A DNA stretch of 50,854 bases from positions 1 through 50,854 of the forward strand of contig PARP01000035.1 in assembly GCA_002711565.1 (NCBI GenBank), given 5' to 3'. The notes under the pieces are model-generated. The model had not been told where the DNA came from and made no database searches. It worked only from the letters and a program-made list of their open reading frames with translations. The DNA comes from Bacteroidota bacterium (GTDB lineage Bacteria > Bacteroidota > Bacteroidia > Bacteroidales > GCA-2711565). The position numbers were made by a program, and so were the translations under genes. The first letter of the stretch is position 1. The number at the start of each line of letters is the position of its first letter. Positions 1-50,854 of this stretch are shown in pieces.

Positions 1-282
1 TTTTTTAAAATTATTCTTTGCGACGCAATATCTTCTGTCAAGAATTCTTGGTTTATGCTCAATATTTTTATAGCTTATTTCTTTCTTATCCTCAAAAGGA
101 ATATATTTTCCCATCGCAGAAAAAGTCTTTGCAACGTTGCTAATTATTTCTTTTCCTTCCCAACTGCCACGAACCAAAGACTTCTTATGTTTGCTGTATC
201 TATATCCAATTTCTTGAATAGGAAACTTAACTACAGTTACACCCTGTTTCAACATTACTTTTGCATCAATAACCAATTCCAT
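1..282 (-). CDS. partial reverse-strand open frame, possibly the C-terminal part of a glycosyltransferase-like protein
   Basis: The minus strand is open from an ATG at 282 to the left edge (94 codons without a stop), so the gene is cut by the window. The translation begins MELVIDAKVMLKQGVTVV and contains the segment PIQEIGYRYSKHKKSLVRGS, which reminds me of the end of GT2/DPM1-like glycosyltransferases (an acidic ELVIDA-type helix followed by a basic stretch). This is a weak resemblance. In the same frame a TGA lies about 24 nt upstream of the ATG. A neighbouring frame upstream of it, from about 375 down to about 300, also looks protein-like (it contains SPDKILYIYKRKDAHIKQPF). The whole may therefore be a frameshifted or decayed gene. 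No ribosome binding site is evident. Confidence 0.35.
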   Translation of the reverse strand, partial: MELVIDAKVMLKQGVTVVKFPIQEIGYRYSKHKKSLVRGSWEGKEIISNVAKTFSAMGKYIPFEDKKEISYKNIEHKPRILDRRYCVAKNNFKK

Positions 283-306
283 TGATTTGGTTAATGGTAA
301 TTCCTT

Positions 307-496
307 TCATAAAAAGGTTGTTTTATATGTGCATCCTTTCTTTTATAGATGTAAAGAATTTTATCAGGAGAAACACCTACGGAATTCAAAAAAAAAACTT
401 CGAAGTCTCATTAAAATAAGTCTCAGATTTGTGAAGTGAGACGATTATATTGCTAGCTCAAAATACATTTACACCATCAAACAAAAATTTTGAAAT
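307..496. other. gene-poor leader upstream of the S33-like hydrolase
   Basis: No convincing gene is seen. The stretch holds the possible frameshifted upstream part of the reverse-strand frame, a run of ten A residues near 388-397, and AT-rich DNA leading to the ATG at 497. No clear TTTG / TAnnTTTG promoter was found. Confidence 0.4.
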
Positions 497-2059
497 ATGA
501 GTAAAAAGAAGAAAATAATAATCGGTGGTGTTTTGCTAAGTTTAATTGCTGTTGTAATTGTAATGACCACCAGTACAAAAAAGACTGATAAATTTCCTGA
601 AATAGATCTACAGATCGCAAAAAAAGGAGATCTTATCAATGAACAAGGAACCTCAGAAAATAAATATTACAAAGAATATCCAAAAGAGATCAAAACCACA
701 TTTACAACCATAGTTGTTCCTGAGAACAGAAACGATCAGAACAGCAGATTGATCAGTCTACCAGTGAAAATCCTTCATTCATTGAGTGAAAATCCTAAAG
801 AACCGGTATTCAGATTAACCGGTGGTCCAGGTTCCAGCAATATCAAAAGAGCTCCTGATCTATGGTTATTAGAAGATCATGATATAGTAATGGTTGGATA
901 TAGAGGAATTGATGGTTCTGTTATACTTAAAACTCCTGAGATCCCTAAGTCATTAGTAGGTGAAGGAGATCCACTTAGTTTAGAAAACTTAAAAAATATA
1001 GCAGAGAGATCAACCGAGGGCTTTAATCGTTTAAAAGCTTCAGGTATTGATGTTGATTCTTATACAACGATAGATGTTGTGGATGATCTTGAAGATGCCA
1101 GAAAAGAAGTTCTTGGCTATGAAAAGATCAATACGATCAGCTATAGTTATGGAACCCGTCTGGCTTATTACTATGGTTTAAGATATCCAGAGAATGTAAA
1201 TCGATCTGTACTGGAAGGTGTAAATCCACCAGGACATTTTGTTTGGAAATCTCAGGATAATGAAGATATCCTCAGCAAAATCGCAGCTGAATGGCAAAAA
1301 GATCCATTATGCCTAGAAAGATCACCAGATATTCTGGCTACAATTCGCAACGTACAAAATACCTTTCCATATACCTGGCGCGGGATAGAGATCATTGAAT
1401 CAAAGGTCAAGCTTATGATGTTTATGATGTCTTATAACCAGAATGGTATTGTTCAGGTATTAGATGCTTTTATAGCAGCAGAAAATGGCGACTATAGTGG
1501 TTTAGCATTCTTGAATATGGCTTATGACCAGCTACCTGATATGCATGGAATGGTATGGGGTGAAAATGTTTCTAAAGCATTGAGTGCCGACTTTGATCCA
1601 GATCATGATTATTTAAGTGATGATCCAGAAGATGCATTAATGGGTGCTGAATTTTCTAAGATCTTTGCAATGAAAACCTACGGTGGATGGCCGATAAAAC
1701 TGATTCCAGAAGAATACAGGAAACTACAATATTCAGAAGTTGAGAAACTTTTAATAAGTGGTGATATTGATGTGAGTACTCCATGTCAAAATGCAACCAA
1801 TATGTTAAAATACCTACCTAATGGAGAGCAAGTAATTTTTGAAAACAGAGGACATCAAGATGCAGGTAATTTCCAACCTAAGGAATACAGAAAATTAATT
1901 ATGGACTTCTATTCAACAGGAGTCGTAGATGGAAGTCAAATTAAAAATGTTCCAATTAAGTTCCATGATGCAAAGCCCTCATTTCAAAAAATGGGCAAGA
2001 TGTTCCGTTTTATTAAAAGATTAGGCCTGACAAACTTCGTATCAAAATTCATGAATTAG
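497..2059 (+). CDS. membrane-anchored alpha/beta hydrolase, proline iminopeptidase (S33)-like
   Basis: A 520-residue protein with a basic N-terminus and one hydrophobic segment at about residues 7-25, so probably an anchored or exported enzyme. The S33 features are clear. The oxyanion motif GGPGSS is at 109-114. The nucleophile elbow is SYSYGTR, with Ser217 as the probable nucleophile. GDIDVSTP near 422-429 gives a probable Asp425, and RGH supplies His453. In this family the triad hydrolyses N-terminal peptide or amide bonds; the substrate here is unknown. The first glycine of the usual GxSxG elbow is Ser215. The following M20 peptidase gene starts 4 bp after the stop, which suggests co-transcription and a shared role in extracytoplasmic peptide breakdown (inference). 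Confidence 0.8.
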   Translation: MSKKKKIIIGGVLLSLIAVVIVMTTSTKKTDKFPEIDLQIAKKGDLINEQGTSENKYYKEYPKEIKTTFTTIVVPENRNDQNSRLISLPVKILHSLSENPKEPVFRLTGGPGSSNIKRAPDLWLLEDHDIVMVGYRGIDGSVILKTPEIPKSLVGEGDPLSLENLKNIAERSTEGFNRLKASGIDVDSYTTIDVVDDLEDARKEVLGYEKINTISYSYGTRLAYYYGLRYPENVNRSVLEGVNPPGHFVWKSQDNEDILSKIAAEWQKDPLCLERSPDILATIRNVQNTFPYTWRGIEIIESKVKLMMFMMSYNQNGIVQVLDAFIAAENGDYSGLAFLNMAYDQLPDMHGMVWGENVSKALSADFDPDHDYLSDDPEDALMGAEFSKIFAMKTYGGWPIKLIPEEYRKLQYSEVEKLLISGDIDVSTPCQNATNMLKYLPNGEQVIFENRGHQDAGNFQPKEYRKLIMDFYSTGVVDGSQIKNVPIKFHDAKPSFQKMGKMFRFIKRLGLTNFVSKFMN

Positions 2060-2063
2060 AATT

Positions 2064-3566
2064 ATGAAAAGAATTCTTAAACTTAGTGGAATGATCCATG
2101 GAATCATTCTGCTACTCATTATTTCTCTATTTGGAGTAATGATGATCAAATCTTCGAATTTCGAATCGAAACAGTTTACAGCAGAGAGATCTGGACTTCT
2201 TAAATCCATAGAACTTGATACGAGTTCTATTGCTGATCGCTTATCAGGATCAATTAAATTTCAAACAATCTCTTATCCCGATACAACTAAGTTTAATGAT
2301 ACAGCTTTTAGTGGCTTGCTGGACTATATGGAAACAATCTTCCCAAAGGTTTATAGTCATTTAGAACTTGAAAGGATTGGTAGGTATAGCTTGCTTTTCA
2401 CATGGAGAGGCCAAAGTGAATCATTAGATCCAATTGTATTAATGTCGCATTTTGATGTAGTAGGTATTGAGGAAGGAACTGAACAAAAGTGGAAATATCC
2501 ACCTTTTGAAGGCCAGATTAGAGAAGGATATATTTGGGGAAGAGGTACACTGGATGATAAAGTTGGGGTTATTGGAATACTGGAAGCTGCTGAGCAGTTA
2601 ATGTCTAATGGATTTATTCCAAACAGAACGATTTACTTTGCCTTTGGTCATGATGAAGAAGTTGGAGGAATGAATGGAGCATCCTTGATCGCACAAACTT
2701 TAAAATCACGAGGTATAAAACCTGAGTGTGTATTAGATGAAGGAGGAATTGTTGTATCGGGAATGATGCCCGGAGTTGAAGCTCCAACTGCTTTAGTAGG
2801 ATTAGCTGAAAAAGGTTACGTAAGTGTAGAGCTAACAGCAAAAAGTGATGGTGGACATTCTTCAGCTCCTCCAAAACATACCAGTTTAGGACGATTAAGT
2901 AAAGCCATCACTTTGCTTGAGGAGAATCCTATGCCGGCAGATATCAAAGATGCTTCCGAACAAATGATCCGTTTCCTGGGACCTGAAATGAAAGGACCTA
3001 TGAAGCTGTTTTTCGCGAATTCATGGCTAACTAAAGGGATGATCAAAAATCAATTCAGTAAATCTCCATTTACAAATGCAATGATCAGAACCTCAACCGC
3101 AGCAACAAAAATGAGTGGCAGTGAAACCGAAAATGTACTACCAAAGATCTCACAAGCAACAGTTAACTTCAGATTATTACCGGGAGATAGTATAAAAGAT
3201 GTTTTGGCACATGTAAGAAATACAATTAAGGACTCAACTATAGATGTTAGAGCATTTAGCATGGGAATTGAAGGCGGAAACGAACCCTCACCTGTTGCCA
3301 GTGTCCAGTCAGAAAGCTTTCATCAGCTACAAAAAAGCATTCATCAGATCTTTCCAGAAGCTATTGTAACACCCTGGCAATTGATCGGAACTACTGATTC
3401 AAAATATTATAATACGATGGCTAAGGATATATATAGATTCGTTCCTGTTCTTACAACAGATGAAGACATGAGTGGCTATCACGGAACAAATGAAAGGATC
3501 GCTGTAGGAAGTTATATAAAATGCGTTGAGTTCCTTATGCAATTCATGATCAATATGGACGAATGA
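2064..3566 (+). CDS. M20-family metallopeptidase (PM20D1/CPG70-like), membrane-anchored
   Basis: A 500-residue protein with an N-terminal hydrophobic anchor at about 10-28. The di-zinc aminoacylase/carboxypeptidase motifs are present: SHFDVV with His129 and Asp131, GRGTLDDK with the bridging Asp164, and GHDEEVGG with the Glu pair 198-199. A late SGYHGTNERI segment probably supplies the final His ligand. The length and layout fit the PM20D1-like branch, which hydrolyses or synthesises amide bonds of N-acyl amino acids or dipeptides. The gene follows the S33-like hydrolase by 4 bp. Substrate unknown. Confidence 0.85.
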   Translation: MKRILKLSGMIHGIILLLIISLFGVMMIKSSNFESKQFTAERSGLLKSIELDTSSIADRLSGSIKFQTISYPDTTKFNDTAFSGLLDYMETIFPKVYSHLELERIGRYSLLFTWRGQSESLDPIVLMSHFDVVGIEEGTEQKWKYPPFEGQIREGYIWGRGTLDDKVGVIGILEAAEQLMSNGFIPNRTIYFAFGHDEEVGGMNGASLIAQTLKSRGIKPECVLDEGGIVVSGMMPGVEAPTALVGLAEKGYVSVELTAKSDGGHSSAPPKHTSLGRLSKAITLLEENPMPADIKDASEQMIRFLGPEMKGPMKLFFANSWLTKGMIKNQFSKSPFTNAMIRTSTAATKMSGSETENVLPKISQATVNFRLLPGDSIKDVLAHVRNTIKDSTIDVRAFSMGIEGGNEPSPVASVQSESFHQLQKSIHQIFPEAIVTPWQLIGTTDSKYYNTMAKDIYRFVPVLTTDEDMSGYHGTNERIAVGSYIKCVEFLMQFMINMDE

Positions 3567-3587
3567 TCCTTCCAGATTTCATAATTT

Positions 3588-3594
3588 AGGAGGA
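3588..3594 (+). promoter_or_regulatory. strong Shine-Dalgarno site AGGAGGA
   Basis: AGGAGGA ends 3 nt before the ATG at 3598. Most genes in this window lack such a strong site, so it fixes the start of the GNAT gene. Confidence 0.6.
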
Positions 3595-3597
3595 ATT

Positions 3598-4035
3598 ATG
3601 AAAGAAATTAAATACACTTCATTCGAGATCTCTGACTACAGTTCCCTTGTTGAGCTATGGCTAAAAGCGGGATTGCCAATTAAGCTCAATGGTCGAGACA
3701 GTAAGCTTGAAATAGAGAAAGAACTCAAAAGAGGAATTTTGAATATTCTTCTAGCTAAAGATGAAGATAAACTGGTAGGAACAATATTGATCACCCATGA
3801 TGGAAGAAAGGGCTGGTTGAACCGGCTCGCAGTTCTTCCTGAATATAGAAAACGTGGACTTGCCAAAATGCTAGTTCATAGAGCCGAAAAACACTTAAGA
3901 TCGATCGGCATCGGGATCTTTGCATGCCTGATCGAAGATTACAATAGTGTTTCTTTAGAAGTTTTTCAAAAGCTTGGATATATTGATTTTAAAGGCATTC
4001 ATTACCTAACCAAGAGAGAACATCCAGAAATTTAA
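3598..4035 (+). CDS. GNAT-family N-acetyltransferase
   Basis: A 145-residue single-domain GNAT. Motif A, the acetyl-CoA pyrophosphate loop, is seen as LAVLPEYRKRGLAKML at about 78-92, with the R84-K-R-G-L-A core. The C-terminal part has the usual NSVSLEVFQKLGY strand and helix. These enzymes transfer an acetyl group from acetyl-CoA to an amine; the acceptor cannot be read from sequence. The gene is 31 bp downstream of the M20 peptidase and has its own strong ribosome binding site. Its stop codon overlaps the hairpin at 4034-4053. Confidence 0.85.
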   Translation: MKEIKYTSFEISDYSSLVELWLKAGLPIKLNGRDSKLEIEKELKRGILNILLAKDEDKLVGTILITHDGRKGWLNRLAVLPEYRKRGLAKMLVHRAEKHLRSIGIGIFACLIEDYNSVSLEVFQKLGYIDFKGIHYLTKREHPEI

Positions 4036-4053
4036 TGCAAAAATATTTGCATT
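4034..4053. other. 8-bp perfect hairpin between the GNAT gene and the creD block
   Basis: Arms AATGCAAA (4034-4041) and TTTGCATT (4046-4053) pair perfectly around a 4-nt loop. The right arm contains the TTTG of the predicted promoter at 4046-4076. The hairpin is AT-rich with no clean T-tract, so it may be a weak terminator or a regulator site rather than a strong terminator. Confidence 0.4.
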
Positions 4054-4076
4054 ATTTAATTGTTTATTTAACTTTG
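4046..4076 (+). promoter_or_regulatory. Bacteroidota-type promoter of the membrane protein/regulator/CreD block
   Basis: TTTG at 4046-4049 and TAACTTTG at 4069-4076, separated by 19 bp, match the Bacteroidota TTTG / TAnnTTTG consensus exactly. The -7 element overlaps the palindrome at 4071-4087, so a protein bound there would block the promoter. The ATG follows at 4096. Confidence 0.65.
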
Positions 4077-4087
4077 TATTTCAAAGT
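4071..4087. promoter_or_regulatory. 17-bp palindromic operator, copy 1 (ACTTTGTATTTCAAAGT)
   Basis: Arms ACTTTG and CAAAGT are exact reverse complements around TATTT. The identical 17 bp recurs at 5041-5057 before the CreD-like gene. Its overlap with the predicted -7 box and the winged-helix gene in the same block suggest an autoregulatory operator (inference). Confidence 0.65.
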
Positions 4088-4095
4088 ACTTTATC

Positions 4096-4731
4096 ATGGA
4101 AACACAAAACTCACAAGTTCAGGATCTTAAGGAAATTAAAAATTTGATGGAAAGATCGACCCGATTCCTTTCATTGAGTGGTTTGTCAAGTGTGGTTGCC
4201 GGAATTATTGCAATAATCGGAGCTGGGATTGCATATTTTCTGATTCTTGATAATGGGAGGATCATCTATAATGAACACTTTGATGTTATCAGCCTTGAAG
4301 AAGGTACAAGAGTTATCAAATTACTCATAATTGATGCCTTATTGGTTTTAGTTTTTGCCTTCGTTTTTGCCTTATACTTCTCAAAACGGAAAGCAAAAAG
4401 ACTCAACACCAAGTTTTGGACTAAGGCCACAAAACGGGTTCTTTATAATTTTACAATTCCTCTTCTGGCTGGAGGAGCCTTCACACTTATATTGATTCAA
4501 CAGCACAATATTCATTTGGTCGCATCTTCTACTCTAATATTTTATGGAATAGCTTTATTGAATGCATCAAACTTTACTTTCAGTGAGATCAGATATCTTG
4601 GAATCTGTGAGATCATCATCGGACTATTGGCAGGAATCTTTTTATACTATGGAATCTTTTTCTGGGTTATTGGATTTGGTATATTGCACATAATCTATGG
4701 GGCATTAATGTATTATAAATACGAGCGATGA
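4096..4731 (+). CDS. polytopic membrane protein of unknown function, paired with a winged-helix regulator
   Basis: A 211-residue protein with a short polar N-terminus and about six hydrophobic segments (roughly 28-50, 74-95, 117-136, 140-156, 164-180 and 182-205). I recognise no catalytic motif. Its stop overlaps the start of the winged-helix gene (ATGA at 4728-4731), so the two are translationally coupled. Similar membrane protein / small winged-helix / CreD neighbourhoods are familiar in Bacteroidota. A role in sensing or buffering membrane state is only a guess. Confidence 0.7.
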   Translation: METQNSQVQDLKEIKNLMERSTRFLSLSGLSSVVAGIIAIIGAGIAYFLILDNGRIIYNEHFDVISLEEGTRVIKLLIIDALLVLVFAFVFALYFSKRKAKRLNTKFWTKATKRVLYNFTIPLLAGGAFTLILIQQHNIHLVASSTLIFYGIALLNASNFTFSEIRYLGICEIIIGLLAGIFLYYGIFFWVIGFGILHIIYGALMYYKYER

Positions 4732-5024
4732 AGAACATTATAGCCAATATCAATAAAGCCTTTGAGAACAGGGTGCGACTTGGGATCATGTCGGTACTCA
4801 TGGTTAATGAGTCGATGGATTTTAACTCATTGAAAGAGCTACTTGAGGTTACCGATGGAAACTTAGCAAGTCACTTAAAATCATTGGAAGCAAATAAAAT
4901 GATCAAAGTGAAAAAGCAATTCATTGGTCGAAAACCAAACACAACATATATCGCAACAGAAACCGGAAAAGAGATGTTCAAGAAGCATCTGGAAGCTTTA
5001 GAAAATCTAATAAACAATAAATAA
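4728..5024 (+). CDS. winged-helix DNA-binding regulator (HTH_34/MarR-like)
   Basis: A 98-residue one-domain protein. A helix-turn-helix is visible at about residues 30-60 (DFNSLKELLEVTDGNLASHL), followed by a wing (GRKPNTTYIATETG) and a C-terminal dimerisation helix. The architecture matches the small HTH_34-type repressors that often precede creD-like genes in Bacteroidota. It overlaps the upstream membrane-protein gene by 4 bp. It is the obvious candidate to bind the two identical palindromes at 4071-4087 and 5041-5057 and so control both itself and creD (inference). Confidence 0.8.
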   Translation: MKNIIANINKAFENRVRLGIMSVLMVNESMDFNSLKELLEVTDGNLASHLKSLEANKMIKVKKQFIGRKPNTTYIATETGKEMFKKHLEALENLINNK

Positions 5025-5040
5025 TTTTTTTACCTTTTTA

Positions 5041-5057
5041 CTTTGTATTTCAAAGTT
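5041..5057. promoter_or_regulatory. 17-bp palindromic operator, copy 2 (ACTTTGTATTTCAAAGT)
   Basis: Identical to the copy at 4071-4087, again just upstream of an ATG (5075). With the preceding TT it gives TTACTTTG, one mismatch from the TAnnTTTG -7 box, so it probably again overlaps a promoter. Confidence 0.65.
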
Positions 5058-5074
5058 CTTTTAAAAACAACACT

Positions 5075-6421
5075 ATGAATAAATTAAATCAGATTAAAAA
5101 CAATTTCTCACAATCGATCAGTGTTAAGATCGTAGTTGTCACCATTTTGGTGCTTTTACTTTTAATCCCTATCGGGATGATCAAATCCTTAATTACAGAA
5201 CGCCAGGTCTATAGAGAAGAGGCATTACAGGACATTCAGGAAAAATGGGGAAAGAGCCAGAAAGTTGCAGGACCTATCCTTACTATTCCAGTCCAACAGA
5301 TCAAGCTCATTGATGAAAAGGAACGTATCTATAATTACCTGCTACATATCTTACCGGATGACTTAAATTATGAAGTGAAAATCACCCCAGAGATCAGGTA
5401 TCGTGGGATGTATAAAGTTGTGGTTTATGAAGCCAATATGGATATATCCGGAAATTTCCCAAACATGAATGAGCTGGCAGAAAACTACTCTAACTATACT
5501 TTCAAATGGAATGAAGCTTATATGACTATTGGTGTACCCGATATGAAGGGAATTCAAAATCAGCTTGAGATCGATCTAAATGGCAAAAAGTATGGAGTAA
5601 CACCTGGGGTAAAGAATAAAGATATTATTTCTACAGGGGTTGCATTCAATACACCAATAAACACAGAAAAGTTCAAAAAGAAGATCAATTTTAAAACAAA
5701 TCTAATATTAAAAGGTAGTAAAGATTTACAGTTCTATCCTATCGGTAAAAATACCTATATCAATATGGAATCGCCATGGGAGAACCCTAGTTTTAAAGGT
5801 AACTTTTTACCAGAAGACAGAAATAATTCTGAAAATGGATTCAATGCATATTGGAAAGTTTTGAATCTAAATCGAAACTATCCTCAGAATTGGATCGGCG
5901 ATACTTACACAATAGAGAACTCCACATTTGGGGTAGAGCTTTTATTACCTATAGATCATTATCAGAAATCTATGCGATCTGCGAAATATGCATTAATGTT
6001 CATTTTCCTGACTTTCATCTGCTTTCTGTTTTTTGAGATCCTTAACAATAAAATAATACATCCCATACAATATTTATTGGTTAGCGCGGGTCTTGTTATA
6101 TTCTATATCCTTTTACTATCGCTATCGGAACAAATAGGTTTCAACAAAGCTTATTTATTAGCCAGTGCAGGAATTATATCCTTAATTACCATATACACCT
6201 CATCAGTTTTCAGATCATTTAAAGTAAATGCCTTTTTTGCAGCGATACTTAGTACACTATACATATACTTATTTGTGATACTCCAAATGCAAGACTATGC
6301 CCTACTTATGGGAAGTATTGGATTATTTATAATACTCGCCTTAATGATGTATTTCTCGAGAAGAGTGAATTGGTATAAATCGATAGATGAAAAAAGCAGT
6401 ACCGAAGTTCAAACCAATTAA
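5075..6421 (+). CDS. creD: CreD-family inner-membrane protein
   Basis: A 448-residue protein with one N-terminal membrane segment (about 18-36), a large extracytoplasmic region (about 40-300) and several closely spaced C-terminal membrane segments (about 303-428). This is the CreD/CbrB-type layout. The conserved opening is seen as ITERQVYREEALQDIQEKWG followed by VAGPILTIP. In Enterobacteria CreD is induced by envelope stress and affects colicin and beta-lactam tolerance; the biochemical role is not known. The gene lies 50 bp after the winged-helix gene and behind the second operator copy. A strong terminator follows immediately. Confidence 0.85.
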   Translation: MNKLNQIKNNFSQSISVKIVVVTILVLLLLIPIGMIKSLITERQVYREEALQDIQEKWGKSQKVAGPILTIPVQQIKLIDEKERIYNYLLHILPDDLNYEVKITPEIRYRGMYKVVVYEANMDISGNFPNMNELAENYSNYTFKWNEAYMTIGVPDMKGIQNQLEIDLNGKKYGVTPGVKNKDIISTGVAFNTPINTEKFKKKINFKTNLILKGSKDLQFYPIGKNTYINMESPWENPSFKGNFLPEDRNNSENGFNAYWKVLNLNRNYPQNWIGDTYTIENSTFGVELLLPIDHYQKSMRSAKYALMFIFLTFICFLFFEILNNKIIHPIQYLLVSAGLVIFYILLLSLSEQIGFNKAYLLASAGIISLITIYTSSVFRSFKVNAFFAAILSTLYIYLFVILQMQDYALLMGSIGLFIILALMMYFSRRVNWYKSIDEKSSTEVQTN

Positions 6422-6425
6422 AAGA

Positions 6426-6456
6426 AAGGGCGGCATCCATTTTGGATGCCGCCCTT
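6426..6456. terminator. bidirectional rho-independent terminator between creD and leuS
   Basis: A 13-bp perfect stem: AAGGGCGGCATCC (6426-6438) pairs with GGATGCCGCCCTT (6444-6456) around a 5-nt loop. It is very GC-rich against the local background and lies between two convergent genes, so it probably ends both. Confidence 0.85.
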
Positions 6457-6476
6457 ATTATCTTGTTATTTAGTTT

Positions 6477-7076
6477 TTAGATTACTACGTTCACAATTTT
6501 CTTAGGAACAACGATCACTTTCTTTGGCGTTTTTCCTTCTAACCATTTTTGAGCATCCTCAGCTGCTAATACAGCTTTTTCAACCTCATCTTTTGGCATA
6601 TCAACAGGAAGCTCCAGTTTGAATCTCATCTTGCCGTTGAACGATACAGGATAAGCAAATGCATTCTCTTTAATGTATTCTTCTTTGAACTCAGGAAATT
6701 GCTGGTAAGTTACACCATCATCATTTCCTAATAGGCTCCATAATTCTTCAGCAATATGAGGTGCATAAGCAGAAATTAATACAGTCAATTCAGAAAGAAT
6801 TGCACGTTTGTTACATTTCAGATCAGACAATTCATTTACACAGATCATAAATGTACTTACAGCTGTATTGAATGAGAATCTTTCAATATCTTCTTTTACT
6901 TTCTTTATCGCTTTATGAAGCACTTTTAATTCATCTTTTGTAGGCTCAGCATCACTTACTGCAAATTCATTATTTGCATCATGATATAATCTCCATAATT
7001 TTTTGATGAATCTGAAAACACCTTCAATTCCTTTGGTATCCCAAGGCTTATGATACTCCAAAGGACCTAAGAACAT
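6477..7076 (-). CDS. leuS: leucyl-tRNA synthetase, C-terminal fragment (frameshifted off the main frame)
   Basis: This 199-residue frame begins [20 protein letters not shown], the standard continuation of LeuRS after KMSKS, and carries the anticodon-binding helical domain and the C-terminal domain to a normal end. Read upstream of its ATG, the same frame continues (K)[10 protein letters not shown] back to about 7108. It is therefore not an independent gene but the last fifth of leuS. The break is a one-base change in a T4 run (A4 on the coding strand) at 7107-7110; one more A would restore the full protein. The fragment shows no sign of decay. Confidence 0.85.
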
Positions 7077-7087
7077 CTCGTATAATC

Positions 7088-9235
7088 TTAAGGTATCCGC
7101 TCCATATTTTCAATTAAGGCATCCGGATTCTGAACATTGTGTTTAGATTTTGACATCTTTTCCACTTCATGACCACAGATGTATTTGCCATCTTCCAATT
7201 CGAATTCTGCATCTTTAAATTCAGGACGCCAGTTTTTGAAAGCTTCTGTATCTAAAACATCATTATCAACCATATCGATATCTACATGTAATCGAGAAGT
7301 TTGATATTGTTTTCTTAAGCCAAATGATACGAACTTATTTGTACCCGTAACTCTGTATACGAAGCTTGAACGACCTTGGATCTTACCTTGATTGATCAAT
7401 TTTTGGAATGGTTCATCATGTTGTACCATTCCCATATCGAATAAAAATTTATTCCAGAATCGTGCATACATCAAGTGACCAGCAGCATGCTCATCACCTC
7501 CAATGTAAAGGTCTACGCTTTTCCAATATTCATTGGCCTCTTTCGAGAAATACTCATTCTCATTGTGAGGATCCATATATCTTAAATAATATGCACTTGA
7601 ACCAGCAAATCCAGGCATCGTATTCGTTTCAAGTGGATAGCCCTCTTCAGTTACCCAATTTTCAGCTCTTGCCAATGGTGGTTCTCCTGTTTCTGTAGGC
7701 AAGTATTTATCAACTTCTGGTAACTCTAAAGGAAGTTTGTCTTCTGATAAAGCGTATGGAATTCCATCTTTATAATAAATTGGGAATGGCTCACCCCAAT
7801 ATCTTTGGCGACTGAAGATCGCATCGCGTAAACGATAATTGATGGTACCAAATCCGCGATCCATTTCTTCTATTTTCTTTATCGTTGCTAAGATCGCCTC
7901 TTTAACTTCCATACCGTTGATGAAACCAGAATTCATCATCTTACCTTCTTTGGCATCATAAGACTCTTCAGAAATATCACCACCAGTTACTACCTGAATT
8001 ATTGGTAATTCAAAATGCTTGGCGAATGCATAGTCTCTACTATCATGAGCTGGAACTGCCATGATCGCACCTGAACCATATCCTGCCAATACATAATCAG
8101 CGATCCAGATAGGAATCTCTTCACCGTTCAATGGGTTGATACCATAAGCTCCAGTGAAAACTCCTGTAATATTTTTTACTTCAGACTGACGTTCTCTTTC
8201 GGAACGATTCTTCGCCCAAGCTACATATTCTTCAACTTTAGCTTTTTGCTCAGCCGTTGTGATCTTTTCAATCACTTCATGCTCTGGTGCTAAAACCATA
8301 TAAGTTGCACCGAACATTGTATCAGGACGTGTTGTGAAGATCTCCAATTTATCTTCAAATCCTTTAATATCGAAATAGCAAGTTGCACCTTCAGATCTAC
8401 CGATCCAGTTTCTTTGAACTTCTTTTAATGAATCAGACCAATCAATAGTATTCAATCCATCTAATAAACGCTGTGAATAAGCAGTAATTCTTAAAGACCA
8501 TTGCTTCATCAGTTTGCGCTCAACAGGATGTCCACCACGCTCTGATAGTCCGTCTTTTACCTCATCATTAGCTAAAACAGTTCCTAACTCTGGGCACCAG
8601 TTTACCATTGTATCTGAAAGGTATGCAAGACGATAATTCATTAATGTCTCTTGTTGCTTCTTTTCATCCCAACTATTCCATTCTTCAGCTGTAAAAGCAT
8701 CGATCGGATCATTTGAAGCATTTACTTCATTGCCTTTGGATTTGAATATTTCGATCAACGATTCAACTGGTTCAGCTTTATCAGCATCCTTATTATACCA
8801 GGAATTGAATAGCTTAATGAATGTCCATTGAGTCCATTTATAATATTTAGGATCACATGTTCTTACTTCGCGGTCCCAGTCGAATGAGAAACCGATCTTA
8901 TCCAGCTGCTCACGATATCTGGCAATGTTTTTATTTGTAGTTACTTCAGGATGCGTTCCGGTTTGGATGGCATATTGCTCAGCAGGTAAACCATAAGCAT
9001 CATAACCCATTGGGTGCAGAACGTTAAAACCTTGCTGACGTTTAAATCGTGCATAAATATCAGATGCAATATAACCTAATGGGTGACCAACATGTAGTCC
9101 GGCTCCCGAAGGATATGGGAACATATCCAGCACATAATATTTTGGTCTGGTCGTATCTATTTCAGCCTTAAAAGTTTTGTTCTCACTCCAATACTTCTGC
9201 CACTTATTTTCTATCTCCAAAAAGTTGTATTCCAT
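7088..9235 (-). CDS. leuS: leucyl-tRNA synthetase, N-terminal and catalytic part (frameshifted)
   Basis: A 715-residue frame holding nearly all of class Ia LeuRS. It has the HIGH-type motif [20 protein letters not shown] near the N-terminus, the CP1 editing domain ([19 protein letters not shown] and [19 protein letters not shown]), and KMSKSKHN close to the end. It charges tRNA-Leu with leucine and is essential. The frame then fails: after NPDALIE it reads NMERIP and stops, where the family reads [11 protein letters not shown]. One missing A in the run at 7107-7110 explains this. Because everything else is intact, I suspect a sequencing or assembly error; a recent mutation is possible. Confidence 0.9.
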
Positions 9236-9302
9236 CCTGTTTTAATTATTTAGTATTCAAATCTATATGTGATAAATTTTCAGCTTGCGAAGTTAAAAAA
9301 AA

Positions 9303-9388
9303 GTTTCCATGTTTGCACGTTTGCATGTTCACAGGTTTAACCATCTAAATAACAACTTGCAAACCTGCACACTTGCACACCTGCAAAC
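9303..9388. repeat. gene-less inverted pair of 8-bp tandem arrays (GTTTGCAx / CCTGCAAA)
   Basis: The left arm, 9303-9342, has five 8-bp units: GTTTCCAT, GTTTGCAC, GTTTGCAT, GTTCACAG, GTTTAACC. The right arm, 9356-9388, has four units in reverse complement: CTTGCAAA, CCTGCACA, CTTGCACA, CCTGCAAA. A loop of about 13 nt separates them. This is the unit family that brackets the four-helix-bundle gene at 16853-17200. The right arms of the two loci share the 16-mer CTTGCAAACCTGCACA. It lies between the divergent leuS and ftsX genes and contains no gene. Confidence 0.75.
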
Positions 9389-9455
9389 AAATAAAATAAA
9401 GTCACTTTCCATATATTAAAACCAAAATGACTAACTTAGCATTAAGCAAAAACCC

Positions 9456-10334
9456 ATGGCAAAAAATCAGGAAAAATATACACGTCGTAGATTACGCTCA
9501 TCTTACTTTACAACCTTCGTTAGTACTACACTTGTGCTATTTATGTTGGGTGTTTTAGGTCTGGTGATCTTCCATGCTAAAAAACTTTCAGATCATGTGA
9601 AGGAAAATATTGGGATCAGGATCATGATCAAGGAAGATGTTAGAGAAGCCGACATTATTCAACTTCAGAAGACGCTGGATGCTACGAATTACATAAAATC
9701 AACTGAGTATATCACACCTGAAAGAGCAGCATCAGAATTGCAGGATGAGCTTGGTGAATCATTTATAGATTTCCTTGGATATAATCCACTTCCACCATCA
9801 ATAGATCTGAGATTAAATGCTGATTATACAACCATCGAGCAAATCTCTGCCATTGAGGAGGAATTACTAGCTAATAAAAGCGTGAAAGAGGTGTTCTATC
9901 AACGATCACTCGTTCATGCTATCAATAAGAACTTGCGAAAGATCAGTTTAATTTTGCTTGGTTTCAGTGGCGTTTTATTGTTCATCTCAATTGCTCTTAT
10001 TAATAATACGATCCGACTTTCTGTTTATGCCAAACGATTTATCATCCGAAGTATGCGATTGGTTGGAGCTACTCAAGGTTTCATTCGACGCCCCTTCGTT
10101 GTGAAAGGAATTGTTCAAGGATTGTATAGTGCATTTGTTGCGATCATTTTCCTATGCGCTATTATTTATTATGCACAGCAAGAATTACCGGAATTGATCG
10201 AAATTCAGGATTTTGAGATCTTCGCTAGCTTATTTGCTATGGTGATCTTCTGTGGAATAATTATCTCCAGTATTTCAACTTTCTTTGCAGTTAGAAAGTT
10301 CTTACGCATGAAAACCGATGATCTGTATTATTAA
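9456..10334 (+). CDS. ftsX: cell-division ABC transporter permease FtsX
   Basis: A 292-residue protein with the FtsX layout: a basic cytoplasmic N-terminus (YTRRRLRSSYFTT), TM1 at about 18-40, an extracytoplasmic loop of about 125 residues, then three TM segments near 167-190, 215-240 and 255-280. FtsX with the ATPase FtsE regulates peptidoglycan hydrolases at the septum. ftsE is not in the window, which is usual for Bacteroidota. The gene leads the conserved run DUF3098, uppP, truB, queA. Confidence 0.9.
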   Translation: MAKNQEKYTRRRLRSSYFTTFVSTTLVLFMLGVLGLVIFHAKKLSDHVKENIGIRIMIKEDVREADIIQLQKTLDATNYIKSTEYITPERAASELQDELGESFIDFLGYNPLPPSIDLRLNADYTTIEQISAIEEELLANKSVKEVFYQRSLVHAINKNLRKISLILLGFSGVLLFISIALINNTIRLSVYAKRFIIRSMRLVGATQGFIRRPFVVKGIVQGLYSAFVAIIFLCAIIYYAQQELPELIEIQDFEIFASLFAMVIFCGIIISSISTFFAVRKFLRMKTDDLYY

Positions 10335-10395
10335 TAATTCTTAAAAAAGGATTATGCATTGAAAAACCTATTATTTTTGAAGCCTAAAAGCTAAA

Positions 10396-10662
10396 ATGAT
10401 GTCAAAAAAAACAACTCCAACTAAAAGCGGGAAAAACGAATCAGAGGTAACTTTTGCATTCTCAAAGCAAAACTATCGATTACTTATCATCGGATTGGTT
10501 GTAATTGCTTTAGGATTTATTCTTATGATCGGTGGTGGATCAGATGACCCAAATGTTTTTAGTGATAAGATATTCAGTTTCAGACGTATGACCCTGGCTC
10601 CTATTTTAATTATTGCCGGATATGTTATTGAGATCTTCGCGATTATGCGAAAAACGAAGTAA
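10396..10662 (+). CDS. DUF3098 small membrane protein
   Basis: An 88-residue protein with two hydrophobic segments (about 29-47 and 67-83) joined by a loop containing GGGSDDPNVFSDKIFSFRRM. This short protein between ftsX and uppP is a Bacteroidota hallmark (DUF3098). Function unknown; its constant position suggests a role in envelope growth. Two successive ATG codons (10396 and 10399) could each start it. Confidence 0.85.
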   Translation: MMSKKTTPTKSGKNESEVTFAFSKQNYRLLIIGLVVIALGFILMIGGGSDDPNVFSDKIFSFRRMTLAPILIIAGYVIEIFAIMRKTK

Positions 10663-10682
10663 AAACCTAATCTTTTTATATA

Positions 10683-11465
10683 ATGAATTGGCTGGAAGCT
10701 TTAATCCTTGGCATTGTTCAGGGATTGACTGAATTTTTACCCGTAAGTAGTAGTGGGCATCTTGAACTTGGTAAAGTTTTACTTGGTGTGGATGCAGAAC
10801 GTAGTTTGATCTTTACGGTAGTTGTCCATGGCGCAACCGTTTTGAGCACCATCGTTATATTTTATAAAGACATCTGGGCTTTAATAAAAGGAATTTTTCA
10901 ATTCAAATGGAACGAAGAAACCCAATATGCTGCCAAGATCATCATTTCAATGATCCCGGTAGTGATTCTCGGACTTTTTTATGCTGAAGAAATTCAGGGT
11001 TTTTTCACTGGAAATATGGACTTTGTAGGTTCAATGCTAATAGTAACATCCCTTCTATTAGCTTTTACATATTTCTCAAAATCAAACAAAAGGCCTGTTG
11101 GCTTCCTGGATTCATTGATCATAGGTACTATGCAGGCTTTAGCTGTTTTACCGGGTATCTCAAGATCTGGTTCAACTATTGCCGGTGGTATCCTATTAGG
11201 AAACAAGAAGGAAACCATTGCTAAGTTTTCGTTCCTGATGGTATTGATCCCTATCATAGGTGCAAATGTTAAAGATCTAATGGATGGTAATCTCTCTCAG
11301 GATAGTAATATTAGTCCGCTTGTTCTCTTAATTGGTTTTGTTGCAGCATTTATTTCAGGTGCATTAGCTTGTAAGTGGATGATCAATATTGTGAAAAAAG
11401 GGAAGCTCATTTACTTCTCTGTATATTGTTTTATTGTTGGATTGGTAGCCATTCTATTTTTATAA
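10683..11465 (+). CDS. uppP: undecaprenyl-diphosphatase (BacA/UppP)
   Basis: A 260-residue polytopic protein with both UppP signatures: QGLTEFLPVSSSGH (13-26, with the catalytic Glu17 and the SSS loop) and LPGISRSGSTI (156-166, with Arg161). It dephosphorylates undecaprenyl diphosphate so that the lipid carrier can be reused for peptidoglycan and polysaccharide synthesis. The enzyme therefore also serves the polysaccharide locus further right. The stop abuts the truB start without a gap. Confidence 0.93.
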   Translation: MNWLEALILGIVQGLTEFLPVSSSGHLELGKVLLGVDAERSLIFTVVVHGATVLSTIVIFYKDIWALIKGIFQFKWNEETQYAAKIIISMIPVVILGLFYAEEIQGFFTGNMDFVGSMLIVTSLLLAFTYFSKSNKRPVGFLDSLIIGTMQALAVLPGISRSGSTIAGGILLGNKKETIAKFSFLMVLIPIIGANVKDLMDGNLSQDSNISPLVLLIGFVAAFISGALACKWMINIVKKGKLIYFSVYCFIVGLVAILFL

Positions 11466-12182
11466 ATGAGCAAATTGCCGAAATATAAATCTGAATACAG
11501 TTTTAAAGAAGGTGAGATTTTACTCATCAACAAACCTTATACTTGGTCTTCTTTTCAGGTAGTTAATAAGATCCGCTATACAATTCGTCATTTTCTGGAT
11601 GTTAAGAAAATAAAAGTTGGACATGCAGGAACTCTTGATCCACTTGCCACAGGATTACTAATTATTTGTACTGGAAAATTTACCAAAAGGATCGAAGAAT
11701 TTCAAGCTCATGAAAAGGAATATACTGGCAAATTCTACCTAGGTGCTACCACCCCATGCTTTGATCTTGAGAAAGAAGTTGACCAAACTTTTCCAATAGA
11801 ACACATCACTGAAGAGCAAATATTTAGCACAGCAAAAAGTTTTTTAGGTGATCAAGATCAAGTTCCACCCATCTTTTCTGCCATAAGAATTGATGGCAAA
11901 AGAGCCTATAGATATGCTCGCGACAACGAAGAAGTCGTGATCAAACCTAAGCTTATTAACATTGCTGAATTTGAGATCACAAAGATCGAAATGCCTGAGG
12001 TACATTTCAGAATCGTTTGTAGTAAAGGCACTTACATAAGATCCATTGCTCGCGATTTTGGTCTGGCCCTTGAAAGTGGTGCTTATTTAAGTGAGCTTAA
12101 ACGCACCCGAATTGGTGAATTTAAATTAACCGATGCTTTGGAAATTGAAGAATTCAAGCAGCATCTGGAAGATTTGAAATAA
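11466..12182 (+). CDS. truB: tRNA pseudouridine-55 synthase TruB
   Basis: A 238-residue protein with GHAGTLDPLATGLL (52-65, catalytic Asp58) and the late CSKGTYIRSIARDFG motif. It makes pseudouridine 55 in the T-loop of tRNAs. It has the short bacterial form without an extended C-terminal domain. The ATG directly follows the uppP TAA, so the two are very likely co-translated. Confidence 0.93.
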   Translation: MSKLPKYKSEYSFKEGEILLINKPYTWSSFQVVNKIRYTIRHFLDVKKIKVGHAGTLDPLATGLLIICTGKFTKRIEEFQAHEKEYTGKFYLGATTPCFDLEKEVDQTFPIEHITEEQIFSTAKSFLGDQDQVPPIFSAIRIDGKRAYRYARDNEEVVIKPKLINIAEFEITKIEMPEVHFRIVCSKGTYIRSIARDFGLALESGAYLSELKRTRIGEFKLTDALEIEEFKQHLEDLK

Positions 12183-12235
12183 AAAATCCCACCTTGACAA
12201 ACGCACTGTGATTTATTATTTTAGCGCTCTTGAAC

Positions 12236-12267
12236 TTTGCCTATCCCCGAAAAATTGATTACTTTCG
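12236..12267 (+). promoter_or_regulatory. candidate promoter of queA
   Basis: TTTG at 12236-12239 and TACTTTCG at 12260-12267 (one mismatch to TAnnTTTG), with a 20-bp spacer, 30 bp before the queA ATG. The 115-bp gap after truB also suggests a separate transcription start. Confidence 0.45.
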
Positions 12268-12297
12268 CGGCCCAATTAAAAGACTAGATATTATTGT

Positions 12298-13347
12298 ATG
12301 AAATTATCCCAATTTAAATTCAACCTGCCTGCAGAACTCATTGCTAATCATCCACAAGAAGATCGTGATGAAGCAAAACTAATGGTGCTTGATAGAAAGA
12401 GACAAACCATCGAGCACAAAACTTTTAAAGACATTTTAGGATATTTTGGTGAGGGAGACGTATTCGTTATCAATAATACCAAAGTGTTTCCGGCCAGATT
12501 ATATGGAGAAAAGGAAAAAACCGGAGCAAAAATTGAAGTATTTTTATTACGTGAATTAAACCGCGAATCAAGATTATGGGATGTTTTAGTTGATCCTGCA
12601 CGAAAGATCAGAATTGGTAATAAGCTCTACTTTGGATCTGATGACTCACTAGTTGCCGAAGTAATCGACAATACAACTTCTCGTGGTCGTACATTACGTT
12701 TCTTGTTTGATGGACCATATGATGAATTCAAAAAGACAATCTATGGATTAGGGAAAACGCCTCTTCCAAAGATTCACCAACGTGATACGATCCCTGAAGA
12801 CGAAGAAAGGTATCAAACGATCTACGCAAAGCATGAAGGCGCTGTAGCAGCTCCTACTGCCGGACTACATTTTAGTCGCGAGATCATGAAACGCCTTGAA
12901 TTAGCAGGTGTTACATTCTCAGAGATCACACTCCACGCAGGTTTAGGTAACTTCAGAACTATTGAAGTAGAAGATCTTACAAAACATAAAATGGACTCAG
13001 AAGAAGTTCATATTCCTGATGCAAGTACATTGATCATCAATGAAGCAAAAGACCAAAAGAGAAAAGTTTGCGCAATTGGTACCACATCTATGAAAGCTAT
13101 GGAAACTTCTGTTTCTATTGCAGGGAAAGTAAAACCATTTAACGGATGGACAAACAAATTTATATTCCCTCCATACGACTTTAATGTAGCTAATTGCATG
13201 GTTAGTAATCTTCACCTGCCTCAATCATCCATGATGATGATGGTAGCAGCATTTGCAGGGTATGATTTCTTAATGCAAGCCTATAAAGAGGCGATAGAAC
13301 ATGAATACAAGTTCTTCACATATGGAGATGCAATGTTAATACTTTAA
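12298..13347 (+). CDS. queA: S-adenosylmethionine:tRNA ribosyltransferase-isomerase QueA
   Basis: A 349-residue protein of normal QueA length. It opens with [20 protein letters not shown] and carries the [10 protein letters not shown] motif at mid-length, the family's core signature. It moves the ribosyl part of SAM onto preQ1-modified tRNA to make epoxyqueuosine. No other queuosine gene is in the window. A terminator follows. Confidence 0.94.
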
Positions 13348-13358
13348 TAAAATATATT

Positions 13359-13386
13359 CCCTTCGAGTTTCGGAGGGATTTTTTTT
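13359..13386 (+). terminator. rho-independent terminator after queA
   Basis: Stem CCCTTCG (13359-13365) with CGGAGGG (13371-13377), one G-U pair, a 5-nt loop, and eight T residues ending at 13386. Confidence 0.8.
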
Positions 13387-13415
13387 GCTTACTAATTAGG
13401 TAAAACTTTAATCAG

Positions 13416-14093
13416 ATGAATCATCAAACCAAAAGATCTGCACTTATCGTAGCAGGAGGAGTAGGTAATCGCATGCAGTCGCCTATTCCAAAACAATTTC
13501 TGGAATTAAATAAAAAACCCATCCTATTTCATACGTTGGAAAAGTTTTATCAATTTGATGAGAAGATTCAATTAGTATTGGTATTACCAGATCATCAAAT
13601 GAATTATTGGGAAAAGCTATGTAAGGAATATAAATTTAAGGTTAAACATACACTGGTAGCCGGAGGTGAAACTCGCTTTGATTCGGTTTCTAATGGGCTT
13701 AAACATATTCCGGATGATCACTTTGTTGCGATCCATGATGGAGTTAGACCAATGGTAAGCATGCAAGTGGTCAATCGCTGCTTTAGGGTTGCGTCAAAAT
13801 CCGGCTCTGCCATCCCAGTAATTACTCTTAATGAATCGCTCCGCCAGGTTGATGATGAAAGTAGTAATATCATTGATAGAGATCAAATTCGTATCGTACA
13901 AACCCCACAAACATTTAAAGCTGATCTTATAAAATCAGCTTACAAACTTGAAAATCGCCCTGAATTTACAGATGATGCAAGTGTTTATGAGGCTAATGGC
14001 GGTCATGTAAAGCTTGTTAGTGGAAACAGAGAAAATATCAAAATCACTCAACCGCTAGATCTGAAAATTGCTGAAGCTTTAATTTCTGATTAA
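13416..14093 (+). CDS. ispD: 2-C-methyl-D-erythritol 4-phosphate cytidylyltransferase IspD
   Basis: A 225-residue nucleotidyltransferase with the CTP-binding loop ALIVAGGVGNRMQSPIPKQF (9-28, including Lys26), VAIHDGVRPMV at mid-length, and QTPQTF. It makes CDP-methylerythritol in the MEP isoprenoid pathway, which feeds undecaprenyl phosphate. Its last 15 bp overlap the end of the convergent glycosyltransferase gene. Confidence 0.92.
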   Translation: MNHQTKRSALIVAGGVGNRMQSPIPKQFLELNKKPILFHTLEKFYQFDEKIQLVLVLPDHQMNYWEKLCKEYKFKVKHTLVAGGETRFDSVSNGLKHIPDDHFVAIHDGVRPMVSMQVVNRCFRVASKSGSAIPVITLNESLRQVDDESSNIIDRDQIRIVQTPQTFKADLIKSAYKLENRPEFTDDASVYEANGGHVKLVSGNRENIKITQPLDLKIAEALISD

Positions 14094-15224
14094 TCTACCT
14101 TTCCATTTATTTGGAGAAAGGAATGAAAGAATGGCTGTAATACTTATGTAAAACGGATACAATAACTGAATTGGCAGGTAATACCACATAAGCTTAGGTT
14201 GTCCGCCAAATCTCGTTACTGCAAATAAGATCGGGAAGTCGATAATGACTTTAACCGAACAAGCAATAAGTAAGATCTGAAAATCCATAAATCCGATCAC
14301 CCAGAAGATCATTAGCTTTAAAAGCATTAAGTTGAAGCCAAACACACAAAGTGCAGTCAGGATTGCGAAAATATCTTTATAAGCTTTTGTTTTGGAGGCC
14401 CAGCGTTTTCGCTGCCTTAAAAAATTATCAAATTTTGAAACCGCCTGAGTTTTAACAACCGCCTCTTTATTCTTTAGAAATACGATAGAAGATGCCCCGA
14501 AGATCTTTTTGATTTGTTGCATAAGAAAAACATCATCTCCGGAAGCCAGATGCTCATGATCTTTATACCCATCTATCGCATTAAATATACTTTTTTCAAA
14601 AGCCAGATTGGCGCCATTACACATAAAAGGCTTTTTCAAGGCTACAGAGCCTGCACCACTAGCAATCAGACTCAGAAACTCCAGAGATTGAAACCTCTCG
14701 AAAAGATTTTTCTCCTTATGGTAAACTACTGGAGCGGAAATGAGTTTGGCATTACTTTGCTCATAATATGATGCATAGGTAAACACCCATCGTGGTCCAA
14801 CCCTACAGTCTGCATCAGTAGTAATAATAAGATCTCCATGCGAGATCGAAATTCCATGAGCCATAGCTTCTTTCTTACCATAAACTGTATCTAGATATTC
14901 ATAATTGATACAAATACTAGGGTGCATACGGTTAAAGTTTGTGATAATCTCTGAAGTTCTGTCAATGGAATGATCATCAACGATAATGATCTCAAGATAA
15001 GCTGGAGGGTAATTCTGGGCAACGAGATCCTGAAGCAGAAAGCCAATATTCCTCTCTTCATTTCTAGCAGCGATGATCACACTAACTTTCGTTTTAGGGC
15101 TATGAGTGGTGAAATCCTCTTCTTTTAACCGAAACCAACCAATAGTGAATGCCAGTATCAATCCAAAATAGGCAACACTCAAACATAAAGTCAATATTTC
15201 GAAAATGTTCAGGCTTTCAATCAT
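14079..15224 (-). CDS. membrane-bound family 2 glycosyltransferase
   Basis: A 381-residue processive-type GT2. It has an N-terminal TM segment (about 7-29), then VSVIIAARNE (47-56), IVDDHS (81-86), the DxD-type TTDADC (135-140), GDD at 229-231 and the QRKRW motif at 271-275, then three C-terminal TM segments. The QxxRW motif places it with membrane transferases that build and extrude glycans or modify lipids. It is coupled to the upstream LPG-synthase-like gene (TAATG overlap at 15224). Together they may make and flip a glycolipid (inference). Confidence 0.88.
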   Translation of the reverse strand: MIESLNIFEILTLCLSVAYFGLILAFTIGWFRLKEEDFTTHSPKTKVSVIIAARNEERNIGFLLQDLVAQNYPPAYLEIIIVDDHSIDRTSEIITNFNRMHPSICINYEYLDTVYGKKEAMAHGISISHGDLIITTDADCRVGPRWVFTYASYYEQSNAKLISAPVVYHKEKNLFERFQSLEFLSLIASGAGSVALKKPFMCNGANLAFEKSIFNAIDGYKDHEHLASGDDVFLMQQIKKIFGASSIVFLKNKEAVVKTQAVSKFDNFLRQRKRWASKTKAYKDIFAILTALCVFGFNLMLLKLMIFWVIGFMDFQILLIACSVKVIIDFPILFAVTRFGGQPKLMWYYLPIQLLYPFYISITAILSFLSPNKWKGRLIRN

Positions 15225-16237
15225 TATCTCCTAAAGAATTTTAATCTGTATACAAAGATAGTTCCCAAAATGGCCGGAATAATAATATTGATAAGCCATA
15301 ATGTTGAAGATGCAGTAAATACAGCAATATTTAACGAATCTACAAAAATTCCGTTTGTCTGAAAATAATACTCAAACAATGCAATTGATACCATTCCACG
15401 AATTCCCAGTTCGGTTAAAGCAATGGTAGGAATTATGGCTAGAACAAAGTACATCACTGATGTAAGCATGAATGAATCAAGAATAGGAATTGGCACTCCT
15501 AACACTTTTAATAACAGATAATATTGAAAGTTGAAGACCAGATATCTGGCAAAGCTCAAGCTGATTACATGGGTTAACTCTTTTGTTGTATAGCTTTGGA
15601 ATACTTTTACATGGGATCTAAACTTTGTCCATTCTCTTTTTGACAATCGATCCAAAATTCTTGAGAAGAGTGAGATATTGAAGAAAATCATGAGAAAAAA
15701 TGCGACACTAACTACTGCTGTGAAATAAATTCCCCAATATCCAACTCCGAATAGGTATTTGTCCAGATCTATATAACCAGGCAGAAAAAAGGCCGCTCCT
15801 ACAACCCCACAAACAAGTGTTGTTATAAGCTGGCTAAAACTTCCTACTACTGTTACGAAAATTCCTTCCCAGTGATTTGCTTTCTCAAGAATAAAGATTC
15901 TACCAAAATACTCACCCATTCTGTTTGGAGTGAATAAACTCACTGAAATTCCTGTCAACACAGCATAAAAGGATCTCAGAAGTGGGATTTTTTCTATCTT
16001 TCTAAGTAGATATTGCCATTTTCGAGCTTCTATCATCCAATTTATAATAATCAATATAAAGACTATTGATAAAATCAGGTAAAAGCCATTTGAGTCTATT
16101 CTTCTAGTAAAAGCACTAATAAGTTCGTTGATATCTCTCTTTTGAAAAAGCTCTCGGTAAATGAAGCCGTATGAAACGATGATCAATACAATTCGAATGA
16201 AATAATTATATGTTTTCTTTAACTTTGTTGATATCAT
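15224..16237 (-). CDS. LPG-synthase/AglD-type transmembrane protein (UPF0104 family)
   Basis: A 337-residue polytopic protein of the lysylphosphatidylglycerol-synthase TM-domain family. The family signature region near GISVSLFTPNRMGEYFGRIF (roughly 95-115) and the late ELGIRG segment are visible. There is no catalytic aminoacyl-transferase domain, so it is unlikely to make lysyl-PG; a lipid or isoprenoid-glycan flippase role is a common suggestion. It is the first gene of a two-gene minus-strand unit with the GT2. Only 6 bp separate its start from the divergent ruvC start. Confidence 0.82.
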   Translation of the reverse strand: MISTKLKKTYNYFIRIVLIIVSYGFIYRELFQKRDINELISAFTRRIDSNGFYLILSIVFILIIINWMIEARKWQYLLRKIEKIPLLRSFYAVLTGISVSLFTPNRMGEYFGRIFILEKANHWEGIFVTVVGSFSQLITTLVCGVVGAAFFLPGYIDLDKYLFGVGYWGIYFTAVVSVAFFLMIFFNISLFSRILDRLSKREWTKFRSHVKVFQSYTTKELTHVISLSFARYLVFNFQYYLLLKVLGVPIPILDSFMLTSVMYFVLAIIPTIALTELGIRGMVSIALFEYYFQTNGIFVDSLNIAVFTASSTLWLINIIIPAILGTIFVYRLKFFRR

Positions 16238-16243
16238 TTAAAA

Positions 16244-16804
16244 TTGAATTGGTTGAAAGAAGAGCGAATCATATTAGGTATTGATCCGGGTACAAATGTA
16301 TTAGGTTATGGCTTAATTTTTTGTAAAGGTAAAAAGATTGAGTTATTAACGATGGATGTTTTAAAGCTTGGTAAAATTGATGATCATGCCTTAAAGCTAA
16401 AAAGAATATTTGATCGACTGGTAGAACTCATCGATACATATCACCCGGATGAATTAGCGATTGAGGCGCCTTTTTATGGTAAGAATGTACAATCAATGTT
16501 AAAGTTAGGGAAAGCTCAAGGGGTGGCCATCGCGGCAGGACTATCAAGAGACTTAACGATTACTGAATACTCTCCAAGAAAAATCAAACAATCAATCACC
16601 GGCAAAGGCAGTGCTTCCAAAGAACAGGTAGCTGCTATGTTACAATCTCTGCTGAAGTTAAAGGAAATCCCATCGCAATTTGACGCTACAGATGGTTTAG
16701 CCGTAGCGGTTTGTCATAGTTATCAGAACAATCACAGTGCTGAAGGAAAGAGTTACGGGAGTTGGAAGAGTTTTTTAAGCCAAAATCCTGATAGGCAGGT
16801 TTAA
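16244..16804 (+). CDS. ruvC: Holliday junction endonuclease RuvC (TTG start)
   Basis: A 186-residue RuvC with GIDPGTNVLGYG (the first catalytic Asp near residue 14), IEAPFYGKN at mid-length and the late DATDGLAVAVCH motif. It cuts Holliday junctions with RuvAB. There is no in-frame ATG: the frame is closed by TGA at 16229, so the start must be TTG at 16244 or, more like family N-termini, TTG at 16253 (giving MKEERIILGIDPGT). The divergent neighbour starts 6 bp away, so the ruvC promoter must lie inside that gene. Confidence 0.9.
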   Translation: MNWLKEERIILGIDPGTNVLGYGLIFCKGKKIELLTMDVLKLGKIDDHALKLKRIFDRLVELIDTYHPDELAIEAPFYGKNVQSMLKLGKAQGVAIAAGLSRDLTITEYSPRKIKQSITGKGSASKEQVAAMLQSLLKLKEIPSQFDATDGLAVAVCHSYQNNHSAEGKSYGSWKSFLSQNPDRQV

Positions 16805-16812
16805 TCATAACT

Positions 16813-16847
16813 GTTTGCAGGTGTGCAGGTTTGCAAGTGTGCAGGTT
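16813..16847. repeat. 8-bp tandem array, cassette A left arm
   Basis: Four full units, GTTTGCAG, GTGTGCAG, GTTTGCAA and GTGTGCAG, plus GTT, starting 9 bp after the ruvC stop. Confidence 0.85.
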
Positions 16848-16852
16848 GATAT

Positions 16853-17200
16853 TTATGTTTTTCTTAAATACTTCATATAATTAAGTAGTTTAGATTTTAA
16901 TTTACCTAATAGCAATAAAGCTTCTGTAGAATTACAAAAATCAAGACGTTCAGCAATTATTAATTGAGTCTCTAACTCAGTAAGTGATCCTACTGAAATA
17001 TTGAGAAAGTGTAAGTTTTCCTTTTTATTTTTTCTTCCTGCACCTTCTGCTATGTTTGAAGGAACTGATACTGAAGATTTCCTAATTTGATGCGTTAATA
17101 CGTAATTCTCTTCCTTTGGAAAGGATTTAGTAAGAGTATAAATTCTGACTGTAAGATCGATAGATAATTTCCAGATGTCTAAATCTTTATAGGTACCCAT
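16853..17200 (-). CDS. four-helix-bundle protein (23S rRNA intervening-sequence/S23 family), 'LETQL' subtype
   Basis: A 115-residue protein of the S23/four-helix-bundle family (PF05635-like). It opens GTYKDLDIWKLSIDL. The signature QIRKSSVSVPSNIAEGAGR lies at 38-56, and SVGSLTELETQL follows. In other bacteria such proteins are encoded within intervening sequences of 23S rRNA genes or, as Avd, in diversity-generating retroelements; neither setting is seen here. The fold makes basic pentameric bundles that bind nucleic acid (family knowledge). It stands alone between inverted 8-bp arrays. It resembles cassette C's protein more than those of cassettes D and E. Confidence 0.88.
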   Translation of the reverse strand: MGTYKDLDIWKLSIDLTVRIYTLTKSFPKEENYVLTHQIRKSSVSVPSNIAEGAGRKNKKENLHFLNISVGSLTELETQLIIAERLDFCNSTEALLLLGKLKSKLLNYMKYLRKT

Positions 17201-17275
17201 AAATAAAAGTTTTGGTTTATAACTACCTATTAATTCCCAAAACTCAATTTCGTCAGCCTATTTCTGAAAAAAAGT

Positions 17276-17314
17276 ACAAACTTGCAAACCTGCACACCTG
17301 CCAACCTGCAAACC
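17276..17314. repeat. 8-bp tandem array, cassette A right arm
   Basis: Units CTTGCAAA, CCTGCACA, CCTGCCAA and CCTGCAAA (17281-17312) are the reverse complement of the left-arm units, with one extra unit. The array ends 6 bp before the end of the formimidoylglutamase-like gene. Confidence 0.85.
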
Positions 17315-17319
17315 TATAC

Positions 17320-18495
17320 CTACATCAGTTTCTGAAACGCCTGCCACCAGCGATCTGGAACATCATTATTACATGCGGTTTCATAATCTTTATATGAACA
17401 TGGAATCAGATGATGGCGCTTGAATTTTACTTTTTGCTGTGATCGGATCGGAACTTCCATCCACCATCGATCACTTTTTTTGCTTTTATAAAATACCATC
17501 TCATCTTTTTGTTCTTCGATCTTCACATGATACTTTACAAATTGGCGCTTATCTTTATATGGGAATTCGTGTTTACGATTATAGAATCCCTCAAAGAAAT
17601 ACCAGATCATTTGAGCTGTTAAATGGGCAGTTTGTCCATGAATATCATATTCGGGATTAAGCTCATAGAATCCAATGGATGTAAGCTTATCGCTCATTCC
17701 AGCGTACCTTGCGATCTTACATGCTTCTTCACCATAAAACCCATTTGGAGAGGCATTTTTATTTCCGGGCGCATCCGAATGACGGATCGCGGATACATCA
17801 AAACTCAATAGGTCAGCATTTCTAACAATCGGTTCAACCTCTTCCATATCAGATTGTACCATACCTAATCTGTAAATATCAAAGAACAGATTTCCCATCA
17901 GATCAATAGCTTCCTGATCTACGAAATAACTTTGGTATCCAAGATTCGAGTAATTAAATAAATAATTCGGTTGATGTAAGATGATCTTGCTTAAATAAGA
18001 TTGTGAATGAATATTTGCTTCAGACTGTCCCAGATCAAATAAAGGATCAACAGAAACAATATTTATAATTTGACCTAAATCTTCGTAGGCTTGATAATTT
18101 GCAAATGTAAGATCCTGACTGCCACCTATAATTACGGGGGTTATTTTACTCTTAATCAGATCTTTAGCAACGTTACTTAGAGCAAAATAGGTATCCTTTA
18201 CCTGATTTCCTTGTTTAATATTTCCAAGGTCCGCGATTTTTGAAGAATAGTTTCCTTCGAATAAACGGTATAGATACTTACGAACCTCATTTGGTGCTTG
18301 TGAACATCCTTTATTATTCACTGCATTACGATCCTCTTGAACTCCGATAATCGCAATATCCATTCCTTTTAGGTCTGGGAATGAAGACTCAGAGTGATAA
18401 GCATGAACTGCATCTCCAAATCTTCTTCGCTTGGTCTTATCTGCAAATTCATAGCCACTAAGATCAATTGGCTCAAAGTAAATATCAATATCCAT
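17320..18495 (-). CDS. formimidoylglutamase-like ureohydrolase-fold protein with degenerate metal site
   Basis: A 391-residue protein of the arginase/agmatinase/HutG fold, in the Bacteroidota-specific form usually annotated formimidoylglutamase. The metal-binding landmarks are altered. The usual GGDH or GGGH is GGSQ (124-127). DAHxD is replaced by VDPLFD (149-154). The last DxDxxD is SFDVSAI (231-237). The His and several Asp ligands of the Mn pair are therefore absent, although the segments are otherwise conserved-looking. It may be catalytically dead, or may use other residues. No hut genes are nearby. Treat the name as a family label, not a function. Confidence 0.75.
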   Translation of the reverse strand: MDIDIYFEPIDLSGYEFADKTKRRRFGDAVHAYHSESSFPDLKGMDIAIIGVQEDRNAVNNKGCSQAPNEVRKYLYRLFEGNYSSKIADLGNIKQGNQVKDTYFALSNVAKDLIKSKITPVIIGGSQDLTFANYQAYEDLGQIINIVSVDPLFDLGQSEANIHSQSYLSKIILHQPNYLFNYSNLGYQSYFVDQEAIDLMGNLFFDIYRLGMVQSDMEEVEPIVRNADLLSFDVSAIRHSDAPGNKNASPNGFYGEEACKIARYAGMSDKLTSIGFYELNPEYDIHGQTAHLTAQMIWYFFEGFYNRKHEFPYKDKRQFVKYHVKIEEQKDEMVFYKSKKSDRWWMEVPIRSQQKVKFKRHHLIPCSYKDYETACNNDVPDRWWQAFQKLM

Positions 18496-18601
18496 AGGGG
18501 TAATTTTTTTACTTCAAATTTAGGAAGGCTTGAAAACCTAAGCACTTTTAAAATGAAAAGTAGTCAACAATGGAGTTTTAATAAATGTGCACGATAGATT
18601 A

Positions 18602-18689
18602 TTCAATAGGTGTTCAATGGGAAATTCGATTGTTGATTCAATAGGTATTCTGTTGGTGTTCAATTGGTAGTTCAATGAGTGTTCATGAG
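18602..18689. repeat. 11-12-bp tandem array, cassette B left arm
   Basis: Eight imperfect units beginning TTC: TTCAATAGGTG, TTCAATGGGAAA, TTCGATTGTTGA, TTCAATAGGTA, TTCTGTTGGTG, TTCAATTGGTAG, TTCAATGAGTG and a partial TTCATGAG. Lengths alternate between 11 and 12 bp. Confidence 0.8.
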
Positions 18690-18743
18690 TTCTCATTTTA
18701 AATTTTCTAAAATATTGCGGACTTTTCAAGCTTTTGGGAATTA

Positions 18744-19112
18744 ATGTATATGCAAAACAACCTAAATACCTTAAGAATTTACACCCAATCTTTACAATTA
18801 AGTAATAGGGTGTGGGATACTTATACTAAACTATCAAAAGAGAATAAATCTATTATCGGGAACCAGATTGTACGATCTACAGATTCAATAGGAGCTAATA
18901 TTGCCGAAGCTTATGGCCGATTTCATATAAAGGATAGTATCAAGTTCTTATATTATTCAAGAGGGTCTCTATACGAAACGATGCATTGGATAAGCCTAAT
19001 GGAAGAAAGAGATCTGATTTCTAAATCAACACATGAGGATTTTATGATTCAAATACAAGATTTAGGTATTCGACTAAACAACTTCATTACTTCTAGGAAA
19101 GCAAAACTATAG
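18744..19112 (+). CDS. four-helix-bundle protein, divergent subtype
   Basis: A 122-residue protein with the family core QIVRSTDSIGANIAEAYGRF, matching the QIRRSSxSIxxNIAEGxGR signature but differing elsewhere. It opens NNLNTLRIYTQSLQLSNRVWD and later has YYSRGSLYETMHW. It is the most diverged of the five copies and the only one with 11-12-bp flanking units. No other gene is in the cassette. A second ATG is two codons in. Function unknown; probably a basic nucleic-acid-binding bundle. Confidence 0.82.
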   Translation: MYMQNNLNTLRIYTQSLQLSNRVWDTYTKLSKENKSIIGNQIVRSTDSIGANIAEAYGRFHIKDSIKFLYYSRGSLYETMHWISLMEERDLISKSTHEDFMIQIQDLGIRLNNFITSRKAKL

Positions 19113-19141
19113 GTTCTAGTGACACTCAATTTTTAAGCAAA

Positions 19142-19224
19142 CACCTATTGAATACCCCATTGAAGACCAATTGAACACCTATCGAAGACCCATTGAACAC
19201 CCCTCGAAGACCCATTGAATCAAC
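19142..19224. repeat. 11-bp tandem array, cassette B right arm
   Basis: Seven units, mostly 11 bp: CACCTATTGAA, TACCCCATTGAA, GACCAATTGAA, CACCTATCGAA, GACCCATTGAA, CACCCCTCGAA, GACCCATTGAA. They are inverted relative to 18602-18689. The array stops about 10 bp before the topA stop codon. Confidence 0.82.
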
Positions 19225-19234
19225 AACGCACCAA

Positions 19235-21565
19235 CTACTTCTTGCGCTTACTAAACCTTTTCTTCGGTTGATTCTTTGGATCTTCAGAAATTTCGATACA
19301 ATCTTCTAAAGTTAATTCCTCAGGGACTCTGTCTTTAGGGATCTTGAAGTTCTTCTTCTTAATTGAGATATAAGCTCCATACCTACCATTCAGAACTTTA
19401 ACATCAGGGTTTTCATCAAATTCCTTAATTGTGTTTTCTCTATCTTTCTGACGTTTTAGTTCGATGATCTCTACTGCTCTTTCCTGTTCAACAGATTTTG
19501 GATCATCATCTTTATCGAGAGAATAAAACTTCTTATTATGTAGAATATAAGGACCGAATCTTCCAATCGCCACAGACATCTCTTCACCTTCATACTCACC
19601 GATCTGACGTGGGAACTTAAATAGTTCAAGAGCCTCTTCAAAAGTTATTGTTTCGATACTTTGACCTTTCTTAAGTCCGGCGAATCTTGGTTTCTCTTCA
19701 CTATCAGATTCTCCTTTTTGAGCAATGGCTCCATATCTACCTATCTTAACATAAACATTAAGATTAGTTTCAGGACAAACACCTAGAAGCTTCTCACCGC
19801 TATATTTTTTCGATTTTTCAAGCGTATCTTCCACCTGATCATGGAAAGGACCATAGAAGTCTTTGATCATCTCATTCCAAACCTTTCTTCCTTCAGCGAT
19901 CTCATCAAACTCCTTTTCTACGTCGGCTGTAAAGTTATATTCAAGGATATTCTTGAAATATTCGATAAGGAAGTTGTTTACTAACACACCAATATCTGTT
20001 GGGAATAATTTTGATTTCTCAAATCCGGTCTTTTCTGTTTTTACAGAATCGATGATCTCGCCTTTCTTAAGAACCAGACTTGTAAAGTTTCTTTCGGTGG
20101 CCTGACGATCCTCTTTTACGATATATTCTCTTTTCTGAATAGTAGAAATTGTTGGAGCATACGTTGATGGTCGTCCAATGCCTAACTCTTCCATTTTTCT
20201 AACTAAGGCAGCTTCAGTATATCTTGGAGGATGTTGGGAGAATCTTTCTTCTGCTTTGATCTCTTTATGATCAAGTGAATCTCCTACTTTTACGGGAGGA
20301 AGCATCCCTTTTGTTTCTTCGCCATTTTCATTTTCATCATCTGTTGATTCCAGATAAACTTTAAGGAAACCATCAAATTTTACGATCTCTCCTTTAGCAA
20401 TGAAGTTCTCTTTAGCTTCAGAAACGTCAATAGTGATATTGGTTTTCTCTAATTGAGCATCACTCATCTGAGAGGCGATTGTTCGCTTCCAGATCAAGTC
20501 ATAAAGTCTTTTTTGAGCAGGATCGCCTTCAACCGTCTTTAGATTCATATAAGTTGGGCGAATCGCTTCGTGAGCTTCTTGTGCACCTTTGGTTTTAGTA
20601 GAGAATTTTCTGGTTTTCACATATTGATTTCCATAAGCATTTACGATTTCCTCTTTAGCCATTGAGATTGCTAAATTTGAAAGGTTAACACTATCAGTAC
20701 GCATATAGGTGATCTTTCCTGATTCATAAAGTTGTTGCGCGATGCGCATTGTATTTGCTACAGAAAACCCTAGTTTTCTACTGGCTTCCTGTTGTAAGGT
20801 TGAAGTAGTAAATGGTGGTGCAGGAGATTTTTTTGCCGGTTTTGTTTCTACATCTTTAATAGCAAACTCAGAACTTATGCACTTTTCAAGAAATGACTTG
20901 GCATCTTCTTTAGAGGAGAATCTACTAGGAACCTCAGCAACTAATTTGAATTTCCCTTCATCATTTTTGATCTCAAATTTGGCAGTTACTTTAAAATTTG
21001 AGCTTGATTTGAAGTTCTTGATCTCTTCCTCGCGCTCAACGATCAATCTTACAGCCACAGATTGCACACGTCCTGCTGAAAGTGCAGGTTTTACTTTCTT
21101 CCACAAAACTGGAGATAATTCAAAACCAACCAATCGATCTAATACTCTTCTTGCTTGCTGAGCATCAACTAAATTTTTATTGATCATTCTTGGATTATCA
21201 ATAGCATTTAGGATCGCGTTCTTGGTAATTTCATGAAAAACGATACGTTTTGTCTTCGTCTCATCAAGTTTTAACGCATTTACCAAATGCCAAGAAATTG
21301 CTTCTCCTTCGCGATCCTCATCCGAAGCTAACCACACCATTTCAGCGTCTCCAGCAAGTTTTTTAAGTTCTGTAACGACTTTTTTCTTATCACTGCTGAT
21401 CTCATAATTCGGCAGAAAATCATTCTCGATATCAACCCCTAACTTCTTCTTAGACAAATCCATAACATGTCCAAAACTGGACTTTACAAGAAAATCTTTA
21501 CCTAAGAATCCTTCGATAGTTTTTGTCTTGGCAGGCGACTCCACAATTACCAGATTTTTTGCCAT
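19235..21565 (-). CDS. topA: DNA topoisomerase I (type IA)
   Basis: A 776-residue TopA. The Toprim domain is at the start (NLVIVESPAKTKTIEGFLG, then LASDEDREGEAISWHL with the acidic metal site), and the active-site Tyr is in ITYMRTDSVNLS. Instead of C4 zinc fingers, the C-terminus has repeats of the FAGLKKGQSIETITFEEAL kind, typical of Bacteroidota. It relaxes negative supercoils. It has a clear promoter and an AAGGAGA ribosome binding site (21571-21577, complement). The four-helix-bundle cassette B abuts its 3' end. Confidence 0.94.
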   Translation of the reverse strand: MAKNLVIVESPAKTKTIEGFLGKDFLVKSSFGHVMDLSKKKLGVDIENDFLPNYEISSDKKKVVTELKKLAGDAEMVWLASDEDREGEAISWHLVNALKLDETKTKRIVFHEITKNAILNAIDNPRMINKNLVDAQQARRVLDRLVGFELSPVLWKKVKPALSAGRVQSVAVRLIVEREEEIKNFKSSSNFKVTAKFEIKNDEGKFKLVAEVPSRFSSKEDAKSFLEKCISSEFAIKDVETKPAKKSPAPPFTTSTLQQEASRKLGFSVANTMRIAQQLYESGKITYMRTDSVNLSNLAISMAKEEIVNAYGNQYVKTRKFSTKTKGAQEAHEAIRPTYMNLKTVEGDPAQKRLYDLIWKRTIASQMSDAQLEKTNITIDVSEAKENFIAKGEIVKFDGFLKVYLESTDDENENGEETKGMLPPVKVGDSLDHKEIKAEERFSQHPPRYTEAALVRKMEELGIGRPSTYAPTISTIQKREYIVKEDRQATERNFTSLVLKKGEIIDSVKTEKTGFEKSKLFPTDIGVLVNNFLIEYFKNILEYNFTADVEKEFDEIAEGRKVWNEMIKDFYGPFHDQVEDTLEKSKKYSGEKLLGVCPETNLNVYVKIGRYGAIAQKGESDSEEKPRFAGLKKGQSIETITFEEALELFKFPRQIGEYEGEEMSVAIGRFGPYILHNKKFYSLDKDDDPKSVEQERAVEIIELKRQKDRENTIKEFDENPDVKVLNGRYGAYISIKKKNFKIPKDRVPEELTLEDCIEISEDPKNQPKKRFSKRKK

Positions 21566-21608
21566 TTTTCTCTCCTTATTAAATAGGTGTGTGCATTAAA
21601 ATGTGATG

Positions 21609-21641
21609 CAAAAGTAACATAATTAAATTTTAATGAACAAA
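21609..21641 (-). promoter_or_regulatory. promoter of topA
   Basis: On the minus strand TTTG (21641-21638) and TACTTTTG (21616-21609) are separated by 21 bp, matching the TTTG / TAnnTTTG consensus. They lie about 45 bp upstream of the topA ATG at 21565. Confidence 0.6.
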
Positions 21642-21702
21642 TTCTCGATTCTAATGTTTGAAAATGCAGTTGTGAATTTTATGTATTTTTGTGCCGGCTA
21701 AA

Positions 21703-21856
21703 TAATTACGAATTACGAATTACGAATTACGAATTACGAATTACGAATTACGAATTACGAATTACGAATTACGAATTACGAGTTACGAGTTGCGGGTTGC
21801 GAGTTACGGGTTACGAGTTGCGAGTTACGGGTTGCGAGTTACGAGTTACGGGTTGC
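21703..21856. repeat. 7-bp tandem array between topA and miaB (GAATTAC then GRGTTRC)
   Basis: Phase-perfect heptamer array: a partial unit, ten GAATTAC units (21710-21779), then eleven units of the form G(A/G)GTT(A/G)C up to 21856. The second half matches the units of cassette E (GAGTTGC, GGGTTAC). There is no four-helix-bundle gene and no inverted partner here. Confidence 0.9.
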
Positions 21857-21870
21857 ATGTGAGCACAAGC

Positions 21871-21974
21871 GCATGAACTTTTGAACTTTTGAACTTTTGA
21901 ACCTCTGAACCTCTGAACCTCTGAACCTCTGAACTCTTGAACCTCTGAACACATAAACACATGAACACATGAAC
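21871..21974. repeat. 8-bp tandem array running into the miaB start codon (xxxTGAAC)
   Basis: Thirteen 8-bp units ending TGAAC (one ends TAAAC): GCATGAAC, three TTTTGAAC, then CTCTGAAC repeated with one TCTTGAAC, ACATAAAC, and two ACATGAAC. The miaB ATG at 21969 is part of the last ACATGAAC. With the 7-bp array it fills most of the 403-bp gap between topA and miaB. Confidence 0.88.
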
Positions 21975-23294
21975 AAACAAAAAAAACTTTATATAGAAAC
22001 CTACGGTTGCCAAATGAATTTTTCGGATAGCGAAATTGTTGGCTCCATCATGAAAGAAAATAATTACCAGTCGACAAAAAATTCTGAGGAGGCGGATGTA
22101 ATCTTCATCAATACATGTTCGATCAGGGATAATGCTGAACAAAGAGTTCGTAAACGTTTAGGTGAGCTAAATGCACTAAAAAAACAAAAGCCGCACTTAA
22201 AGATCGGTGTGTTGGGTTGTATGGCCGAGCGTCTGAAAGAAAAACTTCTTGAAGAAGAGAAAAGTGTAGATATCATTGTTGGTCCGGATGCATATAGAGA
22301 TCTTCCTCAATTGATGGCTGAAGCAGAAAGCGGACAAAAAGCCATTAATGTAATTCTTTCTGCTGATGAAACCTATGCAGATATTACCCCTGTAAAAATT
22401 GATGAAAACAAGATATCTGCTTTTATATCCATTATGAGAGGATGTCAGAACTTCTGCTCATACTGCGTTGTTCCTTTTACAAGAGGAAAAGAAAGAAGCA
22501 GGGATCCGGAAACCATCATTCAGGAAGCTAAAGATCTTTTTGAAAAAGGTTATCGTGAGATCACGCTGTTAGGACAAAATGTGAACTCTTATAGTTTTGA
22601 AGGAAGAGAAAATTATCACTTCCCTAATTTATTAGCTGATGTTGCTGCCGTTAACCCATTATTACGTGTAAGATTTGCAACTTCACATCCTAAAGACATT
22701 TCTGATGATCTAATTAAAACCATAGCCGCATATCCAAATATATGTAAAGCAATTCACCTGCCGGTTCAGTCGGGAAGCACAAATATGCTTACAAAAATGA
22801 ATCGTAAATATACTCGAGAATGGTATTTAGAGCGTATCTCTACCATCAAAAAACATATGCCGGAATGTGCAATCTCAACGGATATTATTGCAGGATTTTG
22901 TGATGAAACTGAAGATGATCATGCAGATACATTAAGCATAATGCAAGAGGTTGGTTATGATTATGCTTTCATGTTTAAATATTCTGAAAGACCTGATACT
23001 GTTGCGGCAAAGAAATTTGAAGACAATATATCCGAAGAAATAAAGAGTAAGCGATTAACTGAAATCATCAATCTTCAGCGGCAATTATCTCACCATAGTA
23101 ATAAAGCTGACATAGGAAAAGTATTTGAAGTTCTTGTTGAGGGAACATCCAAAAAATCGAAAGAACAATTATCTGGCAGAAACAGCCAGAATAAAGTTGT
23201 TGTATTCCCGAAAGAGAACTATAAAGTTGGTGATTACGTTCAAGTGAAGATCACTGATTGTACAACTGCCACGCTAGTTGGAGAAGCGGTATAA
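21969..23294 (+). CDS. miaB: tRNA-2-methylthio-N6-dimethylallyladenosine synthase MiaB
   Basis: A 441-residue methylthiotransferase with the N-terminal cluster cysteines Cys14 (TYGCQMN), Cys50 (NTCSIRD) and Cys84 (GCMAER), the radical-SAM cysteines Cys159, Cys163 and Cys166 (RGCQNFCSYCVVPF), and a C-terminal TRAM domain. It adds a methylthio group to i6A37 of tRNAs. The start codon lies in the tandem array and there is no visible ribosome binding site. The upstream ATG in the preceding unit (21961) is out, because it meets TGA after two codons. Confidence 0.94.
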   Translation: MNKQKKLYIETYGCQMNFSDSEIVGSIMKENNYQSTKNSEEADVIFINTCSIRDNAEQRVRKRLGELNALKKQKPHLKIGVLGCMAERLKEKLLEEEKSVDIIVGPDAYRDLPQLMAEAESGQKAINVILSADETYADITPVKIDENKISAFISIMRGCQNFCSYCVVPFTRGKERSRDPETIIQEAKDLFEKGYREITLLGQNVNSYSFEGRENYHFPNLLADVAAVNPLLRVRFATSHPKDISDDLIKTIAAYPNICKAIHLPVQSGSTNMLTKMNRKYTREWYLERISTIKKHMPECAISTDIIAGFCDETEDDHADTLSIMQEVGYDYAFMFKYSERPDTVAAKKFEDNISEEIKSKRLTEIINLQRQLSHHSNKADIGKVFEVLVEGTSKKSKEQLSGRNSQNKVVVFPKENYKVGDYVQVKITDCTTATLVGEAV

Positions 23295-23299
23295 CGAAG

Positions 23300-23345
23300 A
23301 AACGGATAAACGGATAAACGGATAAACGGATAAACGGATAAACGG
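23300..23345. repeat. 8-bp tandem array, cassette C left arm (AAACGGAT)
   Basis: Five perfect AAACGGAT units plus AAACGG. The same unit recurs at 28018-28056 after cysNC. Confidence 0.9.
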
Positions 23346-23425
23346 TAAGACAGAATTATTCCTCTTAAAATGTGTGACTTTTTCAAATTTCAGGAACTAA
23401 TAGGTTAAATATTAAACCTATTCTT

Positions 23426-23782
23426 ATGTCAACTCACAAAAATCTAGAAGTTTGGAAAAAATCTATCGACTTGGTTATATCGATTTATAATACAACAAAA
23501 ACATTTCCCGAGGATGAAAAATTTGGTTTATCCTCCCAACTTAAAAGAGCTGCAATTTCAATACCTTCTAATATTTCAGAAGGTGCATCTCGCAATGGAA
23601 TAAAAGAATACTTGCACTTTTTATATATTTCATTGGGTTCAGCATCTGAAATTGAAACACAATTAATCATAGCTGAAAAACTTGGATACAAAATAGACAG
23701 TAATCTATTAGATGAAATTAACCATCTAAAGGCTATGTTAATCAATTATATAAGCTATAAAAAGAGAGGTTTAAAGAAATGA
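23426..23782 (+). CDS. four-helix-bundle protein, 'LETQL' subtype
   Basis: A 118-residue S23-family protein opening THKNLEVWKKSIDLVISIYN. The core is QLKRAAISIPSNISEGASR, then SLGSASEIETQLIIAEKLGY. It is clearly the same subtype as the cassette A protein (both have xLxVW or xLDIW openings, FPxxE and ETQLIIAE). Both are flanked by 8-bp units of different sequence. It lies between miaB and the convergent ppa. Confidence 0.88.
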   Translation: MSTHKNLEVWKKSIDLVISIYNTTKTFPEDEKFGLSSQLKRAAISIPSNISEGASRNGIKEYLHFLYISLGSASEIETQLIIAEKLGYKIDSNLLDEINHLKAMLINYISYKKRGLKK

Positions 23783-23797
23783 ACCGACCTATCTATA

Positions 23798-23845
23798 ATC
23801 CGTTATACGTTTATACGTTTTACCGCTTAAACGTTTAAACGTTTG
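23798..23845. repeat. 8-bp tandem array, cassette C right arm
   Basis: Six units: ATCCGTTA, TACGTTTA, TACGTTTT, ACCGCTTA, AACGTTTA, AACGTTTG. They are the diverged inverse of AAACGGAT. The ppa stop codon (TAA on the minus strand) and its last two codons lie inside it. Confidence 0.78.
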
Positions 23846-24506
23846 ACAGTGCTGAAGCCAGATTATCAAACTTATGATGATAATCCTCCATGGATCTTCT
23901 GATCACTTCATGAGCTTCATCAATCCCGAATGTATGGGTAATTTCAACATCACGAGGGTTACCTGGTAGATCTTTATAGGTTAAAAAGTAGTGCTTTAAT
24001 CTGTCAATAATGAGGGTCGGACAATCCTCAATATCTTTATAATTTCCGTAAACAGCATCACCATTTAATACAGCAATGATCTTGTCGTCAGATTCATTTC
24101 CATCGATCATTCTAAAGCCACCAATTGGTCGTGCCTTAACAAGAATATCACCATGAACGATCTGTTTTTCAGTAAGGATACAAATATCAATCGGATCCTG
24201 ATCTCCTTTAATATTCTCTTTACCTGATTTCTCCATACAAAATTCTGCAACTCGCTCAGCACTAAATGTTTGTGGTATAAATCCATATAGTGCAGGAACT
24301 GTATTAGAATACTTCTGAGGGCGATCAATTCTTAAATAACCTGTTTCTTTATCAACTTCATATTTAACGGTATCGGTAGTTACCATTTCAACAAAACAAG
24401 TTAAAACCTGAGGAGCTTCTGAACCTATTTCCACTCCATGCCATGGGTGGGATTTGTATCTGAGACCCATTAATCGGCCGATTGGGTCCATAAGTTTATT
24501 CGACAT
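23835..24506 (-). CDS. ppa: inorganic pyrophosphatase (family I)
   Basis: A 223-residue family I pyrophosphatase starting at ATG 24506 (MSNKLMDPIGRLMGL). The acidic metal-binding segment is seen as GDQDPIDICILTE. KARPIGGFRMIDGNESDDKI follows. It hydrolyses pyrophosphate and so pulls biosynthetic reactions forward, including ATP sulfurylase encoded by the divergent cysDN genes. The frame stays open to 24629, but that extension only translates the tandem arrays and is not used. Its final codons and stop come from the cassette C array. Confidence 0.9.
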   Translation of the reverse strand: MSNKLMDPIGRLMGLRYKSHPWHGVEIGSEAPQVLTCFVEMVTTDTVKYEVDKETGYLRIDRPQKYSNTVPALYGFIPQTFSAERVAEFCMEKSGKENIKGDQDPIDICILTEKQIVHGDILVKARPIGGFRMIDGNESDDKIIAVLNGDAVYGNYKDIEDCPTLIIDRLKHYFLTYKDLPGNPRDVEITHTFGIDEAHEVIRRSMEDYHHKFDNLASALSNV

Positions 24507-24554
24507 TGCTGTAAAGATTATATTTTGGTACAAAATTACTGCTTTTTTATTGAG

Positions 24555-24631
24555 GTTTGCAAGTTTGCAGGCCTGCAAGTTTGCTGGTTTGTTAAATTGT
24601 CTTAAACCTGAGAACTTGCAAACTTGCAAAC
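24555..24631. repeat. gene-less inverted pair of 8-bp arrays (GTTTGCAA) between ppa and cysD
   Basis: The left arm, 24555-24594, has units GTTTGCAA, GTTTGCAG, GCCTGCAA, GTTTGCTG, GTTTGTTA. The right arm has CTTGCAAA twice (24615-24630). A perfect 15-bp inverted repeat joins 24555-24569 and 24617-24631. The unit family is that of cassette A, but no gene lies inside. Confidence 0.8.
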
Positions 24632-24644
24632 TTTCTTATCTTTG
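24616..24644 (+). promoter_or_regulatory. candidate cysD promoter, upstream half inside the array
   Basis: TATCTTTG at 24637-24644 matches TAnnTTTG exactly. The best upstream element is CTTG/TTG at 24615-24618, about 18 bp away, inside the array's right arm. The cysD ATG is at 24683. The array may thus have supplied or replaced part of the promoter. Confidence 0.5.
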
Positions 24645-24682
24645 CTAGCTCATTTCAGCATCAATTTTGATAAAGCCGTAGT

Positions 24683-25591
24683 ATGAAGAAGTACAATTTA
24701 AGTCACCTGAGAGAGTTAGAGGCAGAATCTATCCATATCATTCGTGAAGTTGCAGCAGAGTTTGAAAATCCGGTAATGCTTTATTCGATCGGTAAAGATT
24801 CTTCTGTGATGGTAAGACTGGCCGAAAAAGCATTTGCTCCTGGTAAAGTCCCTTTCCCTTTAATGCATATCGACTCAAAATGGAAATTCCAGGAAATGGT
24901 TGAATTCAGAGATCATTATGCCAAGGAAAAAGGTTGGGATCTGATTGTACATTATAATAAAGAAGCTTTTGAAAGTGGTGTTGGCCCATTCTCCCATGGA
25001 AGTAAAGTTCATACGGATATCATGAAAACACAGGCTTTATTGGAAGGACTGACGAAGCATGGCTTTGATGCTGCTTTCGGAGGTGCGCGTAGAGATGAAG
25101 AAAAATCCAGAGCCAAAGAGCGTATCTATTCATTCAGAGACAAATTTCATCAGTGGGATCCAAAAAATCAACGCCCGGAATTATGGAATATCTATAACTC
25201 GAAAGTTCATAAAGGTGAGTCAATTCGTGTATTCCCATTATCAAACTGGACAGAGCTCGATATCTGGCAATATATCCGATTAGAACAAATACCAATCGTA
25301 CCATTATATTATGCAAAAGAACGTCCAATTGTAGAGTATAATGGTGCTTTAGTATTGGTTGACGATGAGAGAATGCCTAAAGAACTGGCCGAAACTGCGG
25401 AAATGAAAATGGTCAGGTTCAGAACCCTTGGATGTTATCCTTTAACAGGTGCTGTTGAATCATCTGCCGATACCATTGAAGAGATCGTTGAAGAAATGAT
25501 GGTCACAACCAAATCAGAACGTACTACACGTGTTATCGACTTCGACCAAGAAGGATCTATGGAACAAAAGAAGAGAGAGGGGTATTTCTAG
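24683..25591 (+). CDS. cysD: sulfate adenylyltransferase subunit 2 CysD
   Basis: A 302-residue CysD. The PP-loop is [18 protein letters not shown] near the N-terminus, then [17 protein letters not shown], and the standard C-terminal [12 protein letters not shown]. It forms ATP sulfurylase with CysN and makes adenosine phosphosulfate from sulfate and ATP. The TAG stop codon is the first three bases of the cassette D array (TAGTTGC). Cassette D separates it from cysN, with which it would normally be adjacent. Confidence 0.94.
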
Positions 25592-25637
25592 TTGCTAGTT
25601 GCTGGTTGCTGGTTGCTAGTTGCTGGTTGCTGGTTAA
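25589..25637. repeat. 7-bp tandem array, cassette D left arm
   Basis: Seven units: TAGTTGC twice, TGGTTGC twice, TAGTTGC, TGGTTGC, TGGTTAA. The first unit supplies the cysD stop codon. Confidence 0.9.
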
Positions 25638-25650
25638 ATAAAATAAATAT

Positions 25651-26031
25651 ATGAGTAGTTATAAAGATCTTGAGATATACAAAATGGCTTTTGAGCTTGC
25701 CATTGAAGTTCATTATCTCAGTCTGAAACTTCCTTCATTTGAAAAGTTTGAACAGGGCAGTCAAATTCGACGATCCTCAAAAAGTATAAAAGATCAAATC
25801 GCTGAAGGCTACGGACGTAGAAGGTATAAGGCTGATTTTATCAAATTCTTAATCTATGCACAAGCATCCTGTGATGAATGTGTTAGTCAGGCAGAAATGA
25901 TTGCTCAATTATATAACGAAACAAAGGGATGGAAAGAATTAATTGAAAAATACAACTTGTTAGGCAAGAAACTTAATCGATTCATTCAATATGTAGAACA
26001 AAGTTGGAATAAACCAGGAACAAGGAACTAG
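25651..26031 (+). CDS. four-helix-bundle protein, 'SCDE' subtype
   Basis: A 126-residue S23-family protein opening SSYKDLEIYKMAFELAIEVH. The core is [20 protein letters not shown], followed by IYAQASCDECVSQAEMIAQL. It is close to the protein of cassette E (same openings, same [16 protein letters not shown], same ASCDE). Its last residues, about PGTRN, and its TAG stop are translated from the right-hand repeat array, so the array has grown or inserted into the gene end. It sits between cysD and cysNC. Confidence 0.88.
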   Translation: MSSYKDLEIYKMAFELAIEVHYLSLKLPSFEKFEQGSQIRRSSKSIKDQIAEGYGRRRYKADFIKFLIYAQASCDECVSQAEMIAQLYNETKGWKELIEKYNLLGKKLNRFIQYVEQSWNKPGTRN

Positions 26032-26067
26032 GAACTAGGAACTAGAACCCAGAAACCAGAAACCATT
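26012..26067. repeat. 7-bp tandem array, cassette D right arm
   Basis: Eight units in strict phase: AACCAGG, AACAAGG, AACTAGG twice, AACTAGA, ACCCAGA, AACCAGA, AACCATT. They are inverted relative to the left arm, with about one mismatch per unit. Confidence 0.88.
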
Positions 26068-26089
26068 AATCAACAAATGAATCATAATA

Positions 26090-28012
26090 ATGACTGAAGC
26101 AGAAAAACTCAACATAAAATCCTTCCTCGACCAAGACGAGCGCAAAGACCTTTTAAGAATCTTAACTGCCGGTTCAGTGGATGATGGTAAGTCGACACTT
26201 ATTGGCCGACTCTTATTTGATAGTAAAAAGCTATATGATGATCAATTAACCGCTCTTGAGCGTGACAGCAGGCGTATGGGTCATGCCGGTGATGATATTG
26301 ATTATGCATTATTATTGGACGGACTAAAGGCTGAGCGAGAGCAAGGAATTACCATTGATGTTGCTTACAGATATTTCTCTACCAATAAAAGAAAATTCAT
26401 TATTGCCGATACTCCCGGACATGAGCAATATACCAGAAATATGGTAACTGGTGCATCAACAGCTAATCTGGCAATTTTATTAGTGGATGCAAGAACTGGG
26501 GTGATTACACAAACTAAACGTCATACTTATTTAGTATCATTATTAGGTATTAAACACGTAGTGGTTGCAGTTAACAAAATGGATCTTGTCGACTTCGATA
26601 AGAATATTTTTGATTCTATTTGCTATGAGTATAAAAACTTTATCACTGATTTAAATATTCCTGATATCAACTTTATCCCGATTTCAGCTCTAAAAGGCGA
26701 TAATGTAGTTGATAAATCAGAACGTATGCCGTGGTATAATGGTAAATGCATGTTGGAGTTTTTAGAGACTGTTCATGTAAGTAGTGATAGAAATTTCGAA
26801 GATTTAAGATTTCCTGTTCAGTTTGTAAATCGTCCTACACTCGATTTCAGAGGCTTCTCCACAACGATGGCTTCTGGAATCATTAAAAAGGGAGACCTTG
26901 TTAAAGCATTACCATCAGGACAAACCTCAACTGTAACTAGTATTATAGGTGCTGCTGGCGAACAGGAAGACGCATTTCCACCTCAGGCGGTTACTGTTAC
27001 CTTAGCTGATGAGATTGATGTTTCTAGAGGGGAAATGTTGGTACATCCGGATAATATGCCAAGAATGGAAAGACATTTTGAGGCTATGCTGGTTTGGATG
27101 GATGAAAAACCCATGAATCCAAATATTCAGTTTTACATCAAGCATACAACGAATACTACCAAAGCCAGATTCGATCAAATTAAATATAAGGTAGATGTTA
27201 ACACAATGGAGCAATCCAATGTGGATCAACTAGAATTAAATGAAATCGGACGTGTTGTTCTAACAACCGTAAAACCTATATTCTTTGATCCTTATCGTAA
27301 AAACAGACAAACTGGTTCGTTTGTATTAATTGATCCTTTAACTCACAATACTTGTGCTGTTGGTATGATCATCGACAAGCTATCTGACAAAGACCTTCCA
27401 TCGAAGATAGTGGATAAAGACCGTGAGAAGATCATACGCGGTGAAGCTCTAATTTCGCAGGAAGAACGCGAAATGCGCTATAGTCAGAAGGGTACAACAA
27501 TATGGATTACCGGCTTACATGGCTCTGGTAAAAACAATCTGGCTTATACACTTGAGAGAAAGCTATTCGAATTAGGAGCCGTTGCAATACTTATGGATGG
27601 AAGTACAATTCGTTCAGGATTATCAAAAGAATTAGATTATTCACCATCAGACAGAGCCGAACATTTAAGACGTGTAGCAGAAGTTTGTAAGGTATTAAAT
27701 GATCAAGGAGTTATCGTTATATGCTCATTTATATCTCCTAAAGATTCAATCCGCGAACAAGTTGCTGAGATCATTGGTAAAGACAAATTCAATTTGATAT
27801 ATATGGATGCTAGTCTGGAATTCTGTAAAAATCATAAGCCTGAGTTCTACCAAAAAGTAGATAAAGGCGAGACTGTTCATGTTCCGGGTATTGATGAAGA
27901 TTTTGAGCATCCATTAAATGCTGATCTGATCCTCAAGCCAGAAAATGAAGAGGAAAATTTGGATGAATTGATACGGTATTTACAGAATGGAAAGATCTTT
28001 CCAATAAATTAA
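26090..28012 (+). CDS. cysN: CysNC fusion: sulfate adenylyltransferase GTPase subunit with degenerate APS-kinase-like domain
   Basis: 640 residues. Residues 1 to about 430 are CysN: the G1 loop [15 protein letters not shown] near 28-42, [13 protein letters not shown] and VNKMDLVDF. They form the GTPase that drives ATP sulfurylase. From about 469 to 635 lies an APS-kinase (CysC) homologue, but its key residues differ from canonical CysC. The P-loop ends GSGKNN (478-483) instead of GKST. DGDNxR is DGSTIR (503-508). The later ExRDPKGLYKKA-like segment is [14 protein letters not shown]. Kinase activity is therefore doubtful. The gene follows cassette D rather than cysD directly. Confidence 0.9.
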
Positions 28013-28077
28013 ACTGGAGACGGATAAACGGGGAAACGGATAAACGGATAAACGGTACTTTGATTCGGTTTCACAAA

Positions 28078-28134
28078 AGGATGACTTCTTCGAGTGCTTG
28101 TACTGAGCCGAAGTATGCGAGCAGATGTCATCCT
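28078..28134. repeat. GGATGAC hairpin element, copy 1
   Basis: It starts AGGATGACTTCTTCG and ends GCAGATGTCATCCT; the ends are inverted copies. The same element, with a shorter middle, is at 31209-31248. This REP-like type is widespread in Bacteroidota. Confidence 0.7.
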
Positions 28135-28192
28135 GGATTGTTAGGAGCGCAATCAATCTGCTTACTGTTTGCCGGTACGACAACTTCGAACT

Positions 28193-28224
28193 TCGAACAC
28201 TTGCCCTGAGTTTATCGAAGGGTC
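28193..28224. repeat. 32-bp dispersed element, copy 1 (core CCCTGAGTTTATCGAAGGG)
   Basis: Identical over 32 bp to 29802-29833. A third, inverted and diverged copy is at 31944-31965. The core is an imperfect palindrome (CCCTgAg / cGaAGGG). Both direct copies follow TCGAAC-type heptamers. Confidence 0.75.
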
Positions 28225-28327
28225 AAACTACTGTGGATGATTCGATAGTTAATTCAATTGTTGATTCAAAATCGGTAAACGTTATTTAGGCATAGCCATA
28301 TTCTTAACCCGATACTCGTAACACGAA

Positions 28328-28924
28328 TCACGAATCACGAATCACCAGATAGGCGCTTTCCGACCAGCGATTGTTATTTTGCCAAAATACATAGTACTCT
28401 TTATTTACAGCTGGATTGTGAGGCAAACGAAAGAGTCCATCTTCCCTCCTCACCTGACTTTCAATCAATTCAACATGGAAACTCTCATCCAAGCTGATAA
28501 TAAAAAGAAGATCTTTTCCTCTTTTCGAGCCAGATGTATTAAAATCCCATGTAAACTCAATGAAGTCTGCCTTCTTAAATGCTAGAACATTTGTAAACTT
28601 TAAATTGTTTTTAGGCACAAGCTTTAAATGTTGGTAAAAAGGAATGCCGGAATCCATGGCCAATAAATTTTCTCTGATAAATTGAATATATCCGCTATAC
28701 TTATGGTATTTCATTACCGGATTCCAATACTGATGAATGAGTAATTTCAAAGAATTACCGGCTAGCTTAATGGTTCTTTCAAAGCGAGCACGATTTAATT
28801 GTTGGCGGGCGGTTCTCGGATTGGTCATTTGAGAAGGCCAGGATCGAAAACATTGCTTACCTAAATAATCATATTGGATGACTTTTTTTTCAGAAGTAAT
28901 CATCTTTACATTCTTTTGACTCAT
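28328..28924 (-). CDS. DUF6266-like protein
   Basis: About 198 residues from ATG 28924 (MSQKNVKMITSEKK); a TTG start at 28969 would add 15 residues. The segment MTNPRTARQQLNRARFERTI resembles the NPRTxxQQxxRAxF motif of DUF6266, a Bacteroidota family of unknown function. A beta-rich C-terminal half follows. The last codons (VIRDS) and the stop are translated from 7-bp CACGAAT repeats, so the native end has probably been replaced. It is alone in a repeat-dense island. Confidence 0.65.
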   Translation of the reverse strand: MSQKNVKMITSEKKVIQYDYLGKQCFRSWPSQMTNPRTARQQLNRARFERTIKLAGNSLKLLIHQYWNPVMKYHKYSGYIQFIRENLLAMDSGIPFYQHLKLVPKNNLKFTNVLAFKKADFIEFTWDFNTSGSKRGKDLLFIISLDESFHVELIESQVRREDGLFRLPHNPAVNKEYYVFWQNNNRWSESAYLVIRDS

Positions 28925-29130
28925 AACTAAAGTTTCTGTGAAGCTATAAATTAATCCTAAGATCCTCAAATAAAACTAAAGTTATTTTACTGATTTTCTG
29001 CCTTTTACATAGTATTGCCATGATTTACCACCAACACATCTACGTTCGGGTTTTATGCATCTTTCATCGAGGACACTCTAGATCAAGTCCCACTTTAGTC
29101 CGATTATTTGGGACTTAATTCGGACTTGGT

Positions 29131-29239
29131 GAGACGGAGAAACGGGGAAAGTAATGTTCTAATTAGTTAATGTGCTGATGTGCCAATTATTTTAGACACA
29201 AGATTCAAGACTCGAGACATTAAAGTAACTCACTGGTTA
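29131..29239. repeat. 109-bp direct repeat, copy 1
   Basis: Begins GAGACGGAGAAACGG and ends CACTGGTTA. It differs from the second copy at three positions. Inside are ATGTGCTG-type 8-bp units and the stretch CAAGATTCAAGACTCGAGAC. Confidence 0.85.
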
Positions 29240-29420
29240 TGAGCCACTAGTCGCTATATAGCTCAAGCGTTCAGAAGTTCAGAGGTTCAAAGGTAAGGAA
29301 CTTCAAACTTCGAACAACTAGTTACTGGTTGCTGGTTACGAAAAAGCTTAAAGCCTCAAACTTCAAACTTCCTTGGTGTACTTTGTGAAAAGCTTTGTGG
29401 TCTTAGTGGTTAATTGAGGA

Positions 29421-29529
29421 GAGACGGAGAAACGGAGAAAGTAATGTGCTAATTAGTTAATGTGCTGATGTGCCAATTATTTTAGACACAAGATTCAAGA
29501 CTCGAGACATTAAAGTAACTCGCTGGTTA
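29421..29529. repeat. 109-bp direct repeat, copy 2
   Basis: Second copy, offset by exactly 290 bp from the first. The two near-identical copies point to a recent duplication. Confidence 0.85.
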
Positions 29530-29801
29530 CTAAAAGGCTCAGGCATACAAACGTTCAGACGTTAAACAAAATTTAGGATGATAAAGCATATTAGTTGATT
29601 CAATGGTTAGTTCGATAGTTATTCAACAGTTTGGGGACTATTCAGAAAAGTGTGTCATGATTAACTTTATAAATCAATTAATAATAAAAAAGGTCAACGC
29701 TATTCAGGCATGGACAAACCCGAACCCGAAACTCGTAACACGCAACTCGAAACACTAAAAAGCTCATGGGATCACAAGAACACATCATCGAACCTCAAAC
29801 C

Positions 29802-29833
29802 TCGAACACTTGCCCTGAGTTTATCGAAGGGTC
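29802..29833. repeat. 32-bp dispersed element, copy 2 (core CCCTGAGTTTATCGAAGGG)
   Basis: Identical to 28193-28224. Read through, it would give the peptide LALSLSKG, often seen as spurious N-terminal extensions in Bacteroidota protein predictions. Confidence 0.75.
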
Positions 29834-29919
29834 GAGCCTCAAACTTCAAATCACCATTGACTTTTCTTAACTTATGTCGTAATTTTACGACACGCAATTT
29901 TGCGACACACGAAAATCAG

Positions 29920-31059
29920 ATGAAAAAACATATAAAGAACCCGTTTGAGTTTGGGAAGATTGTAGGTGGAGGTCAGTTTTGCAATCGTACTCATGAGCTA
30001 AATGAAATCCGATCGTATATGCTGGATTCGTACTCCTTTTGGCTGTATTCACCCAGAAGATATGGAAAGTCATCACTCATTCATAAGGCGTTTGCAGAAA
30101 CCAAGGGAGTAATTACTATCTATTTTGATCTCTATAATGTGAGATCGCTGGATGACTTTTGTAAAAAATATGCAGCTTTATTAGCTAAACATTTATTTAG
30201 TTGGGATCAGGAAGTAAGAGATCTCTTAAAGACCTTTACAAGGTATTTTAAAGACTTATATCCAAAAGTTTCATTCGGGACCGATGGATTGCCGATGTTT
30301 AGCTTAGAAAAATCAAACATAACTCATCAACTTGATGTTGAAACAATTCTAAATATCCCTAAACAAATTAACTCTGGGCTGAATGCCCCAATATGCATTG
30401 CCTTTGATGAATTTCAAGAAATAAAACGTATTGATCCATTCCTCATACATTGGATGCGTTCAGCATTTCAACAACATCCGTCAGTTTCTTATGTTTTTCT
30501 AGGAAGTGAGCAATCGCTTATGGAGGATATCTTTACCTCTTCCAACTCCCCCTTTTATGAATTTGCGACAAAAATGAGCTTAGGGCCAATTTCACATACC
30601 GACTGGCTTGATTTCATTAGTGAAAACTTTAAATCCTCCGGCTTTACAATACATACAGATATCCTAGATCATATGTTGCAAATATCAGAAGGACATCCGC
30701 ATTTCACACAGTTTTTTGCTTCTGTTATATTCGACTTAGTAAGAGGTGGGCTCAACCAAAGCGATCCGGAATTTAAGGAATTGTGGTTAAACAAGATTAT
30801 TCAGAGTCAATCAATTATCTTTCAAACACTTTACGATCAGTTAACCAATATTCAGCGATTGATATTAACAAATATTGCCGTTCTGGGTGAAGAGGAAGAA
30901 CTCTTTTCTATTAAGAATAAAGAGCGTTATAAACTACCGGCAAACTCTTCAATAGTTGCGGCAATTAACAGCCTAATCAAACAATCACTCATCCTCAAAA
31001 AAAATCATCGATATCATATCCTTAATCCGGTATTTAAGGCCTGGCTAAAGACAATCTGA
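29920..31059 (+). CDS. AAA-type ATPase of the archaeal-ATPase (PF01637-like) family
   Basis: 379 residues starting at MKKHIKNPFEFGKIVGGGQF. The frame is open upstream to 29710, but that part translates repeats. Walker A is SPRRYGKSSLIHKAF near residues 46-60 and Walker B is ICIAFDEFQEI. A sensor-like FLGSEQSLMEDIF segment and a C-terminal winged-helix-like part (about 300-379) follow. This family occurs as isolated accessory ATPases in many Bacteroidota, often in several copies and near mobile DNA; substrate unknown. It is flanked by repeat arrays on both sides in the island. Confidence 0.82.
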   Translation: MKKHIKNPFEFGKIVGGGQFCNRTHELNEIRSYMLDSYSFWLYSPRRYGKSSLIHKAFAETKGVITIYFDLYNVRSLDDFCKKYAALLAKHLFSWDQEVRDLLKTFTRYFKDLYPKVSFGTDGLPMFSLEKSNITHQLDVETILNIPKQINSGLNAPICIAFDEFQEIKRIDPFLIHWMRSAFQQHPSVSYVFLGSEQSLMEDIFTSSNSPFYEFATKMSLGPISHTDWLDFISENFKSSGFTIHTDILDHMLQISEGHPHFTQFFASVIFDLVRGGLNQSDPEFKELWLNKIIQSQSIIFQTLYDQLTNIQRLILTNIAVLGEEEELFSIKNKERYKLPANSSIVAAINSLIKQSLILKKNHRYHILNPVFKAWLKTI

Positions 31060-31539
31060 TGATAAATGGATGTTCAATGGGTAATTCAATGGGTGTTCAG
31101 TTGGGATTCAATAGGTATTAAATTGCCCCAAGCACCATGCGGGATTAGGTTAAGGTAAAGATTGAGACTAAGAATTTAAGGTTCCGGATTCGGAGGTTCA
31201 AAAAGAAAGGATGACTTCTTCGAGTGAAACGAAGCAGATGTCATCCTGGAAATTTAAAAGGCGATCAATCGGGTTAAATAGTTGAATAGTTAAATAGAAA
31301 GACAACTTCAAGCATCGAACTTTAAACTTCGACATCGAACAACTAGTCACTAGTTACTGGTTGCTGAACACGAAACACGAATCACGAAACACGAAACACG
31401 ATCATCAAACATCCTTGAAAAGCTTGTAATTCCAGTAAAAAAACATCTTTTTCCTTGACAATGCATTTAAGATCGAGTAAATTTGATACTCAATCTTGAG
31501 TTGCGAGTTGTGGGTTATGAGACACTTAAGTACATATCA
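31060..31539. repeat. gene-free repeat mosaic between the ATPase and cassette E
   Basis: No gene is seen. It holds 11-12-bp TTCAATGGGTG-type units (31073-31117, cassette B family), the second GGATGAC hairpin element (31209-31248), AATAGTTA-like 8-bp units near 31270, heptamers CTAGTTA/CTGGTTG (31343-31363) running directly into AACACGA heptamers (31367-31401), and the left arm of cassette E (31498-31525). Confidence 0.75.
31209..31248. repeat. GGATGAC hairpin element, copy 2
   Basis: AGGATGACTTCTTCG, a short middle, then CGAAGCAGATGTCATCCT. The ends are inverted copies. Shorter than copy 1 at 28078-28134. Confidence 0.72.
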
Positions 31540-31980
31540 ATGAAAAACTATAAAGATTTAAAAATCTATCAATTAGCATTTAGTCTTTCTATAGAAGTCC
31601 ACCATTTCTCATTAGAATTACCCAAAATTGAATTATTTGAACAGGGGAGTCAGTTAAGAAGGTCGAGTAAGAGTATTAAGGACAATATTGCAGAGGGTTA
31701 TGGAAGGAGAAGGTATAAATCTGACTTTATACGCTTCTTAGTTTTCGCTCACGCATCTTGTGACGAAACAATAAATCACCTTGAAACGATCAAACAAATA
31801 TATCGGGAATTAAAGTGTGAGGATTTGCTAAACAAATATGACCAATTAGGACGTCAGTTAAATTCATTTATTAAGTATGTTGAAAATAATTGGAATAGCA
31901 ATAAGCTCAATGAAGATTTATCTAATTACGAACTCGTAACCCGCCCTTCGATTTCACTCAGGGACCCGGGCTATTTATAA
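31540..31980 (+). CDS. four-helix-bundle protein, 'SCDE' subtype, with repeat-derived C-terminus
   Basis: 146 residues from ATG 31540 ([20 protein letters not shown]). The core is [20 protein letters not shown], then [15 protein letters not shown]. It is the closest relative of the cassette D protein. The four-helix domain ends near WNSNK; the remaining roughly 20 residues, from [13 protein letters not shown] onward, translate the right-hand heptamer array and the element inserted in it. The frame is open further upstream to 31483, but that part is repeat. Confidence 0.86.
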
Positions 31981-31995
31981 ATTAAAAGGTCAAAA

Positions 31996-32051
31996 CCGTA
32001 ACCCGTAACTCGAAACCCGAAACCCGTAACCCGTAACCCGTAACCCGTAAC
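31996..32051. repeat. 7-bp tandem array, cassette E right arm (CCGTAAC)
   Basis: Eight units in strict phase: CCGTAAC twice, TCGAAAC, CCGAAAC, CCGTAAC four times. Inverse of the GRGTTRC-type left arm. It touches the ATG of the next gene (32055). Confidence 0.9.
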
Positions 32052-32054
32052 CCA

Positions 32055-32588
32055 ATGTTAGAAGCATTAATCACCTCAAAAACCAGAATCAAGCTGCTCC
32101 TCAAGTTTTTCTTGAACAGCAAGTCAAGTGCCTACCTGCGTAATCTGGAAAGTGAGTTTGGCGATTCCACTAACGCCATTCGCGTTGAATTAATTCGGTT
32201 TGAAAAAGCCGGTCTGTTAAAATCATGGTATAAAGGGAATAAGAAACTATTCCAGGCAAATACCGAACATCCATTATACTCAAGTATACACAATCTTATC
32301 ATCAAACATGTCGGATTAGACAAAGTTGTTGAGACCGTCATTGAGGAGCTTGGCGATGTGAAAAGTGTATTCGTAGTAGGAAACTTTGCAAAAGGAATTG
32401 ACAATAAGATCATCGATCTGATCTTCGTTGGAGAAAAAATAGATCGTAACTACTTAAGCGAATTGATCGAAAAAACTGAAAAACTTATCGATCGAAAGAT
32501 TCGCTATCTGATTTTATCATTAGAGGAATTTAAAGCATATCAAAACGATAATAAAGGTATTGAGCCATTATTGCTTTGGAGAGAATAG
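32055..32588 (+). CDS. winged-helix protein with nucleotidyltransferase-like C-terminal domain
   Basis: 177 residues. The N-terminal half is a winged helix (TSKTRIKLLLKFFLNSKSSA, then EFGDSTNAIRVELIRFEKAG). The C-terminal half resembles the MNT-type nucleotidyltransferase fold (GDVKSVFVVGNFAKGIDNKI), but the GSxAxGxxxxxSDID motif is largely lost, so it is probably not catalytic. Such proteins often stand before capsule loci in Bacteroidota and are presumed regulators. The cassette E array directly precedes its start, leaving no ordinary room for a promoter or ribosome binding site. Confidence 0.72.
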   Translation: MLEALITSKTRIKLLLKFFLNSKSSAYLRNLESEFGDSTNAIRVELIRFEKAGLLKSWYKGNKKLFQANTEHPLYSSIHNLIIKHVGLDKVVETVIEELGDVKSVFVVGNFAKGIDNKIIDLIFVGEKIDRNYLSELIEKTEKLIDRKIRYLILSLEEFKAYQNDNKGIEPLLLWRE

Positions 32589-32677
32589 AGTTAATCACTA
32601 TATCATCTGATTTATAGCTGGTTAACTAAACTTACATACATAAAAACATTCAATTCTTAGAACCTCAAAATGGGACT

Positions 32678-32684
32678 GAGGAGG
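32678..32684 (+). promoter_or_regulatory. Shine-Dalgarno site GAGGAGG of the UpxY-like gene
   Basis: GAGGAGG ends 7 nt before the ATG at 32692 and supports that start. Confidence 0.55.
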
Positions 32685-32691
32685 CGAAGCT

Positions 32692-33213
32692 ATGCCCGGA
32701 AGACAATTAACATATCAGTGGTTTGCATTATATACCAAATCTCGCAATGAGAAAAAGGTATATACTCAATTAGTTAATCAGGGCATTGAGTGCTTCTTAC
32801 CTCTAGAAACCAAACTCAAACAATGGAGTGATCGAAAGAAAAAGGTTGAAGAACCCATGATCAAATCCTATGTTTTTGTAAAGTCCAGTGAGAAGGAATA
32901 TTATGATATTCTAAATACACCTGGTGCTGTAAGATATGTAACATTTGAAGGTAAAGCTGCTCCAATCCCCGACTGGCAGATTGATGTCATGCGAAGAATG
33001 GTTGAATTGGATGAGCCTCACCATTATTCAGCCTCTTTCTTTAAAAAAGGAGATCTAGTAGAGATCGATGAGGGAACTCTTAAGGGATTTAAAGGAGAAA
33101 TAATCAGGGATAATGAAGGTAAGCAGAGGATTATTATTCGCATTGAAAACATTGGTTACTCCATGGTGGTAGAAACAAATGTAAATAATATCAGATTAAC
33201 AAATGACAAGTAA
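32692..33213 (+). CDS. UpxY/RfaH-like transcription antiterminator (NusG family)
   Basis: 173 residues. The NGN domain (about 9-105) opens YQWFALYTKSRNEKKVYTQL and contains ECFLPLETKLKQWSDRKKKV. The KOW motif is KKGDLVEIDEGTLKGFKGEI. In Bacteroides, UpxY proteins are the first genes of capsule operons and let RNA polymerase read through the long operon; the position here is equivalent. It overlaps the upstream part of the Wza frame. Confidence 0.88.
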   Translation: MPGRQLTYQWFALYTKSRNEKKVYTQLVNQGIECFLPLETKLKQWSDRKKKVEEPMIKSYVFVKSSEKEYYDILNTPGAVRYVTFEGKAAPIPDWQIDVMRRMVELDEPHHYSASFFKKGDLVEIDEGTLKGFKGEIIRDNEGKQRIIIRIENIGYSMVVETNVNNIRLTNDK

Positions 33214-33232
33214 CAAACTTCAAATAATTGCT

Positions 33233-35578
33233 ATGAAAACAAAACTCACCATTTTATTTATTCTTTGTCTGGGATGTATGATTACTTTAAATGCACAAGA
33301 CATCACCAATGTTGATGTTAAGAATTTAAGTGATGCCCAAATCCAGCAAATTATTAGTGAAGTAGAAAGTCGTGGATTGACAATGGATCAAGCGATCGCT
33401 CTTGCTCAAACAAGAGGTGCTTCACCTACACAAATCAATGATCTTAGACGTCGAATTCAAGACTTACAAAAAGGAAAACAAGGTCAAAATCCAACTAGCT
33501 CAATTGCCAATCCGGAGGCTCAAACAACACAGTCTTCAAAAATCATGAGAGAAGCCTTCACTGAAAAGGCTGAAATAGAAGCTACAACTAAGAACAAATC
33601 AATATTTGGTTTTAATTTGTTTAATAATCAGAATTTAACCTTTGAACCTTCTATTAATATTCCTACACCAGCGGGCTATGTGCTTGGAATTGGAGATGAG
33701 ATTTTTATTAATATTTGGGGTGCAAGTCAGCAATCTTACCAACTTATCGTTAAACAAAATGGAGCAATCCATATTGACGATATCGGACCTGTGTTTGTTT
33801 CTGGTTTAAGTCTTGAAAATGCTGAAAGGAGAATCAAGAACAGATTAACAGCTATCTATGCAGGAATGCGTGGTGACAACCCAACTACATTCTCGCAGAT
33901 CAGTTTAGGGAATTTACGTGCAATTAAGATCAACATTATCGGCGAGGTAAATGTTCCAGGTACTTATAATCTTCCATCAACGGCAACAGCTTTCAATGCT
34001 TTATACCTATCAGGAGGACCTAATGAAAATGGTTCATTCAGAAACATTCAATTGATCAGAAATGGAAAAATCATCCAGGTGATCGATGTTTATGATTTTA
34101 TTCTGAAAGCTGAAATGACCGGTAATGCTCAACTTAGAGACCAGGATATACTTTTCGTTCCTACTTATCAGAACAGAGTTTCAGTAGAGGGAGCTTTCAA
34201 ACGAAATGCATTATTTGAACTTACCAATCAGGAATCATTGGCAGATCTGATCCAATATGCAGGAAATTTTAGCGATGAAGCATATAAATCAAATGTAAAC
34301 ATTGTTAGAATTAAAGAAACAGAAAAAGAGATTATTACTGTTGCAACTAAAGATTTTGCTGAGTTCAGATTGCAAAACGGTGATGAGGTTTCAGCGGGTA
34401 GCATTAATGATGTCTACAAGAATAAAGTTACTATTGCTGGTTCTGTTAACAGACCAGGAGAATATGAATGGAAACCTGATCTAAAGCTTAGCAGTCTTAT
34501 AATTATGGCAGACTCCTTAACCGAAGATGCCTTTAAAGAAAGAGCCGTTTTAACCCGGGTTAATGAAGATCTAACTGAAAGAATTATTTCTATCGATATT
34601 GCGAAGGTGATTAGTGGTATGGAGGATATTACTTTACTACCTCAAGACAGGATAGAGATCAAATCTCACTTCGAGCTGAAATCAGATAGATATATTACTG
34701 TTTCCGGAGAGGTAAATACACCTGGTAGATTTGATTATTATGATAACCTAACCCTTGGAGAAGCATTATTCTTTGCAAACGGTCTGAATGACGCAGCTGA
34801 CACGACATATGTTGAAGTCTCAAGGGTTTTGGACAAAAATGAGATGTCAAGACTTGGTGACAAACTAGCACATATTTATACAATGAAGATCCCAAGAAAC
34901 CTAAGTACTAATCTTCAGGATCTGTCATTTAAACTTGAAGTGTTCGATCAGATTAATGTAAGAAGAGCTCCAAACTATAAGCAACAAGGGACAGTTTATG
35001 TTGTTGGAGAAGTTTTATATGGTGGTTCATTTTCTTTACGCAGACGAGAAATGAGAATTTCCGAACTGATCAGCTTATCAGGTGGATTAACAAAATATGC
35101 TTACGCTGAAGGTGCAAGCTTTGAGCGTACCACAGAAGATCTGGGATATGAAAATGTAGCTATTGACCTGAATTATATTATTTCTAATCCTAATAGCGGA
35201 TATGACCTCATTCTAAGAGATGGAGATCGATTAAAGGTACCAAGAATGATGCAGACAGTTAAAGTTTCAGGAGCTGTTCAAAACCCTGTATCTATTACTT
35301 ATTCAAAAGAAGTAGGACTCAAATATTATATCAATCAGGCTGGTGGATATTCTGACTTAGCAATGAAGCGCAAAGTTTATGTAAAATATCCTAATGGTAA
35401 AACAGCGACCACAACCAATTTCATTTTTAAGAACTACCCTGAGATTAAGCCAGGTTGTGAAATTATCGTTCCTCAAAAAGAAGAAAAACAAAGAATAGAT
35501 AATAGTGGTAAATGGATGGCTTGGTCATCTGTAATTGCTTCTTTAGCGGTTGCTTTTGCAACAATTTTCAAGAATTAA
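33233..35578 (+). CDS. polysaccharide export outer-membrane protein (Wza-like, SLBB repeats)
   Basis: 781 residues from ATG 33233. An open frame reaches back to 33203, but MKTKLTILFILCLGCMITL is a clear signal peptide, cleaved near LNA-QD. The polysaccharide-export domain starts about residue 140 (PAGYVLGIGDEIFINIWG). Several SLBB repeats follow (ISLGNLRAIKINIIGEVNVP, NKVTIAGSVNRPGEYEW, YITVSGEVNTPGRFDYY and others), and a hydrophobic C-terminal segment (about 755-775). It should form the outer-membrane channel for the polymer made by this locus. Longer than enterobacterial Wza, as is usual in Bacteroidota. Confidence 0.9.
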   Translation: MKTKLTILFILCLGCMITLNAQDITNVDVKNLSDAQIQQIISEVESRGLTMDQAIALAQTRGASPTQINDLRRRIQDLQKGKQGQNPTSSIANPEAQTTQSSKIMREAFTEKAEIEATTKNKSIFGFNLFNNQNLTFEPSINIPTPAGYVLGIGDEIFINIWGASQQSYQLIVKQNGAIHIDDIGPVFVSGLSLENAERRIKNRLTAIYAGMRGDNPTTFSQISLGNLRAIKINIIGEVNVPGTYNLPSTATAFNALYLSGGPNENGSFRNIQLIRNGKIIQVIDVYDFILKAEMTGNAQLRDQDILFVPTYQNRVSVEGAFKRNALFELTNQESLADLIQYAGNFSDEAYKSNVNIVRIKETEKEIITVATKDFAEFRLQNGDEVSAGSINDVYKNKVTIAGSVNRPGEYEWKPDLKLSSLIIMADSLTEDAFKERAVLTRVNEDLTERIISIDIAKVISGMEDITLLPQDRIEIKSHFELKSDRYITVSGEVNTPGRFDYYDNLTLGEALFFANGLNDAADTTYVEVSRVLDKNEMSRLGDKLAHIYTMKIPRNLSTNLQDLSFKLEVFDQINVRRAPNYKQQGTVYVVGEVLYGGSFSLRRREMRISELISLSGGLTKYAYAEGASFERTTEDLGYENVAIDLNYIISNPNSGYDLILRDGDRLKVPRMMQTVKVSGAVQNPVSITYSKEVGLKYYINQAGGYSDLAMKRKVYVKYPNGKTATTTNFIFKNYPEIKPGCEIIVPQKEEKQRIDNSGKWMAWSSVIASLAVAFATIFKN

Positions 35579-35609
35579 AACACACAACTCTGCCCTAAAA
35601 AATATTAAT

Positions 35610-36731
35610 ATGTCAAAAAAAGAAAACAATATTCAGTTTACAACCAGTGAAGGGGAGATAGATCTTTTAGCTTTGTTAAAAGTACTGTGGGTAAAGCGTA
35701 AGTTGTTAATCTATTTTGTAAGCGTAGGTATTTTATTCGGTTTACTATTTGCATTCACAACGCCGAAACAATATCGAGTTTCTTCAACCTTAGTTCCTCA
35801 AGTAGGAAGCTCTACCAATAAGCTTGGTGGCCTCTCTTCACTTGCTGCAATGGCTGGATTTAAAATGGACATGCCTGTGAGTTCTGAGCTAAACCCAATG
35901 GTTTATCCGAAAATTCTTAATAGTAATGCATTCAAAAAAGACTTGATGTATTGCAAATTTGATTTCGAAAGAGCTGACAAACCTATTACATTATTCGAAT
36001 ATTTTACTCAGGATAAGTATCACAAATTCAGCTTGGCCGGTTTTATTGAAACTTATACTATAAGACTACCTGAAGTCATTATAAGAGCGCTTACCAAAAC
36101 TGATGATGCTGGTGGAGCTTCTGGCCTACAAAGTAAAAGTGAAATATTATCCTTAAATGGACCAGAATATGAAATATCCAAGATCTTAACGGATATTGTA
36201 TTCTTATCGATAAATGACAAGGATGGTTATTTGGTTTTAACCGTTAATATGCCAGAAGCTAAAGCAACAGCACAATTAGGTCATCATACTTTAAGATTAT
36301 TACAGGAGTACATTACTAAATACAGAATTGAAAAAGCCGAACAACAGCTTGAATTTATTCAATCCAGATTTGATCAAAAAAAGAAGGATTTTGAAACCGC
36401 GCAATTAGAGCTTGCTAATTTCCGTGATAAGAACAAATTTGTTTCCACGGCCGTAGCAAAAACTCAGGAAGAAAAACTTCAAAGTGAGTATCAACTAGCC
36501 TTCGAAGTGTATTCTGAATTAGCCCAACAACTCGAAGCTGCAAAAATTAAGGTTAAAGAAGAAACACCTGTACTCACAGTCATTGAACCTATTAGCATCC
36601 CTAATAAATACTTTAAACCTAAGAGAAAAAATATTCTGATCCTTTGGATGGCCACTAGTTTATTCTTGGGTATCTGTTGGATTTTTGGTCAGATCTATTA
36701 CAAAGAATTAAAAAGAAAATGGAATCAATAG
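35610..36731 (+). CDS. chain-length determinant protein (Wzz family)
   Basis: 373 residues from ATG 35610; the frame extends upstream to 35550 only within the end of the Wza gene. TM1 lies near residues 31-50 (LIYFVSVGILFGLLF). A periplasmic region with coiled coil (KAEQQLEFIQSRFDQKKKDF) follows. TM2 is near the C-terminus after PNKYFKPKRKN, with the proline-rich motif reduced. There is no fused tyrosine kinase. It regulates polymer length with Wzy and Wza. Confidence 0.88.
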   Translation: MSKKENNIQFTTSEGEIDLLALLKVLWVKRKLLIYFVSVGILFGLLFAFTTPKQYRVSSTLVPQVGSSTNKLGGLSSLAAMAGFKMDMPVSSELNPMVYPKILNSNAFKKDLMYCKFDFERADKPITLFEYFTQDKYHKFSLAGFIETYTIRLPEVIIRALTKTDDAGGASGLQSKSEILSLNGPEYEISKILTDIVFLSINDKDGYLVLTVNMPEAKATAQLGHHTLRLLQEYITKYRIEKAEQQLEFIQSRFDQKKKDFETAQLELANFRDKNKFVSTAVAKTQEEKLQSEYQLAFEVYSELAQQLEAAKIKVKEETPVLTVIEPISIPNKYFKPKRKNILILWMATSLFLGICWIFGQIYYKELKRKWNQ

Positions 36732-36785
36732 ATTCTCTATTCATATCATATTTCTAAAATATCAACATCAACAAACTTTATTATA

Positions 36786-37757
36786 ATGACACAAACCGGG
36801 AATAGAAAGAACTTTGCATTAATTGGCGCTTCAGGATATATTGCTCCGCGTCATATGAAAGCCATCAAAGATACCGACAATCAGTTGTTGGCAGCTCTTG
36901 ATCCATTTGATAGCGTTGGTATTCTGGATAGCTATTTTCCGGATGCAGACTTCTTTGTTGAGCCTGAAAGGTTCGACAGACATCTTGATAAGAAAAGACG
37001 TAATGGGGGAAATAAGATCGATTATGTAAGTATTTGCTCTCCGAACTATCTGCATGATGCACACATTAGAATGGCATTGAGAAATGAAGCTAATGCGATC
37101 TGTGAGAAACCGATCGTACTAAACCCATGGAATATAGATGCATTAAAAGAGATCGAACGCGAAAGTGGAAAACGAATCTATAATATCCTTCAACTAAGAT
37201 TACATCAAAGTATCATTGATCTGAAGAAACAAGTAGACGAAGGTCCTGCCGATAAGATCTACGACATCGATCTAACATATATCACTTCCAGAGGACATTG
37301 GTATTTTGTGTCATGGAAAGGTGATTCACAAAAATCAGGTGGTGTAGCAACAAATATTGGAGTGCATTTCTTCGATATGCTTACATACATCTTTGGAAAG
37401 TGTAATAAAAGCCTTGTACATAAATTAGATAAGAATACAAATGCTGGTTATCTTGAGCTAGAAAAGGCCAGAGTAAGATGGTTCTTGAGTGTAGATTCAA
37501 ATAATCTTCCTGAAAGTGCAGTTGTGAAAGGACAACGTACATACAGGTCTATACAGATGGAAGGCCAGGAAATTGAATTCTCTGGTGGTTTCACAGATCT
37601 CCATACCCTAGTTTATAAAGACATCTTAGATGGTAAAGGATTCGGTTTGGAAGATGCCAGAACAAGTATCGAAATCGTTCATGAGATCCGTAAAGCAGAA
37701 GTGCATGCTTTAACCGGAGATTATCATCCTCTTTTAAAATCAAAAAGCTTAGTATAA
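36786..37757 (+). CDS. Gfo/Idh/MocA oxidoreductase, WlbA/WbpB-like (UDP-N-acetylamino-glucuronate 3-dehydrogenase)
   Basis: 323 residues. The NAD-binding start is NFALIGASGYIAPRHMKAIK. SICSPNYLHDAHIRMALRN and ICEKPIVLNP (the conserved EKP lysine) follow, with the WlbA-type C-terminal half (SRGHWYFVSWKGDSQKSGG). In the Wbp/Wlb pathway this enzyme oxidises C3 of UDP-GlcNAcA, made by a WbpA-type dehydrogenase, which is the next gene. The pair therefore points to a 2,3-diamino-uronic acid. The matching WbpE and WbpD genes are not adjacent. Confidence 0.85.
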   Translation: MTQTGNRKNFALIGASGYIAPRHMKAIKDTDNQLLAALDPFDSVGILDSYFPDADFFVEPERFDRHLDKKRRNGGNKIDYVSICSPNYLHDAHIRMALRNEANAICEKPIVLNPWNIDALKEIERESGKRIYNILQLRLHQSIIDLKKQVDEGPADKIYDIDLTYITSRGHWYFVSWKGDSQKSGGVATNIGVHFFDMLTYIFGKCNKSLVHKLDKNTNAGYLELEKARVRWFLSVDSNNLPESAVVKGQRTYRSIQMEGQEIEFSGGFTDLHTLVYKDILDGKGFGLEDARTSIEIVHEIRKAEVHALTGDYHPLLKSKSLV

Positions 37758-37796
37758 AAACCCTAATTAAAAACGGAACTTAAATATTGAATACGA

Positions 37797-39095
37797 ATGA
37801 ATAAAGAAATTAAAATTGCAGTTATTGGCTTAGGTTATGTAGGATTGCCATTGGCAGTAGAGTTCGCCAAGAAATTTCCTGTAGTAGGTTTTGAGATCAA
37901 TCAAGGCCGTGTTGACGAATTAAACGAAGGACATGATCCTACTCTTGAAGTTGACGATGAAAACTTACAAGCTGTTCTTTCTTTAGACGCAAATGTGAAT
38001 GAAAAAGGAAAAGGTTTATACTTAACTACGAATATGGATGATATCAAGTCTTCTAATATTTATATAATCGCAGTACCTACTCCAACAGATAAAAACAATC
38101 GCCCTGATCTTACTCCATTAGTGAAAGCATCAGAGACTGTTGGTAAAGTATTATCAAAAGATGACATAGTGATTTATGAGTCAACTGTTTATCCTGGAGC
38201 TACTGAGGATGACTGTGTACCAGTATTGGAAGAAGTTTCAGGTGAGAAGATGAATGATTTCTTTTATGTTGGATATTCTCCAGAGAGAATCAATCCGGGC
38301 GACAAAGTGAACACCTTACTTACGATTACAAAAGTTACTTCTGGTTCAACTCCTGAAACCGGAAAGATCGTTGATGATCTTTATAATGAGATCTTATTAA
38401 ATGGTACTCATCTTGCACCATCAATCAAAGTTGCTGAAGCTTCTAAAGTGATCGAAAACTCGCAAAGAGATATCAATATTGCATTTGTGAATGAGCTATC
38501 AAAAATCTTTAATCTTTTAGAAATTGATACTCTTGATGTACTTGAGGCTGCTGGCACAAAATGGAACTTCCTTCCTTTCAGGCCAGGTCTTGTAGGTGGT
38601 CACTGTATTGGTGTTGATCCTTTCTATTTAGCACAGAAGGCTCAGGAAGTTGGATATCATCCAGAGATCATTTTAGCAGGACGTCGTTTGAATGATTCAA
38701 TGGGTAGTTATGTTGCAGGTGAAGTGGTAAAACTTATGCTAAAATCAGGTCTTCCTGTTAAAGATAATAAGGTTTTAATCTTAGGAATCACATTTAAGGA
38801 AAACTGTCCTGATATCAGAAATACCCGAGCAATTGATGTTGTTGATGAGTTCAAACAATACGGTGTAGAAGTAGATGTATATGATCCAATGGCATGCCCG
38901 AAGGAAGTAATGCATGAATATGGTATCAAGATTGTAAACGAACTACCAGAAGAGAAAAACTATGGAGCAGTTGTACTAACTGTTGCACATGAGAAATTCA
39001 AAGAAATGGATCTTTCAGAATACAAAGCAAACGGAAGTATCATTTACGACGTTAAAGGAATTCTTGAAAAATCAATCATTGATTCAAGATTATAA
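37797..39095 (+). CDS. UDP-N-acetyl-hexosamine 6-dehydrogenase (WbpA/TviB-like)
   Basis: 432 residues of the UDP-glucose/UDP-mannose dehydrogenase family. The Rossmann start is [39 protein letters not shown] follows, and the catalytic Cys is in [19 protein letters not shown]. The DPTLEVDDE and KVTSG segments resemble WbpO/TviB/WbpA rather than UDP-glucose dehydrogenases. It should oxidise UDP-GlcNAc or UDP-GalNAc to the uronic acid, giving the substrate of the WlbA-like enzyme before it. Confidence 0.88.
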
Positions 39096-39104
39096 TACAT
39101 TTCA

Positions 39105-39137
39105 AAGTACAGCTCAGGGCAGACCTGGGCTGTACTT
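39105..39137. terminator. 14-bp hairpin between the WbpA-like gene and gmd
   Basis: AAGTACAGCTCAGG (39105-39118) pairs with CCTGGGCTGTACTT (39124-39137), with one G-U pair and a 5-nt loop. There is no long T-tract, so it may attenuate rather than end transcription. It would be a natural target for the UpxY-like antiterminator (inference). Confidence 0.65.
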
Positions 39138-39170
39138 AATCCAAAAAATCAAGTAATTAAAAAAGCAACG

Positions 39171-40286
39171 ATGTTAAAAAGGGCACTCATTACAGGCGTT
39201 ACAGGTCAAGATGGCGCATATTTATCTGAGTTTTTACTTAAAAAAGGTTATGAAGTTCATGGTATTAAACGCAGATCTTCACTTATAAACACTGACAGGA
39301 TCGATCATATTTATCAGGATCCTCACTCTGATAATATACGTTTTAGGTTGCACTATGGTGATATGACAGATAGTACCAACTTAATTCGCATTATTCAGGA
39401 AGTTCAACCTGATGAAATCTATAATCTGGCTGCAATGAGTCATGTTCATGTTAGTTTTGATACCCCCGAATATACTGCTAATGCTGATGGTTTAGGAACT
39501 TTAAGAATTCTTGAAGCCATCCGGATTCTTGGAATGGAAAAGAAAACCAGGATCTATCAAGCATCTACCTCAGAACTATACGGTTTGGTTCAGGAAGTCC
39601 CTCAAACAGAAACAACTCCTTTCTACCCACGTTCACCATATGCGGTTGCCAAAATGTATGCATACTGGATCACTGTAAACTATCGTGAAGCATACGGAAT
39701 TTTTGCTTCTAACGGTATTTTATTTAACCACGAATCACCTATTCGTGGTGAAACATTTGTAACTAGAAAGATCACGCGTGCCGTTTCCAGAATTGCCCTT
39801 GGCTTACAGGATAAGGTCTACCTTGGAAACTTAAATGCAAAAAGAGATTGGGGTCATGCCAAAGATTATGTTAGAATGATGTGGATGATCCTTCAGGCTA
39901 AAGAAGCCGAAGATTGGGTTATTGCTACGGGTATTACCACTCCGGTAAGAGATTTCGTAAAAATGGCCTTCGAAAAAGTTGGAATAGAAATTGAATTCAA
40001 AGGATCAGGTGAAAACGAAAAAGGCTATGTCAAGAGCTGCTCAATGAATGAATATCAATTAGAGATCGGATCTGAAGTAGTTTGTGTCGATCCTAGATAT
40101 TACAGACCAACAGAAGTTGAGCTACTTGTTGGAGATGCTACCAAAGCACATGAAAAACTAGGTTGGAAACCAGAATACAATCTGGATGAATTAATTGAAG
40201 ATATGATGACCAGCGATATTAAGCTGATGCAAAAAGATCAGTTTCTAAAAGACAATGGTTTCCAAACACTTAACTACTATGAATAA
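39171..40286 (+). CDS. gmd: GDP-mannose 4,6-dehydratase
   Basis: 371 residues, the normal Gmd length. The NADP-binding motif is [33 protein letters not shown] and [19 protein letters not shown] follow, with the Y-x-x-x-K pair in [13 protein letters not shown] and Gmd-type RRSS near 36-39. It converts GDP-mannose to GDP-4-keto-6-deoxymannose, the precursor of GDP-fucose. Its last 8 bp overlap the fcl start. Confidence 0.94.
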
Positions 40287-41352
40287 GAATTCGAAAATAT
40301 ATGTTGCCGGCCATACTGGATTAGTGGGCTCTGCGATCGTAAGAGCTCTTGAAGCAAAAGGTTATACTAATATCGTTGGCAAATCATTCGAAGAACTTGA
40401 TCTAAGAGATCAAAATGCAGTTGCAACTTATTTTGAGGAAACAAAACCTGAATATGTGTTCCTTGCTGCAGCAAAAGTTGGTGGAATTGTTGCAAACAAT
40501 ACCTATAGAGCAGAATTCATTTATGAAAACCTGATGATCCAAAATAATATCATCCACCAATCATATCTGAATAATGTAAAGAAACTATTATTCCTTGGAT
40601 CAACATGTATTTATCCAAAGAATGCACCTCAACCGCTTCAGGAAGACGCTTTGCTTTCTTCCCAGCTTGAATATACCAATGAACCTTATGCAATCGCAAA
40701 AATTGCAGGAATCAAGCTCATTGAAAGCTATAATCTTCAATATGGCACCAACTATCTGGCAGTAATGCCAACTAATATATATGGACCTTACGATAATTTC
40801 GATCTTGAGAAAAGCCATGTACTACCAGCATTGATCCGCAAGATTCATCTTGGTAAATGTCTTGAAGAAAATAAATGGGATGAGATTAAAAATGACTTGA
40901 ACAGAAGACCTATAGAAGGAGTATCAGGAAATGCGGATAAAACAGAGATTCTAGAAAAACTAGGCAAATATGGTATTATTGATAAGCCTGGTCAAGTTGA
41001 AATATGGGGCACAGGCAAACCAATGCGTGAATTCTTATGGTCAGAAGAATTAGCAAGTGCTTGTGTTTTCGTTGTTGAAAATGTAAACTTCGATGATTTA
41101 CATAATGGAAGCGGTGAGATCTTAAATACCCACATAAATATTGGTACTAGTGAGGAAATAAGCATTTATGATCTTGCACATAAAATAAAAGGCATTATTG
41201 GATATAAAGGTGAGCTAGTATTTAATTCTGACAAACCTGACGGTACAATGAGAAAGGTGACCAATACCGATAAGATCCATGATCTGGGCTGGAAACATGA
41301 GATCAAGATCGATCAAGGAATTGAGAAACTTTATAACTGGTATACTTCTTAA
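40279..41352 (+). CDS. fcl: GDP-L-fucose synthase
   Basis: 357 residues from ATG 40279 ([20 protein letters not shown]); the open frame from 40255 lies inside gmd. [20 protein letters not shown] and [13 protein letters not shown] carry the Ser/Tyr/Lys catalytic set. An insert at about 200-235 (containing [17 protein letters not shown]) makes it longer than the 321-residue E. coli enzyme; such inserts are common in Bacteroidota. It epimerises and reduces the Gmd product to GDP-L-fucose. ATGAATAA overlap with gmd implies coupling. Confidence 0.93.
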
Positions 41353-41385
41353 GAGTCGTTTTCTGATTATCGCACATAGAACTGT

Positions 41386-42735
41386 ATGAATAAACTTGTT
41401 CAACAATTTCTTGAAAAAACGACTAAAAGATCGTTAAAGGCCTACAAAAATATGTTGGGTCTGTTTGTTGTCAAAGGCCTGAATGTAGGTGTAAGCTTCT
41501 TAATGGTGCCTCTCGCACTGGGTTATCTCGACCAAACAAGGTATGGAATCTGGATTACACTCTATGGAATTTTCAATTGGTTCAGTCTCTTCGATATTGG
41601 ACTAGGAAATGGCTTAAGAAATAGACTAACCGAAGCACTTGCTAATAAGGATCTGTTTAAAGCAAAGGTTCTGATCAGTACTACATATGCAGCATTAATT
41701 TTGATCTTTGCAGCACTTTTCGCTGTCTTTGCTATAATTAATAATTTCTTAGACTGGACAATTCTACTTAATACACCAACTTCATTCAGAGAAGAGCTAA
41801 ATCTATTAGCTGCATTTGTTTTCTTTTTCTTCTGTATGAGATTTGCGGCTCAACTTGTTACCTCAGTCGCATTAGCGAAGCAAGATCCGGCATTATCACA
41901 AACACTGGAGTTGATAGGGAGGATTATGGCTTTGGCAGGTGTTTTCCTGCTAACAATTTATACAGAAGGTAGCATTCTTTATTTAGGTGTAGTATTAACT
42001 GCAGTGCCGGTTTTTACAGTCATTTTACTTAGTATAATCCTCTACCTGAAAAAATATAGAGACATCTGTCCTTCAATAAAGCTTATAAGATTCAAAGAGC
42101 TCAACAATGTCTTAAACCTAGGATTGAAGTTCTTCATAATTCAGATTGCAGCCATCATTTTTTATCAAACTAATAATTTCATTATTGCTCAGCTTTTTGG
42201 TCCATCAGAAGTTACATCTTTCGATATTTCATTCCAATACTTTGGTATAGCTACCATAGGTTTTATGACAATTCTGATTCCATATTGGTCGGCCATTACA
42301 GATGCATTTACGAGAGGTGATATTGTCTGGATCAAAAATGTTGTAAAGAATCTGAAGCTAATTTGGATCGGTCTTTTAGGACTAGTTATCGCATTATACT
42401 TGCTTTCTGATTTTCTGGTTGACCTATGGCTTGGTGGCAAGATCGAAGTTCAAAAAGATTTATACTTCGTAATGGGGCTTTATGTTCTTGTAAATGCATT
42501 TAATGCTATTTACAGCCAATTCTTAAATGGTGTAGGCAAGGTAATGATTCAATTCTATATTGCATTATCACTAGCGATAATTCATATTCCATTAGCAATT
42601 TTCTTTAGTCAGCATTTTGGAATAAAAGGTATGCTATTCTCAACAATTGGATTTGGGGTTATAACCATCTTTATATATAATTTACAATACAAAAAGATCC
42701 TTAACGGGACAGCAAAGGGTATTTGGAATAAATAG
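41386..42735 (+). CDS. polysaccharide flippase (Wzx/MATE-like oligosaccharide transporter)
   Basis: 449 residues, almost entirely hydrophobic, with about 12 predicted membrane segments. The N-terminal pattern (YKNMLGLFVVKGLNVGVSF, then GYLDQTRYGIWITLYGIFNW and LFDIGLGNGLRNRL) is typical of the O-antigen/polysaccharide export family. It moves the lipid-linked repeat unit across the inner membrane. No wzy polymerase is recognised yet; it may lie beyond the right edge. Confidence 0.88.
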   Translation: MNKLVQQFLEKTTKRSLKAYKNMLGLFVVKGLNVGVSFLMVPLALGYLDQTRYGIWITLYGIFNWFSLFDIGLGNGLRNRLTEALANKDLFKAKVLISTTYAALILIFAALFAVFAIINNFLDWTILLNTPTSFREELNLLAAFVFFFFCMRFAAQLVTSVALAKQDPALSQTLELIGRIMALAGVFLLTIYTEGSILYLGVVLTAVPVFTVILLSIILYLKKYRDICPSIKLIRFKELNNVLNLGLKFFIIQIAAIIFYQTNNFIIAQLFGPSEVTSFDISFQYFGIATIGFMTILIPYWSAITDAFTRGDIVWIKNVVKNLKLIWIGLLGLVIALYLLSDFLVDLWLGGKIEVQKDLYFVMGLYVLVNAFNAIYSQFLNGVGKVMIQFYIALSLAIIHIPLAIFFSQHFGIKGMLFSTIGFGVITIFIYNLQYKKILNGTAKGIWNK

Positions 42736-42744
42736 ACTCAGAAT

Positions 42745-44032
42745 ATGAAAGTTCTTATACTAACTTCCCCTAGTCCTTATCGACGCGCTGGTATAGTTGC
42801 TAAAGACCTCTTCGACTCACTTAGAGCAAAGGGCATTGAAACTAGAATGCTGGTTAAAGTTTGGGCAAAATCATTCAGATGACCATATAAAATCTGTTGA
42901 AAATTCTTATATACACTTTAGAAATCGGCTTATATCCAAAATTTTTAGGGTTACCAGAAAAGTATTGGGACTTAAATCTAATGCAACACCAATAAACACA
43001 AAATATCATGTTCAAGATATAGATCAAACAAAAACAAAATACAAATCTAAACTACTACTGAAAAAGTTTGATTTTGAACCTGATATCATTCTTGTGCTAT
43101 TTATGCATGATTTTCTAAGTTTTAAAAACATTCACGAGTTTTCTAAAGAAACAAATGCCAAACTCTTTTTATTTCCTATGGATATGTCTCCTTTTACAGG
43201 GGCTTGTCATTTTGCATGGGATTGCCTAAAATATACTAAAGAATGTGGAGAGTGTCCGGCAATATATTCAAAGGAGTTAAACGACCATAGTAGAAAGAAT
43301 TTATTCTTCAAGAGAAAATATAGTCACAAAACTGATCTAACTCTTATTATCGGTAATAAATTTGTTGCAGAGCAGGCAGCAGCATCAGCAATATTTAAAG
43401 ATAAAAAAATCATTAGTGGTATATATCCTGTTCCTGACAAAACGATCTTTCATAAAAAAGACTCGACATCCTGTAAAGAAAGATTTGGAATAGATCCTTC
43501 TAAAAAAGTCTTTTTTATAGGTTCGGCTTCATTTAAAGATATAAGAAAAGGGATGCATGAATTGGCACAGGCACTCCTTATGCTTGATCAAAACAATCCG
43601 GAATTTAAAAAAGATATTGTTCTTTTGGTTGCAGGTTTAAACTCAAATGTACTTACTTCATTAGTTCCGCTTGAGTGTGTACAAATCGACTTCATAACCA
43701 ATTATAATGAATTGGCAGAAGCCTATAATGCTGCAGATTTTTATATCAGCCCGTCATTAGAGGATTCCGGTCCAACGATGGTCGTGCAATCCATACTATG
43801 TGGTACACCAGTGATATCATTTAATTTCGGGTTTTCAATGGAATACATAATACATGGTGAAAGTGGTTTTACTAGTGATGAGAAAACCATAGAGGCTCTC
43901 TGCGGTTTGATAAAGCAGGCAATTGAGCAAGACCCTGAACAATTTAAAAAAATGGAAGCTAAAGTAATATCAATAGCTCAAACTATATCTCAAGAAGAAT
44001 CCATTAATAACCTTATTAAACTATTTAATTAA
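42745..44032 (+). CDS. GT4/GT1-type glycosyltransferase, interrupted by a frameshift
   Basis: The natural start is ATG 42745 (MKVLILTSPSPYRRAGIVAK), but this frame stops at 42880-42882 after VKVWAKSFR. The protein continues in another frame from about GQNHSDDHIKSVENSY to 44032. A single extra base in the TTT run at 42860-42862 would explain it (restored: LVKVGQNHSDDH). The body has the Cys-rich segment CHFAWDCLKYTKECGECP seen in colanic-acid-type GT4 enzymes, the nucleotide-binding FIGSASFKDIRKGMHELAQA, and ISPSLEDSGPTMVVQSILCG near the C-terminus with the E-x7-E-like site. It adds one sugar of the repeat unit; donor unknown. Confidence 0.8.
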
Positions 44033-44040
44033 AGATAAAA

Positions 44041-44265
44041 ATGAACTTAGAAAGTATAAAAACAATCATTAATACAGTTCTGCAAAATCGTGGAAAACAA
44101 GAAGTAGAATCCATCTCTGAATCAACTGAACTAAGAGATGATGTTGGGTTTGATTCCCTGGATCTTGCAGAGTTAACTGTACGAATAGAAGCAGAGTTTG
44201 ACGTAGATGTTTTTGAAGATGGCATCGTGAATACTGTAGGTGATATACTTGCTAAACTTAAATAA
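44041..44265 (+). CDS. acyl carrier protein
   Basis: 74 residues with the phosphopantetheine site DVGFDSLDLAEL (Ser39), in a four-helix acidic ACP. It lies 8 bp after the glycosyltransferase and is followed by an acyl-AMP ligase, an SDR and a GNAT. It is therefore a dedicated carrier for an acyl group put onto a sugar, not the fatty-acid ACP (inference). The ligase ATG is one base after the ACP stop codon. Confidence 0.9.
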   Translation: MNLESIKTIINTVLQNRGKQEVESISESTELRDDVGFDSLDLAELTVRIEAEFDVDVFEDGIVNTVGDILAKLK

Positions 44266-44266
44266 A

Positions 44267-45505
44267 ATGAATAGTCTTTTCTTTTTCGATAGTTCTAACA
44301 ATAAAAAGTATTTCTGGCAAGAACTGATAGATCAGATACATGATTCAAAGGAGTTTAATCCTTTTTGTAAGTCAGATGATTATTTTGAAGTATTCAAGCA
44401 AATTGTAATTTCTATTCTTTTAGAAGAAAAAATTACCCTATTGGATAGCGATTTCAGCCATGAGGAAATTTTTAAGCTTACAGGACTTGAAGATTATAAG
44501 AGTCTTCAGAAAGGAATTGACAAGACTAAACTTAAACATATTAGTACTAAGTCGGATCTAATACGAGAATTAAAAAATTGCTCAGACCAGTGGGAAATAA
44601 CCTTGTATACAAGTGGAACTACCGGTTTGCCAAAATCAGTTACTCATAAATTTCAATCCTTTACTAGGTACGTAAAGATAAGTGAGAGCAATTCAAATAA
44701 TGTATGGGGATTTGCATATAATCCTACACATATGGCAGGATTGCAGGTGTTTTTCCAAGCACTCATGAATGGGAATTCTATTATTAGGTTATTTGAACTA
44801 CCGAATGACATAATTTTATCCAATATCCAAGAATTCAACATTACTCATATTTCAGCAACACCAACATTTTATCGTTTATTAGATTTAAAGACGAAAACAT
44901 TTCCTAGTGTATTAAGAATTATTTCAGGTGGTGAAAAAATTGATCTGAATAAGATCAGGGAGCTCAATAAGGCTTTCATAAATGCAGAGATTAGGAATGT
45001 CTATGCTTCAACTGAAGCAGGAACCTTATTTGCTTCTCAGGGAGATCAGTTTTCAATTCGGAATGAACTTAAGAATTTTGTAAAACTCGTTGAAAATGAA
45101 CTTCATATTCACAAATCCTTGCTTGGACAAAGTGGGTTTTTGTCAGATGAGTGGTATGCAAGCGGAGACCTTGTAGAAATCATCAATCAAGATCCCTTAG
45201 TTTTTAAGTTTTTATCAAGAAAAAATGAGATGATCAATGTCGCAGGATACAAAGTTAATCCAAATGAGGTTGAGGAAGTAATTAGAGAAATCAATGGGGT
45301 TAATGAGGTTTCTGTTTTTGCTAAAAAGAATTCAGTGATAGGAAATATTATATGTTGTGAGATCGTAAAAGGTTCTGAGGAACTCACTGAAGCTGATATT
45401 AGAAAATATCTTCAGTCGAAACTTCAAGAATTTAAATTACCTCGAATTATAAAATTCGTTTCGCAAATCAAAACTACAAGAACGGGAAAACTTAAAAGAA
45501 AATAA
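44267..45505 (+). CDS. AMP-forming acyl ligase (ANL family), probable acyl-ACP synthetase
   Basis: 412 residues from ATG 44267, which follows the ACP stop by 1 bp; shorter than the usual 500 or more residues. The ANL motifs are present: P-loop LYTSGTTGLPKSVTHK, the A5-like VYASTEAGTLFAS, the ASGDLVEI hinge region, GYKVNPNEVEE, and the catalytic C-terminal Lys in RTGKLKRK. It should activate a carboxylic acid as the adenylate and load it on the neighbouring ACP. The acid cannot be deduced. Confidence 0.88.
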   Translation: MNSLFFFDSSNNKKYFWQELIDQIHDSKEFNPFCKSDDYFEVFKQIVISILLEEKITLLDSDFSHEEIFKLTGLEDYKSLQKGIDKTKLKHISTKSDLIRELKNCSDQWEITLYTSGTTGLPKSVTHKFQSFTRYVKISESNSNNVWGFAYNPTHMAGLQVFFQALMNGNSIIRLFELPNDIILSNIQEFNITHISATPTFYRLLDLKTKTFPSVLRIISGGEKIDLNKIRELNKAFINAEIRNVYASTEAGTLFASQGDQFSIRNELKNFVKLVENELHIHKSLLGQSGFLSDEWYASGDLVEIINQDPLVFKFLSRKNEMINVAGYKVNPNEVEEVIREINGVNEVSVFAKKNSVIGNIICCEIVKGSEELTEADIRKYLQSKLQEFKLPRIIKFVSQIKTTRTGKLKRK

Positions 45506-45506
45506 T

Positions 45507-46229
45507 ATGAATTTCATTGTTACAGGGATATCTAAAGGTGTTGGTTTAGAAATCACCAAGGTGCTTATATCAAAAGGTCATACGATTTTCGGAATTAGTC
45601 GTAATTCATCAGCAGAACTAGATGAACTAAGAAAAACTTATCCGGAAAATTTAAAATGGAGAAGTTATGATCTTACAGATCACAGATCGATTCGAGATGA
45701 ACTATTTAAGTCTTTTATTGGATTAAAAACAGAAATTCATGGTTATGTCAATAATGCTGCATTAGCATATGATGACATTATTACAAACCTGAATAATGAT
45801 CCACTAGAGAAAATGTTTAAGGTTAATGTTTACTCACCCTTCAACATTACTAAAAATGTAATAAGAAGCATGCTATTACACCAAATCAAAGGAAGTATTG
45901 TTCATCTCTCATCTATTAGCGTTCATACTGGATATAAAGGACTCTCAATGTATGCTTCTACAAAAGGTGCTTTAGAAGCTTTTTCAAAAAATACGGCACG
46001 AGAATGGGGATCATTGGGGATTCGATCAAACACAATTGTTGCAGGTTTTATGGAAACAGAAATGAGTTCTACTTTATCCGATAAACAAAGAAATAGAATT
46101 TTTGAAAGGACATCCCTGAAAAAACCAACAAGCTTGAATTCTGTAGCTAAAACTGTGGCATATTTATTAGAAGAGGATTCAATATCCATAACAGGACAAA
46201 ACATTCATGTTGATTCAGGAACTATATAA
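45507..46229 (+). CDS. short-chain dehydrogenase/reductase (FabG-like)
   Basis: 240 residues. The NAD(P) motif is FIVTGISKGVGLEITK (TGxxxGxG). NNAALAYDDI, HLSSISVHTGYKG and the Y-x-x-x-K pair MYASTKGALEAFSKN follow, and the C-terminal end is ITGQNIHVDSGTI, very like 3-oxoacyl-ACP reductases. Placed after ACP and its ligase, it may reduce an oxoacyl-ACP to a hydroxyacyl-ACP (inference). A role in sugar reduction is the alternative. Confidence 0.85.
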   Translation: MNFIVTGISKGVGLEITKVLISKGHTIFGISRNSSAELDELRKTYPENLKWRSYDLTDHRSIRDELFKSFIGLKTEIHGYVNNAALAYDDIITNLNNDPLEKMFKVNVYSPFNITKNVIRSMLLHQIKGSIVHLSSISVHTGYKGLSMYASTKGALEAFSKNTAREWGSLGIRSNTIVAGFMETEMSSTLSDKQRNRIFERTSLKKPTSLNSVAKTVAYLLEEDSISITGQNIHVDSGTI

Positions 46230-46230
46230 T

Positions 46231-46974
46231 ATGGACTATAAAAACAATTACGGCTCAATCTCATTTGAGGAGAATAAATGGGATAGTAGAGTTTTACAAT
46301 CCCCCGCAATTTCAATAAATGATATTGAGTATACATCCAATTGTAATCTTTTAATCGCCCAATTCATCAAAGATATTATGGGTGACTACTCTTTCGCTAC
46401 CTATAGAGCTATATCTAATGATCTAACTTTATTTAAAGCCTTATTTCAAAATCAATTTATTCAAGTTGAAAAATCATTTGGTATAAGTGGATCCAATTTC
46501 GATACAACTAAACTTAGCAGTCTCAAAAAAATGTCCAATATTGAAGAAATGTCAGGAGAGAATCAAGAGACTGAAGTGATTCAATTAGCAAGAGAGGAAT
46601 TTGCTCATGGTCGATTCTTTGAAGATCCATTTATAGATAATAAAACTGCAATTAAACGAAATGAAAATTGGATCCGCGATATGATAAATAATGATACACG
46701 AATAGTTGTATTGAAAAAGAAAGATCGCATCTATGGATTCATGGCTTACGAAGAATACGAAAGTCATCTACAATTACTATTGGGTGGTGTTCGGTCAACC
46801 CATCGTCATTTATCCTATTCTTTTTGGGCTAATTTCATATCTGAGTATGGTAATAAAAAGCCTATTAAGACGGTTATAAGTAGCTCTAACTTGCCGATTA
46901 TCAATTTATACGCCTACTTTGGTTTTCACTTTATAGAGAGCTTTACTGGATTCCACTTTCATAAAACAAGGTAA
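46231..46974 (+). CDS. GNAT-like N-acyltransferase of the aminosugar type
   Basis: 247 residues from ATG 46231, directly after the SDR stop; an earlier ATG at 46207 lies in the SDR gene. The C-terminal half has GNAT features (RDMINNDTRIVVLKKKDRIY, then LLLGGVRSTHRHLSYSFWA and an NLPIINLYAYFGFHF end), similar in layout to WecD/FdtC-type sugar N-acyltransferases. The N-terminal half is not recognised. The neighbours suggest that it transfers an acyl group, possibly from the ACP, to the amine made by the WecE-like enzyme. Confidence 0.72.
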   Translation: MDYKNNYGSISFEENKWDSRVLQSPAISINDIEYTSNCNLLIAQFIKDIMGDYSFATYRAISNDLTLFKALFQNQFIQVEKSFGISGSNFDTTKLSSLKKMSNIEEMSGENQETEVIQLAREEFAHGRFFEDPFIDNKTAIKRNENWIRDMINNDTRIVVLKKKDRIYGFMAYEEYESHLQLLLGGVRSTHRHLSYSFWANFISEYGNKKPIKTVISSSNLPIINLYAYFGFHFIESFTGFHFHKTR

Positions 46975-47011
46975 AAATATAACAAATCAACTCTTTCAAA
47001 TTCTTTTCTTA

Positions 47012-48433
47012 ATGCAAACAAGTAAAATTATAAAAACAGCATTCCTGAAATCAGCACTTACTGAAGAAAATCCACACATCAGTACTTCCGCAGTGATTGA
47101 TTGGTTAAAAGAAAGAAATAATGCCATTAAGGTTCATGTAAACAAGATCAGATTTGATCAAATGAAGCATTGGGCATTTGACCAGAATAGGGGACTACTT
47201 GGTCATAGCTCAGGTAAATTTTTCACCATAGAGGGGATGAATGTTAAAACAAATTGGGGTAAGGTTCCTGAATGGGAGCAACCCATAATCAATCAACCTG
47301 AAGTTGGATATCTGGGAATTATTACAAAAGAATTTAATGGAATTCTATACTTTCTTTTGCAAGCCAAAATAGAGCCTGGTAATGTTAATAATGTACAACT
47401 TTCTCCTACTCTTCAAGCAACAAGAAGTAATTATACGCAAGTACATAAAGGTAAAAAGCCTATGTACTTAGAGTATTTTCAAAATGCATCCAAGGATCAG
47501 GTTGTATTAGATCAACTTCAATCAGAACAAGGTGCAAGGTTTCTAAGAAAAAGAAATAGAAATATCATTATAAAGATCGAAGAAGATATTGAAGTTCATG
47601 AAGATTTTATCTGGTTATCTTTAGGTCAGATCAAAAAGCTGATCCGCCACGATAATCTTGTGAATATGGATACCAGAACTGTTATATCAGGTATTTCATA
47701 TGAAAATAAAAACCTATCGATTCAACTTAACGACTTTTTAACAGATGTTTTAATCAATAATACTTTTGAAACTGGAATGATCCTTTCAGCATTGAACAAT
47801 TCTTATTCAATGCATTCCTTTGATCAGATCCTGAATTGGATTACTGCATTAAAATGTTCTTTTGATCTAGAAATATCTTCAAAGTCAATATATGAAATAA
47901 AGGATTGGTATGTAGAGGATAAAGAGATCAGACATGCTAAGAATAAGTATTTTAAGGTAATAGCTACAGAGGTTGAAATCGAGAATCGGGAAGTTACTTC
48001 CTGGACGCAACCTCTTGTAGAACCTCTTCAAGAAGGTTTAATTGCATTCATAGTCAAAAAAATTAATGGAGTGTATCATTTCTTGGTTCAAGCAAAATTG
48101 GAATGTGGTAACTTTGATATTATAGAAATGGCACCAACGGTTCAGTGCCTTACAGATAGCTATTCCGAATCTGTGTTTTTACCATTTCTTTCAGATGTTC
48201 TCAATCCTAAACCAGGAAGTGTGAGATTCGATTCTCTGCAGTCTGAAGAAGGGGGCAGATTCTATCGTGAACAAAACCGAAATATTATTATTGAAGCTGA
48301 TGATGAATTCCCAATTGAAGTACCACCGAACTACATTTGGGTAACCTTGAATCAGCTTAATGCCTTTTTAAAATTTAATAACTATTTAAATATCCAGTCA
48401 AGAAGCTTGATTTCAGCAATCAGCTTCTTATAA
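47012..48433 (+). CDS. NDP-hexose 2,3-dehydratase (EvaA/TylX3-like)
   Basis: 473 residues made of two homologous halves. Each carries a V/IxFxxLQSExGxRFxRxxNRNIII motif: DQLQSEQGARFLRKRNRNII near 170-190 and SLQSEEGGRFYREQNRNIII near 410-430. This duplicated layout is that of the EvaA/TylX3 family. These enzymes remove the C2 hydroxyl of NDP-4-keto-6-deoxyglucose and start the route to 2,6-dideoxysugars, best known from antibiotics. It is unusual in a surface-polysaccharide locus. Confidence 0.87.
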   Translation: MQTSKIIKTAFLKSALTEENPHISTSAVIDWLKERNNAIKVHVNKIRFDQMKHWAFDQNRGLLGHSSGKFFTIEGMNVKTNWGKVPEWEQPIINQPEVGYLGIITKEFNGILYFLLQAKIEPGNVNNVQLSPTLQATRSNYTQVHKGKKPMYLEYFQNASKDQVVLDQLQSEQGARFLRKRNRNIIIKIEEDIEVHEDFIWLSLGQIKKLIRHDNLVNMDTRTVISGISYENKNLSIQLNDFLTDVLINNTFETGMILSALNNSYSMHSFDQILNWITALKCSFDLEISSKSIYEIKDWYVEDKEIRHAKNKYFKVIATEVEIENREVTSWTQPLVEPLQEGLIAFIVKKINGVYHFLVQAKLECGNFDIIEMAPTVQCLTDSYSESVFLPFLSDVLNPKPGSVRFDSLQSEEGGRFYREQNRNIIIEADDEFPIEVPPNYIWVTLNQLNAFLKFNNYLNIQSRSLISAISFL

Positions 48434-48443
48434 TTCGTTAAAT

Positions 48444-49586
48444 ATGAGAATTCCTTTTAATAAAGTTCATTTCGCAGGAAATGAGGAGAAATATGTATTA
48501 GATGCACTGCATTCTGGTGCACATTGCGGAAATCATAAGTACTGTTCTAAAGTAGTGGATCTGATGAAAGATCAATTTAACTTTGGAGATGTTTTCTTAA
48601 CTCCTTCCGGAACAGCAGCCCTTGAAATGGGAATTGTTCTGGCTGGTATTGAACCTGGAGATGAAGTTATTCTTCCATCTTATACTTTTAGCTCAACCGT
48701 TAATGCTGTTGTACTTTTCGGTGGCATTCCAGTATTCTGTGAAGTAGATCCTATAACAATGAATATTGATGCCACAAAAATTGAAGCATTAATTACAGAG
48801 AAAACAAAAATGATCTTACCTATTGATTATGCAGGCCTATCTTGCGATATCGAAATGATCATGGAGATCGCAAATAGACATAATCTGATCGTTTTCCAGG
48901 ATTGCGCCCAAAGTTATGGAAGTTATTATAAGAATAAAGCCTGTGGAGCTGAAGCACATATTGCAGCATTTAGTTTTCATGAAACTAAAAATTTTAATGC
49001 GGGAGAAGGTGGGGCCTTAGTTGTAAATGTACCTGAATGGCATGAAAGAGCATATTTTCTTCAGGAAAAAGGAACCGACCGCAGATTAGTTCTTAAAGGC
49101 GTTAAAAATAAATATAGTTGGGTAGATAAAGGATCAAGTTATCTGCTTTCAGACATCCTCGCAGCTATGCTTTATGCACAGCTTGAGAAAGAAGAAGCAA
49201 TTAGAACTAAACGCTCTGCAATCACGGATGCCTATAGTAACCTTTTTGCTCCATTTATGAATAAGGGTCATATTCAAATGCTTAGCTCTACAGACGACCA
49301 CAAATTAAACCATCATGCATTTTGGGTAGTATTTGATACAATGGAAAACAGTGTTCGGTTCATGGAAATGCTAAGAGAAAAAAACGTTTCTGTATATATT
49401 GGCTATCTTCCTCTGCATTCAGCACCTATGGGTTTAAAATATGGATATAAAGCTGAAGATCTTCCTTTGACAGAAGATCTGGCTTCAAGAATAACACGTT
49501 TACCATTTTATACAGATTTAGCAGATAATGGTTTGGAATATTGTATCGAATCTATGAATGAAGTTTTAAATAAAATTTATCAATAA
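48444..49586 (+). CDS. WecE-like NDP-4-keto-6-deoxyhexose aminotransferase (DegT/DnrJ/EryC1)
   Basis: 380 residues. It opens MRIPFNKVHFAGNEEKYVLD and follows WecE closely: SGAHCGNHKYC, LTPSGTAALEMG, EVILPSYTFSSTVNA, and AAFSFHETKNFNAGEGGAL with the PLP Lys in HETKN. C-terminal features include VYIGYLPLHSAP. It should place an amino group at C4 of a 4-keto sugar. Its stop overlaps the next start (TAATG). Confidence 0.88.
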   Translation: MRIPFNKVHFAGNEEKYVLDALHSGAHCGNHKYCSKVVDLMKDQFNFGDVFLTPSGTAALEMGIVLAGIEPGDEVILPSYTFSSTVNAVVLFGGIPVFCEVDPITMNIDATKIEALITEKTKMILPIDYAGLSCDIEMIMEIANRHNLIVFQDCAQSYGSYYKNKACGAEAHIAAFSFHETKNFNAGEGGALVVNVPEWHERAYFLQEKGTDRRLVLKGVKNKYSWVDKGSSYLLSDILAAMLYAQLEKEEAIRTKRSAITDAYSNLFAPFMNKGHIQMLSSTDDHKLNHHAFWVVFDTMENSVRFMEMLREKNVSVYIGYLPLHSAPMGLKYGYKAEDLPLTEDLASRITRLPFYTDLADNGLEYCIESMNEVLNKIYQ

Positions 49587-50536
49587 TGTTGAAATTTGCT
49601 GTAATTGGTTGTGGAAATATTGCTCAAAGAGCAAGCATACCAGCACTAATAGAATCTGAGGTGACTGAGATTGTAGTTTGTATAGATATCAATCCAGAAA
49701 TTGCAGAGGATATTAACATAAAATTTGGACTGCCTTTTGAAACAACACTGGAGGGTGCTCTGGAAAAATATGATTTTGATGCTGTTTACATTTCAACGCC
49801 TATTGGAACTCATCTTCCTTTAATAAAGTTAGCTGCAAAGAATAAGAAACAAATTCTTTGTGAGAAATCATTAGCCTGTAATTTAAAAGAGGTTGAGGAG
49901 ATAGTAACAGTCTGTAAAGAAAATGAATGTGCATTATTTGAAGGCTTTATGTATCAATTTCATGAGCAACATAAATATATTCGTGACCTCATTGATAAGA
50001 ATGAAATTGGTAGGCCACTTCATTTTCAAGCGTGGTTTGGTTTTCCTCCTTTAGTAAATAGTAATTTCAGATATATCAAAAAACTAGGCGGAGGAGCAAT
50101 CCTTGATGCTGGCTCTTATGTAATTCATGCTGCAAGACATTTCTTTGGCGTAGAACCAATATCAATAACTTCAGTGGTAGAAAATGAGGGTCATGAAGTA
50201 GACATTCATGGCACAGCTATGCTAAATTTTGGAGAAAGCAGAACCGCACATTTAGTCTTTGGATTTGATAATATGTATCAGAACAAATATGTTATTTGGG
50301 GTACAAAAGGCGTTTTAACACTTGATCGTGCATTTGCTATACCAGCAGATTTTAGTGCTACTCTTACCATTGAAAAACAAGGCGTAAAAGAAAATGTGAG
50401 CATGCCAAAATGTAATCATTTCATTGAAGAGTTAAAATACTTTGTGGAGAACTATAAAAACTCAGAGACACGCAATTCTTGGTATGATGAAGTCATTAAT
50501 CAATCCACCGCTATTCAGAAAATCTTAGAATCATAA
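49586..50536 (+). CDS. Gfo/Idh/MocA oxidoreductase, candidate NDP-hexose 3-ketoreductase (KijD10/SpnN-like)
   Basis: 316 residues. The NAD(P) start is FAVIGCGNIAQRASIPALIE. YISTPIGTHLPLIKLAAKN and LCEKSLACNLKEVEE (EKS replacing the common EKP) follow, with GFMYQFHEQHKYIRDLI and GGGAILDAGSYVIHAAR. In 2,6-dideoxysugar routes an enzyme of this family reduces the C3 ketone left by the 2,3-dehydratase. The presence of an EvaA homologue three frames upstream supports that role. Overlaps the aminotransferase gene by 1 bp. Confidence 0.8.
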   Translation: MLKFAVIGCGNIAQRASIPALIESEVTEIVVCIDINPEIAEDINIKFGLPFETTLEGALEKYDFDAVYISTPIGTHLPLIKLAAKNKKQILCEKSLACNLKEVEEIVTVCKENECALFEGFMYQFHEQHKYIRDLIDKNEIGRPLHFQAWFGFPPLVNSNFRYIKKLGGGAILDAGSYVIHAARHFFGVEPISITSVVENEGHEVDIHGTAMLNFGESRTAHLVFGFDNMYQNKYVIWGTKGVLTLDRAFAIPADFSATLTIEKQGVKENVSMPKCNHFIEELKYFVENYKNSETRNSWYDEVINQSTAIQKILES

Positions 50537-50538
50537 TC

Positions 50539-50854
50539 ATGAAACTTGTATATCGCTTATTTAACGCTTTACACTTCTTTCTATATGTATTAGGTTCAAA
50601 AGCCTATAATGCCATCAGTTTAAGTGTGCATAATATCAATTACCAGAAAGATATTATCATCAATGGCTATCCTAAGTTCAATATTCATAAGAATGGGAAA
50701 CTGATCATTGGAAACTGTTTTAAACTTAATAGCGGTAATGTTTTTAATTCAATTGGTAGAAATCAAAGAAGTCTTATCTCTGTTGGCAATAATGCCAGTT
50801 TAGAAATTGGTAATAATGTTGGCATGAGTTCGGTGGCAATAGTTTGTCAGAAGT
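50539..50854 (+). CDS. hexapeptide-repeat acyltransferase, N-terminal part (cut by window edge)
   Basis: Starts at ATG 50539 (MKLVYRLFNALHFFLYVLGS) and runs off the right end after about 105 residues. From about residue 50 a left-handed beta-helix pattern appears (HKNGKLIIGNCFKL, then LISVGNNASLEIGNNVGMSS). These are O- or N-acetyltransferases of the WbbJ/maltose-transacetylase type, common in polysaccharide loci. Starts 2 bp after the previous stop, so it is in the same operon. Confidence 0.8.
   Translation, partial: MKLVYRLFNALHFFLYVLGSKAYNAISLSVHNINYQKDIIINGYPKFNIHKNGKLIIGNCFKLNSGNVFNSIGRNQRSLISVGNNASLEIGNNVGMSSVAIVCQK

Follow-up and report, generated by a model that had tools for sequence, protein, structure and literature searches.

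S23 genes between inverted arrays of short lineage-specific units, and dispersed gene-less arrays of the same units, in a Bacteroidales genome and its relatives

Cassette A and its surroundings

The window, by which we mean the whole 50,854-nt stretch of DNA that was analysed, corresponds to contig C16 in a Bacteroidales genome (G000) of 2.07 Mb and 72% completeness. Between ruvC and an arginase-family gene it carries an element, here called cassette A, in which a single S23 gene is enclosed by two arms built of GTKTGCAR octamers in inverted arrays (Table 1). The protein matched PF05635 at E 3e-35 (121.1 bits, curated cut-off 33.8) and TIGR02436 at E 3.3e-33 (114.2 bits, curated cut-off 24), which places it in the S23 family; at E 0.001 only S23/Avd families matched it, and no Y1 (HUH) tyrosine transposase. 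S23 genes are common and often annotated as 'four helix bundle protein', and we know of no function for them. Profile matches and the solved relatives 2gsc and 2rld indicate no known nuclease for the S23 fold.

The initial annotation had listed the units of the arms with their order and coordinates, and these were confirmed; the sequence likeness of the arms is far above chance. The three left-arm units it named are present, but the list omitted a fourth (GTGTGCAG, 16837-16844), and the perfect inverted match that it gave as 18 bp is real but measures 22 bp (16817-16838 and 17280-17301); a longer inverted match covers 29 bp at 93%. Scored against each other the two arms reach 48, compared with at most 23 when either is paired with the arms of other cassettes. 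Near-matches to GTTTGCAGGT number 22 in the window against 2.34 expected, a count reached in 0 of 100 shuffles. An Rfam scan of the window returned no family at gathering score.

Table 1. Positions of cassette A, its neighbours and other arrays and S23 cassettes in the window.
Feature	Position	Strand	Details
ruvC	16244-16804	+	
Left inverted array, cassette A	16813-16847	+	GTTTGCAG GTGTGCAG GTTTGCAA GTGTGCAG GTT, from outside inward
S23 gene, cassette A	16853-17200	-	PF05635 23S_rRNA_IVP / TIGR02436 four helix bundle protein, 115 aa
Right inverted array, cassette A	17277-17315	-	GTTTGCAG GTTGGCAG GTGTGCAG GTTTGCAA, minus strand, from outside inward
Arginase-family gene	17320-18495	-	
Gene-less inverted array (hairpin), GTKTGCAR unit	9303-9388		contains a third copy of the 18-mer (9355-9372, minus strand)
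Second gene-less inverted array, GTKTGCAR unit	24553-24633		
S23 cassette, inverted 11-bp arrays (TTCAATTGGTG type)	18600-19219	+	gene 18744-19112
S23 cassette, AAACGGAT / AAACGTAT arrays	23293-23844	+	gene 23426-23782
S23 cassette, 7-bp GTTGCTG arrays	25591-26065	+	gene 25651-26031
S23 cassette, 7-bp arrays	31367-32053	+	AACACGA upstream, GTTACGG downstream; gene in ORF 31483-31980
Long single-orientation arrays	21704-21975		AATTACG (about 21 copies), then TGAACCTC (about 10 copies), ahead of an ORF at 21969
Intergenic mosaics without an S23 gene	28020-28345 and 29269-29477		ACGGATAA, AACTTCG, CACGAAT, GTTCAGAG and others

We found no ortholog of cassette A: the ruvC-arginase junction was without an S23 gene in all eight relatives examined (five congeners and three others). 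When occupied sites were set beside empty ones by eye, no clear target-site duplication was apparent. In one genome (G004, locus L052) another inverted-repeat element, of TGTCATCCTGAACGAAG type and with its own outer short repeats, occupies the site of cassette A.

The window's genome holds 16 S23 genes by protein match and 19 by profile, five of them inside the window. TRF reported arrays beside each of these five, with differing units. The arms of the cassette at 31367-32053 match each other poorly, and the intergenic slot of the one at 25591-26065 carries S23 cassettes in two other genomes (G001 and G002) and none in a third (G005).

Matching of the arms across S23 cassettes

S23 genes across phyla bear inverted arrays of 7-, 8- or 11-bp units, and the unit varies among cassettes while being common to both arms of each. 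A scan of genome contigs supplied 80 further S23 loci from many phyla, and in the 89 cassettes that passed an arm-score filter the units were mostly of 7 or 8 bp. Starting from 120 genes, 108 had 200 bp of flank on both sides; own arms outscored every mismatched control in 67 of these and did not in 41. In a set of 132 cassettes (155 before removal of short proteins or flanks and of repeated flanks), the own-arm score averaged 35.2 and was at least 30 in 55%, a level reached by about 1% of unrelated cassette pairs and by 62% of eight non-syntenic pairs at 65-75% protein identity. Cross pairs within one genome seldom reached a score of 34 (2 of 182 in G000, 3 of 380 in G002). Within the same 20-kb loci, matching arms flank 10 of 19 S23 genes and 8 of the 470 other ORFs, and are thus specific to S23. 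The upstream arm is richer in G than in C in 50 of 55 cassettes, indicating that the arrays hold a preferred polarity relative to the gene. Some S23 genes are without array arms, namely two sets of homologs at 94-95% protein identity (L193/L214 and L194/L215), which perhaps have been taken over by the host.

One explanation for matched arms is copying, in which template switching, or conversion between the inverted arms, would repeatedly overwrite one arm with the sequence of the other. The initial annotation had read the shared unit order of cassette A as meaning that one arm was copied from the other or that both are kept paired. That deduction fails for cassette A: given the units, 20% of permutations yield a match of at least 22 bp and 67% equal the alignment score, and a separate order test with arms defined by periodicity gave p 0.45; moreover, the 18-mer recurs in the gene-less array at 9303-9388. 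As the order is not beyond chance, we rejected it as proof of copying there. Among 93 testable cassettes unit order carries a weak signal in favour of copying, with a mean mid-p of 0.40 in 64 broadly sampled cassettes and 0.36 in 29 from Flavobacterium (Wilcoxon 0.015 and 0.009, respectively); it is a weak indicator at the level of the family and nothing usable in cassette A. Perfect shared blocks that include an odd-length unit, as in L158, likewise favour copying.

Several orthologous S23 cassettes could be compared between G001 and G002, whose genome identity is about 91%. In one pair, both the 5’ and the 3’ arm of one genome carry an insertion, and the arms are otherwise near-identical; a second keeps a GAAATA core while the variable bases diverge independently between the two arms; another shows small length changes, separate in each arm; and in yet another the S23 gene and both arms differ between agreeing flanks. 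At L213 the left array has gained many new 16-bp units and the right array is unchanged, which argues against copying. The contention that the arms are not each expanded by slippage is thus contradicted in the short term, since a single arm expands and mutates alone at this genome identity.

Greater depth was available in Flavobacterium, where 66 of 299 genomes searched held relatives of one S23 protein, and 73 matches were taken with their flanks. Calls by simple patterns distinguished three unit types: TTAGTCC (CC), TAGTGAT/TAGTAAT (GA) and TAGGCAT (GC). Both arms could be typed in 61 of the 73 rows (59 of them distinct), and the type was the same on both sides in 60. On the S23 tree, arm type changes only twice. 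One insertion site lies between genes that we take, from the ORFs of L229, to be gmk and nadD, and a second, judged by its flanks, is presumably sdhA-sdhB. The gmk-nadD order is likewise annotated for F. columnare in the available part of a table in PMC5524665. The tree speaks against arm type being set by the site rather than by the protein, as it separates the GA-type and GC-type S23 proteins of the sdhA-sdhB-like site. That separation is not firm: an AU test did not reject one clade for both groups (p 0.37), so that at this site it is possible either that arm type travelled with the gene or that it switched in place.

Scoring own arms against arms swapped between relatives places the matching on a time scale. 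Across 25 Flavobacterium sister pairs, own arms had no advantage over swapped ones (12 up, 7 down, 6 equal; p 0.30). The mean excess of own over swapped arms was 0 at 97-100% protein identity and -0.12 at 92-97%, rose to 2.45, 8.30 and 6.61 in successively lower identity bands, and reached 31.9 between types. Permutation within types equalled the observed mean excess in 1 of 2000 trials, a figure that is no clean probability as the rows are related. Together, the null result in sister pairs and the rise with divergence indicate that the arms are kept matched slowly; rapid copying is not seen. The surviving content of 'kept paired' is accordingly confined to long time scales, at which unit type agrees and the excess grows with protein divergence, with no concerted change at short ones; cassette A being without an ortholog, it is other cassettes that show both the recent one-arm changes and the joint drift at depth. 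Beyond a protein difference of about 10%, own arms are more alike than arms swapped within one type, which is also what copying would give, but orthologs of at least 92% identity lack the concerted change it entails, and we consider copying an unlikely explanation.

The arms might instead be complementary because the transcript must fold into a stem-loop, as in the intervening sequences (IVS) of 23S rRNA, which are cut by RNase III. The gene-sense RNA of cassette A does fold with its arms paired (-128 kcal/mol, z -4.9), but so low an energy is expected because any inverted repeat gives one. Among arm mismatches, G.U-compatible and incompatible changes were balanced (61:61 and 19:20, in an analysis that retained 89 of 201 cassettes by arm score), and with this null wobble test we rejected RNA pairing as the constraint on the arms. 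According to the available text of PMC4990558, the hairpins of rRNA IVS carry an S23 ORF in their loop; cassette A shares this layout, its terminal inverted repeats forming the stem around the ORF. It adjoins ruvC and an arginase-family gene rather than lying inside an rRNA gene, however, and the cassettes in general differ from IVS in sitting between protein genes, in having lineage-specific tandem arrays as arms and in having dispersed gene-less relatives. Despite the likeness of an S23-family protein inside an inverted-repeat hairpin, we judge folding of the transcript decidedly unlikely to be what keeps the arms alike.

Ordinary slippage, in which the arms would each have grown alone from a short inverted sequence that they once shared, with no force keeping them alike, would account for the one-armed expansion and the independent substitutions in orthologs. 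It leaves unexplained that arms have changed unit type together, that the own-over-swapped excess grows with divergence and that S23 arms match far more than the flanks of other genes, and we find it very improbable. That the arms are recombination sites of a switch that flips the S23 gene is scarcely credible: in one case the gene is inverted between its arms with colinear flanks in the close genomes G001 and G002 (L192, 8714-9174, and L213, 9775-10237), but no flip was seen among gmk-nadD cassettes whose flanks were listed, and a cysD-cysN-like slot keeps its orientation in G000, G001 and G002.

Gene-less arrays of the cognate unit

Units of the cassettes also occur as arrays away from any S23 gene. 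The GTKTGCAR pattern has 34 matches in G000 and 2, 2, 0, 0 and 0 in five congeners. In Flavobacterium the counts cover the CC and GC patterns, in genomes of which some are incomplete; the first surveys of dispersed patterns covered 80 of 86 chosen genomes. At least five GC-type arrays were found in 12 of 13 genomes with a GC-type S23 gene and in 23 of 286 others (p 1e-11, a value that ignores kinship). In these 23 no GC-type S23 was detected, and one of them (G078) has 52 such arrays. We rejected the notion that the G078 repeats are recent copies of one element, because in that genome each is a short single array within a mosaic of other arrays. The median number of CC-pattern matches was 12 in the CC-type genomes (n = 18), 1 in the GA-type (n = 36) and 0 in the GC-type (n = 12); at least five occurred in 8 of the 36 GA-type genomes, partly because the CC pattern, with one mismatch allowed, overlaps GA units. 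The link between S23 lineage and arrays may reflect shared genome ancestry, the rows being related.

None of 40 array loci fetched contained an S23 ORF. Among the CC-type and GC-type loci, several (L323, L327-L332) consist of two inverted arrays around a short spacer; in G000 and G078 many of the dispersed arrays stand alone, with no inverted partner. Gmk-nadD junctions that are without S23 often hold hairpins of varied type and are near-empty in other genomes. In G067, a gene-less CC-type hairpin lies at a junction, presumably yicC-gmk, where several GA-type genomes hold an S23 cassette. Another Flavobacterium genome (G222) has 267 GC-type array matches, far above any other genome searched.

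Among genomes counted as GC-type is G331, whose S23 gene (L367) is 80% identical to L287 but has two in-frame stops; its GC-type arms were confirmed, and the genome has 40 dispersed GC-type matches. Perhaps this gene is decaying while its arrays persist. Elsewhere S23 proteins are under purifying selection, with a median dN/dS of 0.07 in 22 Flavobacterium pairs and values of 0.08-0.22 in four pairs from the window's genus. Copies within a genome are distinct, the maximum identity being 0.61 in G000 and 0.75 in G002. That array words are common to a cassette and its host genome hints at an unrecognised partnership of gene and repeat.

A proposed partnership of S23 genes and repeat arrays

The closest parallel is with REPINs and their RAYT genes, as characterised in the available portions of PMC3116915 and PMC3686654. 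As there, inverted cognate repeats stand on either side of the cassette gene, the units are also dispersed as gene-less inverted doublets (mainly as single arrays in some genomes), and S23, like RAYT, is kept as a distinct single-copy gene. PMC3686654, as far as its text was available, further describes an 'orthoswitch', in which orthologous RAYT genes have different cognate repeats. The likeness has limits: the cassette protein, a four-helix bundle of the S23 family, gave no Y1/HUH match, the cassette repeats consist of 7-11 bp units in tandem and not of single palindromes, and whereas a REPIN is a palindrome with a conserved 5’ tetranucleotide, GTTTGCAG, TAGTCCT and AGGCATT are not palindromes.

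Two other systems are more distant. The cassette A protein resembles Avd of diversity-generating retroelements at 26 bits for bAvd and 27.7 bits for DivGenRetAVD, below the respective cut-offs of 40 and 80, and its neighbours are ruvC and the arginase-family gene, not a reverse transcriptase and template repeat; a likeness of PF05635 to Avd is mentioned in the accessible part of PMC10053308. Intergenic arrays of the TAACTGA heptamer in Beggiatoaceae, Cyanobacteria and Bacteroidetes are reported in the available text of PMC4679880; the cassettes also have 7-bp tandem units in intergenic DNA, but those heptamer arrays are, in that text, almost only direct repeats whereas S23 cassettes are inverted, and the same portion of the paper contains no S23, intervening or helix-bundle term. 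Among the matches listed in a search of open-licence PubMed Central text, we found no earlier description of a partnership between an S23 gene and arrays.

With moderate confidence, and by analogy with REPIN/RAYT, we propose that cassette A belongs to a widespread partnership of that kind built on S23, in which the S23 lineage would set the unit. The S23 gene occupies the loop of a hairpin, the stem of which is made of a short unit repeated in tandem on both sides in inverted orientation. Each S23 lineage has its own unit in both arms, the same unit forming gene-less arrays, often inverted pairs, throughout the genome; the gene would be kept as a single distinct copy while its cognate repeats spread separately. 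Over short times the arms mutate and slip independently; over long times they stay matched, most likely because each must fit the same trans-acting partner. That partner may be the S23 protein itself or a protein working with it, which would bind the unit, and hairpins may spread through such binding. Rare conversion or inversion through the arms perhaps helps the matching.

More tentatively, S23 proteins may be nuclease-less, trans-acting keepers of a large and so far unrecognised class of hairpins, each lineage with a private word of 7-11 bp that is held on both sides of the gene, spread or maintained genome-wide, and switched in both arms over evolution. If so, rRNA intervening sequences and Avd would be special cases of one hairpin-handling family. 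The tie between an S23 lineage and a private repeat word suggests a directly testable role for S23. Such a link would also account for some of the short tandem arrays found between bacterial genes, and would offer a transposase-free parallel to REPIN/RAYT.

Follow-up and report, generated by a model that had tools for sequence, protein, structure and literature searches.

Gene content of the locus

The window is the entire contig PARP01000035.1 (50,854 nt), and it comes from a MAG that is 71.7% complete with 3% contamination. A capsule/EPS locus ends in a tight run of seven ORFs, all on the + strand, between 44041 and 50536. The ORF check found the whole set at the positions and on the strand reported in the earlier note. 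The features of the locus are listed below; L005 is a related locus.

32692..39095, +, head of the locus: UpxY antiterminator, Wza-like export, Wzz-like, Gfo/Idh, and TviB-like dehydrogenase genes
39171..41352, +, Gmd and GDP-L-fucose synthase-like gene (TIGR01472, 594 bits; NF047922, 425 bits, below the cut-off of 500)
41386..42735, +, Wzx flippase-like membrane protein (MatE, 7e-6; 43% counterpart in L005)
42797..44032, +, GT4 glycosyltransferase (PF00534; 34% counterpart in L005)
44041..44265, +, dedicated ACP, 74 aa, carrier Ser39 in GFDSLDLAE (PF00550, 1.2e-8)
44267..45505, +, AMP-forming acyl ligase, predicted ACP loader, ATG at 44267 (PF00501 and PF13193)
45507..46229, +, FabG-like SDR, predicted 3-ketoacyl-ACP reductase (PF13561, 6e-42)
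46231..46974, +, WecD-fold GNAT, predicted to acylate the 4-amino group (predicted fold)
47012..48433, +, EvaA-type NDP-4-keto-6-deoxyhexose 2,3-dehydratase (two PF03559 domains, 2e-152)
48444..49586, +, WecE-type 4-aminotransferase (NF008687, 432.6 bits against a cut-off of 375; PLP Lys182)
49586..50536, +, Gfo/Idh 3-ketoreductase, KijD10-like (3rbv, 1e-46)
50539..50854, +, partial gene at the contig end (hexapeptide-type acyltransferase by eye only)

From the glycosyltransferase gene through the ACP, ligase, SDR, GNAT, EvaA, WecE, and Gfo/Idh genes to the next gene, the gaps are 8, 1, 1, 1, 37, 10, -1, and 2 bp. An Rfam search of the locus gave no match, and no terminator-like site in the locus stood above chance. 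A Pfam search with the 105 aa of the partial gene gave no match; this gene could encode a second acyltransferase.

Enzymes of the sugar branch

The 2,3-dehydratase and 3-ketoreductase route to a 2,6-dideoxy-4-keto sugar, proposed in the earlier note, remains the predicted one; the enzyme families and catalytic residues hold up against relatives, and the substrates are putative. In a PDB sequence search, the dehydratase matched the EvaA structure 4j7g (2e-110). K94 and Y178 of the Gfo/Idh enzyme align with K102 and Y186 of KijD10, which we take to be the catalytic Lys and Tyr of the 3-ketoreductase, and the equivalent residues are conserved in 13 of 13 sequences. E121 and E172 of the dehydratase align with the catalytic E139 and E190 of EvaA, so both glutamates are conserved (PMC8987622).

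The predicted 4-amination by the WecE-type enzyme is likewise upheld by the NF008687 score above cut-off and the conserved PLP lysine (Lys182). Against the ECA-type profile TIGR02379 the enzyme scores 373.8 bits, under the cut-off of 434.85. EvaA-linked WecE proteins score 368-390 bits on this profile, compared with at least 515 for the WecE-type proteins of L064 and L073. They form a separate clade in the tree (100/100 support, n = 5 rows), with 57-73% identity within the clade and at most 45% to 30 other WecE-type proteins. Among 314 genomes of the order, a WecE of this clade occurs only in the two that have EvaA. By sequence, the enzyme appears to work like WecE but to belong to a sister clade of ECA-type WecE.

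EvaA, Gfo/Idh, and WecE genes occur together in five loci, one of them in a Verrucomicrobiaceae MAG. Seven other EvaA loci have a reductase in place of WecE, and no locus has both. Locus L009 carries the trio alone, and locus L012, of the strain Flavobacterium luteum NBRC 112527, also has this core. Locus L005 has a matching gene order without the ACP-ligase-SDR cassette; its EvaA, WecE, and Gfo proteins are 60-73% identical to their counterparts here, while its acyltransferase is only 18-21% identical. The epimerase-family gene that follows Gfo in L005 was considered as a hidden 4-ketoreductase and rejected (at most 24% identity to that family). The locus studied here has no 4-ketoreductase of the type that completes 2,6-dideoxy sugars in other EvaA loci, and a Pfam search found no N-methyltransferase among the seven genes.

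The locus might serve two sugars, with EvaA and Gfo/Idh making a 2,6-dideoxy sugar and WecE making a separate Fuc4N (4-amino-4,6-dideoxy) sugar that alone is acylated. NF008687 is a Fuc4N transaminase profile, and the WecE reaction requires only dTDP-4-keto-6-deoxyglucose. However, the EvaA-linked clade falls below the TIGR02379 cut-off, unlike the L064 and L073 proteins, no finishing 4-ketoreductase is present, and the trio stands by itself in L009; two separate sugars are thus very unlikely. More generally, action of the dehydratase and the aminotransferase on different sugars, which the earlier note named as the case that would undo its proposal, is unlikely because the EvaA-linked WecE proteins form their own clade and a reductase replaces WecE in other EvaA loci.

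Sugar nucleotide supply

The earlier note suggested a look to the right of the window for rmlA/rmlB-type genes. The right flank is unreadable since the contig ends at 50854, but RmlB is encoded on contig C35 and RmlA on contig C28 of the same MAG, both over profile cut-off. That note also held that the window lacks an NDP-glucose 4,6-dehydratase; this is corrected by Gmd at 39171-40286 (594 bits against a TIGR01472 cut-off of 415), which has a GDP-fucose synthase-like partner gene. Gmd and its partner are presumably a separate GDP-L-fucose supply.

Gmd of the same locus could alternatively feed GDP-4-keto-6-deoxymannose to EvaA. It lies about 7 kb upstream, and in L041, too, EvaA has Gmd and an Fcl-like gene in its vicinity. 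Against a GDP-linked route, Gmd followed by a GDP-L-fucose synthase-like gene is the usual fucose pair, the genome encodes RmlA and RmlB, and the L012 locus includes an RmlB that is 69% identical to that of this genome. Characterized 2,3-dehydratases also have dTDP sugars as substrates (PMC8987622). We therefore consider GDP-linked substrates highly improbable.

The ACP-ligase-SDR cassette

The ACP, ligase, and SDR genes are a portable cassette, found in 10 loci and adjoined by an identifiable acyltransferase in nine of them. This recurrence favors the earlier proposal that the three genes are an acyl-making unit, which is their predicted function. The carrier Ser is at the equivalent site in seven cassette ACPs; a second ACP of the genome, on contig C72, scores better than the cassette ACP. 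Relatives of the ligase at 38-51% are all flanked by an ACP and an SDR. Its top PDB matches scatter across many ligase types, and therefore no acid substrate is assigned. The SDR shares 55-64% identity with the SDRs of eight other cassettes, and its top PDB matches are MupS and FabG. We infer that the ACP-bound acyl group is probably 3-hydroxyacyl. Some other cassettes are paired with hexapeptide acyltransferases, and the cassette in L070 has no sugar genes nearby.

The predicted WecD-fold acyltransferase

GNATs usually take acyl-CoA as donor. WecD, named TDP-fucosamine acetyltransferase in its PDB title, N-acetylates the product of WecE with acetyl-CoA. The protein encoded at 46231-46974 had no match in Pfam, NCBIfam, and PDB sequence searches and is thus not recognizable as WecD by sequence. 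Its assignment as a GNAT in the earlier note is borne out by the predicted fold, which is WecD-like. A model built from six sequences (pLDDT 90.3) had WecD (2fs5) as its top structural match (Foldseek 1.4e-13; Z 20.7; rmsd 2.5 over 214 residues), with Z 15.9 for the runner-up. This model superseded one from four sequences (pLDDT 53.9) that gave generic GNAT matches only.

The three closest relatives of the GNAT (L069, L073, and L064) are all beside ACP genes, and two are also near WecE-type genes. The closest, in L069 (39%), lies directly 3' of an ACP-ligase-SDR cassette with no sugar genes nearby. Because these relatives sit beside ACP genes, a GNAT limited to acetyl-CoA appears less likely. 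A plain WecD-like acetyl-CoA N-acetyltransferase could still act on the same sugar if the cassette feeds another acyltransferase, either the 50539 gene or one off the contig. This would agree with the acetyl-CoA dependence of WecD, with the GNATs that adjoin EvaA and WecE in L005 and L012 where there is no ACP cassette, and with the hexapeptide enzymes that accompany other cassettes. However, the GNAT gene begins 1 bp past the SDR stop, the L069 relative follows the cassette where sugar genes are absent, and the GNAT has diverged from its L005 counterpart far more than its neighbors have. A plain acetyltransferase is therefore unlikely.

Proposed pathway

For a surface polysaccharide, the seven genes probably make an NDP-linked (most likely dTDP-linked) 4-amino-2,4,6-trideoxyhexose whose N4 bears a specific acyl group. 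RmlA and RmlB, encoded elsewhere in the genome, would supply dTDP-4-keto-6-deoxyglucose. The EvaA-type dehydratase would remove O2 to give a 3,4-diketo-2,6-dideoxy sugar, the Gfo/Idh enzyme would reduce C3, and the WecE-type enzyme would aminate C4. In a parallel branch, the ligase would activate an acid and load it on the dedicated ACP. The SDR would then reduce the ACP-bound acyl group, most likely from 3-keto to 3-hydroxyacyl-ACP (e.g., 3-hydroxybutanoyl), and the WecD-fold GNAT would transfer it from the ACP to N4. Sequence analysis gave the enzyme families, the key residues, and the linkage of the genes described above; the substrates, step order, stereochemistry, acyl group, and use of acyl-ACP are predictions.

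A broader proposal has about even chances. It holds that, in the making of a Gram-negative surface polysaccharide, a WecD-fold GNAT acylates a 2-deoxy 4-amino sugar from a dedicated ACP instead of CoA, and that the ACP-ligase-SDR set is an interchangeable R-group cassette plugged into different acyltransferases by different Bacteroidota-type glycan loci. The predicted acyl-ACP-dependent WecD-like enzyme is amenable to direct in vitro testing. If the pathway is correct, Gram-negative surface polysaccharides would gain a type of sugar that is best known from antibiotics of actinomycetes, the EvaA-linked WecE clade would be an annotation marker of 2-deoxy 4-amino sugars, and the cassette would be a marker of unusual N-acyl groups. 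Such groups can determine antigen type, as with the R-group genes of Flavobacterium psychrophilum (PMC6519341).

Comparison with known systems

The 2-deoxy 4-amino sugar pathway and the carrier-bound N-acyl module are each known elsewhere, and their combination is new to us. The literature on Gram-negative polysaccharides, of which coverage was partial, yielded no case of 2,3-dehydratases or 4-amino-2,4,6-trideoxy sugars, which is weak evidence of absence. In actinomycetes, dTDP-vicenisamine biosynthesis (VinA/B/D/E/F/G) likewise has a 2,3-dehydratase, a 3-ketoreductase, and a 4-aminotransferase downstream of RmlA/RmlB. The gene set here corresponds to VinA, B, D, E, and F, and the sugar trio to VinD/E/F. 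Vicenisamine differs in that its nitrogen is methylated and the sugar is on a macrolactam (PMC11284099), whereas the locus here is one for a Gram-negative polysaccharide and has an N-acyl module where the vicenisamine set has its methyltransferase.

ACP-linked acyl transfer to a sugar amine was called unusual in the earlier note, but precedents exist (PMC3927599; PMC3441752 with PMC12208996; PMC6519341). ACP-based N-acyl aminosugars are already known from Pseudomonas syringae viosamine and have been proposed for Vibrio cholerae O1 and F. psychrophilum. The P. syringae viosamine island (vioA, vioB, vioS, vioR, acp) shares a 4-aminotransferase, a dedicated ACP, a FabG-like reductase, and an acyltransferase with the locus here, and it yields an N-3-hydroxybutanoyl 4-amino sugar, as backed by mutants and mass spectrometry (PMC3927599). 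Its chain starter is a KAS III (VioS), whereas the locus here has an AMP-forming ligase in its place, comparable to RfbL of V. cholerae; its acyltransferase is VioB, which is not WecD-like, and its sugar retains O2 and is attached to flagellin (PMC3927599).

The tetronate genes of V. cholerae O1 provide the acid for the nitrogen of a surface-polysaccharide 4-amino-6-deoxy sugar (PMC12208996, PMC3441752). They share a ligase (RfbL/WbeL) and a small carrier protein (RfbK) that prepare the acid; the sugar there is perosamine, and loading of RfbK by RfbL is proposed as one option (PMC12208996, PMC3441752). The wfpC-G genes of F. psychrophilum share an O-PS-specific ACP and a 3-ketoacyl-ACP reductase, and these are predicted to supply the acyl group for the nitrogen of a 4-amino sugar, but the chain is made by ketoacyl synthases, the acyltransferase is PglD-like, and the sugar is Qui2NAc4N (PMC6519341). 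Escherichia coli WecE/WecD likewise pairs a WecE-type enzyme with a WecD-fold acyltransferase; the locus here differs in its separate WecE clade, its predicted 2-deoxy substrate, and its predicted use of acyl-ACP rather than acetyl-CoA.

Locus organization

The seven-gene set, predicted to make an N-acylated 4-amino-2,4,6-trideoxyhexose, is real and well supported. It lies near the end of contig C16, all of which is covered by the window, in a 2.07-Mb metagenome-assembled genome (MAG) that is 71.7% complete; the contig ends at 50854, 318 bp past the last of the seven genes. The locus comprises, in order:

Locus head: UpxY-type antiterminator, Wza- and Wzz-like export genes, Gfo/Idh gene, TviB-like dehydrogenase
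After the head: Gmd and GDP-fucose synthase-like gene, flippase, GT4 glycosyltransferase
44041-46229, + strand: ACP, ligase and SDR genes (the cassette)
46231-46974, + strand: GNAT acyltransferase
47012-48433, + strand: EvaA-type 2,3-dehydratase
48444-49586, + strand: WecE-type 4-aminotransferase
49586-50536, + strand: Gfo/Idh 3-ketoreductase

The seven-gene run begins 8 bp downstream of the GT4 gene, and because intergenic gaps are only -1 to 37 bp, it is probably one transcription unit. G+C content is 0.32-0.33 across positions 42500-48500, against about 0.36 in the preceding part of the locus, a dip that would fit a later arrival of this region.

Sugar enzymes

In the PDB, the Gfo/Idh protein best matches structures deposited under the title sugar 3-ketoreductase (1e-46; 3rbv and others, KijD10 and its mutants); K94 and Y178, counterparts of K102 and Y186, are retained in 13 of 13 proteins. 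The EvaA-type protein has two PF03559 domains and matches EvaA in the PDB (2e-110). Mutation of E139 or E190 abolishes EvaA activity (PMC8987622), and their counterparts in the window, E121 and E172, are both retained in 17 of 18 aligned proteins. The WecE-type protein scores 432.6 bits with NF008687 (cut-off 375) and 373.8 bits with TIGR02379, below the cut-off of 434.85. RmlB (481 bits) and RmlA (472 bits) are encoded on contigs C35 and C28 of the same MAG.

Three lines of sequence comparison (co-occurrence, reductase swap and a separate WecE clade) agree with the earlier note that EvaA and WecE would act on the same sugar. EvaA, Gfo/Idh and WecE (59-73% identical) occur together in the window and in loci L005, L009, L012, and L039; in L009, from a Verrucomicrobiaceae MAG, they stand by themselves. 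In seven other loci (L010, L013, L014, L015, L040, L041, and L042), reductases of a single family, 42-56% identical among themselves, replace WecE beside the EvaA-Gfo pair, and none of these EvaA loci carries both WecE and the reductase. An exact test of this exclusion gave p = 0.002 for 5 and 6 loci (L042 was added later), which are not independent because one clade (99/96) holds four of the five EvaA rows. A tree that also included 30 other WecE proteins placed the five from EvaA loci in a single clade (100/100), with identities of 57-73% within it and 36-45% to the others; class-specific differences include positions 58 (Ala in place of Asp), 128 (Asp in place of His), and 320 (Gly in place of His). 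Among 314 genomes of the order, only two have this type, the window's and G454, both EvaA carriers; the next closest match is 43%. TIGR02379 scores are 368-390 for EvaA-linked WecE and at least 515 for WecE from L064 and L073, which are without EvaA.

The seven reductase-bearing loci, several of them within Bacteroidota glycan loci, are probable 2,6-dideoxyhexose cassettes, which suggests that 2-deoxy sugars are less rare in such loci than assumed. EvaA homologues (57-59%) are also present in L006, L007, and L038, with no Gfo/Idh 3-ketoreductase found nearby in the stretches examined; a 784-aa ORF lies directly upstream in L007 and L038. L045 (8745-10016, G111) has a highly divergent homologue (26%) with the second catalytic Glu changed to Asp.

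Acyl module

The ACP-ligase-SDR order was found in the window, L058, L059, L060, L061, L062, L063, L069, and L070 (their ligases share 38-51% and their SDRs 55-64% identity with those of the window); L073 has a more distant version. An identifiable acyltransferase adjoins the cassette in nine of these ten loci: a hexapeptide type in L059, L060, L062, L063, and L070, a GNAT in L061, and, in the remaining three (the window, L069, and L073), an acyltransferase of the window's type. The L058 neighbor is a 323-aa protein with no Pfam match. Amino-sugar genes (FdtA and/or DegT family) are near the cassette in L059-L062 and L073. Sugar genes are absent from its vicinity, and no recognizable sugar locus surrounds it, in L069 (7141-10082, G046; cassette and GNAT) or L070 (7470-10209, G331; cassette and hexapeptide acyltransferase). 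In L073 (6764-12705, G282), tandem flagellin genes adjoin genes for WecE, a WecD-like GNAT, ACP, ligase, SDR, and a methyltransferase. L073 is likely a flagellin glycan island, and brings to mind both the viosamine island and enterobacterial flagellin islands with their ACP/ligase/FabG genes (PMC3927599; PMC4875605).

A structure model of the window GNAT (six sequences, pLDDT 90.3) had WecD as its top PDB match (Foldseek 1.4e-13; Z 20.7; rmsd 2.5 over 214 residues), and the second-best match had Z 15.9. The modeled fold suits the predicted acceptor, since WecE's product is what WecD acetylates. Acyl-ACP is the predicted donor on the basis of gene linkage. GNAT relatives in L069 (39%) and L073 (27%) adjoin an ACP gene, and that in L064 (29% over 117 aa) adjoins an ACP-like gene, assigned by eye with no Pfam match, accompanied by SDR, ligase, LuxE, and LuxC genes. 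L005 shares the order flippase, GT, GNAT, EvaA, WecE, Gfo without the cassette; its EvaA, WecE, and Gfo share 60-73% identity with their window counterparts, and its GNAT just 18-21%, a sequence divergence that would fit, without proving, a changed acyl donor.

The L064 cluster (9211-18729, G491) encodes GNAT, ACP-like protein, SDR, transketolase-like halves, AMP ligase, LuxE, LuxC, and a canonical WecE, and looks like an acyl-sugar pathway that also has a fatty-reductase arm.

Proposed pathway and known systems

RmlA and RmlB would supply the sugar nucleotide, followed by 2,3-dehydration, 3-keto reduction, and 4-amination. In a parallel branch, the ligase would load the ACP and the SDR would reduce the bound acyl group; the WecD-like enzyme would pass it to N4, and a glycosyltransferase would then transfer the sugar. 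Our guess is a 3-hydroxyacyl group, because the SDR resembles ketoacyl-ACP reductases and the viosamine precedent bears 3-hydroxybutanoyl (PMC3927599).

ACP-linked acylation of a sugar amine had been called unusual, which is too strong in light of published systems (PMC3927599; PMC3441752; PMC12208996; PMC6519341). Within limited literature coverage, no earlier report was found of a 2-deoxy aminosugar route combined with an ACP acyl module. The dTDP-vicenisamine route up to N-methylation uses RmlA/RmlB, 2,3-dehydratase, 3-ketoreductase, and 4-aminotransferase, and the window enzymes with RmlA/RmlB match these published steps (PMC11284099). The window set lacks the N-methyltransferase of that route, and it lacks the KAS III of the viosamine module and has a different acyltransferase, so it is a full member of neither; its WecE forms a separate clade. 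Taken as a whole, the set would work like the vicenisamine route coupled to an acyl module of the viosamine or tetronate kind.
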